From assembly GCA_013823325.1 (NCBI GenBank), contig PNLY01000018.1, positions 1-64,000 on the forward strand: 64,000 bases of DNA, in the 5' to 3' direction. How positions within the stretch are numbered: the stretch's first letter is position 1; each line of letters begins with the position of its first letter. Below are positions 1 through 64,000 of the stretch, in pieces. The notes below the pieces were generated by a model. That model ran no database searches. It worked only from the letters and a program-made list of their open reading frames with translations, and was not told where the DNA came from. The DNA comes from Methylobacterium sp. GTDB lineage: Bacteria > Pseudomonadota > Alphaproteobacteria > Rhizobiales > Beijerinckiaceae. The translations under genes and the position numbers were made by a program.

Positions 1-81
1 ACAGCCTAGTTTCCCTTCGGGCGTGTTCGCTTCGCGTTCGCGAAGCATGTCGGCGGCTGCGGCAACGTCTACTGCAATCAT
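1..81 (-). CDS. Possible 5' end of a protein-coding gene cut by the window edge
   Basis: An ATG at 79-81 on the minus strand opens a frame that runs 27 codons to the window edge without a stop (begins MIAVDVAAAADMLRERE). It would be the next gene downstream of the mannitol-dehydrogenase-family gene, about 83 bases away and in the same direction. No convincing Shine-Dalgarno sequence lies before it and the peptide is too short to assign to a family. The remaining bases up to 164 hold nothing recognisable. Confidence 0.28.
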   Translation of the reverse strand, partial: MIAVDVAAAADMLREREANTPEGKLGC

Positions 82-164
82 GGCCTATTAGCTGACCTTG
101 GAAGTGGCGGCTTTCGATCAGGCTTCCGAGCGCAGGCCTTGGGTCGGTCGGCCAACCGTACTTG

Positions 165-1649
165 TCACGAACCGAGCGAGGCCAGATAGCGGTCAATGCT
201 CGGGCGGGTGCCGAACTCCCAGATTCTCTTCAATGCCCGGCTGAACGCCTCCCGGAAGCGCTGGTCGTCTCCCAAGTCGCCATAGATATCCTGCATCGCC
301 AGCCAGGCTTCCGGCACAAACCGGGCCTGCCGCGCCTGCATCGTCAGCCGCGGCCAGATCGGGTCGTTCGGCGCGATCGGCTGCCCGGTCTCCGTCTCGC
401 CATAGCAGTAGCGGCACCACAGGGCGCAGACGAGCGCAAGCCCGTCGATGGCGCGCCCGGCCTTCAGCGCATCGCGGATCGTCGGCAGGATGAATTTCGG
501 CTGGCGATTGGAGCCGTCGAGGCAAAGACGCCGGATCGTGTCGCCGATCTGCGGATTGGCGAAGCGCCGCTCGATCGTCCGCTTGTAAGCACCGAGGTCC
601 GTATCCGGTACGGGTGGAATCAACGGCATCACCTCCGCTTCGAGCAGCATCGACAGGAAGCGGGCGATCAGAGGATCCTGCATCGCCTCGTGAACGAACG
701 CGATGTCGAGCAGGCCCGCCGGATAGGCGATCGCGGCATGGCCGCCATTGAGGATGCGCAGCTTCATCAGCTCGAACGGCGCGACATCCCCGACGAACTG
801 GACGCCAACCTCCTCGAGCCTCGGCCTGCCGGCGCTGAACCGGTCCTCCAGCACCCATTGCCGGAAGTCCTCGCAGAAGACCGGGCGGCGATCCTCGATG
901 CCGAACTCGTCGCGCAGCTTGTCGCGCTCGCGTTGCGTGGTCGCCGGCGTGATCCGGTCGACCATTCCGTTCGGAAACGCGACGTTCTCCCTGATCCAGG
1001 CGGCGTCGGAATGGTTGACCAGTTCGACGAGCCCAGCGACGCTAGCCTCGGCGACATGCCCGTTGCCTGGGAGGTTGTCGCAGGACATCACCGTGAAGGG
1101 CGCGATGCCGATGGCGCGACGCTGCAACAGCGCGGCGGCGATAAGACCGAAGGCCGTCTTCGGACGGCGCAGCCGATCGCTCGCATCGGCGACGATGTCG
1201 GGGTGCTCCGCAGCGAAGGCCTGCGTCGCGGGATCGAGGTAATAGCCACCCTCGGTGACGGTCAGCGAGACGATGCGGGTGCGTGGATCGACGAGCTGCG
1301 CGAGGACAGCGTCGGTCTCTCCTGGCGCAACGAAATCGAGCATCGGCGCGATGATGCGCGCCTGCGAGGACGAGGCCTCCTGCGCCACGACGGTGGTCAG
1401 GAAATCCTGCGCCGCAAGATCGGCGCGCATCTCGGCGTCGCTCTCACGCACTCCGGTGCCGATCAGTGCCCAGTCGCGATCGAGGCCTTGCTCGAAGAGC
1501 TCGTCGAGATAAACAGCCTGATGCGCCCGGTGGAAATTGCCGACGCCGATATGGACGATGCCGGGCGAGAGCTGCTCCGGCTGGTAGCTGGGCACCGCGA
1601 CAGGACTGGCGATGGCAGATAGCGTCGCACGCGAGAGCCTGGCCGCCAT
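165..1649 (-). CDS. Mannitol dehydrogenase-family polyol dehydrogenase / fructuronate reductase-like
   Basis: A 494-residue NAD(P)-dependent long-chain polyol dehydrogenase, the usual length for the family. The N-terminal nucleotide-binding domain has GVGNFHRAH (35-43). The catalytic set matches mannitol 2-dehydrogenase: Asn192 in MSCDNLPGNG, Lys296 in ELMKLRILN, Asn301 and His304 (K295, N191, N300 and H303 in the Pseudomonas enzyme). Members oxidise mannitol, arabinitol or sorbitol to the ketose, or reduce fructuronate and tagaturonate; the sequence alone does not choose. A xylulokinase in the same locus would suit D-arabinitol to D-xylulose. The start at 1649 leaves 5 bases after the upstream phosphodiesterase gene; a longer frame runs upstream but only as antisense-like sequence. 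Cytoplasmic. Confidence 0.9.
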   Translation of the reverse strand: MAARLSRATLSAIASPVAVPSYQPEQLSPGIVHIGVGNFHRAHQAVYLDELFEQGLDRDWALIGTGVRESDAEMRADLAAQDFLTTVVAQEASSSQARIIAPMLDFVAPGETDAVLAQLVDPRTRIVSLTVTEGGYYLDPATQAFAAEHPDIVADASDRLRRPKTAFGLIAAALLQRRAIGIAPFTVMSCDNLPGNGHVAEASVAGLVELVNHSDAAWIRENVAFPNGMVDRITPATTQRERDKLRDEFGIEDRRPVFCEDFRQWVLEDRFSAGRPRLEEVGVQFVGDVAPFELMKLRILNGGHAAIAYPAGLLDIAFVHEAMQDPLIARFLSMLLEAEVMPLIPPVPDTDLGAYKRTIERRFANPQIGDTIRRLCLDGSNRQPKFILPTIRDALKAGRAIDGLALVCALWCRYCYGETETGQPIAPNDPIWPRLTMQARQARFVPEAWLAMQDIYGDLGDDQRFREAFSRALKRIWEFGTRPSIDRYLASLGS

Positions 1650-1654
1650 CGGCG

Positions 1655-2395
1655 TTACCTGGCCCGGGCGGCGACCGACTGGATGACGAGATCCGGCCGG
1701 TCGCTGGTGATCTGCGAAACGGGCTGGCCGAGCCAGAAGTCGATGTCGCCGACCGTGTTCGGCACCCAGACGCCGAGGCGCTCGCGCCCGACGATGCCGA
1801 GCGCCTGGTCGAGCGTGAGGCGCAGCAGCGATTGCTCGACAGCGATGATGCAACCGAGATCAACGAACCGCTTCAGCGTCCGCTCGATCCCGCCATAGGC
1901 TTCGCAGGAGCGCCGGTCGACCGAGGCGAGACGGCGCATCTGGGGCGCCTTTGCCCTGATCTCCTCGATCACCTCTGGCACGAAGCAGGTCAGCACCACG
2001 CGCGAGGACAGCCCGCGTTCCTCGACCAGCGCGATGACCTTGTCGAGCAGGCCGGGATAGGGGCTGCCGAAGGCGTTCATCTTCATCTCGATCTCGAGCT
2101 CGATCCCGGTGGGACCGAAGACGTCAAGCACGGCAGGCAAGGTCGGGATCGTCTCGCCGAGCGTGTCGCGCAGCCTGACCTTGCGCAGTGCCTCGCGGTC
2201 GAGCCTGTCGATCGGCCCCTTGTGATCAGTGGTGCGGTCAAGCAGCGGGTCGTGGATCACCATGATCTCGCCATCGCTGGACAGATGCACGTCGAGCTCG
2301 ACCGCATCGACCTTGAGGTCGCGGGTGTTCCTGAAGCCGGAGAGGCTGTTCTCGGCCCAGAGGTTGCGCGCGCCGCGATGCCCGATGATCCGCAT
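1655..2395 (-). CDS. ugpQ: Glycerophosphodiester phosphodiesterase (UgpQ-like)
   Basis: A 246-residue single-domain GDPD TIM-barrel enzyme that hydrolyses glycerophosphodiesters to sn-glycerol 3-phosphate plus an alcohol. Hallmarks are HRGARNLWAENS at the N-terminus, ELDVHLSSDG near residue 35, HDPLLDRTTD near 50 and the metal-binding ELEIEMK near 98. There is no signal peptide, so it is cytoplasmic and acts after uptake, as UgpQ does. It follows the UgpE-like gene by 33 bases and precedes the dehydrogenase by 5, so it is probably cotranscribed with the importer. Its presence supports glycerophosphodiesters or glycerol 3-phosphate among the substrates of the adjacent transporter. Confidence 0.9.
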   Translation of the reverse strand: MRIIGHRGARNLWAENSLSGFRNTRDLKVDAVELDVHLSSDGEIMVIHDPLLDRTTDHKGPIDRLDREALRKVRLRDTLGETIPTLPAVLDVFGPTGIELEIEMKMNAFGSPYPGLLDKVIALVEERGLSSRVVLTCFVPEVIEEIRAKAPQMRRLASVDRRSCEAYGGIERTLKRFVDLGCIIAVEQSLLRLTLDQALGIVGRERLGVWVPNTVGDIDFWLGQPVSQITSDRPDLVIQSVAARAR

Positions 2396-2428
2396 GGTCG
2401 AAATCCCGTCGTCAGAGAGGTGCGTTGG

Positions 2429-3319
2429 TTATTTGCCGCTGTCGACCAGCCCCTTCACGAACCAGCGCTGGAGCAGCAGGATCACGATGGTCGGCGGCAG
2501 CATGGTGAGGAAGGCCGCGTTCATCAGCACATGCCAGGTCGGCAGCGAGTCGCTTTGCGGCATCAGTTTCTTCAGCCCGATCACGGCGGTCGCCATGTCG
2601 GGATCGGTGGTGAGGAGGAGCGGCCAGAGATACTGGTTCCAGCCCATCAGGAAGAGGATGATCGCCAGCGCCACGATGTTGGAGCGCGATAGCGGCAGCA
2701 GGATCAGGCGGAAGAATTGCCACGGGCTGGCGCCGTCGATGCGCGCGGCCTCGCAGAGCTCGTCCGGCAAGGTCAGGAAGAACTGCCGGAACAGGAAGGT
2801 CGCAGTCGCCGAGGCGATCAATGGCAGGATCAGGCCGGAATAGGTGTTGACCAGATTCCAGTCGAGATCGATCAGCGCCTGCCAGCCCAGCCAGCCGCCG
2901 AGGATGTTGAGCGGCAGTGCGACATTGGCGGCCGATTCATAGGTCGGCACGATCCGCACCTCGATCGGCAGCATCAGCGACATGAAGATCAGCCAGAACG
3001 CCGTCAGCCGGAACGGAAAGCGAAAATAGGTGACGGCGAAGGCGGCGATCAGCGAGACCGCCAGCTTGCCGAGCGTGATGCCGCAGGCCACGACGAAGGA
3101 ATTGAGCAGCAGCTTGCCGAATTTCGCGCTGCTCAGCACGGTCTGCATGTTCGCGAGGAACTGGTCGCCCGGCAGCCAGGAGAGCGGGACCTGCATGATC
3201 TCCTGCTGCGACTGCGAGCCGGTGACGAAGACGAAGTAGATCGGCAGGCAGACGATCGCCGCGCCTACCACCAGGATGGCGTGGCAGGCGAAGTCGAGGA
3301 CGGGCGTGCGCTCGTTCAT
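2429..3319 (-). CDS. ugpE: ABC transporter permease, UgpE-like (MalG family)
   Basis: A 296-residue inner-membrane permease with about six hydrophobic segments. The EAA loop, [20 protein letters not shown], sits around residue 200 and contacts the ATPase. The sequence closely resembles E. coli UgpE. The chosen ATG leaves 8 bases after the UgpA-like stop. It would pair with the UgpA-like permease to form the channel for glycerol 3-phosphate, glycerophosphodiesters or polyols delivered by the UgpB-like binding protein. No ATPase gene lies in this operon; see the ATPase at 15950-17137. Confidence 0.9.
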   Translation of the reverse strand: MNERTPVLDFACHAILVVGAAIVCLPIYFVFVTGSQSQQEIMQVPLSWLPGDQFLANMQTVLSSAKFGKLLLNSFVVACGITLGKLAVSLIAAFAVTYFRFPFRLTAFWLIFMSLMLPIEVRIVPTYESAANVALPLNILGGWLGWQALIDLDWNLVNTYSGLILPLIASATATFLFRQFFLTLPDELCEAARIDGASPWQFFRLILLPLSRSNIVALAIILFLMGWNQYLWPLLLTTDPDMATAVIGLKKLMPQSDSLPTWHVLMNAAFLTMLPPTIVILLLQRWFVKGLVDSGK

Positions 3320-3327
3320 GTCGCCTC

Positions 3328-4332
3328 CTAGACGCTGTAGTTCACGCGCCGCTCGATGAAACGGAATTGCGCAAAGGTGAGCGCGAGCGCCAGCGCCATC
3401 AGCACGACCGATTGCGCCGCCGAGGAGCCGAGATCGAGCGTGACGAAACCGTCCTGATAGACCTTGTAGACCAGGATCGAGGTGGAGCCCGCCGGTCCGC
3501 CGCGGGTCGTCGCATCGACGATCGCAAAGGTCTCGAACAGGCCATAGACGAAGTTGATCACCACCAGGAAAAACAGGGTCGGCGAGATCATCGGCAGGCA
3601 GATGCGCAGGAAGCGCTGGATCGGCCCGGCTCCGTCGAGATAGGCCGATTCCAGGATCGATCGCGGCACGGAAAGCAGGGCCGCAACGAGGAAGATGTAG
3701 TTGTAGCAGATGTGCTTCCACGAGGCGGCCATGACGATCAGCGCCAGCGCATGGCCCGAATTGCGGTTCGGGTCCCAGTCGAAGCCCAGTCCCTGCAGCA
3801 TCTGCGCGACCGGGCCGACACGCGGGTTGAACAGGAAGGCCAGCATGATGCCGGCGATTGCGGGTGCGATCGCATAGGGCAGCAGCAGGATGGTGCGGTA
3901 AGCGCCGCGGCCGCGCGCGATATGGTTGGTCGCGAAGGCGAGCACAAGCGCGACCGACAGGGTCAGGATGTTCTGTGCGAGCGTGAAGAGCAGCGTCACC
4001 TGCACGGACGACCAGTAGACGCCGCTGCGGAAGAGACGCTCGAAATTCTGGAAGCCGACCCATTGCGTCGTCGCGCCGAACGGGTCGGTGAGCTGGAAGG
4101 CCTGGAGCAGCGCCCGCACCGAGGGGATGAAGAAGAACAGCAGCAGGATGAAGAGCTGCGGCGCCAACAGCCAGAAGGGCAGCCAGCTGCCGGTGAAATG
4201 CGCGCGCTTCAGCCCGCTTTCCGCTTGGCCGCCCCTGATCGGAGCGTCCGCTCGCCGCCGCAGCGGCCAACGCAGACGCCGCGCGTCTGCGTTGGCCGTC
4301 AGCGCGAGGCCTTCGCTATTTCTTGCCAGCAT
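3328..4332 (-). CDS. ugpA: ABC transporter permease, UgpA-like (MalF family), start uncertain
   Basis: The conserved core begins at GSWLPFWLLAPQLF and continues through six membrane segments, with the EAA loop ESAYLDGAGPIQRFLRICLP. It corresponds to E. coli UgpA (WLPYLLVAPQ, DPFG). The first in-frame ATG, at 4332, overlaps the end of the ugpB-like gene by 17 bases and adds about 44 basic residues before the core. No ATG, GTG or TTG occurs in frame between that ATG and the first membrane segment. The extension spans a strong hairpin (4264-4298), so either translation initiates at the overlapping ATG or a rare start such as CTG downstream of the hairpin is used. Confidence 0.85.
   Translation of the reverse strand: MLARNSEGLALTANADARRLRWPLRRRADAPIRGGQAESGLKRAHFTGSWLPFWLLAPQLFILLLFFFIPSVRALLQAFQLTDPFGATTQWVGFQNFERLFRSGVYWSSVQVTLLFTLAQNILTLSVALVLAFATNHIARGRGAYRTILLLPYAIAPAIAGIMLAFLFNPRVGPVAQMLQGLGFDWDPNRNSGHALALIVMAASWKHICYNYIFLVAALLSVPRSILESAYLDGAGPIQRFLRICLPMISPTLFFLVVINFVYGLFETFAIVDATTRGGPAGSTSILVYKVYQDGFVTLDLGSSAAQSVVLMALALALTFAQFRFIERRVNYSV
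4264..4298 (-). other. Strong RNA hairpin after the binding-protein gene
   Basis: A perfect 16-bp inverted repeat (arms 4264-4279 and 4283-4298, 3-base loop; core GCCAACGCAGACGC on the plus strand). It starts 18 bases past the stop of the UgpB-like gene in the transcript direction. No T-tract follows, so it is more likely an mRNA-stabilising or partial attenuating structure than a full terminator. Such structures often allow a binding protein to be made in excess of its permeases. Confidence 0.7.
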
Positions 4333-5629
4333 TGAGCTGCTCGTAGCGGCGCAGCGCTTCGTTGCCGCGATTGACTGCGTCGTCGAGCGCCTGCTGCACC
4401 GGCTTGCGGCCGAGGAAGGCGGCCGAAACCTCCTCCATGATCGCGACATTGATCTGGTTGCTGTTGCCGATCCGGAAGCCAAGGGAATTGTCGCTGGGCG
4501 TGCCGCGCATCAGCTGGACGACGGCGATCGCCCGCGTCGGGCTCTTGTCGTAGTAGCCCTGCGCCTTGGCGGCCTCGTAGGCGGCGACCGTCACCGGCAC
4601 ATAGCCCGTGGCCTGATGCCACCAGACCTGCGTGTCGGTCTGCGCCAGGAAATTATAGAAGGCGGCGACCGCCTTGTACTTCTCCGGCGTGTGGCCCTTC
4701 AGGGTCCAGAGCGCGGCACCGCCGATGACGCTGTTCTTCGGCGTCACGCCCTGCTCATAGGGAAGCTCGGTCGCGCTCCAGTCGAACTTGGCGGCGGCGA
4801 CCACGGCGGCGTGGGCGGCGGTCGAAGCGATGATGGTCGAGCACTCGCCCGAGGTGAAGAGCTGGACCGGGATGACGCCTTGTCCGGCGATCTGCATCAC
4901 GCCCGAGCTGACCAGGCGCTTCATGCGCTCGACCTGGCCGACGAGCTTGCCCTTGTTGAAGACGAAGGTGGCGTCGAGCCCGTCCAGGCCGTTGCGCCTG
5001 GTCGCATACGGGATGTCGTTCACCGCGCTGTAGTTCTCGAGGAAGCTCCATTCATAGTCGCCGGGCAGCACCATCGCGCATTTCGAGACGCCCTTGGCCT
5101 TGATCGCATCGAGCTGCGGCTCGAGCTCCTGCCAGGTTGCGCCGGGCTTGTCGAAGCCGGCCGCTTTGAAATGGTCGCGATTGTAGAACAGGATCGGCGT
5201 TGAGGAATTGAACGGCATCGCCTGCAGCTTGCCGTTTATCGCGTAGTAGCTGACCACCGGCTTGATGAAGTTCGACCAGTCGACCTTGTAGCCCTGCTCG
5301 GCCATCAGCTCGGCCGTCGGGACGATCGCCCCGGAATTGACCATGGTCAGGAAGGAACGCTCGTTCGACTGGACGATCTCCGGCTGGCGCTTGGCCCGGT
5401 AGGCGGCGATCGTGCCGTTCAGCACCTCGTCATAGGTGCCCTTGGCGATTGCCTTGACGACATACTCCTTCTGCGAGTCGTTGAACTTCTTTACGACCTC
5501 GTCGACGCGCTCGCCGAGGGCGCCGCTCATCGCGTGCCAGAATTCGATCTCGGTCGCTGCCTGGGCCGTCGACAGGCCGGCCAGCAGCAGGGCACCCGCA
5601 CCCGCCAGCACCGCATGGATAGGTCGCAT
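4316..5629 (-). CDS. ugpB: UgpB-like periplasmic solute-binding protein (sn-glycerol 3-phosphate / polyol)
   Basis: A 437-residue family-1 extracellular binding protein with a Sec signal peptide ending near ALA motif STAQA-ATEIEF. The mature part tracks E. coli UgpB closely: IEFWHAMSGALG, MPFNSSTPILFYNRD, IGGAALWTLKG, WWHQATGYVPVT and a C-terminal QQALDDAVNRGNEALRR. It captures the substrate in the periplasm and passes it to UgpA/UgpE. The start at 5629 is favoured over an upstream ATG because GGGAGG sits 6 bases before it and the signal peptide starts there. It is the first gene after the operator at 5650-5690, so it is probably the most highly expressed gene of the operon. Confidence 0.92.
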   Translation of the reverse strand: MRPIHAVLAGAGALLLAGLSTAQAATEIEFWHAMSGALGERVDEVVKKFNDSQKEYVVKAIAKGTYDEVLNGTIAAYRAKRQPEIVQSNERSFLTMVNSGAIVPTAELMAEQGYKVDWSNFIKPVVSYYAINGKLQAMPFNSSTPILFYNRDHFKAAGFDKPGATWQELEPQLDAIKAKGVSKCAMVLPGDYEWSFLENYSAVNDIPYATRRNGLDGLDATFVFNKGKLVGQVERMKRLVSSGVMQIAGQGVIPVQLFTSGECSTIIASTAAHAAVVAAAKFDWSATELPYEQGVTPKNSVIGGAALWTLKGHTPEKYKAVAAFYNFLAQTDTQVWWHQATGYVPVTVAAYEAAKAQGYYDKSPTRAIAVVQLMRGTPSDNSLGFRIGNSNQINVAIMEEVSAAFLGRKPVQQALDDAVNRGNEALRRYEQLNAGKK

Positions 5630-5649
5630 GAAAGCCTCCCTCGTGAAGT

Positions 5650-5690
5650 TGTGCGAGCATATGCTCTTTGTTGAAGCATATGCTCGCACA
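5650..5690 (-). promoter_or_regulatory. Paired SorC-type operator over the ugpB promoter
   Basis: A perfect 16-bp inverted repeat (TGTGCGAGCATATGCT at 5650-5665 and its complement at 5675-5690, 9-base spacer). Each arm also contains its own palindrome: GAGCATATGCTC at 5655-5666 and AAGCATATGCTC at 5674-5685, 19 bases apart. A TTGACA -35 hexamer lies at 5702-5707 on the minus strand, placing the operator over the -10 region and transcript start, as expected for a repressor. The same 12-mer pair with the same spacing recurs at 7422-7452. The SorC gene lies just upstream. Confidence 0.78.
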
Positions 5691-5778
5691 TCGCCCTTCT
5701 ATGTCAACCGGCCATGACAGGGCGATGACGGCGCGAGCGGGCGTGCCGGCACCAGGTCGATCGGGGTGGAGGGAGTGC

Positions 5779-6726
5779 TCAGTCGGCCAGGAGGGCGCGC
5801 GCGGTGTCTTCGTCTGTGATCAGGCCGTTGACGATGCGGCCGGCGAGGGCGGCGCGCAGCGGCGCCACCTTCGCGGTGCCGTGAGCAATGCAGATGCGCA
5901 ATCGGTCGCTGCCCGGCTCCGGCGGCACGCTGGTGACGCGCTGGTTCAGGCCCTGGTCGAGGATTCGGCCCTCGGCATCGAACGCCCAGCCGGTCACTTC
6001 GCCGACGGCTCCGGCGCGGACCAGCTCGAGCAATTCACTGCGGGTCATGAAGCCGTCGCGATAGAGCACCGCATCGTCGCCGATCTGGCTGATGCCCATC
6101 AGCCAGAGATCGGCCTCGCTGGCGATGGCGCGAATCCGCCGGACCGACTCGATCTCGATCAATTGCGCCCGCTCTTCCGCGCTCGAGACATAAAGCGGCA
6201 GCGGCATCGGGAAATGCTGGGCCTTGGTGATCTCGGCCAGCTTGACCAGCGTGTCGAACCGGCTCGCCGAGCCGTCCGGCGAGATCGTGCCGACGAGCGA
6301 GACCAGCCGATGCAGCGGGCAGGACATCGGCGAAACGCGCTCGATGCTGGCGCGCATCGAGCGGCCCGTGCCGAGCGCCATCACCAGCGACTTGCGCGAG
6401 CGCAGCCAGCGCTCGATCAGCAGGCCGCCGAGGGAGGCTACGCCGGAGGCGGCTGTCTCGGACGAGCCGTCGGCCGGGGCGATATCGCAATGCTGCAACT
6501 CGAAGCGATCGCGCAGGCGTGCCGCAAGATCCATGCAGTCGGCGATCGGATGGTTCATCCTGAAGCTGATCAGCCCCTCGGTTCGGCAGAGCGAGACGAG
6601 GCGCTGCGCCGCCGGCCGCGAGATGTTCAGGATCTGGGCGATGTCTTCCTGGGTCCTGCCGGCGATGTAGTAGAGCCAGCCAGCGCGGGCCGCGTCGTCG
6701 AGGCGGGCATTGTCTGCGTCGGCCAT
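5779..6726 (-). CDS. SorC-family sugar-binding transcriptional regulator
   Basis: A 315-residue regulator: an N-terminal helix-turn-helix (YYIAGRTQEDIAQILNISRP, about residues 19-38) followed by the SorC sugar-phosphate/polyol-binding domain. Effectors of this family are usually phosphorylated sugars or polyols. It starts 4 bases after the HAD gene stop, so the two are one operon, and it sits between two copies of the proposed operator. This suggests it controls its own operon and the ugp-like operon in response to a polyol-derived metabolite. The effector cannot be read from the sequence. Confidence 0.9.
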   Translation of the reverse strand: MADADNARLDDAARAGWLYYIAGRTQEDIAQILNISRPAAQRLVSLCRTEGLISFRMNHPIADCMDLAARLRDRFELQHCDIAPADGSSETAASGVASLGGLLIERWLRSRKSLVMALGTGRSMRASIERVSPMSCPLHRLVSLVGTISPDGSASRFDTLVKLAEITKAQHFPMPLPLYVSSAEERAQLIEIESVRRIRAIASEADLWLMGISQIGDDAVLYRDGFMTRSELLELVRAGAVGEVTGWAFDAEGRILDQGLNQRVTSVPPEPGSDRLRICIAHGTAKVAPLRAALAGRIVNGLITDEDTARALLAD

Positions 6727-6730
6727 GCCG

Positions 6731-7405
6731 TCAATCCGCTTCCTGCATCGCCAATTCGCGCCAGGATCCGAGCAATCGGTCGGCTCCGGCTTCCATCAGG
6801 GCGTCGCGCTGATCTAGCACCGCGAAATGGCTGCCGGCCGCGAGCCCGAATGCGGTCATGCCCGCGGCCTTGGCCGCCTTCACGCCGCTGACGCTATCCT
6901 CGATGACGAGGCAGCGCCCCGGCGCGACGCCGCGCTCTGATGCCGCGAGCAGGAAGAGATCGGGTGCGGGCTTGCCCCGCTTCACGCGCGTCGTGCTGAA
7001 GATCCGCCCCTCGAACAGATCCCAGAGCTCGACCTGGCGCAGGCAGAGCTCGATACGCTCCTCGTCGCTGGAGGACGCGACGCAATAATCGGCGTCGAAG
7101 GCTTCGACCGCGGCGCGCACGCCGGCGATCGCCTGCAGATCCGCCCGGAAGGCCGAAAACAACCGGGCGCGCCAATCCCGCGTGAAGCTTTCGGGGGCGG
7201 GACGGCCCGTCATTCGCTCATAGTCCCCGATCACCGCGCTCGCCGGCCGCCCGAGATAGCGCCGCATCACATGGGGCAGATCGTAATCGGGATCGAGCGG
7301 CGAGAGAAGCTCGGCCAGAATCCGGCAGCTGATGGTTTCGCTGTCGACGAGCACGCCGTCGCAATCGAGGATGACGAGGTCGAACTGGCGGGGGTGGTGG
7401 GGCAT
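6731..7405 (-). CDS. HAD-superfamily phosphatase, beta-phosphoglucomutase-like subfamily
   Basis: A 224-residue HAD hydrolase of subfamily IA. Motif I is [11 protein letters not shown] (DxD nucleophile, about residues 13-23), motif II is in [10 protein letters not shown], and motif III/IV in [10 protein letters not shown] and [12 protein letters not shown]. Related proteins in rhizobial polyol operons dephosphorylate small sugar or polyol phosphates. It begins 17 bases after a paired operator, is the first gene of a HAD-SorC unit, and sits next to xylulokinase, suggesting a housekeeping role for misphosphorylated polyols. The substrate is not determined. Confidence 0.88.
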
Positions 7406-7421
7406 GGAGTCAACAAAAATC

Positions 7422-7452
7422 GATCAGATGCTCCTATAAAGAACATCTGCTC
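7422..7452 (-). promoter_or_regulatory. Second paired SorC-type operator, before the HAD-sorC operon
   Basis: Two 12-mers related to GAGCATATGCTC: GATCAGATGCTC (7422-7433) and GAACATCTGCTC (7441-7452), exactly 19 bases apart as in the operator before ugpB. Each differs from the consensus at two positions. A TTGACA hexamer lies at 7460-7465 on the minus strand. The spacing match with divergent bases suggests a functional, weaker site giving autoregulation. Confidence 0.65.
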
Positions 7453-7474
7453 GAATTCCTGTCAAACCCACCGA

Positions 7475-8935
7475 TCAGCGGAGTCCCTGGCTGTCGCGAG
7501 CGCCCTGCTGCCAGATCAGGTAGTGCCGGTCATAGGCGGAAACGTGATCGGGGTCGGGATCGAAGCGCCGCGCCTCGCCGGCCGGCTTCCCGCAGATGTC
7601 GCGAACAGGTTCGCCCGTGCAGGCGAGCCGCGCCAGTCGCGCCGCACCGAAGGCCGCGCCGTGGTCTCCGTCGGCGTGACGCTCGAGCGGAATGCCGAGC
7701 ACATTGGCGAGGATCGACAGCCACAGATCGGAGCGCGAGCCGCCTCCGATGACCAGTGCCCGATCGATCGCAGCGCCCGCGCCTTCGAGCGCAAGCTTGC
7801 CATCACGGAAAGCGAAGGCGACGCCCTCCATCACGGCCTGGGTCATCGCCTCCCGATCGGTCTCGTGCGCCAGGCGGGTGAAGCTGCCCAGCATCTGCGG
7901 GTCGTTGTGAGGGGTGCGCTCGCCGGAGAGATAGGGTGTGAACAGCGTCGAGACCGGCCGGCTGGCGCGGCTACCGAGCGGCGCCAGCAGAGCAGCCTCG
8001 TCGCAGCCGACGATTCCAGCCCACCAGCGCAGGCACGCTGCCGCCGAGAGATGCACCGACATCTGATGCCAGCGATCCGGCAGGGCATGACAGAAAGCAT
8101 GCACGGCACGCTCGGCCCGCGCTTCGAACCTCTCCGTCGTGCGCCAGAGCACCCCGGAGGTCCCGAGCGACAGGAAGCAGTCGCCCGGCTCGATCGCGCC
8201 GAGGCCAATGGCGCCGGCGGCGTTGTCGCCCGCCCCGCCGGCAAAAAGCGGTGGCGCATCGAAGCCGAGCTCGCGGCTGAGTTCGGCACGCATCCGCCCG
8301 GCGGGCTGCGAGCCTTCGACGAGCGCCGGCATCTGGCTGCGATCGAGTTCCGTCGCCGCCAGCATCCGGTCGGACCAGTCGCGGGCGCCGACATCGAGCC
8401 AGAGCGTGCCGGATGCATCCGACATCTCCTCGATCGTCTCGCCGGTCAGGAAGAGCCTGAGATAGGCCTTCGGCAGCAGGACCTTGCGTGTTCTTCGGAA
8501 GATCTCCGGCTCGTGACGGCGGACCCAGGCGAGCTTCGGCGCGGTGAAGCCCGGCATGGCGATGTTGCCGGTGATCGCGCGGGAAGCCGGCTCGGCCGCT
8601 TCCAGCTCGGCGCATTCGGCAGCCGAGCGGCCATCGTTCCAGAGAATGCAAGGCCGCAGCGGCTGGTCTGCATCGTCGAGAAGGACGGCGCCATGCATCT
8701 GTCCGGACAAGCCGATGCCACGGCAGGCGCTAAAGGCGGGGAAGTCGGCATCGCGCAACCGCCCCAAGGCCGCCAATGTCGCGCTGACCCAGTCCGCCGG
8801 GGCCTGCTCCGACCAGAGTGGCCGCGGCCGCTGCAAAGAAAGTTCAGTCGTAGCGCTGGCGAGCACGCGCTGTCGATCATCGACCAGGACGGCCTTGACC
8901 GAGGACGTGCCGAGATCGATGCCGATATAGCTCAT
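7475..8935 (-). CDS. xylB: Xylulokinase (FGGY family)
   Basis: A 486-residue FGGY carbohydrate kinase. N-terminal ATP-binding YIGIDLGTSSVKAVLVDD, sugar-binding LSGQMHGAVLLDD, catalytic aspartate in AGGAGDNAAGAIG (around residue 235), and the second nucleotide-binding segment LSLGTSGVLW. QMHG and DNAAGA favour xylulose as substrate. It would convert D-xylulose, made from a pentitol by one of the nearby dehydrogenases, to xylulose 5-phosphate. The ATG at 8935 is preferred over one 9 bases upstream because it directly precedes the conserved YIGIDLG. It is probably cotranscribed with the MDR dehydrogenase 28 bases upstream. Confidence 0.9.
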   Translation of the reverse strand: MSYIGIDLGTSSVKAVLVDDRQRVLASATTELSLQRPRPLWSEQAPADWVSATLAALGRLRDADFPAFSACRGIGLSGQMHGAVLLDDADQPLRPCILWNDGRSAAECAELEAAEPASRAITGNIAMPGFTAPKLAWVRRHEPEIFRRTRKVLLPKAYLRLFLTGETIEEMSDASGTLWLDVGARDWSDRMLAATELDRSQMPALVEGSQPAGRMRAELSRELGFDAPPLFAGGAGDNAAGAIGLGAIEPGDCFLSLGTSGVLWRTTERFEARAERAVHAFCHALPDRWHQMSVHLSAAACLRWWAGIVGCDEAALLAPLGSRASRPVSTLFTPYLSGERTPHNDPQMLGSFTRLAHETDREAMTQAVMEGVAFAFRDGKLALEGAGAAIDRALVIGGGSRSDLWLSILANVLGIPLERHADGDHGAAFGAARLARLACTGEPVRDICGKPAGEARRFDPDPDHVSAYDRHYLIWQQGARDSQGLR

Positions 8936-8963
8936 GGCGGCCATCGCTGGTGCAATGTGGCAG

Positions 8964-10001
8964 TCAGCGCCGGCGCGCCGCCGGGCCGCTGGGATAGATC
9001 AGGCTCTTGACCATACCCGCTTCGTTGGCGGCATGGCGACGGAAGGCTTCCGGCCCTTCATCCAGGCCGAAACGGTGGCTGACGACCGCTTCGACATCGA
9101 CCTTGCCGAGCGCCACCAGCTCGATCGCGCGTGGATAGACATGGCCCATGCGGCGCGAGAACTTGATCGTCAGCCCGCGCCGGCGTGCCTCTGCCGCCGG
9201 GATGACATAGCTGTCGCCATCGGGGATGCCGACCAGCACGATCCGCCCGCCGATTCGCGCGGCGCGCACGGCGTCGCGAAACCCTTCCGGCGCATTGGTC
9301 GCCTCGATCACCAGAGGCAGTCCTTCATCGGTCCATTTTGCGATGTCGGCGACGCTCTCGCCGGCCTTGCTGGCGCCCAGCTTCAGCGCCAGGGCACGCC
9401 GATGCGGTTGCGGATCGCAGACCAGGATCTCGCCGACACCGACCGTCCGCAGCACCTGCAGGATCAGCAGGCCGATCGGTCCGCAGCCGAGCAGCGCGAC
9501 GCGCTCGAGCAGACGTGGCTTCGCCAGGTCGACGGCGTGGATGGCGACGCCGAGCGGCTCCAGCATGACCGCATCGCTCGGGGTGAAATGCTGCGGCACC
9601 GGGACGATCTGCGACGTCGGCACCCAGATCCGTTCGGTCATCGCACCATCATTGGGCGGCGCGCCGATGAAGACGACCTCGGGACAAAGATTGGGATGTC
9701 CCGCGCGGCAGTGCTCGCAATGACCGCAGGCCTGATTGGGATCGACAGCGACGAGCGAGCCGCGAGCCAGGCCGAGCGCGGGCAAATCCTCCGTCAGCCA
9801 GCCGCTGAACTCATGCCCGGGCACGAAGGGCGCCGCGATCACCGCCGAGCCGATGCCGCCATCTTTGTAATAGTGCAGGTCGCTGCCGCAAAGCCCGACG
9901 GCGGCGACGTCGATCAGCGTTTCACCGGGCACGCCCTCACGCAGATTGAAGGGCGCGACGCGTGCATCGCCGGCGGCATGCAGGAATACGGCATGGGACA
10001 T
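8964..10001 (-). CDS. Zinc-dependent medium-chain polyol dehydrogenase (sorbitol/L-idonate dehydrogenase-like)
   Basis: A 345-residue MDR enzyme. Catalytic zinc ligands Cys38 (GLCGSDLHYYKDG) and His63-Glu64 (PGHEFSG), structural zinc cysteines at 92, 95, 98 and 106 (CGHCEHCRAGHPNLC), and the Rossmann motif LLGCGPIGLL near 175. The CGSDLHYYKDG pattern is that of sorbitol, xylitol and L-idonate 5-dehydrogenases. It oxidises a polyol to a ketose with NAD(P). A GTG at 10031 would add ten residues but lies only 10 bases from the operator; the ATG at 10001 begins the conserved sequence. It is transcribed divergently from the second SorC gene. Confidence 0.88.
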   Translation of the reverse strand: MSHAVFLHAAGDARVAPFNLREGVPGETLIDVAAVGLCGSDLHYYKDGGIGSAVIAAPFVPGHEFSGWLTEDLPALGLARGSLVAVDPNQACGHCEHCRAGHPNLCPEVVFIGAPPNDGAMTERIWVPTSQIVPVPQHFTPSDAVMLEPLGVAIHAVDLAKPRLLERVALLGCGPIGLLILQVLRTVGVGEILVCDPQPHRRALALKLGASKAGESVADIAKWTDEGLPLVIEATNAPEGFRDAVRAARIGGRIVLVGIPDGDSYVIPAAEARRRGLTIKFSRRMGHVYPRAIELVALGKVDVEAVVSHRFGLDEGPEAFRRHAANEAGMVKSLIYPSGPAARRR

Positions 10002-10040
10002 TTCGGGACGGCGCTCCGGCGCAATCGACACTCAGATTAA

Positions 10041-10066
10041 CAAATGTAATCTCTTATTTACATTGG
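10041..10066. promoter_or_regulatory. Inverted-repeat operator between the dehydrogenase and the second sorC gene
   Basis: Arms CAAATGTAA (10041-10049) and TTACATTGG (10058-10066) are inverted repeats with one mismatch and an 8-base AT-rich spacer. They sit in the 130-160-base divergent intergenic region. The position suggests binding by the SorC protein encoded at 10162. The sequence is unlike the GAGCATATGCTC boxes, consistent with two separate SorC regulons. Confidence 0.5.
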
Positions 10067-10161
10067 TTTCGGTCAAGATGAAAACAGCTGTCCAGCAGCC
10101 CTTGGTTGTAGGGGCTGGCCGGCGCGATATAACGCTCGAGAGCCCGACATAAGGACCCGCG

Positions 10162-11103
10162 ATGCCGGAAGACGCCCAGACCCAGGTGAGAGCCGCCTGG
10201 CTGTACTACATGGAAGGGCTGACCCAGGCGGAGATCGCCGACCGGCTGAAGATGACGCGGCTGCGGGTCAACCGGCTGCTGGTCGAGGCGCGCGGCAGCG
10301 GTCTCGTCAACATCACCATCAATTCGCGGCTCGAAAGCTGCGTCCGGCTGGAGCGCGCGCTGGTCGAGACCTTCGGACTGCAGGATGCTGTGGTGGTGCC
10401 CACGCCCGATGATCCGGGGCAGGTGCCGGCCCAGATCGGCCGGGCCGCCGGCGAGTTCGTCTCGCGGATCATCGAGGAGCGCCCCTCCGGCGTCTTCGGC
10501 GTCGGCTGGGGCAGCACGCTGCGCGAGACCATTCGGCATATCCGGCCCGGCCAGTTCCGCGAGCTCGACGTCACCTCGATGATGGGTGGGCTGACCTATG
10601 GCATCGAGCTCAACACCTTCGAGATCGCCAGCCAGTTCGCCCGGCTCTGGCAGGCGCAGTGCCATTACCTGGCTGCCCCGATCTATGCCGGCACGCCGCA
10701 ATCGCGCGACACCATCCTGGCGCAGGACGTGTTCGAGGAGGCGTTCGCCCGCATCCGCGCCACCGACGTCGCGATCCTCAGCGCCGGCGACATGAGCGAG
10801 CGCTCGTTGCTGGTGCGCTATGGCTTGCCGCGCGATCTCGATATTGCCGAACTGACGGCCCAGGGCGCGGTCGGCGACCTGCTCGGCCAGTTCATCGACA
10901 AGGACGGCAAGCCGCTCGACCACCCGATCAACCGCCGCGCCATCGCGCTGCCGCTGGAGGCGTTGACGCGCATCCCGACCGCGATCCTGGCGTCTGGCGG
11001 CAGCAATAAGGCCGCCGTCATCGCCGCCGCTCTGAAGGGCAAGCTCGCCTCGGTGCTGATCACCGATGAGCAGGCCGCGGCTGCCGTGCTGGCCTTACAC
11101 TGA
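10162..11103 (+). CDS. SorC-family sugar-binding transcriptional regulator (second copy)
   Basis: A 313-residue regulator with an N-terminal helix-turn-helix (YYMEGLTQAEIADRLKMTRL, about residues 14-33) and a SorC effector domain. It is a distant paralogue of the protein at 5779-6726. It is the only plus-strand gene in the first 28 kb. It is divergent from the MDR dehydrogenase and convergent, with a 6-base gap, with the IMPase-family gene that ends the next operon. It plausibly regulates one or both neighbours through the 10041-10066 box and perhaps 18115-18147. Confidence 0.9.
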   Translation: MPEDAQTQVRAAWLYYMEGLTQAEIADRLKMTRLRVNRLLVEARGSGLVNITINSRLESCVRLERALVETFGLQDAVVVPTPDDPGQVPAQIGRAAGEFVSRIIEERPSGVFGVGWGSTLRETIRHIRPGQFRELDVTSMMGGLTYGIELNTFEIASQFARLWQAQCHYLAAPIYAGTPQSRDTILAQDVFEEAFARIRATDVAILSAGDMSERSLLVRYGLPRDLDIAELTAQGAVGDLLGQFIDKDGKPLDHPINRRAIALPLEALTRIPTAILASGGSNKAAVIAAALKGKLASVLITDEQAAAAVLALH

Positions 11104-11109
11104 GGAGCG

Positions 11110-11901
11110 TCAGGCGGCTCGGATCGCCGCGAGCAGCTCGTCATGGATCAGGCCGTTGCTGACGACCTTTTCCAGGTCTTCGTCGCGCGAATCCACGCCG
11201 GCGACGGTGGTGACCCTGCCGCCAGCGGCGCGCACGAGCGGTATCGCCGCAGCATGCGAGACGATGTCGGCCTTGAGCCCGATGAAGGCATCGAGGCGCC
11301 CGGCCGCGACCAGCGACATCTCTAGCCCGCCCGAAACGAGGATACGCACACCCCGGCACAGGCCTGATAGCCGGCGGATGACGGCGTTGGTCCGCTCCAG
11401 GTCCTCCGGCGCGTAATGCGAGGTCAGGCAGATCGAGACCACGGCATCGGCCAGGCTCGCCGTTGCCGAGACGGCGGCCGGGCGGTCGTTGACCGTGGCG
11501 ATGCCGCCTTCGACATAATGCGCGACGAGCCCGGCGAGCGGCGCATGCGTCAGGCCGAGCAGCGTGCGGCCATCCTCCTGATAGGCCAGGGTCACCGAGA
11601 ACCAGGGCAGGCCGCCGGCATAGTTCACCGTGCCGTCGAGCGGGTCGATGATCCAGCGCGGCGCCGTCTCGGAACCAGAGAAGCCTGCCTCCTCCGAGAG
11701 GATCGCCGCTCCCGGCGTCAGCTGCCGCAGACCGTCGATGATCAGCCGTTCCGAAGCGAGATCGGCGGCCGTCACGACATCGCGGAAGTCCTTGTGCGCG
11801 ACAGCGAGATCGCCGTCCTGCATGCGGACCAGCAGCTCGGCCGCCTGCCGCGCGATCGCGGCGGACTGGTCGAGCAAGGCGAGTAGACGGGGCTCAGACA
11901 T
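11110..11901 (-). CDS. Inositol monophosphatase-family protein with an altered metal site
   Basis: A 263-residue member of the FIG superfamily (IMPase/FBPase/CysQ). It keeps the glutamate of LSEEAG (70-71) and DPLDGT (Asp86, Asp89). The C-terminal WDxAA motif, whose Asp binds metal in IMPase, reads VSHAA (214-218), so that Asp is replaced by Ser215. It overlaps the upstream GpdQ-like gene by 8 bases and is the last gene of the operon. The context suggests dephosphorylation of a phosphate ester released by the neighbouring phosphodiesterases. With a changed metal ligand it may use a different metal arrangement or substrate, or be impaired. Confidence 0.85.
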   Translation of the reverse strand: MSEPRLLALLDQSAAIARQAAELLVRMQDGDLAVAHKDFRDVVTAADLASERLIIDGLRQLTPGAAILSEEAGFSGSETAPRWIIDPLDGTVNYAGGLPWFSVTLAYQEDGRTLLGLTHAPLAGLVAHYVEGGIATVNDRPAAVSATASLADAVVSICLTSHYAPEDLERTNAVIRRLSGLCRGVRILVSGGLEMSLVAAGRLDAFIGLKADIVSHAAAIPLVRAAGGRVTTVAGVDSRDEDLEKVVSNGLIHDELLAAIRAA

Positions 11902-12733
11902 GGGCGACCTGCGGCTTGCCGGGATAGGCCGGGTCGAGCACGAAGGGCCGGCGCGGACCGTAGTCGCCGATCACCTGGAGGTGGCTGACGACGCCAGTCT
12001 CCAGGCGCCAGGCATGCACGGCAAAGGCTGGCGGCTCCATGATGAACCAGTTCTCCGTGCCGGGACGCAGATCGAGCGCAACCTGATGGGCCGTGCCTGG
12101 CGCGACATAGCCGATCGTGCCGGCGAAGCGCCGCTGGATCGGCCGGTGATAATGGCCGCAGAGCACGCGCTCGATCTCGGGGTGATCGGTGATCAGCGCG
12201 GAAAAGCTCGCGGAGACGCGGCAGGGGATCACGTCCATGCCGTCGACGCCGACGGCGAAGGGCGGGTGATGCATGAAGATCAGCGTCGGGCGCCCTTGCC
12301 CTTCGCGCAGGCGTTTCGTGAGCCAGGCCTCGCGCTCGGCGCAGATTTCGCCGCCATCCTCACCAGCGATCACCGTGTCCAACCCGATCAGTCGGACCGG
12401 AAAATCCTCGATCGTGTAGTGCAGGAACCCGGTCTTCGGCAGATATCCATAGTCCGCGCCCAGTGCCAACGCGAAGCTCTCGCGCCGGTCGTGATTGCCC
12501 GGCAGGACATAGACCGGCATCGGGATGCGTCGTAGCGCCGCGCGGACGATCGCGTATTCCTCGGCGAGGCCGCAATCGGCGAGGTCGCCGGTGACCAGCA
12601 CGCAGTCCGGCGCCGGATCGAGCGCCAGCACGGCGTCGACGGCGCCCTCGATCGCGGCATTAGTGTCGACGAAGCCATAGGCCGGGCAGCCATGTGGCCG
12701 GGCGTGGAAATCGCTGAGCTGGGCGATGATCAT
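11894..12733 (-). CDS. gpdQ: GpdQ-like glycerophosphodiesterase (class III calcineurin-like metallophosphoesterase)
   Basis: A 279-residue binuclear metallophosphoesterase. The ligands of Enterobacter GpdQ are present at nearly the same numbers: Asp8, His10 (SDFH), Asp50 (TGDL), Asn80 (PGNH), His156 (MHHPPF), and His194/His196 (CGHYH). The opening AYGFVDTNAA also matches GpdQ. The family hydrolyses glycerophosphoethanolamine and other phosphodiesters. There is no signal peptide, so it acts on imported substrate. It is in the same operon as a sugar-type importer and an IMPase-family protein, which supports a phosphodiester breakdown route. Confidence 0.87.
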   Translation of the reverse strand: MIIAQLSDFHARPHGCPAYGFVDTNAAIEGAVDAVLALDPAPDCVLVTGDLADCGLAEEYAIVRAALRRIPMPVYVLPGNHDRRESFALALGADYGYLPKTGFLHYTIEDFPVRLIGLDTVIAGEDGGEICAEREAWLTKRLREGQGRPTLIFMHHPPFAVGVDGMDVIPCRVSASFSALITDHPEIERVLCGHYHRPIQRRFAGTIGYVAPGTAHQVALDLRPGTENWFIMEPPAFAVHAWRLETGVVSHLQVIGDYGPRRPFVLDPAYPGKPQVAHV

Positions 12734-12764
12734 CGGGGCTTGTCCAAGGCAGGAAAACGACGAG

Positions 12765-12790
12765 GCCGCCCGGCGCGGACGCCGGGCGGC
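12765..12790 (-). terminator. Hairpin with T-run between the binding-protein and gpdQ-like genes
   Basis: A perfect 11-bp stem (GCCGCCCGGCG at 12765-12775 and complement at 12780-12790) with a 4-base loop. On the minus strand a TTTT run follows within about 6 bases. It has the form of an intrinsic terminator but lies inside an operon, 28 bases past the SBP stop. Partial termination would leave the SBP abundant and the two phosphatases at a lower level. Confidence 0.68.
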
Positions 12791-12817
12791 GGGTGCGAAT
12801 GCGTCAGCGCGAAACGC

Positions 12818-14089
12818 TCACTTCATCAGCGCTTCGGTCTCGGAGACCATGCGTTCGATGCCGGCCTTGGGCTGGATCTCGCCGCGCATCACGCCGGCGA
12901 TGACTTCGCGCTGCTGGCGCCAGATCCGGACCGAGTTGCCGCCCGGATAGCCCTGCCAGGGCGAGGCGCGGTTCACCTGGCCGTTGATGGTGCGGAAATT
13001 GGCGTTGTCCTTGTAGAACGGGCCAAGGAAGCCATCCTCGCCGGCGCGCAGATTGGTCGGCATGTAGCCCGAGGTCTCGACCACGATCTTCTGAGCCTCC
13101 GGACCGGTGACGAACTTCACGAATTCCCAGGCGGCCTTCTGCTTGGCCGGGTCCTTGGCGGTGATGATCGCCGCATTGCCGCCGGTCGGCAGGGTGCCCT
13201 TGGCCTTGTCGTCGACTGGGAAGAGGGCGGTCTTCAGGGTGAAGCGCTCGCCGATAAGGTCGGTGACCTGGCGCAGGCGGGCCGGCGTGTCGAAGAAGAT
13301 GCCGATCTTGCCGGCGATGAACTGCTGGCGCGACTGGTCCCAGTCGATCAGCGGCATGCCGTCTTCCGTGACGAGGCTGCGCAGCGTCTCCAGCGCCTTC
13401 AGGCCGACATCGCCGCCGAAGGCGACCTTCTTGCCGCTGGCGTCGAGCAGGGTATGGCCGCCCTGCTGGACGATGCCGCGCCAGAGCCAGTCGTCCGGCC
13501 AGTCATGGATATTGTAGGCGAGACCGGCGACATCGGCGGTACGGATCTTCTTGGCGAGGGCGATCGTGTCGGCCCAGTTGTCGGGCATCTTCTCGGGATC
13601 GCCGCCGGCCTTCTTCACCAGCTCGGCGTTGAAATACATCAGCGGGGTCGAGGCGTTGAAGGCGAGGCCCGCCTGCTTGCTGCCGACCTGCCCGAGCGAG
13701 AGCAGCGCATCCGAGTAGTTGGCCTTACGCCAGGCTTCCGGCTCAGCCTTGAGCAGTTCACCGAGATCGACGACCTGCTTGCGCTTGTCGAGCGTCTCGA
13801 CCAGCTCGGTCAGCAAATGGAAGCCGGAATAATAGACGTCCGGCAGCTGGTTGGTGACGGAGGAGCGCAGCATCGCCTGATGCCCTTCGTCATAGCTCGC
13901 CGCCGGGGCCCGGAAATTGATCTTGATGCCCGGGTTCTTCTTCATGAACTCCGCGGCGATCGGCTCGTGGAACTTGGCGAAGGCCGGGAAGGCATAGAGC
14001 ACGTCGAGCGTGACCTCCTGGGCGCGCGCCGCCGTGGAGGCAGCCAGCGCGAACGCTGCGGCGGCCAGGGTTCTACCGAAAGCTTTCAT
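12818..14089 (-). CDS. Family-1 sugar-type solute-binding protein
   Basis: A 423-residue extracellular binding protein with a Sec signal peptide cleaved near AARAQ-EVTLDV. The mature sequence has family-1 features such as GLAFNASTPLMYFNAEL and FVTGPEAQKIVVE, and GYMPTN near the C-terminus, as in UgpB-type proteins. GGAGAT lies about 5 bases before the ATG. It feeds the permease pair directly upstream in the operon. The ligand is unknown; the phosphodiesterase neighbours suggest a glycerophosphodiester-like or phosphorylated polyol. Confidence 0.88.
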   Translation of the reverse strand: MKAFGRTLAAAAFALAASTAARAQEVTLDVLYAFPAFAKFHEPIAAEFMKKNPGIKINFRAPAASYDEGHQAMLRSSVTNQLPDVYYSGFHLLTELVETLDKRKQVVDLGELLKAEPEAWRKANYSDALLSLGQVGSKQAGLAFNASTPLMYFNAELVKKAGGDPEKMPDNWADTIALAKKIRTADVAGLAYNIHDWPDDWLWRGIVQQGGHTLLDASGKKVAFGGDVGLKALETLRSLVTEDGMPLIDWDQSRQQFIAGKIGIFFDTPARLRQVTDLIGERFTLKTALFPVDDKAKGTLPTGGNAAIITAKDPAKQKAAWEFVKFVTGPEAQKIVVETSGYMPTNLRAGEDGFLGPFYKDNANFRTINGQVNRASPWQGYPGGNSVRIWRQQREVIAGVMRGEIQPKAGIERMVSETEALMK

Positions 14090-14148
14090 CGGTGATCTCC
14101 TTGAGAGGATAGAGTTTTCTTTAGGCTCAGGCGTTTCGAGGGGTCGGC

Positions 14149-15024
14149 TTATTTGACGCCGGTCATTGTGATGCCGTCGATGAATCGGCGCCGCGCGATC
14201 AGGAAGGCGAGAACGAGCGGCGCGGTCAGGATCGTCGCCGCAGCGGTCAGCGCGCCGTAGTTCGAGCCGGTCTCGGCATCGGCGAAGAACATCATCCCGA
14301 GCGGCGGCGGCGCGAGCTTGGCGTCGGAGATGACGATCAGCGGCCAGTAGAGATCGTTCCAGTGCGCCACGATCGAGAACACCGCGAAGGCGGCGATCGC
14401 CGGCCAGGCGCTCGGCGTGACGATGCGCCAGACGATCTCGAACTCGCTCATCCCGTCGAGCCGGGCGGCGTTGATGATGTCGTCGGGGAAGCTGCGGAAG
14501 AACTGGCGGAACAGGAAGATGGCGAAGACCGAGAGGAAGAACGGCACCATCATCGCAAAATAGGTGTTGAGCAGGCCGAGCTGGGCGAGGCCGATATAGA
14601 GCGGCATCGCCGGCACCTGCACGGGGATGCAGAGGCCGAGCAGCACGAGGACGAAGAGCAGGTTGCGCCCGGGGAAATCGAGCTTGGCCAGCGCATAGGC
14701 ACAGGGGATCGCGACCAAGAGCTGCACCACGAGGATGCCGGCGCAGAGGATGACGCCGTTCAATGCGAAGCGCAGCAGCGGCGCCTTCTCCATGGCGAAG
14801 CGGTAGTTCTCGACGCCGTAGAACTGCTTCGGCCAGAGCGCGATCTCGGCGCTGAATATCTCCGCTGGCGGCTTGATCGAGGTGACCAGCATCCAGATGA
14901 ACGGCGCCAGCATGAACAGCGCCCCGGCGATCAGCACGCCATGGATCAGCACGAGCGAGAGGAAACGCCGCGCCGCCGAATGCGCGGAAGAGACCGTGGC
15001 GACGAGGGGGGGGCTAGCCGACAT
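14149..15024 (-). CDS. Sugar ABC transporter permease (MalG family)
   Basis: A 291-residue inner-membrane protein with about six membrane segments and the EAA loop NAARLDGMSEFEIVWRIVTP around residue 190. Its ATG overlaps the stop of the MalF-type permease (TGATG arrangement), so the two are translationally coupled. It pairs with the 15024-15947 permease and the adjacent ATPase to import the ligand of the SBP encoded 59 bases downstream. Confidence 0.9.
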   Translation of the reverse strand: MSASPPLVATVSSAHSAARRFLSLVLIHGVLIAGALFMLAPFIWMLVTSIKPPAEIFSAEIALWPKQFYGVENYRFAMEKAPLLRFALNGVILCAGILVVQLLVAIPCAYALAKLDFPGRNLLFVLVLLGLCIPVQVPAMPLYIGLAQLGLLNTYFAMMVPFFLSVFAIFLFRQFFRSFPDDIINAARLDGMSEFEIVWRIVTPSAWPAIAAFAVFSIVAHWNDLYWPLIVISDAKLAPPPLGMMFFADAETGSNYGALTAAATILTAPLVLAFLIARRRFIDGITMTGVK

Positions 15025-15947
15025 CAGTAGTGCACCTTCTTGTCGAGGGCGAAGGTCTGCGCGGCCGAGAAGACGAGGATGAAGGCGAGGAAGATGAAGG
15101 TCAGCGCCGCAGCGTAGCCGGTGTGGAAGTACTGAAAGCCTTCGAGATAGATGTTGTAGAGCAGCACCTCGGTCGACCCGACCGGGCCGCCGCGCGTCAT
15201 CACCGCCACTGTGTCGAAGATCTTGAACGCGGTGATCATCGTCGTGATCACCACGAACATCGTCGTCGGCCCGAGCAACGGCCAGGTGATGGTCAGGAAG
15301 CGGTCGATCCCGCCCGAGCAGCCGTCGATGTCAGCGGCCTCGTAGAGATCGCGCGGGATCGCGGTCAGCCCGGCCAGGAATAGGATCATGTTGAAGCCGA
15401 GGATCTGCCAGATGCCGATCACGGCGAGCGTCGCCAGCGCAGTCGAGGGCTCGCTGAGGAAGGCGATCGGTGCAAAGCCAAGCCATTTCAGCAGGCCGTT
15501 GACCGGCCCGAGCGAGGGATGCAGCAGGAATTGCCAGACCGTCGCCATCGCGATCAGCGTCGAGGTCACCGGCAGGAAGTAGATGACCTCGTAGAGCGAG
15601 CGCGTACGCGTGCGCCGATGGATCAATATGGCGATGAGCAAGGCGCCGAAGACGCCTCCGGGCACCATGATCGCGACGTAGATTAGGGTGTTCAGCAGCG
15701 AGCGGCGGATGATCGGGTCGGCCAGCGCCTTCTGGAAATTTGCGAGCCCGACGAAGTCGAGGTCGACGCCGCCGAACTCGTAATTGGTGAGGCTGAGCAC
15801 GACGAGCACGGCCAGCGGTGCCAGGATCGTCAGCACCAGCAGCAGCAACGCGGGCGCGGCGAAGCCGAGGCCGGTGACGCGCTCGATCCAGAGCCGGCGC
15901 CGCCGGCTGGACACGAGCTGCATGGGCGTGTCGAGCGCGAGCGTCAT
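15024..15947 (-). CDS. Sugar ABC transporter permease (MalF family)
   Basis: A 307-residue permease with a hydrophobic N-terminal segment (GFAAPALLLLVLTILAPLAV) and an EAA loop EAADIDGCSGGIDRFLTITW around residue 220. It begins 2 bases after the ATPase stop. A second in-frame ATG eight codons in is possible. It is the MalF partner of the following permease in a complete importer operon, the only one of the four sugar-type systems here that also encodes an ATPase. Confidence 0.9.
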   Translation of the reverse strand: MTLALDTPMQLVSSRRRRLWIERVTGLGFAAPALLLLVLTILAPLAVLVVLSLTNYEFGGVDLDFVGLANFQKALADPIIRRSLLNTLIYVAIMVPGGVFGALLIAILIHRRTRTRSLYEVIYFLPVTSTLIAMATVWQFLLHPSLGPVNGLLKWLGFAPIAFLSEPSTALATLAVIGIWQILGFNMILFLAGLTAIPRDLYEAADIDGCSGGIDRFLTITWPLLGPTTMFVVITTMITAFKIFDTVAVMTRGGPVGSTEVLLYNIYLEGFQYFHTGYAAALTFIFLAFILVFSAAQTFALDKKVHY

Positions 15948-15949
15948 GC

Positions 15950-17137
<1,188 letters not shown>

Positions 17138-17209
17138 GTCGCTCGCCTTTCTATGGGGCCCTGAGGGCTTCTTGCGTTTGACGATAGTCGGATCGCAGCC
17201 AGCGCCGCC

Positions 17210-18031
17210 TCAGGCGGCGCGCGGCGGATAGACCTCGTGGATCACGTCGTCGATCCAGAGCGTCTGGAGCGTGCTGATCTCGTGGATCGCGGCTTTGTAG
17301 TCCCGGCCGTCGAAGTCGTAGGTCACGGCACCGAGCGTCGTCGTGCCGGCCATGCTGGGCTGCAACTCTGGACCGACCACGAAGCCGGAAGAGGGGCCCC
17401 AGATATAGCGGGTGCCGTCGACCTCGAAGTCATGGGCGCGGTGGAGATGGCCGCTGGCGACGAAGGCGACCTCATGCTTGCGGACGAGGTCGAGCAACTG
17501 CGCCCGCGGCTTCGGCGGCACGCTCCAATAGCCCTTGTCGCCCTCGCCGGGCGCTTCGATGAAGAGCGGTCGGTGCAGGAACCAGCCGAGGCGGCGGCCA
17601 TCGGCTTCGGCGATCTGCTGTTCGAGCCAGCTGAGCTGGTCGGCCTCGTCGGCCTCGTCGCTGCCGAACAGCATCGAGTTGAGGCCGATCAGGCGCCAGC
17701 CCTCGACGTCATGGCTCCAGAAATCCGCCCCGAGATGCTCGCGCCAGCGCGCCAGGCGCGGCGCGTCGACCGGCTGATGCGGATGGTGGGCCTCGCCGAC
17801 ATCGTGATTGCCGGGGACGCTCAGCACCGATACGCCGAGCGCCGCCATCAGGCCGCTGCAATAGCCGAAATCCTCGTCGACATCGGCGCCATCGACCGTG
17901 ACGTCGCCGGTATGGATGACGAGGTCGGGCTTCTGCGCCGCCAGCCAGGCCGTCAGCGGCTGCCAATTGCCGGCAAAATGCTGCTTGGCCGGACTGAGAT
18001 GAGTGTCCGAGATTTGCACGATCCGACGCAT
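17210..18031 (-). CDS. Calcineurin-like phosphodiesterase (CpdA/class III type)
   Basis: A 273-residue metallophosphoesterase: Asp9-x-His11 in QISDTHLSP, HTGDVTVDG, VPGNHDVG, LHRPLF and SGHLHRA supply the binuclear metal site. The family includes 3',5'-cAMP phosphodiesterases and glycerophosphodiesterases. ATG 18031 is chosen because GGAGGG lies 5 bases before it; a longer frame adds only 35 residues of low-complexity basic sequence. It heads the operon that continues into the ABC importer and ends with the GpdQ-like and IMPase-like genes, so a catabolic phosphodiesterase is more likely than a signalling role. Confidence 0.87.
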   Translation of the reverse strand: MRRIVQISDTHLSPAKQHFAGNWQPLTAWLAAQKPDLVIHTGDVTVDGADVDEDFGYCSGLMAALGVSVLSVPGNHDVGEAHHPHQPVDAPRLARWREHLGADFWSHDVEGWRLIGLNSMLFGSDEADEADQLSWLEQQIAEADGRRLGWFLHRPLFIEAPGEGDKGYWSVPPKPRAQLLDLVRKHEVAFVASGHLHRAHDFEVDGTRYIWGPSSGFVVGPELQPSMAGTTTLGAVTYDFDGRDYKAAIHEISTLQTLWIDDVIHEVYPPRAA

Positions 18032-18114
18032 GACCACCCTCCGAACACGCCCCCGATGCCGGGATGCGGGCTGCCTTTCCGTCCATGCGGGGCAGCGGTT
18101 TTGCCATGGAACAT

Positions 18115-18147
18115 ACAAATGAATGTTTTGTGACACAAATGTATTTT
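18115..18147 (-). promoter_or_regulatory. AT-rich promoter/operator region of the phosphoesterase-ABC operon
   Basis: An AT-rich island in GC-rich surroundings, 84 bases before the phosphoesterase ATG. It contains two direct repeats ACAAATG at 18115 and 18135, 20 bases apart, and a 13-base palindrome TTTGTG-A-CACAAA at 18127-18139. ACAAATG resembles the half-site CAAATGTAA at 10041-10049, so the second SorC protein may bind both. The repeat layouts differ, so the link is tentative. Confidence 0.4.
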
Positions 18148-18186
18148 AAGGCGATTGCAAGCCTGAAATCACGCTGAGACCCGCAG

Positions 18187-18915
18187 CTAGAGATCCGTGC
18201 TCTGCGGCAGGATCACCAGATCGCGGATCGTGACATTGCGCGGGCGGGTCAGCATGAAGTGCACGGCTTCGGCTACTTCCTCCGGCTCGATCAAGCCGCC
18301 GCGGGCCCGTTCCGCCTCGAGCTTGTCCTGGGGCCAGTCGGCGATCAGGGCCGTCACCACCGGGCCGGGCAGGATCGCCCCGACGCGCAGGCCATGCGGG
18401 ATCACCTGGCGGCGGACCGTGTGGACGAAGGCCTGCACCGCGTGCTTCGAGGCGGTGTAGACCGGCTCCCACACCACTGGGACGACACCGGCGACCGAGC
18501 TGGTGACGAGGATGTCCCCGGTTTTGCGCGCGATCATATGCGGCAGCACGGCGTGGATGCTGCGGAAGACAGCGTTGATGTTGAGGTTCAGCATGCGGTC
18601 CCAGGCGTCGGGATCGCCTTCGCTGACCGGGCCGCCGACATAGGCGCCGGCATTGGCGTGGAAGATGTCGAGCGGGCCGGCCTTGTCGAGGATCTGCGGA
18701 AGCATTCCGGCGACTGAAGCCGGGTCGGTCAGGTCGATGACGAGCGGGATGGCATTGGGCCCGAGGGGCGCGCAGGCTTGATCGAGAGCCCGGCCATCGC
18801 GGTCGACTAGGACGACGCGCGCGCCGGCGGCGAGCAGCCGTTTCGCGCAGGCAAGGCCGATCCCAGAGGCTGCACCGCTGATCGCGGCGGTCTTTCCGCT
18901 GAGGTCCTGGGTCAT
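18187..18915 (-). CDS. Short-chain dehydrogenase/reductase
   Basis: A 242-residue classical SDR. Coenzyme motif SGAASGIG (13-20), acidic Asp38 after the second strand suggesting NAD preference, ANAG (87-90), and the catalytic tetrad Asn113, Ser140, Tyr153 and Lys157 (YTASK). It overlaps the FGGY kinase stop by 4 bases (ATGA) and is the last gene of the LacI operon. It probably interconverts a sugar, polyol or sugar acid alcohol and ketone in the pathway that also uses the kinase and the FAD oxidoreductase. The substrate is unknown. Confidence 0.9.
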
Positions 18916-20567
18916 GTCGGGCTCTCCGATACGGCTTGCAACACGGTGGGCTGCATCAACTCGTGCGCCCTGCGTGCGGCCGCCTGCAGCGTGTCGAAGG
19001 CGGCGCGGCGCCTTGCGTGGAGGGTGGCGATCTCGCCTTCGGCCGGCATGAAGACGGTGGCGCCGGGCGCCATCCCAGTCATGGCGGCGGCGAGGCCTGG
19101 GAAGGCGTTCGCCGCGGTTGCTGCGAGCATGGCCGAGCCGAGCAGGACGGGGTCGACCTCGTCCGGCGCCAGTAGGGGCAGTCCGGCACAGTCCGCCAGC
19201 AATTGCCGGATCAGCGGCTGCCGTCCGGCGCCGCCGCTGAGCACGATCGCCTCCAGCTTTGCGCCCTTCGCCCGGCTGGCATCGATGATCTGGCGCAGGC
19301 CGTAGCCGATGCCGGTGAGCCCGGCGACATAGAGCGCGATGAGATTGTCGAGATCGCGTTCCATGCCGAGCCCGGCGATCACGGCCCGCGCATGCGGGTC
19401 GGCATGAGGCGAGCGATTGCCGAGGAAATCGGGCACGACGATCAGGCCGCCTGCGAGGCGCGCGGCGTCCGATGGCTTGGCCTCACGCCGTGCCGCCTGA
19501 GCGGCGAGCCAATCGGGGAATGAAAGCCCCTCGGCCTCGGCCTGCCGCTGCCCCTCGGCCGCTGCCGGATGAAAGCCGAGCAATTGCTCGATGGCGGCGC
19601 CGGCTCCGGATTGCCCGCCTTCATTGAGCCAGAGGCCGGGCACCATTGCGGCAAAGTAAGGTCCCCAGACGCCGGGGATGAAGATCGGCTCGTGGCTGCT
19701 CGCCATGGTGCAGGCCGAGGTGCCGAAGACATAGGCCAGGCGGGTGAGGGCGTTGCCATGCGGCGAGCGGACGCCAACGGAGCCGAGGCCCCCGGCATGG
19801 GCGTCGATCAATCCCGCGGCGACGGCGGTTCCGGGCTTCAGGCCCAGCTCGGCTGCGGCTTGTTCGGTCAATCCGTTGGCGAGCGCCGTGCCGCCCGGAA
19901 CGATCTTGGTGCCGATGCGGGCAAAGCCGTCCTCGGCCAGGTCGGCCAAGCCGATCTGCCGGAAGTAATCCGCGTCCCAGCGCCCCTCATGGGCGAGATA
20001 GGTCCATTTGCAGGTCACTGTGCAGGTCGAGCGCGCCAGCGAGCCGCTCGCGCGCCAGGTCAGAAAGTCCGGCAGGTCGAAGAACTGCCAGGCTGCATCA
20101 TAGGTGGCTGGCAGGTTCTCCTTGAGCCAGAGCAGCTTCGGCGTCTCCATCTCCGGCGAGATCGTGCGGCCGACATAGGCGAGCACAGGATGGCGCGTCG
20201 CGTTGATGCGCTCGGCCTGGCCGATCGCGCGGTGGTCCATCCAGACGATGATGTCGCGATCGGCATCGCCATGCGGACCGACGGGGAGGGGCGTTCCTTC
20301 CGGTCCGAGCACGACCAGCGAGCAGGTCGCATCGAAGCCGATGCCGGCGATGTCGTCCGGCGTCAGCTCGGCCTCGGCCATCGCTTTGCGCACGCTGGCG
20401 CAGACGGCCCGCCAGATATCCTCGCTCGATTGCTCGGCGATGTCGGGCCCGTCGCGATAGAGCGCGATGTCGCGCTTGGCCGTCGCCAGCATGCGCCCGT
20501 TGCGGTCGAAGATGCCGGCTCGGGCGCTGCCGGTGCCGACATCGATGCCGATGACATGCGTGGCCAT
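18912..20567 (-). CDS. FGGY carbohydrate kinase, ribulokinase-like
   Basis: A 551-residue kinase: N-terminal [30 protein letters not shown] near residue 100, [14 protein letters not shown] near 135, catalytic Asp in [13 protein letters not shown], and FGTSACTMA. The ATCSLVV and DHRA patterns are those of the ribulokinase-type FGGY_YpCarbK group, which phosphorylates ribulose and related ketopentoses, rather than xylulokinase. The start immediately follows the FAD oxidoreductase stop (1-base gap). An upstream frame extension is only antisense-like sequence. It would commit the operon's sugar to phosphorylated intermediates. Confidence 0.88.
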
Positions 20568-20568
20568 C

Positions 20569-22008
20569 TCAGGCCGCGGCGCGGTTGGACGGCCCGGCGC
20601 GGGTGCCGTCCGGGTTGCGTAGATAGACGCCGTGTTCGAGCTGCTGGCGGCGCAGTTCCTCGATGTCGATCTCGGCCGGCGCGCGGTTGCCGCGCACCGA
20701 GATCTTGGCGGCCCGGCCTGCCGCCTCGCCCATCGCCATGCAGGTCGCCATGACGCGGATCGCGCCCATCGCCTCATGCGTCGCCGAGATGCTGCGCCCG
20801 GCGACCAGCAGGTTGCCGATCTTCTGCGGCACCAGCGAGCGATAGGGGATGTCGTAGCAGTCGCCGCACCAGATCAGCGTGCAGCCGTCGTCGGCCGGGC
20901 GGTGGATGTCGATCGGGTAGCTCGCCACCGCGATCGCGTCGTCGAAATGCTTGCAGGCCAGCACGTCCTCCTGCGTCATCACATACTGGCCGATGATGCG
21001 GCGGGTCTCGCGGATGCCGAGAAAGGGCGCCGTCTTGGTGAAGTACGCCTTCTCGAAGCCCGGCACGTAGTTGACGAGATAGGTGACGATATCGTCGATC
21101 TGGGCGCGGCCTTCGATTTCGCCCTTGGTCAGGCTGCGCGCATCGGTGCCATCCGTGCCCTTGACGCGTGTCATGTTGATCCAGACCTCGCCCTTCTTCA
21201 GGCCGGTGATGATGATTGTCCGCTCGTTCGGGATCTGCAGGCCGCGCTCGGCCTTCGCCTTGGCCATCAATTCGCGCATGCCGACGACGATGAACTGATG
21301 GTTCTGGCCGAAATACTCGGCCGGGATGAAGTCGGTGAGATAGGTCCGCGCCGCCGGCGGGGCATTGGCGATCGAGAGCCGGAGCGCATCGGTATCGACG
21401 CCGGCGAGGCAGAACATCAGCGTCGGCGGCTGCATGCCGCCCTCGGCATTGCCCTTCTCGGTCGGCACGCCGGCGCTGTAGGCGACGTCGGCATCGCCGC
21501 TGCAGTCGATCACGACCTTGGCGAGGATGGCGGTACGGCCGCTCTTGCTCTCGGTGATGACGCCGCGGATCGTGTCGTTCTCGACCAGCGCGCCGGCAAA
21601 GAAGGTGTAGAACAGGACATCGACTCCGGCCTCGGTCAGCATCTCCAGCGCGACCGTCTTCACCGCTTCGGGCTCGACCAGTGTGATGCCCATATGCAGC
21701 GGGCAGGGCCTGTGCTCGCTCGCTCCCTGGCGTTCCCGACGCAGGCGCTCGATGAACTTCTGCGGCAGCCCGTCAATGATCTGGTTGCCCTTCTGGCCGA
21801 GGAAGCCGAGCACCGGCAGGCCGATCGTCATGTTGCCGCCGACGAAGCTGCGGCTCTCGATCAGCCCGACGCGCAGGCCGTCCTCTGCTGCGGCTAGTGC
21901 TGCCGTCAGGCCCGAAGGCCCGCCGCCGACGACGAGCACGTCGTATTCGGCCGAGACGGGGATGGAGCGCGCCGGCTCCTCGATGAAGCGGGGCGATGCG
22001 GTCGACAT
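20569..22008 (-). CDS. FAD-dependent oxidoreductase (FAD_oxidored family)
   Basis: A 479-residue flavoprotein. The N-terminal dinucleotide fold reads YDVLVVGGGPSGLTAALAAA (about 24-43), with an acidic residue in GLIESRSFVGGNM; VVIDCSGDADVAYSAG near residue 175 and NLLVAGRSISATHEAMGAIR near 425 complete the FAD-binding parts. This family acts on uncharacterised, often carbohydrate-related, substrates; many members are annotated only as FAD-dependent oxidoreductase. It is placed between the SBP and kinase genes, so probably oxidises the imported sugar or polyol before phosphorylation. No signal peptide. Confidence 0.87.
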   Translation of the reverse strand: MSTASPRFIEEPARSIPVSAEYDVLVVGGGPSGLTAALAAAEDGLRVGLIESRSFVGGNMTIGLPVLGFLGQKGNQIIDGLPQKFIERLRRERQGASEHRPCPLHMGITLVEPEAVKTVALEMLTEAGVDVLFYTFFAGALVENDTIRGVITESKSGRTAILAKVVIDCSGDADVAYSAGVPTEKGNAEGGMQPPTLMFCLAGVDTDALRLSIANAPPAARTYLTDFIPAEYFGQNHQFIVVGMRELMAKAKAERGLQIPNERTIIITGLKKGEVWINMTRVKGTDGTDARSLTKGEIEGRAQIDDIVTYLVNYVPGFEKAYFTKTAPFLGIRETRRIIGQYVMTQEDVLACKHFDDAIAVASYPIDIHRPADDGCTLIWCGDCYDIPYRSLVPQKIGNLLVAGRSISATHEAMGAIRVMATCMAMGEAAGRAAKISVRGNRAPAEIDIEELRRQQLEHGVYLRNPDGTRAGPSNRAAA

Positions 22009-22046
22009 GACGAAAATCCTCTTCGGTAAGGCGATGGTCTGAAACG

Positions 22047-22070
22047 GCCGTGGAGCCTCGGCTCCGCGGC
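22047..22070 (-). other. Imperfect hairpin after the binding-protein gene
   Basis: Plus-strand arms GCCGTGGAGC (22047-22056) and GCTCCGCGGC (22061-22070) flank a CTCG loop: nine pairs with one mismatch. It lies between the stop of the SBP gene (22083) and the FAD oxidoreductase ATG (22008). It resembles the hairpins found after other SBP genes here and may protect the SBP transcript end or attenuate read-through. Confidence 0.5.
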
Positions 22071-22082
22071 GCCATCTGATGA

Positions 22083-23378
22083 TCAGGCCGGCATCATCGG
22101 CTTGACGCGTTCGATGATGGCGGAGACGGCGCCCTTGACCGGCTTGCGGCCAAGCACGGCGAGCTGGACTTCCTCGAGGAAGGTCGCCTGGGCGCGCGCA
22201 GCCTCCGGGAAGGGCGGGAAGGCGCCGCGCGCCGTCGCCAGCACTTTGGCCTCGACGGCGGCGAGCGGGTTCTTCGCCTTCAGCCTGGCATCAGCATAGG
22301 AGGAGACGCGCACCGGTCCGTTGCCGTTGATCGCCATGCCCAGGGTGACGCGCTTGCTCGACACCTCCCTGATGAAGCTCCAGGCCAGCGCCTTGTCCTT
22401 GGCGTTCCTGGGGATCGACATCGCCCAGGCCTCGACGACGGAGGCCATCGGCACCTTGCCTTTGATCGCGGCCGAGCCTGGAAACTCGACCGCCTTGATC
22501 CTGCCGTGGAACTTGCTCTGCTCGGGATTGTTGAGCTGCGCACCGCGGGCGAAGGGCAGCACAGTGAAGGCGGCGCGGCCCTGCTGCAGCCAGGTGACCT
22601 GGTCGTCGTTCTTGGTGGTCGCATAGCTGCGCGGCAGGCTGCCGGCCTCGAACATGCCGCGCAGTGCCCCAAGACCCTGCTCCAGCGCTTCGCGGTTCGG
22701 CACCAGCTTGAGGTCGGGGCTGACGAAGTCGCCGCCATAGGCGCGAGCGAACATCACCGGGAAGACGGCGAGGTCGCTCGCCAGCACCATGCCGGTGACC
22801 GGCGTGCCGGCCTTCGAGGTGAAGCTCGTCTTCTTCGCCTGCTCGATCAGCTCTTCCAGCGTCGTCGGCGGCGCCGAGATGCCGGCCTCTTCCAGCAGCG
22901 CCTCGTTATAGAACAGGCCCTGCGTGGCATGGCGCACGGGAATGCCGATCAGCTTGCCGTCGACGGTCATGCCCTGGACGAGGCCCGGCGCGATGTCGGC
23001 GAAGTCCTCGATCGCATCCTGGCTCTGATAGGCATCGAGCGGCTCGAACAGGGCGGCGATCTGCGAAGTCGGCCGATTGTCGATCAGGTAGCCGACGCCG
23101 TATTCGGTCTCTTTCAGGCTGGCTTCGCGGAAGAGACGATCCTGCAGCGGATTGGAGTCGAAGGTGGTGAAGGCGATCTCGGCGTCGTTCGCCTTGCGCC
23201 AGCCCGCCATCAGGTCGCCATCGCCGCTGCCGAGCACGGTCTGGTGGACCTTGTGGCTGAGCACGTTCAGCGTCTTGCTCGCGGCGCGTGCTGGCCCGAT
23301 CGCAAGAGTGGCCGCTACGCCGGCGGAGCCGGCGACGAAGGCGCGGCGGGTCAGCTTGGCTTCAGGCTTGCTCGACAT
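22083..23378 (-). CDS. Family-1 solute-binding protein, probably Tat-exported
   Basis: A 431-residue binding protein with a twin-arginine leader (TRRAFVAGSAGVAATLAIG) ending near ARA-ASK. The mature part includes DSNPLQDRLFREASLKE, IGIPVRHATQGLFYNEALL and LGRKPVKGAVSAIIERV. It is clearly homologous to the two SBPs at 37590-40211, sharing the RLFREASL and PxRHA segments. GGGAGGAAG precedes the ATG. It serves the permease pair directly upstream. Ligand unknown; the kinase and oxidoreductase neighbours indicate a sugar or polyol. Confidence 0.87.
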   Translation of the reverse strand: MSSKPEAKLTRRAFVAGSAGVAATLAIGPARAASKTLNVLSHKVHQTVLGSGDGDLMAGWRKANDAEIAFTTFDSNPLQDRLFREASLKETEYGVGYLIDNRPTSQIAALFEPLDAYQSQDAIEDFADIAPGLVQGMTVDGKLIGIPVRHATQGLFYNEALLEEAGISAPPTTLEELIEQAKKTSFTSKAGTPVTGMVLASDLAVFPVMFARAYGGDFVSPDLKLVPNREALEQGLGALRGMFEAGSLPRSYATTKNDDQVTWLQQGRAAFTVLPFARGAQLNNPEQSKFHGRIKAVEFPGSAAIKGKVPMASVVEAWAMSIPRNAKDKALAWSFIREVSSKRVTLGMAINGNGPVRVSSYADARLKAKNPLAAVEAKVLATARGAFPPFPEAARAQATFLEEVQLAVLGRKPVKGAVSAIIERVKPMMPA

Positions 23379-23406
23379 GGCTTCCTCCCTCTTTCTTTGT
23401 GGTTGG

Positions 23407-24240
23407 CTACCCTTTCGTAGAGCCGGCGGTGAGGCCGGCCACGAGGTAGCGGTTCATGAAGACGACGAAGAGAAGGACGGGCACGAGTTGCACCGTTGCG
23501 GCCGCGAACAGGATCCCCCAGTCGACGCCGTCGATTGAGCCGATCATCTCGGAGATGACGAGCGGGGCGGTCTTGGCCCTGGTCGCGGTGAAGATGAAGG
23601 CGAAGAGGAACTCGTTCCAGGAGAAGACGATGACGAAGACGGCGACCGCGAGCACGCCCGGCATCGCCAGCGGTGCGATCACCTTGCGCAGGATGGTCAG
23701 GCGGCTGGCCCCGTCGATAGCGGCGGCTTCGTCGAGCTCGCGCGGGATCTGATCCATGAAGGTGCGCATCAGCACCGTGCCGAGCGAGACGAAGAAGCTG
23801 GCGTAGAGGAGGATCAGGACGAGATGCGTGTCGCTGAGGCCGAGCGCGTTGACGATCGGGAAGAGCGGCAGCGTCACCACGATCGGCGGGATCAGCCTGA
23901 CGATGATGAGGCCGAGCAGGCTGGCCCCGAGCCAGCGTCCGGAATTGCGCGAATAGACATAGCCGGCACAGGCGCTGGCGACGATGGCGAGCAGCGTTGC
24001 TCCGACGGTGATCAGCAGGCTGTTGAGCAGTCCCTCGAAGAACACGCCCCAGGAACGCCAGAGCTCGGCGTAATGCTTGAAGGTCGGCGTGAACAGCCAT
24101 TTCGGCGGCACTGCGAAGATGTCCTGCCCCGGCTTCAGCGACGACAGCGCGATGAACAGGATCGGGAAGAGCGACCAGAACAGGATCGCGATGACGGCGA
24201 GCGCCTTGCCCGCCCCGATGAGAAGCCGCTCAGTGCGCAT
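23407..24240 (-). CDS. Sugar ABC transporter permease (MalG family)
   Basis: A 277-residue inner-membrane protein with about six membrane segments and the EAA loop [20 protein letters not shown]. It overlaps the MalF partner's stop by 11 bases. The sequence is strikingly similar to the permease at 33915-34742 (shared IRLIPPIVxTLPLFP, [13 protein letters not shown] and [10 protein letters not shown]), which shows duplication of the whole transporter module. No ATPase gene is present in this operon. Confidence 0.9.
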
Positions 24241-25105
24241 GGGCTACCCCTCCGCGCCTGAGCAGGAGGACATAGGCGCCGGCGAGCAGCAGCGATGCCA
24301 GGACCATGATCCAGGCGGTCGCCGCAGCGGGCCCGAAGGCGTTGAAGCTGAAGGCTTCCTGATAGAGGTAGATCGCCACCACCTCGGTCGAGCGCGCCGG
24401 TCCGCCCTTCGTCAGCAGCCAGGCTTCCGAGAACAAGCGGAAGGCGAAGATGTAGCGGAACAGCAGCGCGATCAGCATCGCCGGGCCGAGCAGCGGCAGC
24501 GTCACGCGTCGGAAAGCCTGCCAGCGCGTCGCGCCGTCGATCCGCGCGGCTTCATAGAGCTCGCCGGGGATGGCGAGGCGCGCCGCATAGACGATGACGA
24601 AGGTGAAGGGCAGGTGCAGCCAGATCGTCAGCAGGCCGATCAGGATCATTGCGTGCGAGGGCTCGAACGCCCAGTCGAGCGTCGGCAGCCCCAGTGCGTG
24701 CAAGGCCAGGGTTATCGGTCCGGCATCGGGATCGAACAGGAAGCGCCACATCACAACGGCGGTGACTTCGCTGACGGCATAGGGCGCGAGCACGGCGACG
24801 AGCAGGAAGCGCCGGAACGGCAGACCGCTGGCGAAAAGCAGGGCCATGCCGAGGCCGACGGCCAGCTCCAGATGCACGGCGACGACGACGAGAACGACCG
24901 TGTTCCAGAGCGCGCCGTGGAAAGCCGGGTCGATGAGGACGCGCCAATAGTTCTGCAGGCCGACGAAGCTCGGCGCCTGGCCGAAGCTCGACATGTTCAG
25001 GCTCAGCCAGACGACATAGAGCGACGGCAGCACGATCACGCTCAGGATGAGCAGATGCACCGGCGCAAGCAGCGGCAGTATCCGTGCCGTTCGTTGAAGC
25101 TGCAC
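24230..25105 (-). CDS. Sugar ABC transporter permease (MalF family)
   Basis: A 291-residue permease starting with GTG, preceded by GGAGG at 5 bases. It has six predicted membrane segments and the EAA loop [20 protein letters not shown]. Segments such as [19 protein letters not shown] and [16 protein letters not shown] are nearly identical to those of the permease at 34735-35607. It is the first structural gene after lacI, 78 bases downstream of it. Confidence 0.9.
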
Positions 25106-25183
25106 GCTTTCCTCCAGAACTCTTTTGCTCCGGGCTCTGTCGGCCCGGTGGCTCGGACGTGAGGCGTCCGCAGTCGGTATTCG

Positions 25184-26278
25184 TCAGTGCACCGCCTTGG
25201 GCGATGCGGCCGGTCTCTCCGGGTTCGGCAGCAGATCGGGATCGCGGACGGTGCCACGATCCGTCGCGGCGGCGAGATCACGCACGGAGTCGCGCACTTG
25301 CAGGCTGGTCTGCAGCACGATGTTCTGGGCCGGCGCGCTGTCGCCCGCCATGCGCGCACGCAGGCGCAGCCAGGTCGCCGCGGCAAGCTCGGCGATCGGC
25401 TGCCGGATCGCGGTCAGCCCGGTCTTGCGGGCGCTCATCCACGGGTAATCGTCGAAGCCGACCACTGAGACGGGCTCGGGAATATCGATCTTCAGGCGGG
25501 CCAGCGCAGACAGCGCGCTCAGCGTCGTGACGTTGGTCAGCGCGATCACCGCGCTCGGCTGCGGATGCCGCTCGAGCCAGTTCCGAAAGAGCTCGGCACC
25601 GTGCTCGGCGACGGAGCCGAGTTCGATCACCGTCACCTCGCAACCGGCCGTCTGCCGGATCAGTTCACTAGCCCCGCGGACACGCTCGCGGATCGGCGAG
25701 ATGGCGAGGCTGGAGGCCGCGATGACGACGTCGCAATGCCCCAGCGCCAGGAGGTGGCGCGCAGCGATCTCTCCGGCTTCGCGGTTGTCGATCGCGACGG
25801 TGTCGACGACCGAGCCCCCCGGATGGACACGGTCGGCGAAGACAATCGGCAGCCGCCCGATTTCGGCGGCGAGGGCTTGCGGCACCTCGTCGGAGCAGGG
25901 CACCACGATGAGGCCGGAGGGGCGCCAGGCGAGCAGGGTGTTCAGGCGCGACTGTTCGAGACGAATATCGTCGCGGGAGCTCGCTACGACGATGTCGTAG
26001 CCGTCGGCCTGCGCCAGGACCTCGAGCCGCGAGACCAGCGAGGTGAAAAACACGTCGTCGAGATCAGGAACCAGGACGCCGACGACGCGGGCCTGACCTG
26101 AGCGCAGCTGCGACGCCGCGCGATCCACCTGATACGCCAGCTCCTTGGCAGCCAGCAGCACGCGTTCGCGCAAATCCTCGTTCACCGGCTTGTTGCCGCT
26201 GAAGACATTCGAGACCGTCGCGATGGATACCCCCGCGCGGCCTGCGACATCCCGGATCGTTACGCGGCGGCTGTTCAT
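25184..26278 (-). CDS. LacI-family transcriptional regulator
   Basis: A 364-residue regulator. The N-terminal LacI helix-turn-helix is [20 protein letters not shown], followed by the hinge helix [11 protein letters not shown] and a periplasmic-binding-protein-like effector domain from about residue 62. It is the first gene of a long minus-strand operon (two permeases, SBP, FAD oxidoreductase, kinase, SDR). Tandem operators lie 8 bases before its start codon, so it almost certainly represses itself and the operon until a sugar ligand binds. Confidence 0.92.
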
Positions 26279-26285
26279 CGTACGC

Positions 26286-26319
26286 CTGTTAAACGTTTAA
26301 CAGTAAAACGTTTAACAGG
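26286..26319 (-). promoter_or_regulatory. Tandem LacI-family operators
   Basis: The first site is a perfect 18-base palindrome, CTGTTAAACGTTTAACAG (26286-26303). The second, TAAAACGTTTAACAGG (26304-26319), keeps the AAACGTTT core and one complete arm. The centres (26294/26295 and 26309/26310) are 15 bases apart. The central CG step flanked by A/T-rich arms is typical of LacI-family sites. They sit directly before the lacI start codon. Confidence 0.88.
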
Positions 26320-26443
26320 CCTCAAGCGACCTGGCAAGCGGCGTTCTGAGGGTCTGCTCGCGGCAGATTCTCCGATGTGCATAATTAGTGCGGCGGAGCT
26401 CCTGTAGAGCTCGATGCGGCGACTTAGGTAACGAACCAGCCGG
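26320..26443. other. Intergenic region between the LacI operators and the LysR gene
   Basis: These 124 bases lie between the LacI operators and the stop of the downstream LysR gene on the same strand. AT-rich words around 26375-26390 (TGCATAATTAG) could be part of the lacI-operon promoter. I see no gene, RNA or clear terminator here. Confidence 0.3.
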
Positions 26444-27331
26444 CTAGCCGGGCTGCCGATCTCTTACGAGGATTTCGACGAAGCGCGCCGCCAGCCGGGT
26501 CAAAGGCCGGCTCCGAACCGTCATCAGGCAGATGGTGATCGGCAGTTCCGGCGTCACATCCAGCCTGACCAGCCCCTCGAAGCGCTGGGCCTGGGTCAGC
26601 AGGCTGTCGATCAGGATGACATCGCCCTGGCGCGCCAGCAGATGGGCGGCGGAAATGCTGTAGGGCACGGTCATGAAGGGCGCATAGTCGATACCGGCCT
26701 GCTCATGGGCGCGCGCGATCAGCCAGCCCAGCGGCGATTTCTCGCGATCGAAGCAGATCAGCCGATGATTACGGAGCTCGGGCAAGCTGACCTGGCGGCA
26801 ACGCGCGAGCGGATCGTCCTCACGAACCAGGGCAATGATCGAGGCGTGCGCGAAGGGCGTCAGGGCTATGTCGTCGGTGACACGGGGCGAGAACATCACG
26901 CCGAGATCGGCGGCGCCCTTCGAGAGTTCCGTCGGCGCGTCACCCATGATCAGTTCGATGCGGGCCTGCGGATAGTCCGTCACGAGCCGCCGGATCGCCT
27001 GCGCGATGAGCCCCTGGCCGATACTGGGCGTCGATGCGATCCGCAGCGGCAGGGCGCGGCCGGAGCGCACGTCGCCGACGGCTCCGCGCAACGCGCGCCA
27101 TTCGTCCTCGACATGGCCCAGCGCCGACATCAGGCCGCGCGCTTCGGAGCGCAGGATCAGGCGGCCGTCGCGGCGATCGAATACTGGGACGCCGAGGGCC
27201 GATTCGCTGCGGGCGATGATCTTGCTCACGGCCGACTGCGTCAGATGAAGCTGCCGTGCGGCCTCGACGGTGGTGCCGCAACGGCCGACGGCGCGCAGGA
27301 CCGTCGCGTGGGTTGGCGTCAATGCCTTCAT
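26444..27331 (-). CDS. LysR-family transcriptional regulator
   Basis: A 295-residue LysR protein. The helix-turn-helix is TTVEAARQLHLTQSAVSKII (about 20-39), followed by the linker helix and an effector domain with PLRIASTPSIGQG. Its ATG overlaps the stop of the other LysR gene by 4 bases, so the two are cotranscribed. They are divergent from a peptide-type importer, a common arrangement for LysR control. The ligand is unknown. Confidence 0.9.
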   Translation of the reverse strand: MKALTPTHATVLRAVGRCGTTVEAARQLHLTQSAVSKIIARSESALGVPVFDRRDGRLILRSEARGLMSALGHVEDEWRALRGAVGDVRSGRALPLRIASTPSIGQGLIAQAIRRLVTDYPQARIELIMGDAPTELSKGAADLGVMFSPRVTDDIALTPFAHASIIALVREDDPLARCRQVSLPELRNHRLICFDREKSPLGWLIARAHEQAGIDYAPFMTVPYSISAAHLLARQGDVILIDSLLTQAQRFEGLVRLDVTPELPITICLMTVRSRPLTRLAARFVEILVRDRQPG

Positions 27332-28203
27332 GCGCCCGCACCCACGAGATGCTCCAGCAGAATCCGCGCGGCATGGTCGAGCGGTGCGCCGTCGCGATGA
27401 TGCGCGAAGGCCGTGACGAGGGGGCTCTCGTCGAGCGAACGGACCGCCAGCCCTTGCGTGAGGCTGCTGCTGATGACGAAGCCGTCGACGACGGCGATGC
27501 CGACGCCCTCGCGCGCCAGATGACAGGCGCTGTCGGTATGGCGGACGGTGATCGCGATCTGGTCCGATAGGCCGATCCGGCCCAGTGCGTCCTGAAAGCT
27601 GTCGGCCAGGCTGATGCCGTCGGGCCCATAGCTGATCAGGCGCTGGCCTTCGAGGACCTCGCGCGACAGCGTGTCATGGGCGGCGAGCGGGTGAGCCTCG
27701 TCGAGCACGCAGACGAGTGGACTGCTGCGCAGGACGATATCCCGCAACCCTTCCGTCGCCATCGGACCGTAGGAGATCGCAAGATCGACTTCGTTGGCGC
27801 TGAGGTGATCGCGGACATGGTCGAACATCACCTCGACGGCGGCCCGGTCGCTGAGGTCGCGACGCGCGCTGGCGATGGCCGGCGGCAAGATGCTGTGCGC
27901 CAGTCCCGGCACAGTCGCGATCCGCAGGCGATCGGCCATGCCGACGCGGATCATGTCGGCTTCATGATGCGCCCGGCGCAACGCGCCGAAGGCCGGGCGT
28001 GCGAGGCGGCTCAACTCCAGTGCCTCGGGTGTCGGGGTCAGCCGCCCCTGGACGATCGCGACAAGGCTGAGGTCGAGCTCTTTTTCCGCCATGTGCAACG
28101 ACTTGATCACGGCAGACTGGCTGACGCCCAGCCCTTGCGCCGCTTCACCGGTGCCGCCGAGTCGGACGAAGGCATCGATCACTTGCAGCGCCCCCAGCCT
28201 CAT
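27328..28203 (-). CDS. LysR-family transcriptional regulator
   Basis: A 291-residue LysR protein with HTH GTGEAAQGLGVSQSAVIKSL (about 17-36) and an effector domain beginning DRLRIATVPGLAHS. It is the upstream member of an overlapping LysR pair and its start lies 120 bases from the divergent peptide-binding-protein gene. It is therefore the likelier direct regulator of that operon. I could not identify a clean T-N11-A box in the intergenic region. Confidence 0.9.
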   Translation of the reverse strand: MRLGALQVIDAFVRLGGTGEAAQGLGVSQSAVIKSLHMAEKELDLSLVAIVQGRLTPTPEALELSRLARPAFGALRRAHHEADMIRVGMADRLRIATVPGLAHSILPPAIASARRDLSDRAAVEVMFDHVRDHLSANEVDLAISYGPMATEGLRDIVLRSSPLVCVLDEAHPLAAHDTLSREVLEGQRLISYGPDGISLADSFQDALGRIGLSDQIAITVRHTDSACHLAREGVGIAVVDGFVISSSLTQGLAVRSLDESPLVTAFAHHRDGAPLDHAARILLEHLVGAGA

Positions 28204-28323
28204 TCAGCCTATTCCACTTGGTTGATAATCTTGCCGAATGTTTCATTTGCGAGACTAGATATGCGCATGGAAGGTTGCAAGCTGCCGCCGCCGAGGCAGA
28301 GCGGCCAAGATCAGGGGATCTCC
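28204..28323. promoter_or_regulatory. Divergent promoter region between the LysR pair and the peptide ABC operon
   Basis: This interval separates the LysR start at 28203 from the SBP start at 28324. The part near the LysR gene is relatively AT-rich (TTGATAATC around 28219, TGTTTCATTT around 28240). It must hold both promoters and probably the LysR-type sites, but no single palindrome stands out. Confidence 0.4.
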
Positions 28324-29850
28324 ATGACCACTTTCCGTTCCATGGTGTCGGCTGCCGCGCTCGCGCTCTCAATCCTCGGCCCGGCGCTCACCATCGCGCC
28401 CTCCACCGCCCTGGCGCAGGGCGTCCTGAAGCTGGCGCAGACACAGGACCTGGTCTCGCTCGACCCGATTGCAACGAGCGACAATCCGTCGATCCATGCG
28501 CAGCTTCTGATCTACGACACCTTGCTGCGTCCGAGCACGGACGCCACCAAGCTGGAGCCCGGCTTGGCCGAGAGCTGGACGGTCAGTGATGACGGCCTGA
28601 CCTACAGCTTCAAGCTGCGGCAGGCGAAGTTCTCGGACGGCACGCCCGTCACCTCCGCCGATGTCGCCTTCTCGCTGAAGCGGGCCGGCAGCGACGCGTC
28701 GAGCTGGAAACGCTTCTTCTCCGGCATCGATGCCATCGAGACGCCGGACGAGCGCACCGTCGTGCTCAAGCTGAAGAAGGTTTTCACTCCGCTTCTGAAC
28801 AACCTCGCCTTGTTCTCCTCGGCGATCCTGCCGCAGAAAGCGTTCGAGGCCGCGCCCGACAAGTTTTTCGAAAAGCCGATCGGCTCCGGCCCCTTCACCG
28901 TCGCGGCCTGGAACAAGGGCCAGGCCCTCTCGCTCAAGAAGAACGCGCATTACTGGCAGGCCGGCAAGCCTAGCCTGGACGGCGCCGAGATCTTGGTCCT
29001 GCCTGAAGGCAACAGTCGCGTGCTGAAGCTGCAGGCCGGCGAGATCGACGCGGCGCTCGAAATCCCGCTCAATCAGATGCAAAGCCTCGGCCGCGCCGGC
29101 ACCGTCAAGACCGCCGTCGCTGATGTGCTGCGCACCGATTTCGTGCTGCTGAACACCAAGAAGAAGCCTTTCGACGATGTCCGTGTCCGCCAGGCGCTGA
29201 ACTACGCCATCGACAAGCAGGGGCTGGTCAAGGCGCTGCTCTACGGCGCCGGCAAGGTGGCGAACTCGCCGATGCCGCTGATGGCCTATGCCGACCCCGA
29301 GCTGAAGCCCTATGCGCATGACGTCGCGAAGGCCAAGGCACTGCTCAAGGAGGCTGGCTATGGGGATGGCTTCAAGACCTCACTGCTGGTGCATTCGGGC
29401 CGGCCGCTGCATCGCCAGGTTGCTCAGGCGCTGCAGAGCGCGCTCGCGCAGATCGGCGTCACTGCCGAGATCCGCCTTGTCGAAGGCGGCACGCACTGGT
29501 CGACGACCAAGGCCGGCGATTACGAGATGGCGGTCTCCTATGCGTCCAGCGACACGATCGACCCCGACCAAATGGCCGGCTTCCTGATCGTCAACCCGGA
29601 GCGCGCCAACGCCTACCACACCGAGTGGAAGAACGAGCGCGTCAACGAGCTCTATGAGAAGGAGCGCGCCACCAAGGACGGGCCCGAACGCGGCGCGATG
29701 TTCAAGGAGATGGTCGAGCTCTCCCATGAGGGCGCGCCGTCGATCTTCCTGTTCTATCCCGGCACTCCCTACGCGTATCGCAGCACTGTCAGCGGCTTCG
29801 AGGTGCTGCCGACCGGCAATTTCCGCCTCGAAGACGTCAAGCTGAAGTGA
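28324..29850 (+). CDS. Peptide/nickel-type (family 5) solute-binding protein
   Basis: A 508-residue DppA/OppA-type binding protein with a Sec signal peptide ending near TALAQ-GVLKLA. Family features include LVSLDPIATSDNP, LEPGLAESWTVSDDGLTYSF, FSDGTPVTSADVAFSLKR and PFDDVRVRQALNYAID. The ATG at 28324 is chosen because the signal peptide starts there; an upstream ATG at 28261 would add 21 residues. It opens an operon with two permeases and a serine hydrolase. Ligands of the family are peptides, but opines, sugars and nickel are also known. Confidence 0.9.
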   Translation: MTTFRSMVSAAALALSILGPALTIAPSTALAQGVLKLAQTQDLVSLDPIATSDNPSIHAQLLIYDTLLRPSTDATKLEPGLAESWTVSDDGLTYSFKLRQAKFSDGTPVTSADVAFSLKRAGSDASSWKRFFSGIDAIETPDERTVVLKLKKVFTPLLNNLALFSSAILPQKAFEAAPDKFFEKPIGSGPFTVAAWNKGQALSLKKNAHYWQAGKPSLDGAEILVLPEGNSRVLKLQAGEIDAALEIPLNQMQSLGRAGTVKTAVADVLRTDFVLLNTKKKPFDDVRVRQALNYAIDKQGLVKALLYGAGKVANSPMPLMAYADPELKPYAHDVAKAKALLKEAGYGDGFKTSLLVHSGRPLHRQVAQALQSALAQIGVTAEIRLVEGGTHWSTTKAGDYEMAVSYASSDTIDPDQMAGFLIVNPERANAYHTEWKNERVNELYEKERATKDGPERGAMFKEMVELSHEGAPSIFLFYPGTPYAYRSTVSGFEVLPTGNFRLEDVKLK

Positions 29851-29854
29851 GGAA

Positions 29855-29875
29855 GGGGCGGCCGGTGGCTGCCCT
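29855..29875 (+). other. Short hairpin between the binding protein and the first permease gene
   Basis: GGGCGGCC (29856-29863) pairs with GGCTGCCC (29867-29874) around a 3-base loop: eight pairs including one G-U. It begins 5 bases after the SBP stop. It has the same location as hairpins in other ABC operons here and probably tunes relative expression of SBP and permeases. No T-run follows. Confidence 0.5.
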
Positions 29876-29893
29876 GCTCTCCAGCCCGCACCC

Positions 29894-30829
29894 ATGCTGA
29901 CTTACATTCTCAAGCGGTTCGTCCAGCTCGTCCCGGTGCTGTTCGGCATCACGCTGGCCTGCTTCTTCCTGCTGCGGGCGTTGCCGGGAGATCCGGCGAC
30001 GCTGCTTCTCGGCGCACGCGGCGGTGCGGACGAGATCGCGGCGATGAAGCAGCGGCTCGGGCTCGACCTGCCGCTGTGGCGGCAATACCTGCTCTTCCTT
30101 GGCGATATCCTCTCCGGCAGCCTGGGCCGTTCGGTCGTCTACGGCCAGCCTGTGATGTCGCTGGTGCTGGAGCGTCTGCCGGCGACGTTGTGGCTCGTCG
30201 CCTATTCGACCGCGATCGCGGTGGTGCTGACGATCCCGCTGGCGCTGTGGTCGGCGATCCGGCGCGACCAGGCGCCCGATATCCTGATCAAGCTCATGTT
30301 CACGGTGCTGCTCGCGATCCCATCCTTCTGGCTCGGGCTGGTGCTCGTCGTCGTGCTCGCCATCTGGGTGCCGCTATTTCCGACCTCGGGCTATGGCAGC
30401 GGCATCCTTTCACGCCTGCACCATCTGACGCTGCCCGCCTTCGTCATCGCGCTGGCGACGGCGTCGCTGACGATCCGCAGCCTGCGCAGCGGCATCCTCA
30501 ACGTGCTCGGTTCGGACTACGTCACGACAGCCCGCGCCAAGGGCAACGCGACTAGCCGCACCATGCGCGTCCATGTGCTGCCGAATGCGCTGATCAGCTC
30601 GATCTCGGTGCTCGGCGCCCATACGAGCTGGGTGATCGGTGGGACGGTGGTGATCGAGACCGTCTTCGCCCTGCCGGGGCTCGGCTCGCTCTTCGTCGAG
30701 TCGATCTTCGCCCGCGACTATCCGATGATCCAGGGGCTGACGATTGTCTTCGCCGTGCTGGTCGTGCTGATCAATCTTGCGACGGACATCGCCTATGCGC
30801 TGGCCGATCCGCGCATCCGGCTGGATTGA
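29894..30829 (+). CDS. Peptide-type ABC transporter permease (DppB family)
   Basis: A 311-residue inner-membrane permease that starts MLTYILKRFVQLVPVLFGI, the canonical DppB N-terminus. It has six membrane segments and ends with ALADPRIRLD. The cytoplasmic coupling segment is YVTTARAKGNATSRTMRVHV. It pairs with the DppC-type permease 4 bases downstream. No DppD/DppF ATPase gene lies in the operon. Confidence 0.92.
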   Translation: MLTYILKRFVQLVPVLFGITLACFFLLRALPGDPATLLLGARGGADEIAAMKQRLGLDLPLWRQYLLFLGDILSGSLGRSVVYGQPVMSLVLERLPATLWLVAYSTAIAVVLTIPLALWSAIRRDQAPDILIKLMFTVLLAIPSFWLGLVLVVVLAIWVPLFPTSGYGSGILSRLHHLTLPAFVIALATASLTIRSLRSGILNVLGSDYVTTARAKGNATSRTMRVHVLPNALISSISVLGAHTSWVIGGTVVIETVFALPGLGSLFVESIFARDYPMIQGLTIVFAVLVVLINLATDIAYALADPRIRLD

Positions 30830-30833
30830 CGCG

Positions 30834-31646
30834 ATGAGCAAGCGCCGCCTCGATCCGACGCTCCTCGTCGGCCTCGTTATGCTCCTGCTGCTGTGCCTGT
30901 TCGTCGGGCTCGGGCAGGTCTGGACGCCGCACGACCCGTTCCTGGTCGACTATGGCAACACGCTGCAGCCGCCCTCGGCGAAACACTGGCTCGGCACGGA
31001 CGATCTCGGCCGCGACGTCGCCTCGCGCGTGATGGCCGGCGGGCTGGTCGACCTGCGGGTGGCGCTGGTCTGCGTCGCCGCGCCTGCCATCCTCGGCATC
31101 GCGATCGGCGCACTTTCGGGCTTCGTCGGCGGGCGGGTCGACACCGTGATCATGCGCATCACCGACATCTTCTGGGCCTTCCCGTTCCACGTGCTGGTGA
31201 TCGCCATCGTCGGCGTGCTCGGGCCTGGCGAGGCCAATCTCTATCTCGCCTTCCTGCTGGTGAACTGGATCTCCTTCGCGCGCATCACCCGCGGCGAGGT
31301 GCTGGTGCTGCGCGAGCTCGACTATGTCCAGGCGGCGCGCAGCTTCGGCTCGACCGACAGCCGCATCGTCACCGCGCATATCCTGCCCAATGCCGTCACG
31401 CCGGCGATCGTCTTCGCCATGGCCGACGTCGTGCTGACGATCCTGGCCGTGACCTCGCTCTCTTTCCTCGGCCTCGGCATCCAGCCGCCGACGCCGGAAT
31501 GGGGGCTGATGATTGCCGACGGACGCCAGTTCCTGTTCGACGCATGGTGGATCGCCACCGCTCCCGGCCTTGCCATCGTCTACACCGGCGTGACCTTCGC
31601 CCTGATCGGCGAGGGCCTCGACACCGCGCTGCGCCCCAAGGGCTGA
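30834..31646 (+). CDS. Peptide-type ABC transporter permease (DppC family)
   Basis: A 270-residue permease with the DppC signature HWLGTDDLGRDVASRVMAGG near residue 45 and the coupling segment YVQAARSFGSTDSRIVTAHI. Six membrane segments. The ATG at 30834 begins MSKRRLDPTLL, 4 bases after the DppB stop; earlier in-frame ATGs lie inside the preceding gene. It completes the membrane channel of the importer. The next gene is a serine hydrolase, not an ATPase. Confidence 0.92.
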   Translation: MSKRRLDPTLLVGLVMLLLLCLFVGLGQVWTPHDPFLVDYGNTLQPPSAKHWLGTDDLGRDVASRVMAGGLVDLRVALVCVAAPAILGIAIGALSGFVGGRVDTVIMRITDIFWAFPFHVLVIAIVGVLGPGEANLYLAFLLVNWISFARITRGEVLVLRELDYVQAARSFGSTDSRIVTAHILPNAVTPAIVFAMADVVLTILAVTSLSFLGLGIQPPTPEWGLMIADGRQFLFDAWWIATAPGLAIVYTGVTFALIGEGLDTALRPKG

Positions 31647-31684
31647 CGCGCGCCCCCATTTCCGCCCTGTATCGCGAGACGGCC

Positions 31685-32620
31685 ATGAGCTTCTTCATCG
31701 AGACTGCCGAACTCCAGCGGATCGGCGCACTGATCGAGGCCCATGCCGCGCCGATCTATGCGGCGCGTGGCATCCCCTTCGAGCAGTTCGCCTATGTGCT
31801 CATCCAGCCCGGCAAGGACGGCGGCAAGCCCCGAGGCGCGGCATTGCGGGCGAATTGGCGCGCCTATCCCTGCTCGCTGGTGAAAGTGTTCCACCTCGTC
31901 GCGGCGCAATTGCGGCTCGAGGACGGGCGGCTTTCAGCCCATGGTGAGCTCGACCGCGCCATGCGCGACATGATCCTTTGGTCGTCGAATTCCGCGACGA
32001 ACTACATCATCGACCTCCTGACCGGCACGACTGGCGACACGCTGCTGAACGAGCAGGACATGAACGCCTGGTGCGAGCGACGCGAGGAGGTCAACCGGAT
32101 CTTCGCCGGGCTCGGCTGGCCGGAACTCGCCGGCATCAACCTCAACCAGAAGCTGATGGACGATCTGCGCTACGGCCGGGAGAAGGTTGCGCTCGATCGC
32201 TCGCCCACCGGGCACAACTGCCTGACGCCGATCGCCATGGCGCGGCTGATGCATGAGATCTTCAGCGACTCCGCGCTGTTGCCCCCGGCGCGCCTTGCCG
32301 TCATCCGCGACCATCTCGCCCGCGACGCCAATGATCCCGACCGCGGTCGCGGCGCCTATCAACTGCTCGGCTATCTCGGCGACGCGCTTCCCGGTGGTAC
32401 GCAAATCTGGTCCAAGGCAGGACGGACCCGCTGGCTCGGCGACGACCGCGCCTCCTTTCGCCGGCACGATACGCTGCGCGCGATCCTGCCTGCGGGGCAG
32501 GAGTTCCTGCTCACAGTCTTCACTCAGGGCGAGGCCATCGCCGAGGACGACGGTTTCCTGCCGGCGATCGGTGCGCTGGTCGCAGCCGAACTGTCGACCC
32601 TCGCGCCGGAAGGCCAATGA
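31685..32620 (+). CDS. Serine hydrolase of the class A beta-lactamase/transpeptidase fold, cytoplasmic
   Basis: A 311-residue protein carrying the three penicillin-recognising motifs in altered form: SLVK (Ser64-xx-Lys67), SSN in WSSNSATN (100-102) and KAG (in WSKAGRTRW) instead of KTG. There is no signal peptide or lipobox, so it is predicted to act in the cytoplasm, unlike true beta-lactamases. In an operon with a peptide importer it may be an amidase or peptidase that hydrolyses the imported compound. The ATG at 31685 follows the permease stop by 38 bases. Substrate unknown. Confidence 0.82.
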   Translation: MSFFIETAELQRIGALIEAHAAPIYAARGIPFEQFAYVLIQPGKDGGKPRGAALRANWRAYPCSLVKVFHLVAAQLRLEDGRLSAHGELDRAMRDMILWSSNSATNYIIDLLTGTTGDTLLNEQDMNAWCERREEVNRIFAGLGWPELAGINLNQKLMDDLRYGREKVALDRSPTGHNCLTPIAMARLMHEIFSDSALLPPARLAVIRDHLARDANDPDRGRGAYQLLGYLGDALPGGTQIWSKAGRTRWLGDDRASFRRHDTLRAILPAGQEFLLTVFTQGEAIAEDDGFLPAIGALVAAELSTLAPEGQ

Positions 32621-32621
32621 T

Positions 32622-32644
32622 GCCGCTCGCAGCTCTGGAGCGGC
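32622..32644. terminator. Weak hairpin between convergent genes
   Basis: GCCGCTC (32622-32628) and GAGCGGC (32638-32644) form a 7-bp stem with a 9-base loop. It lies just after the serine-hydrolase stop and before the end of the convergent minus-strand operon. It lacks a T-run, so a terminator role rests mainly on position. Confidence 0.3.
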
Positions 32645-32689
32645 CGGTGCCGAGCCGTCCACACATGGCGCATCCTGCACCGGGCGCGG

Positions 32690-33025
32690 TCAGGCTTTGA
32701 GATGAAATGTCACCAGCAAGGTGATCTCGGCCCCATCGGCCAGCGTCGCGGCGACGCGCAGGAAATTGCCAAAATGACTGATGCGCTGGAAGGTCACGGC
32801 ATCCTTCGCAGCCGGCAGATCGAACTCGGAACCCTCACGGCACCAATGCATGCCGTCGGCCGAGATCTCGATGCGAGCCTTCGGCAGTTGTCCCTTCGGT
32901 TCTTTCAGCGCCCGCACGAAAACGATCGCTTCCTTGGCCCAGCCGGCCTCGTAGGGTTCAGTCGCAGCTTCGCCGGTCCAGCTTTCGTTGCGGGCGACAA
33001 CGGCGGTCAGGTTCTCGGGCAGCAT
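32690..33025 (-). CDS. Small protein of unknown function, partner of the next gene
   Basis: A 111-residue soluble protein without signal peptide or membrane segment, rich in beta-prone sequence (VTFQRISHFGNFLRVAATL, ITLLVTFHLKA). Its ATG overlaps the stop of the 294-residue gene at 33025-33909 (TGATG), so the two are translationally coupled and probably act together. I do not recognise a family. It may form a small beta-sandwich. It is the last gene of the mandelate-racemase/ABC operon; a longer upstream frame is only overlap with the previous gene. Confidence 0.75.
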   Translation of the reverse strand: MLPENLTAVVARNESWTGEAATEPYEAGWAKEAIVFVRALKEPKGQLPKARIEISADGMHWCREGSEFDLPAAKDAVTFQRISHFGNFLRVAATLADGAEITLLVTFHLKA

Positions 33026-33909
33026 CAGAACTCTCCCGACAGGCAGACGGAATCGAGATAGGCGAAGGCGCGCTTGTCGGTGTCCGTCTCGGCGAAGAAG
33101 GCGAGGTTGAGCATGCACCACAGGTTCTTCATCGCGGGGATGCGGATGCAGTCGAAACCCTCCATGGCGAACACCCGGTCGTTGACCTGAAAGCGCGTCG
33201 CCTGCATCGAGGCGAGGTCGAAATCGAAGCGCAGATAGTGCCAGTTCACCTTGGTCGGGATCTCGTTGTAACAGAGCCGCTGCTCGCCGCCGGGAAGGTC
33301 CTCCCAGTCATCGGGCGCAAGGTGATAATGCGTGATCGTCTTGCCGGCATTGCCGATCGGCTTGATCGGTGTCGTCTTGCGCTTGAACTGCCATTTCTGC
33401 AGATGCTGGCCGTCCTGCGCGTTGAGGAAGCGCAAATGCGGCATCACCCGGTCGCCCGGCCCTGAGCTGTCGCCAATCTGGAGATCGTAGAGGAAGCCAA
33501 AGGAGCGGATATCGGTCTCCGAGAGCTGGAGATCGGTCGCTTCGGGCTTGAAGGTGAAATAGGCCTCGAGCCGGATCGGCCCCGGCTTGCGAAAGGTCAG
33601 GCGCTTGATCGCGACGTTCTGCGCGCCCTTCTTCGGCCGCGTCGCGATCTTCAGCGCATAGGAGCCGTCGACCCCGCCATGCGAGCCGAAATCCCAGTTC
33701 GGCAGGGTCGAGAGCATGGCGTGGCTGTGCTGCGCATAACCCGGCAGCATCGCGTCCAGCGTGTCCTCGTAATTGCCGACGAGCTGGGTCCAGCCGCACA
33801 TGCCGCGGTCGAAATCGTCGAGGCAGATGATGCGGGGCAGGGGGTCGAAACGGCTGAGCTGCGGGTCGGCCTCGCGGATGGCGCGGCGCAGGGCGTCGAT
33901 GTCGGTCAT
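33025..33909 (-). CDS. Protein of unknown function in a sugar ABC operon, DUF6772-like
   Basis: A 294-residue soluble protein. It contains LPRIICLDDFDRGMCGWTQL near the N-terminus, DGSYALKIATRPKKGAQNVA, and many short aromatic beta strands (ARLEAYFTFKP-like, NWHYLRFDFDL). This suggests a jelly-roll or concanavalin-like fold, as in carbohydrate-binding proteins. I recall similar proteins annotated DUF6772 in Hyphomicrobiales ABC sugar operons, but this is memory, not a search. No signal peptide is visible. It starts 5 bases after the MalG-type permease and is coupled to the 111-residue protein. It could bind or process the imported carbohydrate. Confidence 0.8.
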   Translation of the reverse strand: MTDIDALRRAIREADPQLSRFDPLPRIICLDDFDRGMCGWTQLVGNYEDTLDAMLPGYAQHSHAMLSTLPNWDFGSHGGVDGSYALKIATRPKKGAQNVAIKRLTFRKPGPIRLEAYFTFKPEATDLQLSETDIRSFGFLYDLQIGDSSGPGDRVMPHLRFLNAQDGQHLQKWQFKRKTTPIKPIGNAGKTITHYHLAPDDWEDLPGGEQRLCYNEIPTKVNWHYLRFDFDLASMQATRFQVNDRVFAMEGFDCIRIPAMKNLWCMLNLAFFAETDTDKRAFAYLDSVCLSGEF

Positions 33910-33914
33910 GGCGA

Positions 33915-34742
33915 TTACCCCTTCACCGCGCCGGCAGTCAGGCCCGCGACGAGATGCTTCTGCATGAGGATGACGAAGGCGAGCACCGGCACGAGCTGCA
34001 CGGTCGAGGCGGCGAAGAGCACGCCCCATTCGACGCCCTCGACGGCGCCGATCATCTCGGAGATCACCAGCGGCGCGGTCTTCGCCTTGGTCGTGGTGAA
34101 GATGAAGGCGAAGAGGAACTCGTTCCAGGCGTAGACGATGACGAAGACCGAAACCGCCAGCATGCCCTGCGCCGCCATCGGCAGGATCACCTTGGCGATG
34201 ATCTGCATCTGCGAGGCGCCGTCCATCATCGCGGCCTCGTCGAGCTCGCGCGGGATCTGGTCGATGAAGGTGCGCATCACCACCGTACCCAACGAGACGA
34301 AGAAGGTGGCGTAGAGCACGATCAGCACGACATGGGTGTCGTTGAGCCCGAGCCAGTTCACCACCGGAAAGAGCGGCAGGGTGATCACGATCGGCGGGAT
34401 CAGCCGGATGAAGATCAGGAAGAAGGCCGAGGCCTGCAGGCCCCGCGAGGCGAAGCGCGAATAGGCGAAGCCGGCGAGCAGCGAGACGCCGACCGCGAGC
34501 ACGGTCGCGCCGAGCGTGACCAGGAAGCTGTTCCACAGCCCGAAGAAGAAGTCGCCCCAGCGGCTCCAGAGCGCCTGGTAGTTCGCCAGGGTCGGAGAAA
34601 AAGAGAGCGCGCCCGTAGTCGAAAAAATGTCGCGGTCGGCCTTGAAGGACGACATCGCGATCAAGCCGATCGGCACCAGTGACCAGGCGACGATCGCGGC
34701 GACGCCGACGAGCTTGAGGAAGTGGCGCAAAATCTTAGGCAC
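33915..34742 (-). CDS. Sugar ABC transporter permease (MalG family)
   Basis: A 275-residue permease. The likely start is GTG at 34742, which overlaps the previous gene's TAA by 8 bases (GTGCCTAAG); the membrane sequence begins soon after at VGVAAIVAWSLVPIGLIAMS. EAA loop DEAAMMDGASQMQIIAKVIL. It is a close paralogue of the permease at 23407-24240. It pairs with 34735-35607; no ATPase gene is linked. Confidence 0.88.
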   Translation of the reverse strand: MPKILRHFLKLVGVAAIVAWSLVPIGLIAMSSFKADRDIFSTTGALSFSPTLANYQALWSRWGDFFFGLWNSFLVTLGATVLAVGVSLLAGFAYSRFASRGLQASAFFLIFIRLIPPIVITLPLFPVVNWLGLNDTHVVLIVLYATFFVSLGTVVMRTFIDQIPRELDEAAMMDGASQMQIIAKVILPMAAQGMLAVSVFVIVYAWNEFLFAFIFTTTKAKTAPLVISEMIGAVEGVEWGVLFAASTVQLVPVLAFVILMQKHLVAGLTAGAVKG

Positions 34743-35607
34743 GCGCGAACATCTCCCTGTAGAGCCCACGTAGGTAGAACAGCGCGAGCAGGAGCGAGGC
34801 GAGCACAAGCAGCCAGCCGGTGGCGGCGGCGGGGCCGAAGGCGTTGTAGCGGAAGGCCTCGAGATAGAGATAGACCGCCATCACCTCGGTCGAGCGGGCC
34901 GGGCCGCCGCCGGTCATCAGCCAGACCTCGGAGAACAAACGGAAGGCGAAGATGTAGCGGAACAGCGCGGCGATCAGCAGGGCAGGCATCAGCAGCGGTA
35001 GCGTCACCCGGCGGAACGAGGTCCAGGGCGAGGCACCGTCGATCGCGGCGGCCTCGTAGAGATCGCCGGGGATCGAGAGCCTCGCCGCATAGAGAATGAT
35101 GAAGCTGAATGGCAGGTGCAGCCAGATCGAGAGCAAGCTGACCATGGCGAGGCCGTGGCTCGGGTTCACCGCCCATTCGATCGGCGGCAGTCCGAGTGAA
35201 GTCAGAAGCCGGCTCATCATCCCGACATCGGGCTCGAACAGGAAGCGCCACATCACCACCGCCGAGACCTCGCTGACGGCATAGGGCGCGAGCACGATCG
35301 CCAGCAACAGCGGCCGGAACGGCACGCCCGAGGCGAAGAACAGCGCCATGCCGAGGCCGAGCAGCAGCTCGACATGCACCACCACGGCGACGACGATCAC
35401 CGTGTTGAGCAGCGCCTTCCAGAAATAGGCGTCGCCCAGCACCTTGGCGTAGTTGGCAAAACCGACATAGCTCGCCGCCTGGCCGAAGGAGGACTGGTTG
35501 AGGCTGAGCCAGAACACATAGATCGCCGGCAGGAAGATGATGCCGCCGATCATCAGCTGGACCGGCGAGACCAACGCGATGGCGGAGAGCGGCGTGCGGG
35601 CGCTCAT
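34735..35607 (-). CDS. Sugar ABC transporter permease (MalF family)
   Basis: A 290-residue permease with six membrane segments and the EAA loop [20 protein letters not shown]. It is a close paralogue of 24230-25105 (for example [19 protein letters not shown]). Its ATG overlaps the stop of the mandelate-racemase-family gene (TGATG), so it is translationally coupled to it. The matching SBPs are encoded on the other side of the divergent promoter. Confidence 0.9.
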   Translation of the reverse strand: MSARTPLSAIALVSPVQLMIGGIIFLPAIYVFWLSLNQSSFGQAASYVGFANYAKVLGDAYFWKALLNTVIVVAVVVHVELLLGLGMALFFASGVPFRPLLLAIVLAPYAVSEVSAVVMWRFLFEPDVGMMSRLLTSLGLPPIEWAVNPSHGLAMVSLLSIWLHLPFSFIILYAARLSIPGDLYEAAAIDGASPWTSFRRVTLPLLMPALLIAALFRYIFAFRLFSEVWLMTGGGPARSTEVMAVYLYLEAFRYNAFGPAAATGWLLVLASLLLALFYLRGLYREMFARA

Positions 35608-36731
35608 CAGGCGATCCTGAAGCGCGCCAGCGCGTCGCGGTCGATCGCGATGCCGAGGCCCGGCCCCTGCGGCACGGCAAGCTTGCCGTCGATCAGCTGC
35701 GAGCCCTCGCCGACGATCGGATGGGTAAAGGCGTCGCGCAGCGGGTTCTGGTAGACCATGCACTCGAAGGTGCGGAAGGTCTCGGCCGCGGCGGCGAGCT
35801 GCAGGCTGGCGGCGACACAGATCGCGCCGGACCAGCCGACGTGCGGGGCATAGGCCGTGTTGAAGGCGGCTGCGAGTTCGCAGATGCGCCAGGTCTCGCT
35901 GATCCCGCCCGAGCGCGTCACGTCGGGCTGGATCAGCCCGAGGGAGCGATCCTGCAGCGACACCAGCGCGTCGCTTGCCACGAAGTCGCTCTCGCCGGCG
36001 GCGAGCCTGATCGGCAGATGCTGTGCGAGGCGGCGATAGCCGTCGCGATCCTGCGGCGCGATCGGCTCCTCGAAAAAGCCATAGCCGAGATCGGCCAGCG
36101 CCCGCCCGACGATCAGCGCATCGTCGACGTCATAGGCCCAGTTGGCATCGACATAGAGGGCGATGTCGTCGCCGGCGAGCTTGCGGACGAGTTTCGCGCG
36201 GGCGATCGCATCACGCAGCGGATGGCCGAGCTTGACCTTGATCTCGCGAAAGCCGGCCTTGAGCACGGCGTCGACTTCGGCCTCGACCGTCGCGTCGTCG
36301 AGCCAGTTGATCGAGGAGGCATAGGCTGCGACCTCCCTGCGGCCCATGCCGCCAAGCAGTCGGTGGATCGGCTGGCCTGCCTGCTTTCCGGCGATATCCC
36401 AGAGCGCGATGTCGACCGCCGCGATCGCCTCGATGATCTGGCCGCCCGGACGACCCGAGAGCGCGGCGCGCATCGCCTTCCAGAGCGCGCGCCGGTCAGC
36501 GGCATCGCGGCCGATCAGGCGCGGCACCAGCGCCTCCTCGATGAAGCGGGCATAGCCGGCCGCGCCGCGGCGGCAGAGCCCTTCGCCCAAACCGATGGTG
36601 CCGTCTTCAGTCTCGACCTCGACCACGACGATCTCGATCGCTGGATAGTCGCCCTGCGACGTCCGCTGGACCTTGGGCAGCGTCGCTCGCAGCGGATGCG
36701 CGGTGATCTTCGAGATGCGACTGGCCGACAT
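35607..36731 (-). CDS. Mandelate racemase/muconate lactonizing enzyme-family protein (probable sugar-acid dehydratase)
   Basis: A 374-residue enolase-superfamily enzyme. The catalytic residues fall at nearly the same positions as in mandelate racemase: Lys165 and Lys167 (IKVK), metal ligands Asp195, Glu221 and Glu247, and the Asp270-His297 dyad (IQPD, APHVGW). Having both KxK and the His-Asp dyad is typical of racemases and acid-sugar dehydratases such as galactonate or glucarate dehydratase. With a sugar importer and an SDR in the locus, dehydration of a sugar acid is the best guess. It is the first gene of the minus-strand arm, directly beside the operator at 36755-36771. Confidence 0.88.
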   Translation of the reverse strand: MSASRISKITAHPLRATLPKVQRTSQGDYPAIEIVVVEVETEDGTIGLGEGLCRRGAAGYARFIEEALVPRLIGRDAADRRALWKAMRAALSGRPGGQIIEAIAAVDIALWDIAGKQAGQPIHRLLGGMGRREVAAYASSINWLDDATVEAEVDAVLKAGFREIKVKLGHPLRDAIARAKLVRKLAGDDIALYVDANWAYDVDDALIVGRALADLGYGFFEEPIAPQDRDGYRRLAQHLPIRLAAGESDFVASDALVSLQDRSLGLIQPDVTRSGGISETWRICELAAAFNTAYAPHVGWSGAICVAASLQLAAAAETFRTFECMVYQNPLRDAFTHPIVGEGSQLIDGKLAVPQGPGLGIAIDRDALARFRIA

Positions 36732-36754
36732 GAAGCGGTGCCCTTCGGCTGCTC

Positions 36755-36771
36755 AACTTATCTGATAGGTT
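36755..36771. promoter_or_regulatory. FadR/GntR-type operator in the divergent promoter
   Basis: AACTTATC-T-GATAGGTT is a 17-base palindrome with one mismatch, 24 bases before the mandelate-racemase-family start and 56 before the gntR start. Size and symmetry suit FadR-subfamily GntR proteins. It overlaps GTTTAACAG (36769-36777), identical to one arm of the LacI operator at 26286-26303. Confidence 0.6.
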
Positions 36772-36826
36772 TAACAGTTGCCAAGCTGAGCGGCGTCTGT
36801 CAATGATCCCCAAACGGAGGTGATCG

Positions 36827-37618
36827 ATGAGCGATGCCGCTCCATCCTTGCTCGGTGGCGACGACCCATTCGCTGGCGGCGACGTCGTGCCGATGCGGCT
36901 CGGCGACGCCGTGATCCAGCGCATCACCCAGGCGATCCAGGATGGCAGGCTGAAGCCCGGCGACGCCCTGCCGTCGGAGGCGCGCATCGCGACCTCCTTC
37001 GGCGTCAGCAAGCCGATCGCCCGTGAGGCGATCCGCCAGCTCGCCGCGATGGGCGTCGTCCATATCCAGCAGGGCAAGCCGACCCGGGTGCAGGCGCTCG
37101 ACGCTGCTCCGCTCGACCGCTTCTATCGTTTTGCTGTGCGCGGCCGCGCCAATGGCCTGACCGAGGCGGTGGAGCTGCGCCGCATCCTCGAGCCACCGAT
37201 CGCCGCCCACAGCGCGGAGCGGCGCTCGACGGCGGATATCGAGAAGCTCGATCTTATTCTCGCCCGCATGGAAGACGCGCTCGGCCATGTGCCGCGCTGG
37301 ATCGAGGCCGATCTCGACTTCCACGAAGCAATCGCTGCCTCTTCCGGCAACCGCCTGCTCGATTTCCAGATCAGGGGCCTCAGGCCGGTGATCCGCGAGG
37401 TCATGGAGATCTTCAATTCGCGCGAGAAGCGCACCAAGGATGACTGGCGCCGCACCTATGAGCGGCACGTCCGCGTCGTCGAGGCCATCCGTGCCGGCGA
37501 TCCGGCCGCGGCTTTCGCCGCCATGAACAAGCATTTCGAAGCGGCCGAAGCCGCCATCGCGGAACTCGCGAGCCATCGGGAGGACAGGCATGAGCACGGA
37601 GACAAGGCTGAACCGTAG
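36827..37618 (+). CDS. GntR-family regulator, FadR/FCD subfamily
   Basis: A 263-residue regulator with an N-terminal winged helix (LGDAVIQRITQAIQDGRLKP, SEARIATSFGVSKPIAREAI) and a C-terminal all-helical FCD effector domain carrying likely metal ligands in DLDFHEAIAASSGN and YERHVRVVEAI. The start has a near-perfect Shine-Dalgarno, GGAGGTGAT. It is divergent from the sugar-acid enzyme operon and overlaps the following SBP gene by 29 bases, so it is the first gene of its own SBP-SBP-SDR operon. It probably senses a sugar acid. Confidence 0.9.
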   Translation: MSDAAPSLLGGDDPFAGGDVVPMRLGDAVIQRITQAIQDGRLKPGDALPSEARIATSFGVSKPIAREAIRQLAAMGVVHIQQGKPTRVQALDAAPLDRFYRFAVRGRANGLTEAVELRRILEPPIAAHSAERRSTADIEKLDLILARMEDALGHVPRWIEADLDFHEAIAASSGNRLLDFQIRGLRPVIREVMEIFNSREKRTKDDWRRTYERHVRVVEAIRAGDPAAAFAAMNKHFEAAEAAIAELASHREDRHEHGDKAEP

Positions 37619-38891
37619 GCAGTTTGGCGCCGGCATGCTCGGGTTGAGCTTCACGGCGCTTGGGACCGGAGGCGCCCGCGCGCAGCAGAGCGGGCCGTTC
37701 AACGTCTTTACCCATCGCGTCATGCAGACGGTCGCGACCGGCGCGCAGGGCGGCGACATCACCAAGGACTGGGCCGCCAAGAACGGCGTCAGCGTCCAGT
37801 GGACGACCTTCGACACCGGCCCGCTGCAGGAGCGGCTGTTTCGCGAGGCGAGCCTCGGCGAGACCTCGGTCGATATCGGCTTCGTCGTCAACACGCAGGT
37901 CGTGCCGCGCGCCGCGAGCCTGTTCGAGCCGCTCGACGACTATCTCAAGCGCGACCCGGTCGAGGACGTTGCCGACATCTTCCCCGGATTGATGCAAGGC
38001 ATGAATGTCGGCGGCAAGCAGCTCGCCGTGCCGTTCCGCCATGCCTCCTCGGGCCTGCATTACAACGAGGAGATCCTGGCAGAGAAGGGCTTTTCCAAGC
38101 CGCCGGCGACGATCGAGGAGATGATCGAGATCGCCAGGGCCTGCAGCTATCGCCGCGCCGACGGCACGCAGGTCGTCGGCCTGTGCACGCCGGGCGTGAC
38201 CTATCCCAATGTGATCGACCTCGCCCGCGCCTGGGACGGTGAGTTCATCACGCCGGATTTCAAATGCGCCGCCGACCAGCCGCCGATGCTGAACGCGATC
38301 AGGACCTTGCGCGAGCTGTTCCAGGCCAATGCCTTCCCGCGCAACTTCGCGACGCTCTCGCCCGAGGACGTCAATGTCTGGATGCAGCAGGGCCGGGCGG
38401 CGATGAGCTTGCAGAGCATGGGCCGCAACCGCATCTACAACGATCCGCAGAAGTCGAAATTCTCCGGCAAGATCAAGACGATCGCCGTGCCAGCCTCGAA
38501 GACATTGGCAGGCAAGTACGATGCCGCACCGGCCAAGGTCGAGTTCTGGGGCATGGTCATCCCCAAAAACGCCAAGCGCAAGGACCTCGCCTGGAGCTTC
38601 ATCAAGGCGATGGCCTCGAAGCAGGCGACCTTGAAGGCCGCGCTCAACGGCAACGGCCCGGTGCGCGCCTCGACCTATGCCGACCAGAGCTTCGCCGGGA
38701 CGGTCCCTTACGCCGCCGAGGAGCTGAAGGTGCTGAAGGTGGCGCGCGTGCCGCTGCCGGCCTTCGACGAGGCGGCGCGCGCCGGCGACCTCTTCAAGGA
38801 GGAGGCGGAGGCCGCTGTGCTCGGCATAAAGACGCCGGAAGAGGCGATGGCCTCGCTGGTCAAGCGCGTGCAGCCGCTGCTGCCGGCCTGA
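37590..38891 (+). CDS. Family-1 solute-binding protein, Tat-exported (first of a tandem pair)
   Basis: A 433-residue binding protein. The leader LNRRQFGAGMLGLSFTALG with its twin arginines indicates Tat export, cleaved near ARA-QQS. Its start lies inside the 3' end of gntR and has GGGAGG 6 bases before it. It is homologous to the next SBP and to 22083-23378, sharing the RLFREASLGE, PFRHAxxGLxYNE and TYADxxF segments. It would serve the permeases at 33915-35607, expressed from the opposite arm. Confidence 0.88.
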   Translation: MSTETRLNRRQFGAGMLGLSFTALGTGGARAQQSGPFNVFTHRVMQTVATGAQGGDITKDWAAKNGVSVQWTTFDTGPLQERLFREASLGETSVDIGFVVNTQVVPRAASLFEPLDDYLKRDPVEDVADIFPGLMQGMNVGGKQLAVPFRHASSGLHYNEEILAEKGFSKPPATIEEMIEIARACSYRRADGTQVVGLCTPGVTYPNVIDLARAWDGEFITPDFKCAADQPPMLNAIRTLRELFQANAFPRNFATLSPEDVNVWMQQGRAAMSLQSMGRNRIYNDPQKSKFSGKIKTIAVPASKTLAGKYDAAPAKVEFWGMVIPKNAKRKDLAWSFIKAMASKQATLKAALNGNGPVRASTYADQSFAGTVPYAAEELKVLKVARVPLPAFDEAARAGDLFKEEAEAAVLGIKTPEEAMASLVKRVQPLLPA

Positions 38892-38921
38892 CCGGCGGCA
38901 CGAGAGCCCGGAGGATATGTC

Positions 38922-40211
38922 ATGACCTTTCCGATCTCGCGCCGCCGCTTGGGCGCTCTCGCCGGTGCGGCCGTGGCCAAATCTGTCCTGCCCGGTCGTG
39001 TCTTCGCACAGGCGAAGACACTCACAGCCCTCGGCCATCGCGTGCACCAGACTGCCGCCACGACAGGGCCTGGCGGCGATGCGACCGAGGCCTTCCGCAA
39101 GGCGAGCGGAGCGAACCTGAACTGGGTCACCTTCGGCGACGTCAACGCCGTGCATGAGCGCTTATTGCGCGAGGCATCGCTGGCCGAGACGTCGATCGAC
39201 GTCGCCTATTTGGTCAATGGCCGCGCCGTGCCGCGCAATCTCAAGTTGTTCGAGCCGCTCGATGCGTTCATCAAGGAGGCGCCGATCGAGGCTTTCGACG
39301 ATTTCGCACCGGGGCTGATCGGCCCGCTCAAGGTCGATGGCGCCCTTCACGGCATCCCGGTCCGCCACGCCACCAATGCGCTGATCTACAATGAGGCACT
39401 GCTGGAGGAGCGCGGCATCAGCAAGCTGCCGGCAACCTTCGAGGAACTGGTCGAGACCGCCCGCAAACTCACCTTCAAGCGTGAGGACGGCACGCAGGTT
39501 CATGGCCTCGCCTTCACTGCCGTCTTCGCCTCGAACTTCCTGACGTTTTCGCGCTGCCTCGGCGGCGACTACATGACCGCCGACGGCAAGCTCACCGCCA
39601 GCGAGCCGGCCATGGTCAAGGCGCTGACCATCCTCGCCGATCTCTACAAAACCGGCGTGCTGCCGCGGAACTTCGCCACGGTGAACAATGAGGAGATCAC
39701 CACCTGGATGCAGCAGGGCAGGGCGGCGATGACCATCAACCCGTTCGCCCGGCTGGTCTCCTACAATGATCCGGCCAAGGGCAAATATGGCGGGCGCTTC
39801 AAGTCGCTGCTGCCGCCGATGGCCGCTGATCTTTCCGGCAAGCTCGCCTTCGCGCCGACGGTCGAGTTCTGGTCGCTGATGATCCCGAAGAACGCCAAGC
39901 AGAAGCCGCTTGCCTGGGAATTCATCCGCGCCCTGTCGTCGAGGGCCGGGACCACGGCGATGGCGCTCAACGGCAACGGCCCGACCCGGATCTCGACCTA
40001 TGCCGACGAGAAACTGAAGGCGGCGATGCCTTATGCCGCCGACGAGGCCGCGGCATTGAAGGCCTCGCGCATCCACTTGCCGGCCTTCGACGAGCAGGCC
40101 CGTGCCCATGACATCTTCGTCGAGGAGACGCAGGCCGCCGTGCTCGGCCGCAAGCCGCCGCAGCAGGCGATGGACGATGCCGTCGCCCGCGTGAAGCCGC
40201 TGCTCGGCTGA
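38922..40211 (+). CDS. Family-1 solute-binding protein, Tat-like leader (second of a tandem pair)
   Basis: A 429-residue binding protein with leader ISRRRLGALAGAAVAKSVLP and cleavage near FAQ-AKTL. Alignable to the preceding SBP through LxHRVxQT, ERLLREASLAETSIDVAYLV and GIPVRHATNALIYNEALLEE. The pair arose by duplication, and this copy appears closer to 22083-23378 in the VRHAT..YNEALLEE region. Two SBPs for one permease pair would widen the ligand range. GGAGG lies 7 bases upstream of the ATG. Confidence 0.88.
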   Translation: MTFPISRRRLGALAGAAVAKSVLPGRVFAQAKTLTALGHRVHQTAATTGPGGDATEAFRKASGANLNWVTFGDVNAVHERLLREASLAETSIDVAYLVNGRAVPRNLKLFEPLDAFIKEAPIEAFDDFAPGLIGPLKVDGALHGIPVRHATNALIYNEALLEERGISKLPATFEELVETARKLTFKREDGTQVHGLAFTAVFASNFLTFSRCLGGDYMTADGKLTASEPAMVKALTILADLYKTGVLPRNFATVNNEEITTWMQQGRAAMTINPFARLVSYNDPAKGKYGGRFKSLLPPMAADLSGKLAFAPTVEFWSLMIPKNAKQKPLAWEFIRALSSRAGTTAMALNGNGPTRISTYADEKLKAAMPYAADEAAALKASRIHLPAFDEQARAHDIFVEETQAAVLGRKPPQQAMDDAVARVKPLLG

Positions 40212-40963
40212 TGGCGGGCCAACTTTCGGGGCGCGTCGCCCTCGTCACCGGTGCGGCGCGCGGCATCGGGCTGGCGATCGCGACGCGGCTCGCCGAAGCC
40301 GGCGCGCATGCGATCATCCATGACCGGGACGCAGTGGCCGCTCATGCGGCCGTGGCCGATCTGCAGGCGAGAGACCTCGCGGCTTCGCCCTTGATCGCCG
40401 ATCTCGCCGAGGCTGCAGCTCCGTCCTCAATGGCGGCGGAACTGACGGCGAAAGGCACCGAGCCCGACATCCTCGTGCTCTGCGCCTCCGTCGAAATCCT
40501 GGAGAGCTGGGATGCGATCTCGGAGGCTGCGATGGCGGCTCAGACGCAGATCAATCTCCACGCGACGGTGCGGCTGCTGCAGGCTTTCCTGCCAGCTATG
40601 CTGGCACGCGGATCCGGCCGGGTGATCGCGATCGGCAGCGTGCAGGAGGCGCGCCCCAATCCGACGCATGTCTACTACGCCGCAACCAAGGCGGCGCAGA
40701 CCAACATGATCCTCAATCTGGCGCGGACCCTGCGCGCGCCTGATGTCACCTGCAACATCATTCAGCCCGGCGCGATCCTGACCGACCGCAACCGCGCCGT
40801 CCTGGCCCAGCCCGGACGGCAGGAACAGGTGCTGGCGCGCATCCCGCTCGGCCGGCTCGGCCGCGCCGATGATTGTGCCGGGATCGCCCTGCTGCTGTGC
40901 TCGCCCGAGGGCAGCTACATCAACGGCGCCGAGATCGCGGTCGATGGTGGGCTGCGGCTTTGA
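40211..40963 (+). CDS. Short-chain dehydrogenase/reductase
   Basis: A 250-residue SDR. Coenzyme motif TGAARGIG (13-20), Asp38 favouring NAD, Asn115, Ser143, Tyr156 and Lys160 (YYAATK). The usual NNAG motif is replaced by CAS (91-93), which is unusual but within the structural strand. The start codon overlaps the SBP stop (TGATG). It is the last gene of the GntR arm and probably acts on the same sugar acid or its ketone as the mandelate-racemase-family enzyme. Confidence 0.88.
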   Translation: MAGQLSGRVALVTGAARGIGLAIATRLAEAGAHAIIHDRDAVAAHAAVADLQARDLAASPLIADLAEAAAPSSMAAELTAKGTEPDILVLCASVEILESWDAISEAAMAAQTQINLHATVRLLQAFLPAMLARGSGRVIAIGSVQEARPNPTHVYYAATKAAQTNMILNLARTLRAPDVTCNIIQPGAILTDRNRAVLAQPGRQEQVLARIPLGRLGRADDCAGIALLLCSPEGSYINGAEIAVDGGLRL

Positions 40964-41003
40964 GGCCACACATGCTCCATCGCGAGAGCTTGGCGATTGA
41001 GCA

Positions 41004-41774
41004 TCAACAAGCCGCGACGGGATGGAAGCCAAAGATGCGTTGGATCGATCCGACCGCCGACCTTGGTGTATAGGCCCCGGACACGCCGCCGAGTGCGGTC
41101 GAGCGGACCGAGATATCCCATTCGAAGCCCTGGCCGAAGACCTGGATGCGATGGTGCATCTGGCGCGTGTCGGGATTGGCCACGACGATGCTGCGCGTCC
41201 GATCGAAGCCGATCCCGGCGATCGCGAGGGCCGCATGCACGTTCACATTGCGCGGAAACCGGGCGCAGGCGTCCCGTGTCGAACCCTCGAAGAGCACGCC
41301 TCGGGCGCTGGGGTCCGCGCCCAGGTTAGCTCCGTTCTTCGTCGTGGTTACGATCACCTGGTCGATCGCGTCGCGGCCGTCGCTGAGCCCGTCGAGCGCG
41401 AGAACCGCTCCATGCGGCACCAGCAGATGGGTGCCTGCGTCCTCAGCAGCGCGCCTGACGACGGTTTCCACTGCGGCGTCGGCGAGCGCCGATACGCTGA
41501 AGGCGCAGAGATCACCCTTCGCGAGCAGGTCAGCACCCAACCGGGCGACGACATCGGGATGAGCCGCCTCGATCACCAGATCCGTGGGGGCGGTGAGCGC
41601 GCGCCGAATGTCGGTGGTGAGATGTTCGCGCAGGCGCGTTGCGTCGGCAGGTGGCGCGAAGTGCTCGTCGACCAGCACGTAGTCCACTGCAGCGAGATTC
41701 TGGGTGACGATAGCGTCGAAGATCGCCTGGCCGATGACGCCTGCTCCGATGAGCCCGACCCGCTGGTAGTTCAT
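41004..41774 (-). CDS. Aspartate dehydrogenase-like protein (AspDH/NadX family)
   Basis: A 256-residue protein with Rossmann motif VGLIGAGVIGQAI at the N-terminus and the AspDH domain (VPHGAVLALDGL, GSTRDACARFPRNVNVHAAL, QMHHRIQVFG). AspDH interconverts L-aspartate and iminosuccinate/oxaloacetate plus ammonia with NAD(P). It lies on the opposite strand from the transporter but carries the same operator (41830-41848), so it belongs to the GntR regulon with the GltI-type importer, dehydratase and aminotransferase. In the reductive direction it could trap iminosuccinate as aspartate. Confidence 0.85.
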   Translation of the reverse strand: MNYQRVGLIGAGVIGQAIFDAIVTQNLAAVDYVLVDEHFAPPADATRLREHLTTDIRRALTAPTDLVIEAAHPDVVARLGADLLAKGDLCAFSVSALADAAVETVVRRAAEDAGTHLLVPHGAVLALDGLSDGRDAIDQVIVTTTKNGANLGADPSARGVLFEGSTRDACARFPRNVNVHAALAIAGIGFDRTRSIVVANPDTRQMHHRIQVFGQGFEWDISVRSTALGGVSGAYTPRSAVGSIQRIFGFHPVAAC

Positions 41775-41829
41775 GTGCCTCTTCCCTGTCCCGGATTTAG
41801 CAGAGCGGTCCGGCCAGCGGCGCTCTGAT

Positions 41830-41848
41830 TCTAGCGATTAACGATAAT
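41830..41848 (-). promoter_or_regulatory. GntR-type operator before the AspDH-like gene
   Basis: TCTAGCGAT-T-AACGATAAT matches the perfect operator at 42728-42746 at 15 of 19 positions, including the TAGCGATTA core. It lies 56 bases before the AspDH-like start, in the gap between it and the gntR stop. Confidence 0.6.
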
Positions 41849-41897
41849 ATGATTACGCATGAAGCACGCATGGCTGGCGCTTCCCCGGCAGGCGGCG

Positions 41898-42563
41898 CTA
41901 GGCCTTCGGCGTAAGGCTGTCGACGAGCAGGTCGCCCGTGGCGAGAACGTGCTTGCGCAGGAGGTCGCAGGCCCGCTCGACGTCGCGCATCTCGCAGAGC
42001 GTCAGAATGCTGCGATGCTCGGCTTGGGACTGCTCGAGATGATGCGTTTGCTCCCAAGTGTAGCGCAGATAGCGCTCGAAGTTCATCCGCAGTGTCTCGA
42101 TCATCTCCAGCGTGCGCGGACGCCTCGCCGGCGCATAGAGGATCTGGTGGAAGCGGCCGTTCAGCAGGATCTTGGCGTCGACGGCTGTGGCGGTGTCGAG
42201 CTCGTCGAGCACCTTTGCAGCGGCAAGAAAATTGGCGCGCACCATGTTGGGGATCGCCCAGCGCAGGGCCTGGCATTCCAGGATCGCGCGCAACTGGCTG
42301 ATTTCCCAGGCCTCGTCGCGACTCATCACGGCGACGGCGACGCCGCGACGCGGCTCGGCCGTCAGGAAGCCCTCGCCGACGAGCTGCTTGAAGGCCTCGC
42401 GTACGATCATCTGGCTCACGCCGAACTGCGTGGCGATGGCGTCCTGCCGCAGCCGCTCGCCGCCCGGCAGCCGGTTGCGGAGGATGGCGGCGCGTAGATC
42501 GTCGGCGACGACCGCTGCGGCCGACCGGCTGTCCCGGCGCGAGGCCGGATCCACGATTCTCAT
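41898..42563 (-). CDS. GntR-family regulator, FCD subfamily
   Basis: A 221-residue regulator. Winged helix with ADDLRAAILRNRLPGGERLR and IATQFGVSQMIVREAFKQLV, then an FCD domain with LNGRFHQILYAP and SQAEHRSILTLC as probable metal/ligand residues. The ATG at 42563 is chosen; a TTG nine bases upstream is possible. A half-site of the TAGCGAT operator lies about 30 bases before its start, suggesting autoregulation. It lies between the AspDH-like gene and the divergent HAD-Glt-type operon and probably controls both. Confidence 0.9.
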   Translation of the reverse strand: MRIVDPASRRDSRSAAAVVADDLRAAILRNRLPGGERLRQDAIATQFGVSQMIVREAFKQLVGEGFLTAEPRRGVAVAVMSRDEAWEISQLRAILECQALRWAIPNMVRANFLAAAKVLDELDTATAVDAKILLNGRFHQILYAPARRPRTLEMIETLRMNFERYLRYTWEQTHHLEQSQAEHRSILTLCEMRDVERACDLLRKHVLATGDLLVDSLTPKA

Positions 42564-42593
42564 AGGGTCCAAACGATGTCCGCCCTGTGCGTG

Positions 42594-42602
42594 ATTAGCG
42601 AT
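42594..42602 (-). promoter_or_regulatory. Half-site of the GntR operator before gntR
   Basis: ATTAGCGAT is identical to the left arm of the palindrome at 42728-42746; the other arm is not conserved. It sits 31 bases upstream of the gntR start codon, so weak autoregulation is plausible. Confidence 0.4.
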
Positions 42603-42727
42603 TTGAAGGCGTCAATTGCCCTCCTTTTCAGCGAGCTGCTTTCATAAGTCAATCGGCGCAGCAGGGCGGGATACACCCAGAAGCTCCCTGGTGCGCAGCC
42701 GAGTTGTGGGGAGTTGACGGTTTTCAT

Positions 42728-42746
42728 ATTAGCGATTATCGCTAAT
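42728..42746 (+). promoter_or_regulatory. Perfect GntR-type operator before the HAD/amino-acid importer operon
   Basis: ATTAGCGAT-T-ATCGCTAAT is a perfect 19-base palindrome (9-base arms) 31 bases before the HAD start. Related sites occur at 41830-41848 and, as a half-site, at 42594-42602, all around the gntR gene and nowhere else that I noticed. Confidence 0.8.
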
Positions 42747-42776
42747 TCATTCCAGCTTGAACGGAACGGTTTTCCA

Positions 42777-43481
42777 ATGCTTCGCTTGTCCGACTTCGAC
42801 GCCGTCACCTTCGACGTCTATGGCACCCTGATCGATTGGGAGCCGTCGATCGTCGCCTTTCTGCAGGCCTGGGCGCAGGAGCAGCGGGTGACCGCGAGCG
42901 GCGACGAGCTGATCATGTCCTTCGACCGTGCCCGCGCCGCGATCCAGAAGGAGCGCCCGGCCCATCTCTATCCCGATGTCCTGCGCCGCTGCTTCGACAG
43001 GATCTCGGCCGATTACGGCGTCGCGGTCGATCCCGCCTGGCGTGAGGCCTTCTCGCGGACGCCGCACGATTGGCCGGCCTATGCCGACACGGAGGCTGGA
43101 TTGAAGGCGCTGCAGGCGCGCGCCAGGATCGGGGCGCTGTCGAACATCGACAACGCCTCGCTCGCCTCGTCCTGCGCCAAGATGAGCATCCGTTTCGACA
43201 TCATCGTCACGGCCGAGCGCGTCGGCGCCTACAAGCCCAGTGACGAGCATTTCGCCACGGCACTGGCCGATCTCGACGCAGTCGGGATCCCGCGGCAGCG
43301 CGTCCTCCATGTCGGCCAGAGCCTTCGCGCCGACATCACGCCCGCCAACAGGCTCGGGCTCAAATCGGCCTGGATCAACCGGCCGAACCGCCTGCTTGGG
43401 CTGTCCGGGGAGGGGGCGGCCGAGGCCCGGCCGGACCTGACGGTGTCGAGCCTCGCGGAGCTGCTCGAAGCCATCGCCTGA
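42777..43481 (+). CDS. HAD-superfamily hydrolase, haloacid dehalogenase type II-like
   Basis: A 234-residue HAD protein with motif I FDAVTFDVYGTLIDWEP (nucleophile Asp13), LSNIDNASL, lysine in VGAYKPSDEHF and a C-terminal VGQSLRADITPANRLG. FDVYGT is characteristic of L-2-haloacid dehalogenases, but the segment after SN (IDNAS) differs from the dehalogenase SNG, so a phosphatase is also possible. It is the first gene of the operator-controlled operon, 37 bases before the binding-protein gene, so presumably acts on the imported amino-acid-like compound or a by-product. Confidence 0.84.
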   Translation: MLRLSDFDAVTFDVYGTLIDWEPSIVAFLQAWAQEQRVTASGDELIMSFDRARAAIQKERPAHLYPDVLRRCFDRISADYGVAVDPAWREAFSRTPHDWPAYADTEAGLKALQARARIGALSNIDNASLASSCAKMSIRFDIIVTAERVGAYKPSDEHFATALADLDAVGIPRQRVLHVGQSLRADITPANRLGLKSAWINRPNRLLGLSGEGAAEARPDLTVSSLAELLEAIA

Positions 43482-43518
43482 AGCTTGCGATCAACCGACA
43501 ACGACAATGGAGCAGGAC

Positions 43519-44394
43519 ATGAAGGGCAGGATCTTGGGGCTGGCCGCCATCGGCGTCAGCCTGGCACTGGGAGTGGTATCGGCGGCGCGAGCGCAAGCGG
43601 CGGACGCCGTGATCGACAGGATCAAGGCGAAGAAGTCGATCTCGATCGGCTATCGCGAGGCCTCAATTCCCTTCTCCTATATCGATGCGCAGGGGAAGCC
43701 GACCGGCTATTCGACCGATCTTTGCATCAAAGTCGCGGCGACCGTGAAAACGGCGCTCGGCCTGTCCGATCTCGAGATCAAATGGGTGCCGGTCAACCTG
43801 CAGAATCGCATCCCGCTGGTCGCGAACGGCACCGTCGACATTTCCTGCGAGTCGGCGGTGAACACGATCGGGCGCCAGGCCCAGGTGGACTTTTCAAGCC
43901 CCTTCTTCATCTCCTCGACGCGGCTCCTGGTGAAGTCGAAGTCCGGCATCGCCGAGCTCGCCGACCTCAAGGGCAAGTCGATCGCCCTGCCGATCAACTC
44001 GGTCCCCGAGCGCCTGATCAAATCCCTTGTCGAGCGCGACAAGCTCAATATCCGGATCGTTCCGGTGCGCGACAATTCGGAGGGCTTCCTTGCCCTGTCC
44101 ACCGATCGCGTCGATGCCTTCTCGACCGACGACATTCTCCTGTTCGGCCTTCGCAGCAAGGCGCCGTCGCCCGCCGACTACGAGGTTGTCGGCCAGCCGC
44201 TCTCCTACGACAGCTATGGCTTCCTCGTTCAGAAGAACAGCACGGTGTTCCTGTCGCTGGTGAATGCGACGCTCGCCCGGCTCGCGCGCGATGGCGAGCT
44301 CGCCAAGGTCTACGGAACCTGGTTCGAGCCACTGGGCGTGCCGCTTTCGGCGCCGCTGGCGACCACTTTCCAGATCATCGGGATTCCCGAGTGA
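43519..44394 (+). CDS. gltI: Glutamate/aspartate-type amino-acid binding protein (GltI-like)
   Basis: A 291-residue family-3 binding protein with Sec signal peptide (cleavage near ARAQA-ADAVID). It follows E. coli GltI: SIGYREASIPFSYID, NLQNRIPLVANGTVDISCES, FSSPFFISSTRLLVKSKSG, IRIVPVRDNSEGFLALSTDR and VDAFSTDDILLFG. GltI binds L-glutamate and L-aspartate, so a dicarboxylic or related amino acid is likely. The ATG at 43519 begins the hydrophobic leader; another lies 12 bases upstream. Confidence 0.9.
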   Translation: MKGRILGLAAIGVSLALGVVSAARAQAADAVIDRIKAKKSISIGYREASIPFSYIDAQGKPTGYSTDLCIKVAATVKTALGLSDLEIKWVPVNLQNRIPLVANGTVDISCESAVNTIGRQAQVDFSSPFFISSTRLLVKSKSGIAELADLKGKSIALPINSVPERLIKSLVERDKLNIRIVPVRDNSEGFLALSTDRVDAFSTDDILLFGLRSKAPSPADYEVVGQPLSYDSYGFLVQKNSTVFLSLVNATLARLARDGELAKVYGTWFEPLGVPLSAPLATTFQIIGIPE

Positions 44395-44437
44395 AGCGGG
44401 GCGGGAGTTTCGGGGGCAGGGCGGGGAAGAGCACGCC

Positions 44438-45154
44438 ATGAACTACGCATGGAACTGGGGCGTCCTCTTCCAGTCCCCCTATCTGGGATGGCTAGGCCAG
44501 GGCATCGCCATGACGCTGGCGGTCTCGGTCGCAGCCTGGGTCATCGCGCTCAGCCTGGGGACGCTGATCGGCGTCTTCCACAGCGGCGCCTCAGGCGTGG
44601 TGCGCCTCGCCACCGGCTCGTACATCAATCTGTTCCGGAACGTGCCGCTGCTCCTGCAGATGTTCCTCTGGTTCTTCGTCGTGCCCGAGCTGCTGCCGAA
44701 GGCCGCGGGGATATGGCTGAAGCGCGAGCTGCCCCATCCCGAAGTCGTGACGGCGATCGTGGCGCTGGGATTGTTCACCGCCTCGCGCGTTGCGGTCCAG
44801 GTTGCCGCCGGCATCGCCGCCGTGTCCCGCGGCCAGTCGATGGCGGCGCGCGCCTCGGGGCTTTCCACAATACAGGCCTATCGGTTCGTCCTGCTGCCCC
44901 AGGCCTTCAGGATCGTCATACCGCCGATGACCTCGGAATTCCTGACGATCTTCAAGAACTCCTCCATCGCGCTGACCATCGGCGTCTACGAGCTGACGGC
45001 GCAGACCCAGCAGATCCAGAGCTTCACCTATCAGGGCTTCGAGGCCTTCACCGCCGCGACCGTCGTCTACATGACGATCGCCCTGATGGTGACGACGCTA
45101 ATGACCGTCATCGAACGCAAGGTCTCGATCCCCGGTCGAACCGCGAGAGGATGA
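44438..45154 (+). CDS. gltJ: Amino-acid ABC transporter permease (GltJ-like)
   Basis: A 238-residue HisMQ-type permease starting MNYAWNWGVLFQSPYLGWL, like GltJ. Shared segments include FRNVPLLLQMFLWFFVVPEL, GLFTASRVAVQVAAGI, PPMTSEFLTIFKNSSIALTI and the C-terminal TVIERKVSIPG. The ATG at 44438 is chosen on this similarity. It forms the channel with GltK-like 45158-45820. Confidence 0.92.
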   Translation: MNYAWNWGVLFQSPYLGWLGQGIAMTLAVSVAAWVIALSLGTLIGVFHSGASGVVRLATGSYINLFRNVPLLLQMFLWFFVVPELLPKAAGIWLKRELPHPEVVTAIVALGLFTASRVAVQVAAGIAAVSRGQSMAARASGLSTIQAYRFVLLPQAFRIVIPPMTSEFLTIFKNSSIALTIGVYELTAQTQQIQSFTYQGFEAFTAATVVYMTIALMVTTLMTVIERKVSIPGRTARG

Positions 45155-45157
45155 GCA

Positions 45158-45820
45158 ATGTCCGGCTTCGACATCTCCGTCATTCTCGATGCTCTGCCCT
45201 TGCTGGCGAAGGGGCTCGGCCTCAGCCTCGGGCTGACCGCAATCGCCATGATCGGTGGCCTGGCGCTCGGCCTGGTCATCGCCATCGTCCGCCTCTCGCG
45301 CTTCCGTGTCCTGGCACTGCTCGCTGCGCTCTATGTGAACGGCTTCAGGGCCGTGCCGCTGATTCTCGTGATCTTCTGGTTCTACTTCCTGGTGCCGCTC
45401 CTGCTCGGTCGGCCGGTCGGCGCGCTCTACTCGGTGCTGATCGCCTTCGTCATGTTCGAGGGGGCCTATTATTCCGAGATCATTCGGGCCGGCCTGAAGA
45501 GCGTCCGGCCGGGGCAGTGGCAGGCAGCGCAGGCCTCCGGCATGACCTATCTCCAAGCGGTCCGGCTCGTCGTGCTGCCGCAGGCGCTGCGCAAGATGGC
45601 GCCGCTGATGGTCACGCAGGGCGTCGTGCTCTTCCAGGATACGTCGCTGGTCTATGTCGTGTCCCTCCACGACTTCATGACCTCGGCCAGCATCGTCGCG
45701 AACACCCAGAACCGCATCGTCGAGCTCTATGTGTTCGCGGCGCTCGTCTACCTCGCTCTCTGCACCGCCGGCGGCACCCTGGCGCAGCGCCTGAGCAGCG
45801 ACCGGCAGCGTGCGCATTAG
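45158..45820 (+). CDS. gltK: Amino-acid ABC transporter permease (GltK-like)
   Basis: A 220-residue HisMQ-type permease with YVNGFRAVPLILVIFWFYFL, FEGAYYSEIIRAGLKSVRPG and QWQAAQASGMTYLQAVRLVV (EAA-like coupling loop). It resembles GltK. It begins 3 bases after the GltJ-like stop, in one operon with binding protein and ATPase. Confidence 0.92.
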   Translation: MSGFDISVILDALPLLAKGLGLSLGLTAIAMIGGLALGLVIAIVRLSRFRVLALLAALYVNGFRAVPLILVIFWFYFLVPLLLGRPVGALYSVLIAFVMFEGAYYSEIIRAGLKSVRPGQWQAAQASGMTYLQAVRLVVLPQALRKMAPLMVTQGVVLFQDTSLVYVVSLHDFMTSASIVANTQNRIVELYVFAALVYLALCTAGGTLAQRLSSDRQRAH

Positions 45821-45859
45821 CGTCGCCGGCGCCCCATTCCCTCGCAACCGCGGGCCAGC

Positions 45860-46606
45860 ATGAACGACATGGTCGAGATGATAAGAATCGAAGGACTGTC
45901 CAAGAGCTATGGCGACGTCGCGGTCCTGCGGAACTGCAGCCTCGACGTCGCGCGCGGCGAAGTCGTGGTGATTTGCGGGCCGTCGGGCTCGGGCAAGAGC
46001 ACTTTCGTCAAATGCATCAACGGGATCGAGCCGGTCCAGGCAGGCCGCATCGCGATCGATGGCGAGAACCTCCCTTCGAAGCCCGCGGCAGCCGCGAGGG
46101 TCCGGGCGCGGGTGGGTATGGTGTTCCAGCACTTCGAGCTCTACCCGCACCTCACGGTGCTGGAGAATGTCTGCCTGGCGCAGATCCACGTGCTCAAGCG
46201 CAGCCGCGACGAAGCCCAGGAGAAGGCGCGCAGCCTGCTCCGACGTGTCGGTCTCGCCGACAAGGAAGCGTCCTATCCGGCGCAGCTCTCGGGCGGGCAG
46301 CAGCAGCGCATCGCCATCGTCCGGGCGCTGGCCATGGACCCGGTCGCCATGCTCTTCGACGAGCCGACCTCCGCCCTGGATCCGGAGATGATCGGCGAGG
46401 TGTTGGCGGTGATGCTGGAGCTCGCCCGCGAGGGCATGACCATGGTCGTCGTCACCCACAAAATGGGCTTCGCCAAGGCGGCCGCCGACCGGGTCGTCTT
46501 CATGGACCAGGGCGAGATCGTCGAGGTCGCCGAAACCGCGCGCTTCTTCGCCGAGCCGGCCTCGGAACGCGCCCGCCTCTTCCTCTCGCGTATCCTGACC
46601 CACTGA
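45860..46606 (+). CDS. gltL: Amino-acid ABC transporter ATPase (GltL/GlnQ-like)
   Basis: A 248-residue polar-amino-acid ATPase. Walker [11 protein letters not shown]-loop [13 protein letters not shown], signature [14 protein letters not shown], Walker [16 protein letters not shown] and switch VVTHKMGFA. The start could be ATG 45860 or the ATGs at 45869 or 45878 just before [10 protein letters not shown]. It ends one base before the dehydratase start. Confidence 0.92.
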
Positions 46607-46607
46607 C

Positions 46608-47585
46608 ATGACCGACATGCCCCTGCCGAGCCCCGACGACGTCCTCGAGGCCGCCCTGGTCCTCGCGCCCGTCGCGGTTCGCACGCCGCTGCTGCGCTCG
46701 CCCGCCCTCGACCGGCTGACCGGTGGTGAGATCCTGCTGAAATGCGAGAATCTGCAGCGCTCCGGCGCCTTCAAGTTCCGTGGCGCCTATAACCGGCTGC
46801 ATCGTCTCGAACGCGCGGCCTTCCCTGGCGGCGTCGTCGCGTATTCCACCGGCAACCACGGCCAGGCCGTGGCGACGGTGGGCCGGATGCTCGATATCCG
46901 CGCGACCATCGTCATGCCGAGCGACGCCCCCGCCAACAAGATCGCCAAGGTACGCGAGAACGAGGGCGAGGTCGTGCTCTACGAGCGCGGCAAGCAATCG
47001 CGCGAGGAGATCGCGGCGCGCATCGCCGCACGCATGCCGGTGGCCGTGGTCCCGCCGGGCGACGACCGCTTCGTCATCGCCGGCCAGGGCACGGCCTTCC
47101 TCGAAGCCTCCGAGCAGGCGGACGGAGACGTTGATCTCGTGATCGTGCCCTGTGGCGGCGGCGGGCTTGCCGCGGGAACTGGCCTCGCCATGGAGGCGGT
47201 GGGTTCGCGGGCGGAGCTCTGGGCGGCCGAGCCGGAGGATTTCGACGATACGCGGCGCTCGCTCGCGAGCGGCAAGCGCGAGGTTAACGAACGCCTTTCC
47301 GGCTCGCTTTGCGATGCGCTGCTGGCGCCGACGCCGGCGGAGCTGCCCTTCTCCTTCAACCGTCGCAAGCTGTCGCGGGTCCTGACGGCCTCGGATGACG
47401 ACGTGCTCGCCGCCATCCGCTTCGCCTTCGACCATCTGCGCCTCGTCGTCGAGCCTGGCGGGGCCATCGCCCTGGCGTCGCTGCTGAAGCAGCCCGAGGC
47501 GTTGCGTGGGCGGCGCGCGGTGGTGCTGCTCTCGGGCGGCAATGTCGAGCCGAACGTCTTCCGCAGGGCGCTCAACCCCGATTGA
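46608..47585 (+). CDS. PLP-dependent threonine/serine dehydratase-like ammonia-lyase (candidate 3-hydroxyaspartate dehydratase)
   Basis: A 325-residue fold-type II PLP enzyme. The Schiff-base lysine is Lys56 in SGAFKFRGA; the phosphate-binding loop is CGGGGLAAG near residue 182; the C-terminal VLLSGGNVEPN is conserved. Its length lacks the ACT domain of biosynthetic threonine deaminase, so it is a catabolic type like serine/threonine dehydratase, 3-hydroxyaspartate dehydratase (BhcB) or serine racemase. The Glt-type importer and AspDH-like protein in the same regulon favour a hydroxylated aspartate, which would yield iminosuccinate. Confidence 0.87.
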   Translation: MTDMPLPSPDDVLEAALVLAPVAVRTPLLRSPALDRLTGGEILLKCENLQRSGAFKFRGAYNRLHRLERAAFPGGVVAYSTGNHGQAVATVGRMLDIRATIVMPSDAPANKIAKVRENEGEVVLYERGKQSREEIAARIAARMPVAVVPPGDDRFVIAGQGTAFLEASEQADGDVDLVIVPCGGGGLAAGTGLAMEAVGSRAELWAAEPEDFDDTRRSLASGKREVNERLSGSLCDALLAPTPAELPFSFNRRKLSRVLTASDDDVLAAIRFAFDHLRLVVEPGGAIALASLLKQPEALRGRRAVVLLSGGNVEPNVFRRALNPD

Positions 47586-47648
47586 GCGCTGCCAACCTCA
47601 CCGACCGAACCCCAAGCCTCGTTCATCAAGCCGCCGACAGGGACCAAC

Positions 47649-48860
47649 ATGTCTTCGCTCGCCAACAAGTTCGCAGCCCTCTCGACTGACAACGCACCCG
47701 GACAGGAGGTGAGGCGCTGGGATGCCGACATCCGGGCCTTGATGATCGGGGAGGCGCTGCCGGGCCGGGCCGTCGACTTCTCCCATGGCGATGTCGACGC
47801 CTTCCCGCCGCCGCCGGACGCCATGGAGCGTTTCTCCGAGGCGGTGCGGATCGGCGGGCGCCAAGCCTACACCGAATATCGCGGCTCAGCGGACATCCGC
47901 GCCGAGCTGGCGAGGCGGCTCGAGGCCTTCACCGGCGCCCCGGTCTCGACCGATGCCGGCGTCATCGTCACGCCCGGCACGCAGGGCGCGCTGTTCCTGG
48001 CGATGGCCGCGACAGTCGCCGCCGGCGACAAGGTCGCGATCGTCCAGCCGGACTATTTCGCCAACCGCAAGCTGGTGCAGTTCTTCGGCGGCGAGGTCGT
48101 ACCGATCGCGATGGACTATCTCGGTGGCGGTGACGGGGCTGGTCTCGATCTGTCGGCGCTGGAGGCAGCCTTCGTGGCCGGCGCGAAGGTCTTCGTCTTC
48201 TCCAACCCCAACAACCCGACCGGAGCGGTCTACTCGCAGCGCGAGATCGGACGGATCGCGGATCTGGCGAAGCGCTACGGCGTCACGGTTATTGCCGACC
48301 AGCTCTACTCCCGTCTGCGCTATGACGGCGAAAGCTACACGCATATCCGCGCCAGCGGCCTTCCCGACGAGCAATGCGTGACGATCATGGGCCCGTCCAA
48401 GACCGAGTCGCTCAGCGGCTACCGCCTCGGCGTCGCCTTCGGCGCGCCGGCGATCATCGACCGGATGGAGAAGCTCCAGGCGATCGTCTCGCTGCGGGCG
48501 GCGGGCTACAATCAGGCGGTACTACGTTCCTGGTTCGCCGAGCCTGCAGGCTGGATGGCGCGCAGGGTGGGCGAGCATCAGGGCATTCGCGACGAACTCC
48601 TGGCGGTTTTTGCCGCGGCCGGCTTTCCGAACCGCCGCCCGCAGGCCGGAAGCTACCTGTTCCCAACCTTGCCGGCCTTGCGTGTCCCACCGCTCGATTT
48701 CACCCGCCTGCTGCGCCAGCAGGCCAACGTCATCGTCACGCCGGGAACCGAATTTGGCCCACATCCCTGCAGCATCCGCTTGAACTTCTCGCAGGACCGG
48801 AGCGCAGCGCTGGATGCTGCACGCCGGATCGTCGAGATGGTTGAGCGATACAGACCCTGA
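47649..48860 (+). CDS. PLP-dependent aminotransferase, class I/II
   Basis: A 403-residue fold-type I aminotransferase. PLP-binding features are PGTQGALF (109-116), SNPNNPTG (185-192), IADQLYSRLRYDG with the conserved Asp217 and Tyr220, and Lys251 in MGPSKTESLSGYRLG, with Arg near NFSQD for the carboxylate. It probably transaminates aspartate or the product of the regulon's pathway with a 2-oxoacid. It follows the dehydratase by 63 bases and is the last gene of the GntR operon. Confidence 0.88.
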   Translation: MSSLANKFAALSTDNAPGQEVRRWDADIRALMIGEALPGRAVDFSHGDVDAFPPPPDAMERFSEAVRIGGRQAYTEYRGSADIRAELARRLEAFTGAPVSTDAGVIVTPGTQGALFLAMAATVAAGDKVAIVQPDYFANRKLVQFFGGEVVPIAMDYLGGGDGAGLDLSALEAAFVAGAKVFVFSNPNNPTGAVYSQREIGRIADLAKRYGVTVIADQLYSRLRYDGESYTHIRASGLPDEQCVTIMGPSKTESLSGYRLGVAFGAPAIIDRMEKLQAIVSLRAAGYNQAVLRSWFAEPAGWMARRVGEHQGIRDELLAVFAAAGFPNRRPQAGSYLFPTLPALRVPPLDFTRLLRQQANVIVTPGTEFGPHPCSIRLNFSQDRSAALDAARRIVEMVERYRP

Positions 48861-49104
48861 ATGAATCGGCCCCAGTGATCGGTGGGGAGAGGGCGCTCGA
48901 GACTGAGTTCGTGAAACAGCGCCCTTGCGCCATCTGCCACCCGCCTAGCATCGCGCCGTCGTCCGTCCAAGGAAGACTGGATCAGGATTTCATCACCTCA
49001 GCAACGACGACGCTTCTAACGCTGTCGGCGCATACGCGACTCGCATTTCAGCGGTCGGGCCGCTAGCGTAGCGGATGTGAGTTGCGTAGCGATGAGGTAG
49101 TGTC
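48861..49104. other. Intergenic region after the amino-acid operon
   Basis: These 244 bases separate the aminotransferase stop from a small gene. Base composition is slightly lower in GC than the flanks. I see no strong terminator, RNA or palindrome; a GAGGTAG ribosome-binding site at its end belongs to the small gene. Confidence 0.35.
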
Positions 49105-49350
49105 ATGCCCAACGCCGACGCCGTAGTGATCTCGTCTTATGAACAGCGGAAAGCGGCTGTGCTGCGAGCTGCACAGCTGATCTCGTCCTCGAGGGGCTCC
49201 GATGGCGAGCGGGAGTTCGAGATGCTGACTGAGGCAATCGCGGATTTCGATATCCGCCAGGAAGCTCTCGGCTATATCGAGATCCCGCCAGCCTTCATGC
49301 GTTTCCTGTCCAGTGGGCATCAGGGCCGACTTTCCGGCAGCCGTCGCTGA
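49105..49350 (+). CDS. Small protein of unknown function, HigA-antitoxin-N-terminus-like
   Basis: An 81-residue hydrophilic, helical protein (YEQRKAAVLRAAQLISSS, EREFEMLTEAIADFD). A GAGG ribosome-binding site lies 7 bases before the ATG. The pattern of an aromatic-led helix followed by E-x-L-x-x-I/V-x-x-(Y/F)-(E/D) resembles the N-terminal part of HigA/DUF-type antitoxins, but the HTH is absent and there is no toxin gene beside it. It may be an orphan remnant or an unrelated small protein. Lower-GC codon use than its neighbours hints at transfer. Confidence 0.55.
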   Translation: MPNADAVVISSYEQRKAAVLRAAQLISSSRGSDGEREFEMLTEAIADFDIRQEALGYIEIPPAFMRFLSSGHQGRLSGSRR

Positions 49351-49412
49351 GACGGAAAAGGGCTCGTCCGGAGGCGCCGCGCCCCGATACCGAGAGCACC
49401 GGGCGTCTTGGC

Positions 49413-50354
49413 TTACGCCTTGCGGGGTGCTGACGTCACCAGCCAGATGCCGAGAACGATGATGGCGAAGCCTGCGAAGTGGAACCAGGCGATCTGCTCG
49501 CCGAGCACGATGAAGCCCAGCACCGCGCTGGTCGGCGGCAGGAGGTGCATGAACATCCCCGTCCTGCCGGGGCCGAGCGCCGTAACCGAGCGGTTCCAGA
49601 AGATATAGGCAAGGATCGAGGGGAAGACCGCGAAATAGATCAGCGCGCCGGCGGTCGCCATGGTGAGCCGGAAGCCGCCTTGCGCTGCGTATTCCCAGGC
49701 GACTGCCGGCAAATGGAACAGGACGCCGAAGAACACGGTCATGCCGAGAAATGCCATCGGCGGCAGGCCCGCCGGTCGCCAGCGGATCAGCACGGTGTAC
49801 AGCGCCCAGCAGCTCATGCCGGCGAAGACCAGAATGTCGCCCCGGTTGAGCGCGACGCTCAGAAGCATCCGCGGGTCCCCGCGGCAGATCACCAGAACCG
49901 CGCCGCAGAGCGAGAGCGCGATCCCGGCAAACTGTCGCTGCGTCAGGCCCTGCTTCAGGATCAGATAGGCGAGTGTGAAGGTGACGACGGGGAGGAGGGA
50001 GTTGACCAGTGCCGCATTGGCGACCGGCGTGTAGCGCAGCGCCGCATAGACGAAGCAGTTGAAAGCGGTCACGCCGATCGCGCCGAGCAGTGCGAGGAAC
50101 GGCAGGTTGCTGCGGATGCGCGGCCAGGAGCTGGCGATCGGCCGCCAGCAGAACGGCACAAGGATGAGAAGGGCCAGACTCCAGCGCCAGAACGACATCT
50201 GCACGGGCGGAATGGCTTCGCGCATCAGCCGCGCTATCAGGAAATTGCCCGACCAGAACAATGGCGGAAGCATCGCCAGCCAATAGGCTGCGCGTGGGAC
50301 GCCCGCCTGCTGCTTCGTGGCCGGGATCGTCCCGCCGGCAGGTTCAGTGCGCAT
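49413..50354 (-). CDS. DMT-superfamily transporter (EamA family)
   Basis: A 313-residue membrane protein with ten hydrophobic segments in two EamA repeats (for example FWSGNFLIARLMREAIPP and the second half from GDILVFAGMSCWALYTVLIRW). The family exports or imports small metabolites and amino acids. The ATG at 50354 overlaps the stop of the ABC permease gene by 11 bases, so it is probably the last gene of the aromatic-acid transport operon. It may export excess intermediates. Function not assignable. Confidence 0.87.
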   Translation of the reverse strand: MRTEPAGGTIPATKQQAGVPRAAYWLAMLPPLFWSGNFLIARLMREAIPPVQMSFWRWSLALLILVPFCWRPIASSWPRIRSNLPFLALLGAIGVTAFNCFVYAALRYTPVANAALVNSLLPVVTFTLAYLILKQGLTQRQFAGIALSLCGAVLVICRGDPRMLLSVALNRGDILVFAGMSCWALYTVLIRWRPAGLPPMAFLGMTVFFGVLFHLPAVAWEYAAQGGFRLTMATAGALIYFAVFPSILAYIFWNRSVTALGPGRTGMFMHLLPPTSAVLGFIVLGEQIAWFHFAGFAIIVLGIWLVTSAPRKA

Positions 50355-51156
50355 CCGAGGGGCGCCTGGCGCTGCGCAGCTCGGTGTAGCGTCCGAGCAC
50401 CACATTCACGCCGACGGCCAGGAGGAAGACGACGATCAGCAGGGCATACATGCGCGGCATGTCGAAGGTCGCGTAGGTCTGGATCACGGCGTAGCCGAGC
50501 CCCTGATTGGCGAGTTTGGTCTCGGCCAGCAGCGTGCCGATGATGGCGACGCCGAGCCCGATGCGCAGCCCGTTGATGACCGGTGCGCGCATTGCCGGCA
50601 GGTAGATCTTGGAGATCATCTGGCCGACATTGAGCCGGAAGCTGAGGCCGACCCGGATCAGCACGGTGTCGATCTCGCGCATCGCCGCGGCGACACTGAT
50701 CGCGACCGGAAAGAACGAGGACAGCGCTCCCATCGCGACCTTGGAGCCCGGCCCGACGCCGAACCACATGATCAGCAGCGGGAAGAAGATGATCTTCGGG
50801 GTCGGTCCGAGATAGTGCAGCAGCGGCTCATAGGCGCGCTGCAGGAAGCGGTTGCTGCCGAGCAGGATGCCGACGGCGACTCCGGCGCCGCCGCCGATGA
50901 GGATCGCCAGCGCGACCTCGCCGGCTGTGACGCCGAGATTGGCATAGAAGGTCGGCTCGACCAGGAGATGGGCGAGCGCCCGCATGATGAGCAGCATCGA
51001 CGGCACGACATCGCGATAGAGCAGCCCCGAGCGCGCCGTCACCTCCCAGATCGCCAAGAGCGCCAGGATGATGCCAACCCGGGTCAGCAGAACCGCTCGC
51101 GCCTGGTCCATCCTGGCCGGGCGGCCTCGCGGATGGCCGAGGGTCGTTGTCGTCAT
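50344..51156 (-). CDS. ABC transporter permease, SsuC/TauC type
   Basis: A 270-residue permease of the nitrate/sulfonate/taurine family with six membrane segments and the coupling segment NGLRIGLGVAIIGTLLAETK. It is one of two SsuC-type permeases here; the other is at 54382-55137. It lies beside the SBP (42-base gap) and shares the operon with the decarboxylase. It likely imports phthalate or a related aromatic acid. Confidence 0.88.
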   Translation of the reverse strand: MTTTTLGHPRGRPARMDQARAVLLTRVGIILALLAIWEVTARSGLLYRDVVPSMLLIMRALAHLLVEPTFYANLGVTAGEVALAILIGGGAGVAVGILLGSNRFLQRAYEPLLHYLGPTPKIIFFPLLIMWFGVGPGSKVAMGALSSFFPVAISVAAAMREIDTVLIRVGLSFRLNVGQMISKIYLPAMRAPVINGLRIGLGVAIIGTLLAETKLANQGLGYAVIQTYATFDMPRMYALLIVVFLLAVGVNVVLGRYTELRSARRPSDAH

Positions 51157-51198
51157 CGCGTCGTCACTCCAGCTGGACGAGGCTGTCGATGTGCAGGC

Positions 51199-52164
51199 TC
51201 ACTTGCGCGGCGGAATCTGAATCAGCTCGGCGAGCTGATCCTTGGTCAATGGCTGGGCGGTGTATTTCAGCGCCACCGCATCGGGAACGATGGCGTCGAG
51301 GCCCACGATCTTGTCGGGATCGAGCGCCTCCTTCGGGAAGAAATCGTCCCGCGTGCGCTTGGCGATGGCCTCCGGAATCCCGACGAAATCGGCATAGGCC
51401 TTGATCGCCGCATCGCTGGCATACATCGCGTCGACAGTCTCGCGATAGGCGGCCATGTAGCGATCGATGACCGCCTTCTTGTTCTGGAGCACGCTGGTGT
51501 TGGTGATCAGCAGACGGACCGTCTGGCCTTTGAAGGTCTGGGTGTCGTTGCCGGTCGCGACCACGCGGATTTCGCCCTTGTCGAGCTGAGGCAGGCCAAA
51601 GGGCGGCGCGGCCCAGCCGACATCGATCTGGCCGGACATCACCTGGGTCAGCGTCGGCGCTGGGCCGCCGGTGGCGGTCGGCCGGATCTTGAGGCTGTTC
51701 TCCTTGATGAAGGCGTTGACGACGCCATGGGTCGACGAGCCATTGGTCGAGAACGAGACCGTGTGGTTCTGCAGGTCCTTGAGCGCCTTCACCGGAGAAT
51801 CGCTTTTGACGTACCAGTAGAGGTCCTTCGCCCCGGTGGTCTCGGCGCCGATGATGCGGATCGGCGCGCCCTTCGAATAGGCCGAGAGCGCACCCATGAT
51901 GCCGCCGGCGACGCCGATGTCGACACTGTTGGAGAGCACGGCCTGCTGGGTCTCGCCGCCGCCCTGAGTGTAGAGCATCTCGAGCTCGAGATTGTGCTTC
52001 TTGAAGATGCCAAGCCTCGTGCCGATCTCGGACACCGAGGTATCCCAGTTGCCGCGCTGGCCGATGGCCAGCTTGAGCTTGTCCTGGGCCGTGGCGTCCT
52101 GCGCGATCGAGAGCGCGAAGCCGAGTGCCGCAAGCGTCGACATGACCGTCTTGAACGTCGTCAT
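51199..52164 (-). CDS. ABC transporter solute-binding protein, SsuA/NMT1 type
   Basis: A 321-residue binding protein with a Sec signal peptide (ATAQ-DKLKLAIG). SsuA-like features include RLGIFKKHNLELEMLYTQGG, VDIGVAGGIMGALSAYSKGA and GQIDVGWAAPPFG. The ATG at 52164 is preceded by GGAGGACAGG. It is placed between the 4,5-dihydroxyphthalate-decarboxylase-like gene and a permease, so its ligand is probably phthalate or a precursor. Confidence 0.88.
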   Translation of the reverse strand: MTTFKTVMSTLAALGFALSIAQDATAQDKLKLAIGQRGNWDTSVSEIGTRLGIFKKHNLELEMLYTQGGGETQQAVLSNSVDIGVAGGIMGALSAYSKGAPIRIIGAETTGAKDLYWYVKSDSPVKALKDLQNHTVSFSTNGSSTHGVVNAFIKENSLKIRPTATGGPAPTLTQVMSGQIDVGWAAPPFGLPQLDKGEIRVVATGNDTQTFKGQTVRLLITNTSVLQNKKAVIDRYMAAYRETVDAMYASDAAIKAYADFVGIPEAIAKRTRDDFFPKEALDPDKIVGLDAIVPDAVALKYTAQPLTKDQLAELIQIPPRK

Positions 52165-52261
52165 CCTGTCCTCCCCTGGCGCCAGCTCGGTGTGGCTGGC
52201 CTGTGTCGTCTTGCCTTCGCTTCTGTGGCGAAGTGGAAACTCTCGAGATTGTACGGCTTCC

Positions 52262-53254
52262 TTAGATCTTGAAGGCCTCCAGCGTGCTGGAATGGAAGAG
52301 CTCCTCGACCGCAAGCCGCCGTGAGGACAGGCCCTGGCTATGATGGGCCTGGAGGAACGTCTCCAGCGCATGGCGATTGGGGCCGACACCATAGGACCAG
52401 AAATCCTGGCCCATCAGGGTGCGCGCCGCCTGCAATTGCTCCTCCACGAAGGGCAGCGTGATCTTGGTGGCGGATGTGTCCGAGAGCTTGGCGAGAGCGG
52501 CCGCCTTGGACTGCTCGAAGGCCTTCAGCAATGCGGCCGGCAGCCAGGGCTGGGCCTCGGCGATGCTGCGGCGTACGCACAGCACATGCATGATCGGGAA
52601 GATGCGGGTGCGCCGATAATAGTCCGATGCGGCGGCGGTCGGGTCCGGGAACAGGCGCGCGATCTTCGGGTGACCGGCGTCGAAGGCCGGCGGGGACCGC
52701 GGCCCGATATAGGCGTCGATCTCGCCGGCCATCAGCATCTCGTTGAGCGAGCGGTCGGCCGGCGCCGGCTCGACCGTGATCTCCGGCGGAAGCTCGATAC
52801 TGATCTTCTCGGCGCGGCCCGGCTGCTCCAGACCTCCGCGAACCCAGGTCACCTCGCTTGGCTTCACGCCATAGTCGTTTTCGAGGATGGCGCGGATCCA
52901 GACACAGGCGGTGAGCTGGTATTCCGGGCAGCCGATGCGCTTGCCGCTGAGATCCTCCGGACGAGCGATGCCGCGGTCGGTCCTGATGAAGATGCCGGTG
53001 TGGCGGAACGCGCGCGACAGAAAGGCGGGAACACCGACATAGGGGCTATCGCCACGCGCCGTCTTGAGGGTGAAACTCGACAGCGACGCTTCGCAGACGT
53101 CGAACTCGGCATGGCGGAAGGCGCGGAAGAAAATCTCTTCCGGAACCAGCTTCATGAAGACGGGGTCGACACCGTCGATCTGGACGGCGCCATCGAGCAG
53201 AGGGCGGTTGCGATCATAGTCGCCGATGGCGATGGACAGGCGCAGATCCGACAC
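52262..53254 (-). CDS. pht5: 4,5-dihydroxyphthalate decarboxylase-like protein
   Basis: A 330-residue protein of the type II periplasmic-binding fold family that includes Pht5. Recognisable pieces are LRLSIAIGDYDRNRPLLDG, DVCEASLSSFTLKTARGD, RTDRGIARPEDLSGKRIGCPEYQLTACVWIRAIL and the C-terminal QDFWSYGVGPNRHALETFL. GTG start at 53254 with GGGAGG 6 bases before it. The enzyme decarboxylates 4,5-dihydroxyphthalate to protocatechuate, the last step of the phthalate 4,5-pathway whose other enzymes are at 60279-63897. No signal peptide, so cytoplasmic. Confidence 0.88.
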   Translation of the reverse strand: MSDLRLSIAIGDYDRNRPLLDGAVQIDGVDPVFMKLVPEEIFFRAFRHAEFDVCEASLSSFTLKTARGDSPYVGVPAFLSRAFRHTGIFIRTDRGIARPEDLSGKRIGCPEYQLTACVWIRAILENDYGVKPSEVTWVRGGLEQPGRAEKISIELPPEITVEPAPADRSLNEMLMAGEIDAYIGPRSPPAFDAGHPKIARLFPDPTAAASDYYRRTRIFPIMHVLCVRRSIAEAQPWLPAALLKAFEQSKAAALAKLSDTSATKITLPFVEEQLQAARTLMGQDFWSYGVGPNRHALETFLQAHHSQGLSSRRLAVEELFHSSTLEAFKI

Positions 53255-53287
53255 GCAATTCCTCCCTGCCGGCGCGTCGGGCGCGCC

Positions 53288-53347
53288 CTCATTTTGCGGC
53301 AGAGTGCGCCGCGCCGGGCGGCGGCACAAAGACTTCCGCGAAATGAG
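53288..53347. repeat. Nested inverted repeat between LysR and the decarboxylase gene
   Basis: Outer arms CTCATTTTGCGG (53288-53299) and CCGCGAAATGAG (53336-53347) are inverted with one mismatch. Inside lies a second hairpin formed by CGCCGC and GCGGCG with GTG/CAC outside it. It occupies the leader of the decarboxylase gene. No T-run follows in either direction, so an operator or leader structure is more likely than a terminator. Confidence 0.5.
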
Positions 53348-53375
53348 AACAAGACGCCGCCCGTATGGGAGCGGC

Positions 53376-54362
53376 TCAGGAGCCGACGCGGCGGGCGAGC
53401 GAGCCCAGCGATTCCAGCAGATGTTCGGTGACCGAGGCGAAGAAGCGGTCGACCGCCTCCTGCTGACGGAACGCCGGCGCGTTCCCGGGCCTGATCAGGT
53501 AGAGCGTCCGCTTCGGCGGCTGGTCCGAGATGCGCTGCATCGCGAGCTTGCCGGCGCGCAGCTCCTCGATCGCCGTACCGTAGGGCATGACGCTCGCCGC
53601 CACGCCGCGCACGACGAGCGCGCGCATGGCCGGGACGGATTGCGCCTCATAGACGATGCGCAGCGGCAGCGAGAATTTCTCGGCAGCGGCCTTGAGCAGC
53701 TGCTGGACCATGTCGCGCTCCCCGGCCTGCACGAGATCATGGCTCAGGGCTTCGGCGAGGGTCACCGTCTCCGGCAGCGGCCCATCGGCAATCGGCCGGA
53801 TGAGCACCAGTTCCTCTTCGAACAGAGCCGTCCGCTCGATGCCCGGGCGCGGCTGGTCGACGCCATAGGCAAAGGCGGCGTTCAGCTCGCCGCGCTCCAT
53901 CGCGGCGATGAGCACATGGCTCAGTTCCTCGACCAGGCTGAGCGCGACCGAGGGTATGCCATTCTTGGCGTCGATCAGCAGATCGGGGCCGATCTGGAGC
54001 ATGATGCTCGGCGTCAGCCCGATCGTCAGCATTTCCTGATCGTTCCCGGCCAGTGCCCGAACATCGCGCCTGGCGTCCTCGACCTCCTGCAGAATGCGCC
54101 TTGCACGCTCCAGCAGCAGCTCGCCCGCCTGCGTCAGCACGACGCCGCGCGAATGGCGCAGCAGAAGTTCCGTCTGGAGGGTCTGCTCGAGCTGCCGGAT
54201 CTGCAAGCCCAGGGCAGGTTGCGCGACGTTGAGCTGCTCCGCCGCCTTGGTGATGTTCCCGACCTCGGCGATTCCGACGAAATAGCGAAGCTGACGGAGA
54301 TTGATCGCGGCCTCCCGGGCTTGTCTTCTTGGAAGGTCATGATGGGGTGCGCCGGCAGCCAC
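53376..54362 (-). CDS. LysR-family transcriptional regulator, start uncertain
   Basis: A LysR protein with HTH GNITKAAEQLNVAQPALGLQ and an effector domain (LTIGLTPSIMLQ). The conserved N-terminus INLRQLRYFVGIAEV corresponds to the usual M-N-L-R-Q-L start, but its first codon is ATC, with GGGAGG 5 bases before it. No ATG is in frame; GTG at 54362 adds 19 residues and is used here. It lies in the middle of the phthalate ABC operon, between a permease and the decarboxylase, and probably regulates it in response to an aromatic acid. Confidence 0.85.
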   Translation of the reverse strand: MAAGAPHHDLPRRQAREAAINLRQLRYFVGIAEVGNITKAAEQLNVAQPALGLQIRQLEQTLQTELLLRHSRGVVLTQAGELLLERARRILQEVEDARRDVRALAGNDQEMLTIGLTPSIMLQIGPDLLIDAKNGIPSVALSLVEELSHVLIAAMERGELNAAFAYGVDQPRPGIERTALFEEELVLIRPIADGPLPETVTLAEALSHDLVQAGERDMVQQLLKAAAEKFSLPLRIVYEAQSVPAMRALVVRGVAASVMPYGTAIEELRAGKLAMQRISDQPPKRTLYLIRPGNAPAFRQQEAVDRFFASVTEHLLESLGSLARRVGS

Positions 54363-54381
54363 GACAAGGCGCGGCTTCCCG

Positions 54382-55137
54382 CTAGCGCCCGGGCCGGAGC
54401 CAGCGCTCCATACGTTCTAGCACCGCGAAAATGACGACGCTGACGAGGATGACGAAGACGATTGTCGCGAAGACGCCGGCGAGGTCGTAGCGCTCCGCGA
54501 GATCGTTGATCAACTGGCCGAGCCCGCCGAAATTGATCAGGAACTCGACGCCGATCAGATTGATCAGCGCGAAGACGAGCCCGAGGCGAACGCCGACGAA
54601 AATGGTCGGGATGGCCGCCGGGAATTCGATCTTCCAGAATTGCTGCGCGGGCGTGAGATTGTAGCTCAGCCCGACATTGATCAGGCTCTTCCTGACGCCC
54701 TTCAGCCCTTCCAGCGTCTTGAGTATGACCGGAGCGAGCCCGGCCACGAAGCCCATCGCGATGATCGTGGCGGCGCTGCGCCCGAAGATGACGAGGAAAA
54801 GCGGGTAGGCCAGCACCACTGGGGCGGCGGCCACAGCCGCCACCCAGGGTTCGGTCGCGAGTGCCAGGATCCGGACCTTGTAGAGCAGCACCCCGAGCGA
54901 GATGCCGGCGACCGAGACGAGGACGCTTGCGGCCAGCGCCTCGCTGCCTGTCATCATCAGCCGTTCCAGCAACTGTTCCTCGGCGAACAGCCGGCCGAAG
55001 CTGCCGAGCACCGCCGAGGGCAATGGGATGACGAATTGGTTGAGGAGGCCGAGCAGCAGCAGGGTCTCGACCACTCCCAGGGCGAGGCCGACCGTGGCAA
55101 GGCCGATCGCAAGCGGAGGAATCGCAGCGAGCCGCAT
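54382..55137 (-). CDS. ABC transporter permease, SsuC/TauC type (second)
   Basis: A 251-residue permease with six membrane segments and coupling region PTIFVGVRLGLVFALINLIG. It starts 3 bases after the ATPase stop. It is only distantly similar to the permease at 50344-51156; the two could form a heterodimer, or each a homodimer using the same ATPase and SBP. Confidence 0.88.
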   Translation of the reverse strand: MRLAAIPPLAIGLATVGLALGVVETLLLLGLLNQFVIPLPSAVLGSFGRLFAEEQLLERLMMTGSEALAASVLVSVAGISLGVLLYKVRILALATEPWVAAVAAAPVVLAYPLFLVIFGRSAATIIAMGFVAGLAPVILKTLEGLKGVRKSLINVGLSYNLTPAQQFWKIEFPAAIPTIFVGVRLGLVFALINLIGVEFLINFGGLGQLINDLAERYDLAGVFATIVFVILVSVVIFAVLERMERWLRPGR

Positions 55138-55140
55138 GGC

Positions 55141-56025
55141 TCAAGCCTTCCTGCGGCGGGCGCCCGCCTCGGATTCGGCCATGCCGCGCGAGGCTTCCTC
55201 GCGCAGATCGTTCCAGATCTCGGCGACATGGCGGCCGAAGGCCTCGCTGCCGACGACGTCGCCCGTGCGCGGCCGTGGCAGCCGGATGTCGACGATGCGC
55301 TTCACCTTGCCGGGACGGAAGGTCATGATGATGACCCGGTCGGAGAGCTGCACGGCCTCGGTGATGTTGTGAGTGATCAGCAGGGTGGTCTGCTTCAGCT
55401 CCTCCTGAATTTTCAGGACCTTGTCGCCGAGCAGCAGGCGGGTCTGCTCGTCCAGCGCGGCGAAGGGCTCGTCCATCAGCAGGATCTTGGGCTCGAACAC
55501 CAGCGTGCGGGCAATGGCGACGCGCTGGCGCATGCCGCCGGATAGCTCGGCGGGGTAGCGCTGCTCGAAGCCGTTCAGGCCGACCATGTCGATGAAGTGC
55601 CGCGCCTTCTCGTGGCGCTCGGCCTTGCGCACGCCCTTGACCTCGAGCGGAAAGGCGACGTTGTCGAGCACCGTCCGCCAGGGAAAGGTCGATTCCTCCT
55701 GGAAGACCATGCCGATCGACGGATGCGGGCCCGAGATCAGGTCGCCGCCGACGTTGACCTTGCCCTCGTAGCCGCGCACCAGCCCGCCCAGGATGTTGAA
55801 GACGGTCGACTTGCCACATCCCGACGGGCCGATGATCGAGACGAACTCGCCGCGTTCGACCGAGAACGACATGTCGTCCACGGCAGTGACGGCGCCCTCG
55901 CGCGTCTCGAAGCGCATCGTCACGCCGTCGATGACCAGGTCGGCCTCCTTCACGGTCTCGGCAAGACGCAGTTTGGCGGCCGCAGCGGGCATTGTGTGCT
56001 CATCCCTTGGCTGGCCGTCACTCAT
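55141..56025 (-). CDS. ABC transporter ATPase, SsuB/TauB type
   Basis: A 294-residue ATPase: Walker A GPSGCGKST, Q-loop MVFQEESTFPWRT, signature LSGGMRQRVAIART, Walker B ILLMDEPFAALDEQT and switch ITHNITEA. The FPWRT after the Q-loop and GGMRQR signature are typical of nitrate/sulfonate/taurine importers. First gene of the minus-strand transport operon, divergent from marR. An internal ATG at 55992 is a possible later start. Confidence 0.9.
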   Translation of the reverse strand: MSDGQPRDEHTMPAAAAKLRLAETVKEADLVIDGVTMRFETREGAVTAVDDMSFSVERGEFVSIIGPSGCGKSTVFNILGGLVRGYEGKVNVGGDLISGPHPSIGMVFQEESTFPWRTVLDNVAFPLEVKGVRKAERHEKARHFIDMVGLNGFEQRYPAELSGGMRQRVAIARTLVFEPKILLMDEPFAALDEQTRLLLGDKVLKIQEELKQTTLLITHNITEAVQLSDRVIIMTFRPGKVKRIVDIRLPRPRTGDVVGSEAFGRHVAEIWNDLREEASRGMAESEAGARRRKA

Positions 56026-56201
56026 CGCCTCGCCCCTTGTGCAACTGCGCCAGCAGTTGAACGGCGCGCAGCACGAACGCGCCTGAAGCGGCGGAGGCCC
56101 GACTGAGTCGGCGGCATGTCATCCTTCCCTCGCGCAGCCGTCTTCGTTGGAGTCCGCAGCCTACGCAGCCGCCACGTTAGTGACGCGGCGCAGGCAAGGT
56201 C

Positions 56202-56214
56202 CAAGATTATCTTG
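56202..56214. promoter_or_regulatory. Palindrome between the ABC operon and marR
   Basis: CAAGAT-T-ATCTTG is a 13-base palindrome in the AT-rich part of the divergent region. It shares AGAT/ATCT with the perfect palindrome at 61659-61674, so the MarR protein may bind here as well. The spacing differs by one base. Confidence 0.45.
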
Positions 56215-56296
56215 CTTGGCCAGTCAAACTTTTCAGGATGGGCAGGTCGGGCGGGCTATCGGGGGCACAATTGCCGCCTATATTTGGCCGGTCCAG

Positions 56297-56815
56297 ATGT
56301 TCGGAGACAAGGCGATCGTGGCGACGACAGGCGACGAGGACGGTGGGCTGCCCGAAATGGCGCACGACCTGCCGTTCGAGAGCAGTGTTGGCTACCAGCT
56401 GCGGATGGCGAACCGTGCGACCCAGCGCTATCTGCAGAGCAAGATCGAGCCGCACGGCGTCACCACCGGCATGTGGTATTTCCTGCGCGCACTCTGGCAA
56501 GAAGATGGGCTGACCCAGCGCGAATTGTCCCGCCGGATCGGCACCATGGAGCCGACGACGCTGGCCGCATTGGCCGCCATGGAGAAGGCTGGCCTGATCA
56601 GCCGCGAGCGCGACCTGCATGACCGGCGAAAGCTGCATGTGCTGCTGACGCCGAAGGGCCATACGCTCAAGGGCGAGCTCCTGCCGCTGGCGCAGGAGGT
56701 CGTCCACAAGGCGACGGCCGGTTTCACGCCGGAGGACAAGGCCCGTTTCCTTGGCTATCTCGCGGCAGTCCAGCGCAATCTCGCAGATGTGCCTGATCCT
56801 GATGAGGCTGTCTGA
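56297..56815 (+). CDS. MarR-family transcriptional regulator
   Basis: A 172-residue MarR protein. The winged helix is GLTQRELSRRIGTMEPTTLA, the wing RERDLHDRRKLHVLLTPKG. Helix 1 begins near SSVGYQLRMANRATQRYLQ. Starts at 56297 (MFGDKAIV) or 56357 (MAHDLPFE) are both possible; upstream sequence is not conserved-looking. MarR proteins in aromatic catabolism are usually repressors released by the aromatic acid or its CoA ester. Likely targets are the palindromes at 56202-56214 and 61659-61674. Confidence 0.88.
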   Translation: MFGDKAIVATTGDEDGGLPEMAHDLPFESSVGYQLRMANRATQRYLQSKIEPHGVTTGMWYFLRALWQEDGLTQRELSRRIGTMEPTTLAALAAMEKAGLISRERDLHDRRKLHVLLTPKGHTLKGELLPLAQEVVHKATAGFTPEDKARFLGYLAAVQRNLADVPDPDEAV

Positions 56816-56827
56816 GCAGTTTCTCGG

Positions 56828-58615
56828 TCAGCCCTTCGGCGCTTGCCCGGCATGGCGCGTCATGCCGGCGGCCATCGCCGGGTTGTAGCCTGGCATGACC
56901 CGGGCATCGATCAGCACCGACGCGCCGGCCCTGGCTGCCTTCACGGCCTCGGCGACCGCGTCACGCAGGGCAGCGACTGTCCGGACCGGGCCGATGCCTG
57001 TGAGACCTTGGGCCCTGGCGATCGCGGCGATGTCGATGTCTGGCTCGTCGATGCGTTGGCCGATCCATTTGTTCTCGACAGGGCGCTGGCGCTGCTTCGC
57101 AACGCGCTCCTGATGGATCTCGTCATTGTAGAAGGAGCGGTTGTTCGAGACGATCGCGACGAAGGGCAGCTTGTAATGCGCTGCCGTCCACAGAGCGGAG
57201 GCAGCCATCATGGTGTCGCCGTCGCCCAGAACCGCCACCGGGAGCCGGCCCGAGCCCTTGAGCGCCAGCGCCGCGCCGATCAGCATGCCCGGCCCCGAGC
57301 CGATGCCGGCTCCACCATCGATGCCGAGATAGTCGAGCGGGTGCCGGAAATGCCAGGCCTCGGTGGCCCAGCCGAGCGGCAGGCGAACCAGGCTGATCAC
57401 CTCCTCGCGCAGCGCCTCGCCCATGGCTGCGGCGAGCGAAACGACGTCCAGCGGGCGCCCGCCGTCGAAGCTCAGCACCGGCAAGGCGGGGAGGATGGCC
57501 GGCGCTGAGCCGAGGGCGGCTCCCAGCTCGTCGGCGATCAGGTGCATGGTCGCATCGGGATCGGCGGCGAGATGGAGATCGGCCGGCGCGAGCGCCTGGT
57601 GATCCATGCTCCAGCCATTGTGCAGATGGTGGTCCAGCGAGACGCTGATCACGCGGGCCGACAGGGCGCTATCGGCCTGGCGCAGGGTGCCGCCGAGATC
57701 GACCCAGTCGAAGGCGAGGATGACGTCGGCGGCGCGGATGGTGTCGACCGCCTGCGCATCAAGGAAGAAGGACGGCTTGGCCGCGTGCAGCGGGTGGTCG
57801 GTCGGGAAGACGGCTGCGGTCTTGATGTCCGTGACGACGGCAGCGCCGAGATGCTCGGCCAGCGCGACGCGGCGGCCCCAGTCGCTTTCCGAGCGCGACA
57901 TCCGGCCGAACAGGATGAGCGGCGTCTTCGCATTACGAAGCAGCCCCGCCACCCGGTCGATCTCGGCGGCGGCGGGAACGCTTGGCGAGGCCACGGCAAA
58001 GCGCTTCGGGTCAGGGAGAAGCGGCATTTCCTCGAGCCGCTTCTCCTGCATCGAGACATCGAGGCAGACATAGGTCGGGGCCTGCGGTGCGCTGCGCGTG
58101 AGATTGCTCGCGCGGATCAGCGAGTCGATCGTGGCCGCCACGGAGACGGGCTGATCGTCCCATTTGACATAGGGGCGGATCAGGGCGCCCTGGTCCTTGG
58201 CGGTATGCAGCCAGTCGATCCAGGGCCTGCGCTCGGCCGCGTCGACCGGGCCGGTCGCGCCGAGGATCAGCATCGGCACGCGATCGCACCAGGCGTTGTA
58301 GATCGCCATCACCCCATGCATCAGGCCGACATTGCTGTGCAGGATGACGCCCATCGGCTTGCCCGTCACCTTGGCATAGCCATGGGCCACGGCGACGGCA
58401 TGCTCCTCATGCAGACACAGCAGCATCTGCGGTTGCTGGTTACCGAGATGGTTGACGAGGCTGTCGTGCAGGCCGCGGAAGCTGGAGCCGGGGTTCAGCG
58501 CGAGATAGGGGATGTCGAGCGCCCGAAGCATCTGCGCGACAACATCGCTCCCCCAGATGCCGTTGTCACTCGACGCGACGGGCACATCGATACCGGACAG
58601 CGTCAGGTCGTTCAT
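56828..58615 (-). CDS. Thiamine diphosphate-dependent decarboxylase, benzoylformate decarboxylase-like
   Basis: A 595-residue ThDP enzyme with the three domains of the pyruvate decarboxylase family. The catalytic Glu70 lies in LHEEHAVAVAHGYA; NPGSS (Ser44/45) and ILHSNVG (His93) correspond to Ser26 and His70 of benzoylformate decarboxylase; the ThDP motif GDGDTMM ends with NN about 29 residues on. ATG 58615 has GGGGAAA 5 bases before it. The aromatic-acid context suggests decarboxylation of an aryl 2-oxoacid such as phthalonate (2-carboxybenzoylformate) to an aldehyde, but acetolactate-synthase-like activities cannot be excluded. Confidence 0.87.
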   Translation of the reverse strand: MNDLTLSGIDVPVASSDNGIWGSDVVAQMLRALDIPYLALNPGSSFRGLHDSLVNHLGNQQPQMLLCLHEEHAVAVAHGYAKVTGKPMGVILHSNVGLMHGVMAIYNAWCDRVPMLILGATGPVDAAERRPWIDWLHTAKDQGALIRPYVKWDDQPVSVAATIDSLIRASNLTRSAPQAPTYVCLDVSMQEKRLEEMPLLPDPKRFAVASPSVPAAAEIDRVAGLLRNAKTPLILFGRMSRSESDWGRRVALAEHLGAAVVTDIKTAAVFPTDHPLHAAKPSFFLDAQAVDTIRAADVILAFDWVDLGGTLRQADSALSARVISVSLDHHLHNGWSMDHQALAPADLHLAADPDATMHLIADELGAALGSAPAILPALPVLSFDGGRPLDVVSLAAAMGEALREEVISLVRLPLGWATEAWHFRHPLDYLGIDGGAGIGSGPGMLIGAALALKGSGRLPVAVLGDGDTMMAASALWTAAHYKLPFVAIVSNNRSFYNDEIHQERVAKQRQRPVENKWIGQRIDEPDIDIAAIARAQGLTGIGPVRTVAALRDAVAEAVKAARAGASVLIDARVMPGYNPAMAAGMTRHAGQAPKG

Positions 58616-58690
58616 GGCGTTTCCCCGCATGGATTTTAGAACGACGACGCACCAGCTGCCTGGGCAGCGATTGCGATCGTCCCTGAAGCG

Positions 58691-60154
58691 TCAGCCCGGC
58701 AACTTCAGGCTGACATGGATATTCTTTTCCTGGGTGAAGGCGATGAGCTCGCCGAGGCACTCCTCGCGGCCGATGCCCGACTGCTTCCAGCCGCCGAAGG
58801 GCGTGCCCAGGAAATGCTTGGCGACCTCGTTGACCCAGACGAAGCCGGCCTCCGCCGCCAGCGCGGTGCGGTGCGCCTTGACGAGGTCATTGGTCCAGAT
58901 CGAGCAGGTCAGCCCGTATTCGACGCTGTTGACCGTCTCCAGCATCTGGGCCTCGTCGCTCCAGGGCATGACCGAGAGAACCGGGCCGAATATCTCTTCG
59001 CGCGCGATTCGCATCTGCGGCGTCACGTCGGCGAAGATCGTCGGCTCGATATAGAATCCCCCGCCGAGCCTGGGATCGTCAGGCACGCGGCCGCCACAGA
59101 CCAGCCTCGCACCCTCAGCCTTCGCCGAGGCGATGAAATCGAGAATGCGGTCATGCTGGTTCGCACTGACGATCGCGCCCATGGTCGTGGCCTCGTCCGT
59201 GGGAATGCCGGGCACGAAGCCGGACAGCTTTTCCGGCAGCCGGGCGAGCACGGCGTCGTAGATGTCGCGGTGGATGAAGGCCCGGCTGGTCGAGCCGCAG
59301 GACTGGCCGCACCAGGTGAAGTTCATGCCGGCGACGACTGCGGCGGCGACCCGCGCCGGATCGGCGTCGGCGAAGGCGATCAGCGCGTTTTTGCCACCGA
59401 GCTCCAGCAGCACCGGCTTGATCGTGTCGCTCGCCGCCTTCATCACGGCGCGGCCGGCCTGGACGCTGCCGATGAGCGCGACCTTGTCGACGCCTGGATG
59501 GGAGGCGAGGGCGGTCCCCGCTTCCCGCCCGCCGGGCACGACGCTGAGGACGCCCTCCGGCAGCAGGCCGCCGATGAGCTCGGCCAGTCTGAGCGAGGAC
59601 AGCGGCGCCTGCTCCGGCGGCTTGATGATGACGGCGTTGCCGGCGGCCAGCGGAGCCGCCATCTTGCCGGCGCAGAACATGAAGGGGTGGTTGAAGGCGA
59701 GGATGCGGGCGACGACGCCGAGCGGCTGGCGCACCGTGAGGTTGATTGCATCGGGGCCCATTGGAATGGTGTCGCCCTTCATCTCGGTGACGAGGCCGCC
59801 GAAGAAGTCGAGCTGTGCCGCGGCTATACCGGCGTCACCGATCATCTCGCGCACCGGATTGCCGCAATTGGCGGCGTCGAGCGCGGCGAGTTCGCGGGCA
59901 TTGTCGCGGACGACAGCCGCAATCGCCTTGAGGATGCGCCCACGCTCCAGAGGCGGCACCTGGCGCCACATCCTGAAACCCGCCCGCGCCGCTGCGACCG
60001 CAGCGTCGATATCGGCTGCGGAGGCCTCCGCGACATCGCAGATGGGCTCGTTCGTGCCGGGGTTGAGCGTCGCGACATAGCGTCCCGACAGCGGATGGCG
60101 CCAGCTTCCGCCGATATAGAGGCTGCGGCCGGTCGGCGCGGGCTTGTCGAGCAT
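58691..60154 (-). CDS. NAD(P)-dependent aldehyde dehydrogenase
   Basis: A 487-residue ALDH. The catalytic set is Asn155 (FNHP), Glu251 (LELGGKN) and Cys286 (GQSCGSTSR); the C-terminal GTPFGGWKQSGIGRE is typical of betaine- and aromatic-aldehyde dehydrogenases. It is encoded 75 bases upstream of the ThDP decarboxylase on the same strand. It would oxidise the aldehyde that enzyme produces, for example 2-carboxybenzaldehyde to phthalate, the substrate of the neighbouring oxygenase. ATG 60154 is chosen over a frame extension of 21 residues. Confidence 0.9.
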   Translation of the reverse strand: MLDKPAPTGRSLYIGGSWRHPLSGRYVATLNPGTNEPICDVAEASAADIDAAVAAARAGFRMWRQVPPLERGRILKAIAAVVRDNARELAALDAANCGNPVREMIGDAGIAAAQLDFFGGLVTEMKGDTIPMGPDAINLTVRQPLGVVARILAFNHPFMFCAGKMAAPLAAGNAVIIKPPEQAPLSSLRLAELIGGLLPEGVLSVVPGGREAGTALASHPGVDKVALIGSVQAGRAVMKAASDTIKPVLLELGGKNALIAFADADPARVAAAVVAGMNFTWCGQSCGSTSRAFIHRDIYDAVLARLPEKLSGFVPGIPTDEATTMGAIVSANQHDRILDFIASAKAEGARLVCGGRVPDDPRLGGGFYIEPTIFADVTPQMRIAREEIFGPVLSVMPWSDEAQMLETVNSVEYGLTCSIWTNDLVKAHRTALAAEAGFVWVNEVAKHFLGTPFGGWKQSGIGREECLGELIAFTQEKNIHVSLKLPG

Positions 60155-60278
60155 GGCTGGTCTCACGGCAGGGGTGCGCTCGGCGCGAACACTCGCGCAC
60201 GCACAGGCTGCGTTCAAAGACTTTCCCGCTTTGGCCGCGATGCCGAAAAACTACTTCGCAGTTGCGAGACGTCGCCGG

Positions 60279-61613
60279 CTAGCCCCGAGCAGCGGCCATC
60301 TCGGCTTCGGTCTCGTCCTGCTCCATCCCGTCGAGCACAGCGACCTCCTCGCTCGATGCGCCGAGCTTGCGCCAGTCCTCGCTCTTGGGAACGATGCCCT
60401 GATAGGAGCGCAGCTTGGCCTGCGGGATATGCGGCTCGATGAGGCCGATGGGCTCGCTGCCTGCGGCGTGCTTGCGCGCAGCATCGATCATCACGCGGCG
60501 GAACTGAACGATGGCGATGTCGCTGGCGCCCAGGCGCTCGCTGGTGCGATCCGCGATCGGCCCCATCGATTCCCACATCATGATGTCCTGGTTCGGAATC
60601 CCCGGGACGCCGGTGAAGTCACCGAGCTTCATCGCCTTGCGGTCCTGCAGATAATTGTTCGCCTTGTGGCGCAGCATCGGCTTGTAGGTCTTGTCGAGAT
60701 CAATGCCGACCTGCGCGACGCAGAACTTGCGCCAGCTCTCCTGGTCGATGCAGTCGTCATTGCCCCAGGCGATGAAGTGGAAGTAGCTGGATACATCGTC
60801 CTTGGGCACGATCACCGTGGCGACGTTGTAGGAGGAATTCGGCGGGATCAGCGCCGCGAAGGGCGCGACGAAGACCGTCAGCCGGATGTAGTCATGCGTC
60901 TGCGCGTTGACGATCGGCCGCCGGATCGCGGCATAGCGGAAGCCGTAATTGGTCAGCTGAACCTGGATTCGCGGATTCTTGTCGGTCGATGGCCGCGTCC
61001 AGTGTGTCGCGGTCGTGCCCGCCGTGGTCACGCGGGCGGGCTTCATGTCGGATGAGTGCAGGCTGGAGGAATGGGCGGAATCGATCTGCCCTTCCATGAT
61101 CTGCGCCCAGTTGCACGGCAGGTCGATCTTCACGATCGAGACCTTGGCCTCCGGCGTCGGAGCCCAGGCCGGTGGCTCGAACTCCGGCATCAGCTCCTTC
61201 GGCCCCATATAGACCCAGATGAATCCGCCGGCTTCTTCAGTCGGATAGGCCTTATGCTGGACCTTCTCGGCGAAGCCGCTTTCGGCCGGCTCCGAGACCA
61301 TCTCCAGCACCTTGCCGTCCACGTCGAACTTCCAGCCGTGGTAGAGGCAGCGCAAACCGCATTCCTCGTTGCGCCCGAAGAACAACGAGGCCTTGCGGTG
61401 CGGGCAGAACTCGCCGAGCACGCCGATACGCCCGTCGGTGTCGCGGAAGGCGACGAGATCCTCGCCGAAGAGCCGGACGCGAACCGGCGCACCATCGCTC
61501 TCGACCAACTGCTCCGAGAGCAGCGCCGGTATCCAATGTCGCCGCATCAGCCCGCCCATGGGGGTGTCGCCTTCGACGCGGCAGAGCAATTCGTTCTCTT
61601 CACGGGTGAGCAT
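60279..61613 (-). CDS. pht3: Rieske non-heme iron oxygenase, phthalate 4,5-dioxygenase oxygenase component-like
   Basis: A 444-residue ring-hydroxylating oxygenase. Rieske cluster ligands Cys70/His72 (FCPHR) and Cys89/His92 (RCLYHGW); mononuclear iron ligands in DSAHSSSLHSS (Asp178, His181, His186). The opening LTREENELLCRVEGDTPMGG resembles phthalate 4,5-dioxygenase. It adds O2 to phthalate to give the cis-4,5-dihydrodiol. ATG 61613 is preferred: GGGAGGG lies 6 bases before it, while the ATG at 61619 would directly abut that sequence. Divergent from its reductase, with a shared operator. Confidence 0.9.
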   Translation of the reverse strand: MLTREENELLCRVEGDTPMGGLMRRHWIPALLSEQLVESDGAPVRVRLFGEDLVAFRDTDGRIGVLGEFCPHRKASLFFGRNEECGLRCLYHGWKFDVDGKVLEMVSEPAESGFAEKVQHKAYPTEEAGGFIWVYMGPKELMPEFEPPAWAPTPEAKVSIVKIDLPCNWAQIMEGQIDSAHSSSLHSSDMKPARVTTAGTTATHWTRPSTDKNPRIQVQLTNYGFRYAAIRRPIVNAQTHDYIRLTVFVAPFAALIPPNSSYNVATVIVPKDDVSSYFHFIAWGNDDCIDQESWRKFCVAQVGIDLDKTYKPMLRHKANNYLQDRKAMKLGDFTGVPGIPNQDIMMWESMGPIADRTSERLGASDIAIVQFRRVMIDAARKHAAGSEPIGLIEPHIPQAKLRSYQGIVPKSEDWRKLGASSEEVAVLDGMEQDETEAEMAAARG

Positions 61614-61658
61614 GCGCATCCCTCCCAAACTGCGGCACGGGCTAGTCAACGGCAAATT

Positions 61659-61674
61659 ACTTAGATATCTAAGT
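61659..61674. promoter_or_regulatory. Perfect palindromic operator between oxygenase and reductase genes
   Basis: ACTTAGATATCTAAGT is a perfect 16-base palindrome in the 114-base divergent region, AT-rich in GC-rich surroundings. Size and symmetry suit a MarR-family dimer, and a marR gene is in the cluster. It lies 46 bases from the oxygenase start and 54 from the reductase start. Confidence 0.72.
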
Positions 61675-61727
61675 GTATGATTAGTCCGGTTCGAAACGCT
61701 TGTCGAGAGCGGCTCGCGGAGGGGAAC

Positions 61728-62687
61728 ATGACCGAGGAAGCAGCGACCATCAGGGTCACGATCGCGGACAAGCAGATGGTCGCGGAGGACATCTGCCTGT
61801 TCGAGCTGCGCCCGGCCGACGGGGAGGCGCTGGCACCGTTTACGCCCGGCGCCCATCTCGGCGTCAGGGTCCCCTCTGGCGAGATGCGGAAATACTCGCT
61901 CTGCAACGACCCCGGCGAGGCCGATCACTATGTCATCGCCGTCAAGAAGGAGCTCGGCGGGCGTGGCGGCTCGATCAGCCTGATCGACAGAACGCATGTC
62001 GGCGACGAGATCGCGATCACGGCGCCCCGCAACGACTTCGCGCTGAAGCCGGGTCCGTCTAGCTACATCTTCATCGCCGGCGGCATCGGCATCACGCCGA
62101 TCCGGGCCATGATCAGGCATCTGCTGGCGACACGGGCAAAGCCGTTCAGGCTCTACTACTTCACGCGCAGCCCGGAGATGATGGCCTTCCGGGACGAGTT
62201 CCTGACGCCGGAATTCCGCGGCAGAGTGGTGATCCACCATGACGGCGGCGATCCGGACAAGGCCTATGATCTCTGGCCGATCCTGGAGGAGCCGAAAGGG
62301 GCCCATCTCTATTGCTGCGGGCCGCGCGGATTGATGGAGGCGGTGCGCGACATGACCGGGCACTGGTCCTCGGCCGCCGTGCATTTCGAGGATTTCGGCG
62401 CGACCAGGGCTCGGCCGGAAGACAATGCGCCGTTCACGGTCGTGCTGGCGAAAAGCGGCGAGCGCTTCAAAGTGCCGGCCGACAAGTCGATCCTGGAGCG
62501 GCTGCGTGAGGCCGGCAAGGTGCTGCCTTCATCCTGCGAAAGCGGCACCTGCGGAACCTGCCGGACTCGGCTCGTCTCGGGAGAGCCCGACCATCGCGAT
62601 CTGGCGCTGGCCGAGCATGAGCGTGCCCGCAACATCATGATCTGCGTGTCGCGGGCGAAGTCCGCCGAACTCGTGCTCGACCTTTAG
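61728..62687 (+). CDS. pht2: Phthalate dioxygenase reductase-like (FMN, NADH, plant-type 2Fe-2S)
   Basis: A 319-residue electron-transfer protein: an FMN-binding domain (GAHLGVRVPSGEMRKYSLCN), an NADH-binding domain (FIAGGIGITPIRAMIRHL; YCCGPRGLM), and a C-terminal plant-type 2Fe-2S domain with Cys270, Cys275, Cys278 and Cys306 (CESGTCGTC...C). This FMN-NAD-ferredoxin order is that of phthalate dioxygenase reductase. ATG 61728 follows GAGGGG. It passes electrons from NADH to the Rieske oxygenase encoded divergently. Confidence 0.92.
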   Translation: MTEEAATIRVTIADKQMVAEDICLFELRPADGEALAPFTPGAHLGVRVPSGEMRKYSLCNDPGEADHYVIAVKKELGGRGGSISLIDRTHVGDEIAITAPRNDFALKPGPSSYIFIAGGIGITPIRAMIRHLLATRAKPFRLYYFTRSPEMMAFRDEFLTPEFRGRVVIHHDGGDPDKAYDLWPILEEPKGAHLYCCGPRGLMEAVRDMTGHWSSAAVHFEDFGATRARPEDNAPFTVVLAKSGERFKVPADKSILERLREAGKVLPSSCESGTCGTCRTRLVSGEPDHRDLALAEHERARNIMICVSRAKSAELVLDL

Positions 62688-62697
62688 GATCCCTGCG

Positions 62698-63897
62698 ATG
62701 AGTGAGCCGCTACGTCTTGGTATCGTCGGATTGGGACGCGCCTTCATGTTGATGCTGCCAACCCTGGCGCATCACCCCCTCGTGCGGCTCGTCGCCGCCG
62801 CCGATCCGCGCGAGGAGGCGCGCTGGCAGTTCGAGAGCGACTTCTCCCGGGCGGATGCGCCGGCGCGCAGCTATGACAACGTCGAGGAACTCTGCGCCGA
62901 CGACGGGGTCGAGGCGCTCTACATCGCTTCCCCGCACCAGTTCCATGTCGCCCATGTCCGCCTCGCTGCGACCCATGGCAAGCATGTCCTCGTCGAGAAG
63001 CCGATGGCGCTGACCATCGCCGACTGCCAGGCGATGATCGAAGCGGCCCATGCCGCCGGAGTGCATCTCCTCGTTGGGCACAGCCATTCCTACAATGCGC
63101 CATATCTCAAGGCGTCGGAGCTGATCCGCTCGGGTCGCTTCGGCCGGGCCCGGATGATCACGGCCTCGAACCACACCGATTTCCTCTACCGGCCGCGCCG
63201 GCCGGAAGAGCTCGACACCGCGCAGGGCGGCGGCGTCGTGTTCAGCCAGGGTGCCCATCAGGTCGATATCGCCCGGCTGCTGGGCGGCGGGCTGGTCTCG
63301 ACGGTGCGGGCCACCACAGGCCGGTTCGATCCGGCGCGCCCTACGGAAGGCGCCTACCAGGCGCTCCTGGTTTTCGCGGACGGAGCCAGCGCGACGCTGA
63401 CCTATAGCGGCTATGGTCGCTATGACAGCGACGAGCAACTCGGCTGGATCGGCGAGATGGGCCAGCGGCGCGATCCCGAGAGTTATGGCATGGCGCGTCG
63501 CGGATTGGTCGGGGTCTCGACGCCGGAGGAGGAGGCCGCGCTCAAGAACACCCGTACCTATGGCGTGGCCAAGAACTCCGTGGCGCCGCTGTCGGCCGCT
63601 CTCGGGCACAATCATTTCGGCCCGATCACGGTCTGCTGCGAGCAGGCCGACCTTCGTCCGCTCGCCAGCGGCGTGATGGTCTATGCCGACGACCGCCGCT
63701 GGCTGGAGGCGCTGCCGGCGCCGACCGTGCCGCGTGCCGAGGTCGTCGACGAGCTCTATGCCGCCATCCGATCCGGCATTGCACCATTACACTCCGGCGC
63801 ATGGGGCATGGCGACCCTTGAGGTCTGCCTCGCGATGCTGGAATCGGCGCGAACCGGCCGCGAGATCGCGCTCCAGCACCAGCTCGCGCCGGGCTGA
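62698..63897 (+). CDS. pht4: Gfo/Idh/MocA oxidoreductase, 4,5-dihydro-4,5-dihydroxyphthalate dehydrogenase-like
   Basis: A 399-residue NAD(P)-dependent oxidoreductase. Rossmann motif LGIVGLGRAFMLML at the N-terminus, ASPHQFHVAHVRLAATHGKH, VEKPMAL (lysine of the family's EKP motif) and FSQGAHQVDIARLLGGG. GRAF and SPHQFH resemble the phthalate dihydrodiol dehydrogenase Pht4. It would oxidise the cis-4,5-dihydrodiol of phthalate to 4,5-dihydroxyphthalate, the substrate of the decarboxylase at 52262. It starts 10 bases after the reductase stop, with AGGAT upstream, in one operon. Confidence 0.9.
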   Translation: MSEPLRLGIVGLGRAFMLMLPTLAHHPLVRLVAAADPREEARWQFESDFSRADAPARSYDNVEELCADDGVEALYIASPHQFHVAHVRLAATHGKHVLVEKPMALTIADCQAMIEAAHAAGVHLLVGHSHSYNAPYLKASELIRSGRFGRARMITASNHTDFLYRPRRPEELDTAQGGGVVFSQGAHQVDIARLLGGGLVSTVRATTGRFDPARPTEGAYQALLVFADGASATLTYSGYGRYDSDEQLGWIGEMGQRRDPESYGMARRGLVGVSTPEEEAALKNTRTYGVAKNSVAPLSAALGHNHFGPITVCCEQADLRPLASGVMVYADDRRWLEALPAPTVPRAEVVDELYAAIRSGIAPLHSGAWGMATLEVCLAMLESARTGREIALQHQLAPG

Positions 63898-63915
63898 GCC
63901 GGCGTGACAGGTCCG

Positions 63916-64000
63916 TTACCGCCGGTCGGCCGGTTCCTCCGGAGCGGGATTGTTGGCGTTCGAGGCGAGGATCGCGATCGTGTCCTGCTCGGCTGCCGCT
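63916..64000 (-). CDS. 3' end of a minus-strand gene running off the window
   Basis: An open frame enters from the right edge and ends at TAA (63916-63918). The visible C-terminus reads TIAILASNANNPAPEEPADR plus one Arg. It would converge with the dihydrodiol dehydrogenase gene, 18 bases away. Too short to identify. Confidence 0.4.
   Translation of the reverse strand, partial: AAAEQDTIAILASNANNPAPEEPADRR

Follow-up and report, generated by a model that had tools for sequence, protein, structure and literature searches.

The phthalate 4,5-pathway genes and their neighbours

The window is the whole stretch of DNA analysed, 64,000 nucleotides from Methylobacterium. Near its end, a minus-strand run of three genes (56828–61613) encodes a Rieske oxygenase, an aldehyde dehydrogenase (ALDH) and a ThDP-dependent enzyme. 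Next to the run are genes for a reductase and a Gfo/Idh enzyme, and a 4,5-dihydroxyphthalate decarboxylase gene is found 3.6 kb away. For three products, the Rieske oxygenase, the Gfo/Idh enzyme and the decarboxylase, the best PDB match is a solved phthalate-pathway enzyme. The Rieske oxygenase (60279–61613, minus strand) is assigned as phthalate 4,5-dioxygenase (PhtA/Pht3). It carries Rieske and LigXa_C Pfam domains and matches PDB 7fjl with 589.5 bits over a nearly full-length alignment. The oxygenase reductase (61725–62687, plus strand) has FAD_binding_6, NAD_binding_1 and Fer2 (2Fe-2S) domains. The Gfo/Idh product (62698–63897, plus strand), assigned as the dihydrodiol dehydrogenase of the pathway, matches 7wzd, a “4,5-dihydroxyphthalate dehydrogenase”, with 475 bits. 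The Pht5-like decarboxylase (52262–53254, minus strand; open reading frame from 53329, likely GTG start at 53254) closely matches the solved “4,5-dihydroxyphthalate decarboxylase” 9jp7 (443 bits). The original prediction, drawn for 56828–63897, had named the Rieske, reductase, Gfo/Idh, ThDP and ALDH genes, and each lies where it was placed with matching domains or PDB matches. The decarboxylase that it put at 52262 is also present, though outside that range.

Phthalate-binding roles have been assigned to PhtA residues S182, R207 and R244 (PMC12445078). Positions 182 (S), 207 (R), 244 (R) and 256 (I) of the 7fjl chain are identical in the window enzyme, and equivalents of the three binding residues are present in 40 of 40 PhtA rows. 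We take 7fjl to be the Comamonas KF1 enzyme, and its numbering agrees with these three residues. Judged by this alignment, the window Rieske enzyme keeps the residues for plain phthalate.

The ALDH gene (58691–60154, minus strand; likely ATG at 60154) is 60 bp from the ThDP gene. Its product has an Aldedh domain (497 bits) and falls under the cut-off of every NCBIfam model among the matches listed, the best being betaine-aldehyde dehydrogenase (448 versus 669). Gene context makes it a putative 2-carboxybenzaldehyde dehydrogenase (PhdK-like). In 40 of 91 loci, the ThDP gene has an ALDH relative (at least 40% identity) as its same-strand neighbour; in one Hyphomicrobiales clade, no ALDH relative is near the ThDP gene.

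On the other side of the ThDP gene is a MarR-family regulator (56147–56815, start uncertain, plus strand; MarR Pfam), a relative of which occurs in 27 of 80 contig loci. The genes that follow are all on the minus strand. They encode a taurine/nitrate-type ABC transporter ATPase (55141–56025; family and Pfam matches), which adjoins the ThDP gene in relatives within the genus, and an ABC permease (54382–55137; BPD_transp_1). Domain matches identify a LysR-family regulator (open reading frame 53376–54362, start uncertain) and an NMT1-like ABC substrate-binding protein (open reading frame 51199–52392, start uncertain). A second ABC permease (50344–51156; BPD_transp_1) and an EamA-type transporter (49413–50405; domain match) complete the set. 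EamA genes turn up repeatedly in linked loci. In the 2.6 kb between the window and the contig end, no more pathway genes were recognised; a tRNA-Arg is located there.

The ThDP enzyme and its active site

The ThDP gene (56828–58630, minus strand) encodes a 600-residue protein with three TPP_enzyme Pfam domains. It is a candidate 2-oxo-acid decarboxylase, proposed here to act on phthalonate. Benzoylformate decarboxylases (BFDCs) are its top PDB matches, though distant ones, with 87 bits for the best single match and 135 by profile; acetolactate synthase reaches 96 by profile. Among the best 25 of 49 NCBIfam families, acetolactate models score at most 107 bits versus 146 for BFDC, and no sulfopyruvate family is among the NCBIfam matches listed. 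The original prediction had asked whether the closest relatives might be acetolactate or sulfopyruvate enzymes. Solved BFDCs score higher than acetolactate synthases, and both identities are ruled out by the family and profile scores. The enzyme nonetheless falls under the cut-off of all of the best 25 models, including the top family PRK08327 (NF006203, thiamine pyrophosphate-requiring protein; 207.9 bits, cut-off 456) and the BFDC model NF005485 (145.7 bits, cut-off 493).

As in BFDC, the three-domain ThDP architecture, E75 (at the Glu47 position) and a GDGD...NN motif are conserved. We take the catalytic residues of BFDC to be Ser26, His70 and His281. H98 is the His70 equivalent and is invariant in 89 of 89 family rows, and S49 aligns with Ser26. 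The Ser/His pattern of BFDC, on which the substrate had originally been predicted, is retained to that extent, but the S49 position is Ala in 49 of the 89 rows and no His aligns with His281. The hydrophobic pocket of BFDC is presumably formed by L110, A460 and L461. In a by-eye alignment, these correspond to H142, N502 and D503, again invariant in 89 of 89; the F464 region aligns ambiguously (H506/Q507). The pocket of the ThDP enzyme thus looks polar, unlike that of BFDC. With the Ser variable within the family and the pocket different, the use of the motif as an indicator of substrate is not supported. Membership in the BFDC family is ruled out by the cut-off, the Ser/His residues and the pocket. 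By these scores and alignments, the enzyme represents a separate family, with BFDC the closest among solved structures.

Could such an enzyme be a lyase or carboligase instead, of the benzaldehyde-lyase or 2-hydroxyacyl-lyase type, with 2-carboxybenzaldehyde or another aldehyde arising from a different C–C cleavage? Its weaker PDB matches include benzaldehyde lyase and 2-hydroxyacyl-CoA lyase, and the frequent Ala at the Ser26 position and the polar aligned pocket residues are in keeping with this activity. However, BFDCs outscore lyases both by single sequence and by profile, the annotation of 11 plasmid stretches lists no CoA ligase, and the 2-hydroxyacid-oxidising enzymes of some sister clusters (below) suit a 2-oxo-acid substrate. 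We consider a lyase improbable.

Linkage of the ThDP gene to pht genes

PhtA (at least 55% identity; search query 60279–61571, the likely start being 14 residues further out) lies within 10 kb of the ThDP gene in 38 of 80 contig loci from relatives. Among the 63 contig loci of at least 15 kb, 34 are PhtA-linked, while 27 have no pht gene within 10 kb of the ThDP gene. When plasmids are included there are 45 PhtA-linked loci, with a median ThDP–PhtA distance of 4.3 kb; 37 of them hold all six genes, in 11 different orders. In the tree, the window ThDP enzyme falls in a 31-row clade (support 94), 29 members of which are pht-linked and the other two cut by contig ends.

Co-occurrence was counted in three sets of genomes. 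In the genus of the window, PhtA occurs in 14 of 67 genomes and a ThDP orthologue in 15; all 14 PhtA genomes carry the orthologue, 1.6–2.5 kb away (Fisher p 1.5e-13, a guide only as the genomes are related). In the order of the window (397 genomes), 10 have PhtA, 17 have the ThDP gene and seven have both (p 7e-9; 1.2e-7 without the window genome), six of the seven within 4.5 kb. In the order of genome G465 (300 genomes; Burkholderiales, judged by the locus title), the corresponding numbers are 9, 23 and 6 (p 7e-5, centre genome left out). The two genes are within 10 kb in one of these six (G529), and 27 and 38 kb apart on a single contig in two more. This ThDP–pht linkage is more than chance or a local accident.

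The ThDP–ALDH pair could also belong to some functionally unrelated aromatic route, for example true benzoylformate or mandelate use, and merely share an aromatic-catabolism island with the pht genes. The 27 long loci without pht genes nearby fit such co-location, as do Pigmentiphaga, Burkholderia and Cupriavidus loci that have the pair but lack pht genes. On the other hand, the two sets co-occur strongly, in several gene orders and in distant taxa. Where the ThDP locus has no PhtA nearby, PhtA (at least 56%) is present elsewhere in 17 of 24 tested genomes or records; of the 21 genomes among these, five have no PhtA at that identity. An unrelated pair is therefore very unlikely.

2-hydroxyacid-oxidising genes in sister clusters

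In the mandelate pathway, MdlB converts the 2-hydroxy acid to the 2-oxo acid, the step that would precede a ThDP decarboxylase. An alpha-hydroxy-acid oxidase and a 2-hydroxyacid dehydrogenase are found together in three of 11 plasmid loci examined (L109, L117, L120), and the oxidase also occurs in L110 and L114. Sister clusters L033, L036, L039 and L048 contain the dehydrogenase; among the 63 long contig loci, four have a dehydrogenase match and two an oxidase match. The presence of both enzymes in some plasmid loci suggests, at the level of gene content, the makings of a mandelate-like route. Neither the window nor the 2.6 kb beyond it has a match to these two enzymes. Genes for 2-hydroxyacid dehydrogenases are common in the assembly of the window (16 matches over the cut-off). 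Its sole full FMN_dh protein, 41% identical and at a contig edge, was not counted as a pathway oxidase.

Other sister clusters bear on the substrate. The main substrates of the ThDP enzyme might be phthalonates with a hydroxy or alkyl group on the ring, formed from oxidised naphthoquinones, or a different aryl 2-oxo acid with an ortho substituent; phthalonate itself would then be minor. Six loci (L101, L107, L113, L075, L076, L077) pair the ThDP and ALDH genes with a class II aldolase and an FAD enzyme resembling phenol hydroxylase, a set that one would expect if the phthalates were hydroxylated. The L101 aldolase scores 81 bits against the 3,4-dihydroxyphthalate decarboxylase PhtC, under the cut-off of 200. 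When air oxidises the naphthoquinone echinochrome A, a phthalonic acid derivative is formed, which yields a formylbenzoic acid by decarboxylation (PMC7587531). The window, however, has no match to the class II aldolase or the FAD enzyme, and its PhtA retains the plain-phthalate residues. We regard a mainly substituted substrate as unlikely, if less so than the two alternatives above.

A proposed feeder module for phthalate catabolism

We propose that the ThDP enzyme and ALDH together feed the phthalate 4,5-pathway, with phthalonate or a close 2-oxo aryl acid as substrate (probability roughly 0.6). The ThDP enzyme would decarboxylate phthalonate (2-carboxybenzoylformate), or a close ortho-carboxylate 2-oxo aryl acid, to 2-carboxybenzaldehyde. 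The neighbouring ALDH would oxidise this to phthalate, which the 4,5-pathway enzymes (PhtA with its reductase, dihydrodiol dehydrogenase and 4,5-dihydroxyphthalate decarboxylase) would convert into protocatechuate. Uptake of the acid is probably the task of the ABC system. For some sister clusters, 2-carboxymandelate may be the starting compound: their FMN alpha-hydroxy-acid oxidase and 2-hydroxyacid dehydrogenase would turn it into the 2-oxo acid. Phthalonate as the ThDP substrate, the substrate of the ALDH in this organism, the transporter cargo and the carboxymandelate step are what we infer.

Thalassospira sp. GO-4, which carries a phdK-pht cluster, grows on 2-carboxybenzaldehyde, and phdI and phdJ were not found in it (PMC9604089). 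This growth, the conserved linkage and the 2-hydroxyacid-oxidising genes of sister clusters strengthen the feeder reading and make it the best fit. The predicted route is partly supported on these grounds, and the BFDC motif drops out as its support.

More tentatively, the module may be part of a widespread, partly plasmid-borne carboxymandelate pathway, running from 2-carboxymandelate through phthalonate and 2-carboxybenzaldehyde to phthalate via the new ThDP family, and serving the breakdown of naphthoquinone-type or oxidised polycyclic compounds. An FMN oxidase or an NAD dehydrogenase would then perform the 2-carboxymandelate step, and the setting would be soils and seas, beyond plasticisers alone. 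Lawsone was set aside as a phthalonate source; one paper, in the part available, routes it via salicylate (PMC5533781).

If correct, the feeder reading gives a family of uncharacterised ThDP enzymes a substrate and accounts for the ALDH in pht clusters of distant bacteria, among them Thalassospira with no phdI/phdJ. It also points to natural oxidised naphthalenes, besides plasticisers, as compounds that phthalate catabolism serves.

Comparison with known systems

The Pseudomonas putida mandelate pathway (MdlB, MdlC, MdlD) proceeds from 2-hydroxy acid to 2-oxo acid, aldehyde and aromatic acid. The window module shares its logic of a ThDP decarboxylase followed by an ALDH. In contrast, the proposed substrates have an extra ortho carboxylate, the product enters phthalate rather than benzoate catabolism, the ThDP enzyme falls under the BFDC cut-off, and the window lacks an MdlB-like oxidase match. 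The Comamonas testosteroni KF1 (Pht2-5) pathway has the same oxygenase, reductase, dihydrodiol dehydrogenase and decarboxylase; in the window, the ThDP–ALDH pair stands beside them. The phenanthrene route of Nocardioides KP7 (PhdI, PhdJ, PhdK; PMC9604089) has the same oxidation of 2-carboxybenzaldehyde to phthalate, but there the aldehyde comes from the aldolase PhdJ, whereas a ThDP decarboxylase is proposed here.

The open-licence PMC literature, covered mostly at listing level, yielded no bacterial phthalonate decarboxylase and no discussion of a ThDP–pht link. In the part available of a SAR202 paper containing both “benzoylformate decarboxylase” and “phthalate”, the two terms are not joined (PMC6946804). 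The original prediction that no such cluster had been described holds for the ThDP link in the literature searched, but not for the cluster. A phdK-pht cluster has been reported in Thalassospira sp. GO-4, Roseovarius indicus and Rhodobium orientis (PMC9604089), and in the public plasmid record CP031591 the ThDP gene is already labelled mdlC, beside phdK, pht3, pht4 and pht5. Like the window, the published cluster has an ALDH gene beside pht3/pht2/pht4/pht5 and a MarR regulator; its transporter is TRAP rather than ABC. The ThDP gene adjoins the cluster in both Rhodobium orientis DSM 11290 (L038) and a Thalassospira (L037), the ALDH of which is about 50% identical to that of the window. The text of PMC9604089 contains none of the terms thiamin, benzoylformate, phthalon, TPP, mdlC or acetolactate. 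It takes 2-carboxybenzaldehyde as a phenanthrene intermediate, whereas the feeder reading makes it the product of ThDP decarboxylation. The published phdK-pht cluster and the window module are one system. The phdK-pht part is already in print, and the pairing with the ThDP gene recurs in many other bacteria.

A single catabolic neighbourhood

One catabolic neighbourhood spans 49413-63897 of the window, itself part of contig C18 in a 6.03-Mb assembly of 234 contigs. The minus-strand run begins with the Rieske oxygenase gene (60279-61613), followed after about 124 bp by an aldehyde dehydrogenase (ALDH) gene (58691-60154) and, about 60 bp further on, by the gene for the ThDP enzyme (56828-58630). 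Next on this strand come an ABC ATPase, a permease, LysR, 4,5-dihydroxyphthalate decarboxylase, an NMT1-type binding protein, a second permease and an EamA transporter. The plus strand carries a MarR regulator, the reductase and the Gfo/Idh dehydrogenase. This confirms the gene set that the original prediction placed beside the ThDP and ALDH genes. No additional pathway gene was recognised in the 2.57 kb of C18 beyond the window. A tRNA-Arg (tct) lies there at C18 65293-65369 (5294-5370 of fetched locus L116), some 1.4 kb beyond the cluster, and is a possible island attachment site.

Judged by their protein sequences, the identity of the phthalate genes is convincing. The Rieske enzyme matches PDB entry 7fjl, which we take to be the Comamonas phthalate 4,5-dioxygenase (PDO), at 589.5 bits; the Gfo/Idh enzyme matches 7wzd at 475 bits and the decarboxylase 9jp7 at 443 bits. 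According to one report, Comamonas PDO holds phthalate by S182, R207 and R244, and I256 is important for dioxygenation (PMC12445078). In 7fjl, S, R, R and I stand at positions 182, 207, 244 and 256, in agreement with that identity, and all four are identical in the window's Rieske protein. Across 40 rows of this dioxygenase (PhtA; the window plus fetched relatives of at least 400 aa), S, R and R are kept throughout and I256 in 37, with V in the remaining three. The Rieske query started at 61571, 14 N-terminal residues short, leaving the substrate-binding positions unaffected.

Linkage of ThDP and phthalate genes

From 443 encoding stretches the best 80 loci were retained by likeness to the window; Bosea and Boseaceae genomes are the closest named relatives among them, so the window probably comes from a Bosea. 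PhtA (at least 55% identity) is found in 38 of the 80; counting the 63 loci that reach 15 kb, it is in 34. Any of PhtA, Gfo/Idh or decarboxylase (at least 40%) is found in 42 of the 80. Since these loci were picked by likeness, genome counts weigh more. Among 67 genomes of the genus, 14 have PhtA and 15 a ThDP orthologue (76-100%), covering all 14 at distances of 1.6-2.5 kb; the fifteenth (G033) has the gene on a 5.6-kb contig. A looser ThDP threshold gives 21/67. Within the window's order (397 genomes), PhtA occurs in at least 10, ThDP in at least 17 and both in at least 7, at least 6 of those within 4.5 kb. For Burkholderiales (300 genomes), the order of a genome with a Cupriavidus locus (G465), the counts are at least 9, 23 and 6; among candidates scored, one pair lies under 10 kb apart (G529), and in two further genomes the genes are separated by 27 and 38 kb. 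Order-level scoring took the first 3-5 candidates per genome, so misses are possible. Co-occurrence was assessed by Fisher tests, whose p values are a guide only because the genomes are related.

Three PhtA genomes of the window's order (G251, G315, G362) had no ThDP match among candidates scored, so the phthalate pathway seems able to run without the ThDP gene, as a feeder route predicts. Where PhtA was missing near ThDP, it was present elsewhere (at least 56%) in 17 of 24 genomes or records. The 24 cover 18 of the 27 pht-free long loci, three further loci and three plasmid records.

The 45 linked loci, plasmids included, have a median ThDP-PhtA distance of 4.3 kb and 19 arrangements, some of them truncated where a contig stops. 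Eleven arrangements occur among the 37 loci that have all six genes. In a ThDP tree of 89 rows, the window's clade has 31 rows (support 94 by a quick method); 29 of them are pht-linked and the other two end at contig edges. Across the whole tree, the gene switches between linked and unlinked no fewer than 12 times. ThDP rows are identical in Rhodobacter, Salipiger and Pseudooceanicola (L049, L050, L051) and near-identical in Pararhodobacter (L046); identity across genera makes recent horizontal spread of the gene among them likely.

Family and active site of the ThDP enzyme

Among the NCBIfam matches listed, NF006203, an uncharacterised family, ranks first (208 bits, cut-off 456). The benzoylformate decarboxylase (BFDC) model follows with 146 bits (cut-off 493), and the best acetolactate synthase model scores 107 bits. 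BFDCs led a single-sequence PDB search (87 bits), and a 47-row ThDP profile scored BFDC at 135 bits versus 96 for the best acetolactate synthase. An acetolactate synthase as closest characterised relative would have spoken against the proposed route; in both databases BFDCs score higher.

The ThDP alignment comprises the window, 81 rows from contig loci and 7 from plasmids. The roles of the aligned BFDC positions (Ser26, His70, His281, pocket lining) are those we presume. The Ser/His pattern of BFDC originally proposed survives in part: H98, the His70 equivalent, is invariant (89/89) and the window has Ser at residue 49, the Ser26 position, but this residue is Ser in 40 rows and Ala in 49, and no His occupies the His281 position. 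Residues 49 and 420 combine as A49+S420 in 44 rows, S49+G420 in 34, Ser at both in 5, neither in 5 and S+A in 1. Ser at one or the other, seldom both, suggests that the two face one active site. No variation is seen at H142, N502, D503 and H506 (its alignment ambiguous by one residue), positions at which the BFDC pocket is mostly lined by hydrophobic residues. R134 and R135 are invariant too. The enzyme thus reads as a separate decarboxylase family with a polar pocket, which would fit, without proving, a substrate bearing a second carboxylate.

Sister clusters

Plasmids of Phaeobacter, Salipiger and Thioclava carry ALDH, nadC, ThDP, a 2-hydroxyacid dehydrogenase immediately after it, MarR, a TRAP transporter, Rieske, alpha-hydroxy-acid oxidase, reductase, Gfo/Idh, a Pht5-like gene annotated "ABC substrate-binding protein" and pca genes. 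The oxidase recurs in plasmid loci of Rhizobium (L110) and Acidovorax (L114); matches elsewhere are distant (L091) or adjacent but weaker (L065, 34%). The dehydrogenase recurs in three Bosea-type loci and one Geobacter bin. With the dehydrogenase in 4/63 long contig loci and an oxidase match in 2/63, this hydroxyacid extension is a minority feature outside plasmids; the window matches neither.

Other genes also recur. nadC (quinolinate phosphoribosyltransferase) is found within ThDP-pht clusters, in 4/63 long contig loci and 4/11 plasmid loci (L037, L063, L071, L093, L109, L117, L118, L120); as phthalate resembles quinolinate, it could possibly supply a spare, phthalate-tolerant NadC. A citrate-synthase-like gene lies near ThDP in 18 loci, most of them betaproteobacterial, whether or not pht genes are present (e.g. 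L045, L047, L048, L062, L063, L070, L071). In six loci (L101, L107, L113, L075, L076, L077) the ThDP and ALDH genes are accompanied by those for a class II aldolase and an FAD enzyme resembling phenol hydroxylases; this set may be a branch that handles hydroxylated phthalates. The L101 aldolase scores 81 bits, under cut-off, against 3,4-dihydroxyphthalate decarboxylase. In a Hyphomicrobiales clade (L055, L059, L061, L068, L069, L073, L074, L092), ThDP is part of an NMT1-type ABC operon that also contains an Amidohydro_2 gene and one resembling molybdenum aldehyde oxidases. No ALDH relative was found near the ThDP gene there; PhtA is elsewhere in the genome in both tested (L055, L059). On plasmid pCAR3 of Novosphingobium sp. 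KA1 (L111), a ring-hydroxylating dioxygenase, an ABM-type monooxygenase and a TonB receptor are encoded close to a ThDP-ALDH pair, and a PhtA-like gene (56%) lies about 27 kb away.

Relation to described systems

The prediction that no such cluster had been described holds for the ThDP gene more than for its neighbours. A phdK-pht cluster is described in print, Thalassospira GO-4 grows on 2-carboxybenzaldehyde, phdI/phdJ were not found in Thalassospira, and the cluster also occurs in Rhodobium orientis DSM 11290 (L038 of our set) and Roseovarius indicus (PMC9604089). Thiamin, benzoylformate and mdlC are absent from that text, though a ThDP gene may be drawn in its figures. A Marinibacterium plasmid record has an annotated mdlC beside phdK, pht3, ophA1, pht4 and pht5. 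The accessible part of a 2026 review of phthalate degradation contains no phthalon-, carboxybenzaldehyde, formylbenzo- or thiamin- (PMC13040137), and no bacterial phthalonate decarboxylase was found in open-licence literature on phthalonate, carboxymandelate and near terms. Echinochrome A in air yields a phthalonic acid derivative, which is converted to a formylbenzoic acid with loss of CO2 (PMC7587531); by this chemistry naphthoquinones are a plausible natural source of a phthalonate-type substrate.

Of the readings tested, a feeder from phthalonate through 2-carboxybenzaldehyde to phthalate is the best, and we put it at roughly 60%, with the substrate inferred. The proposed route resembles the mandelate pathway in its style of decarboxylation, here joined to phthalate catabolism, and differs in that its ThDP family is not BFDC.
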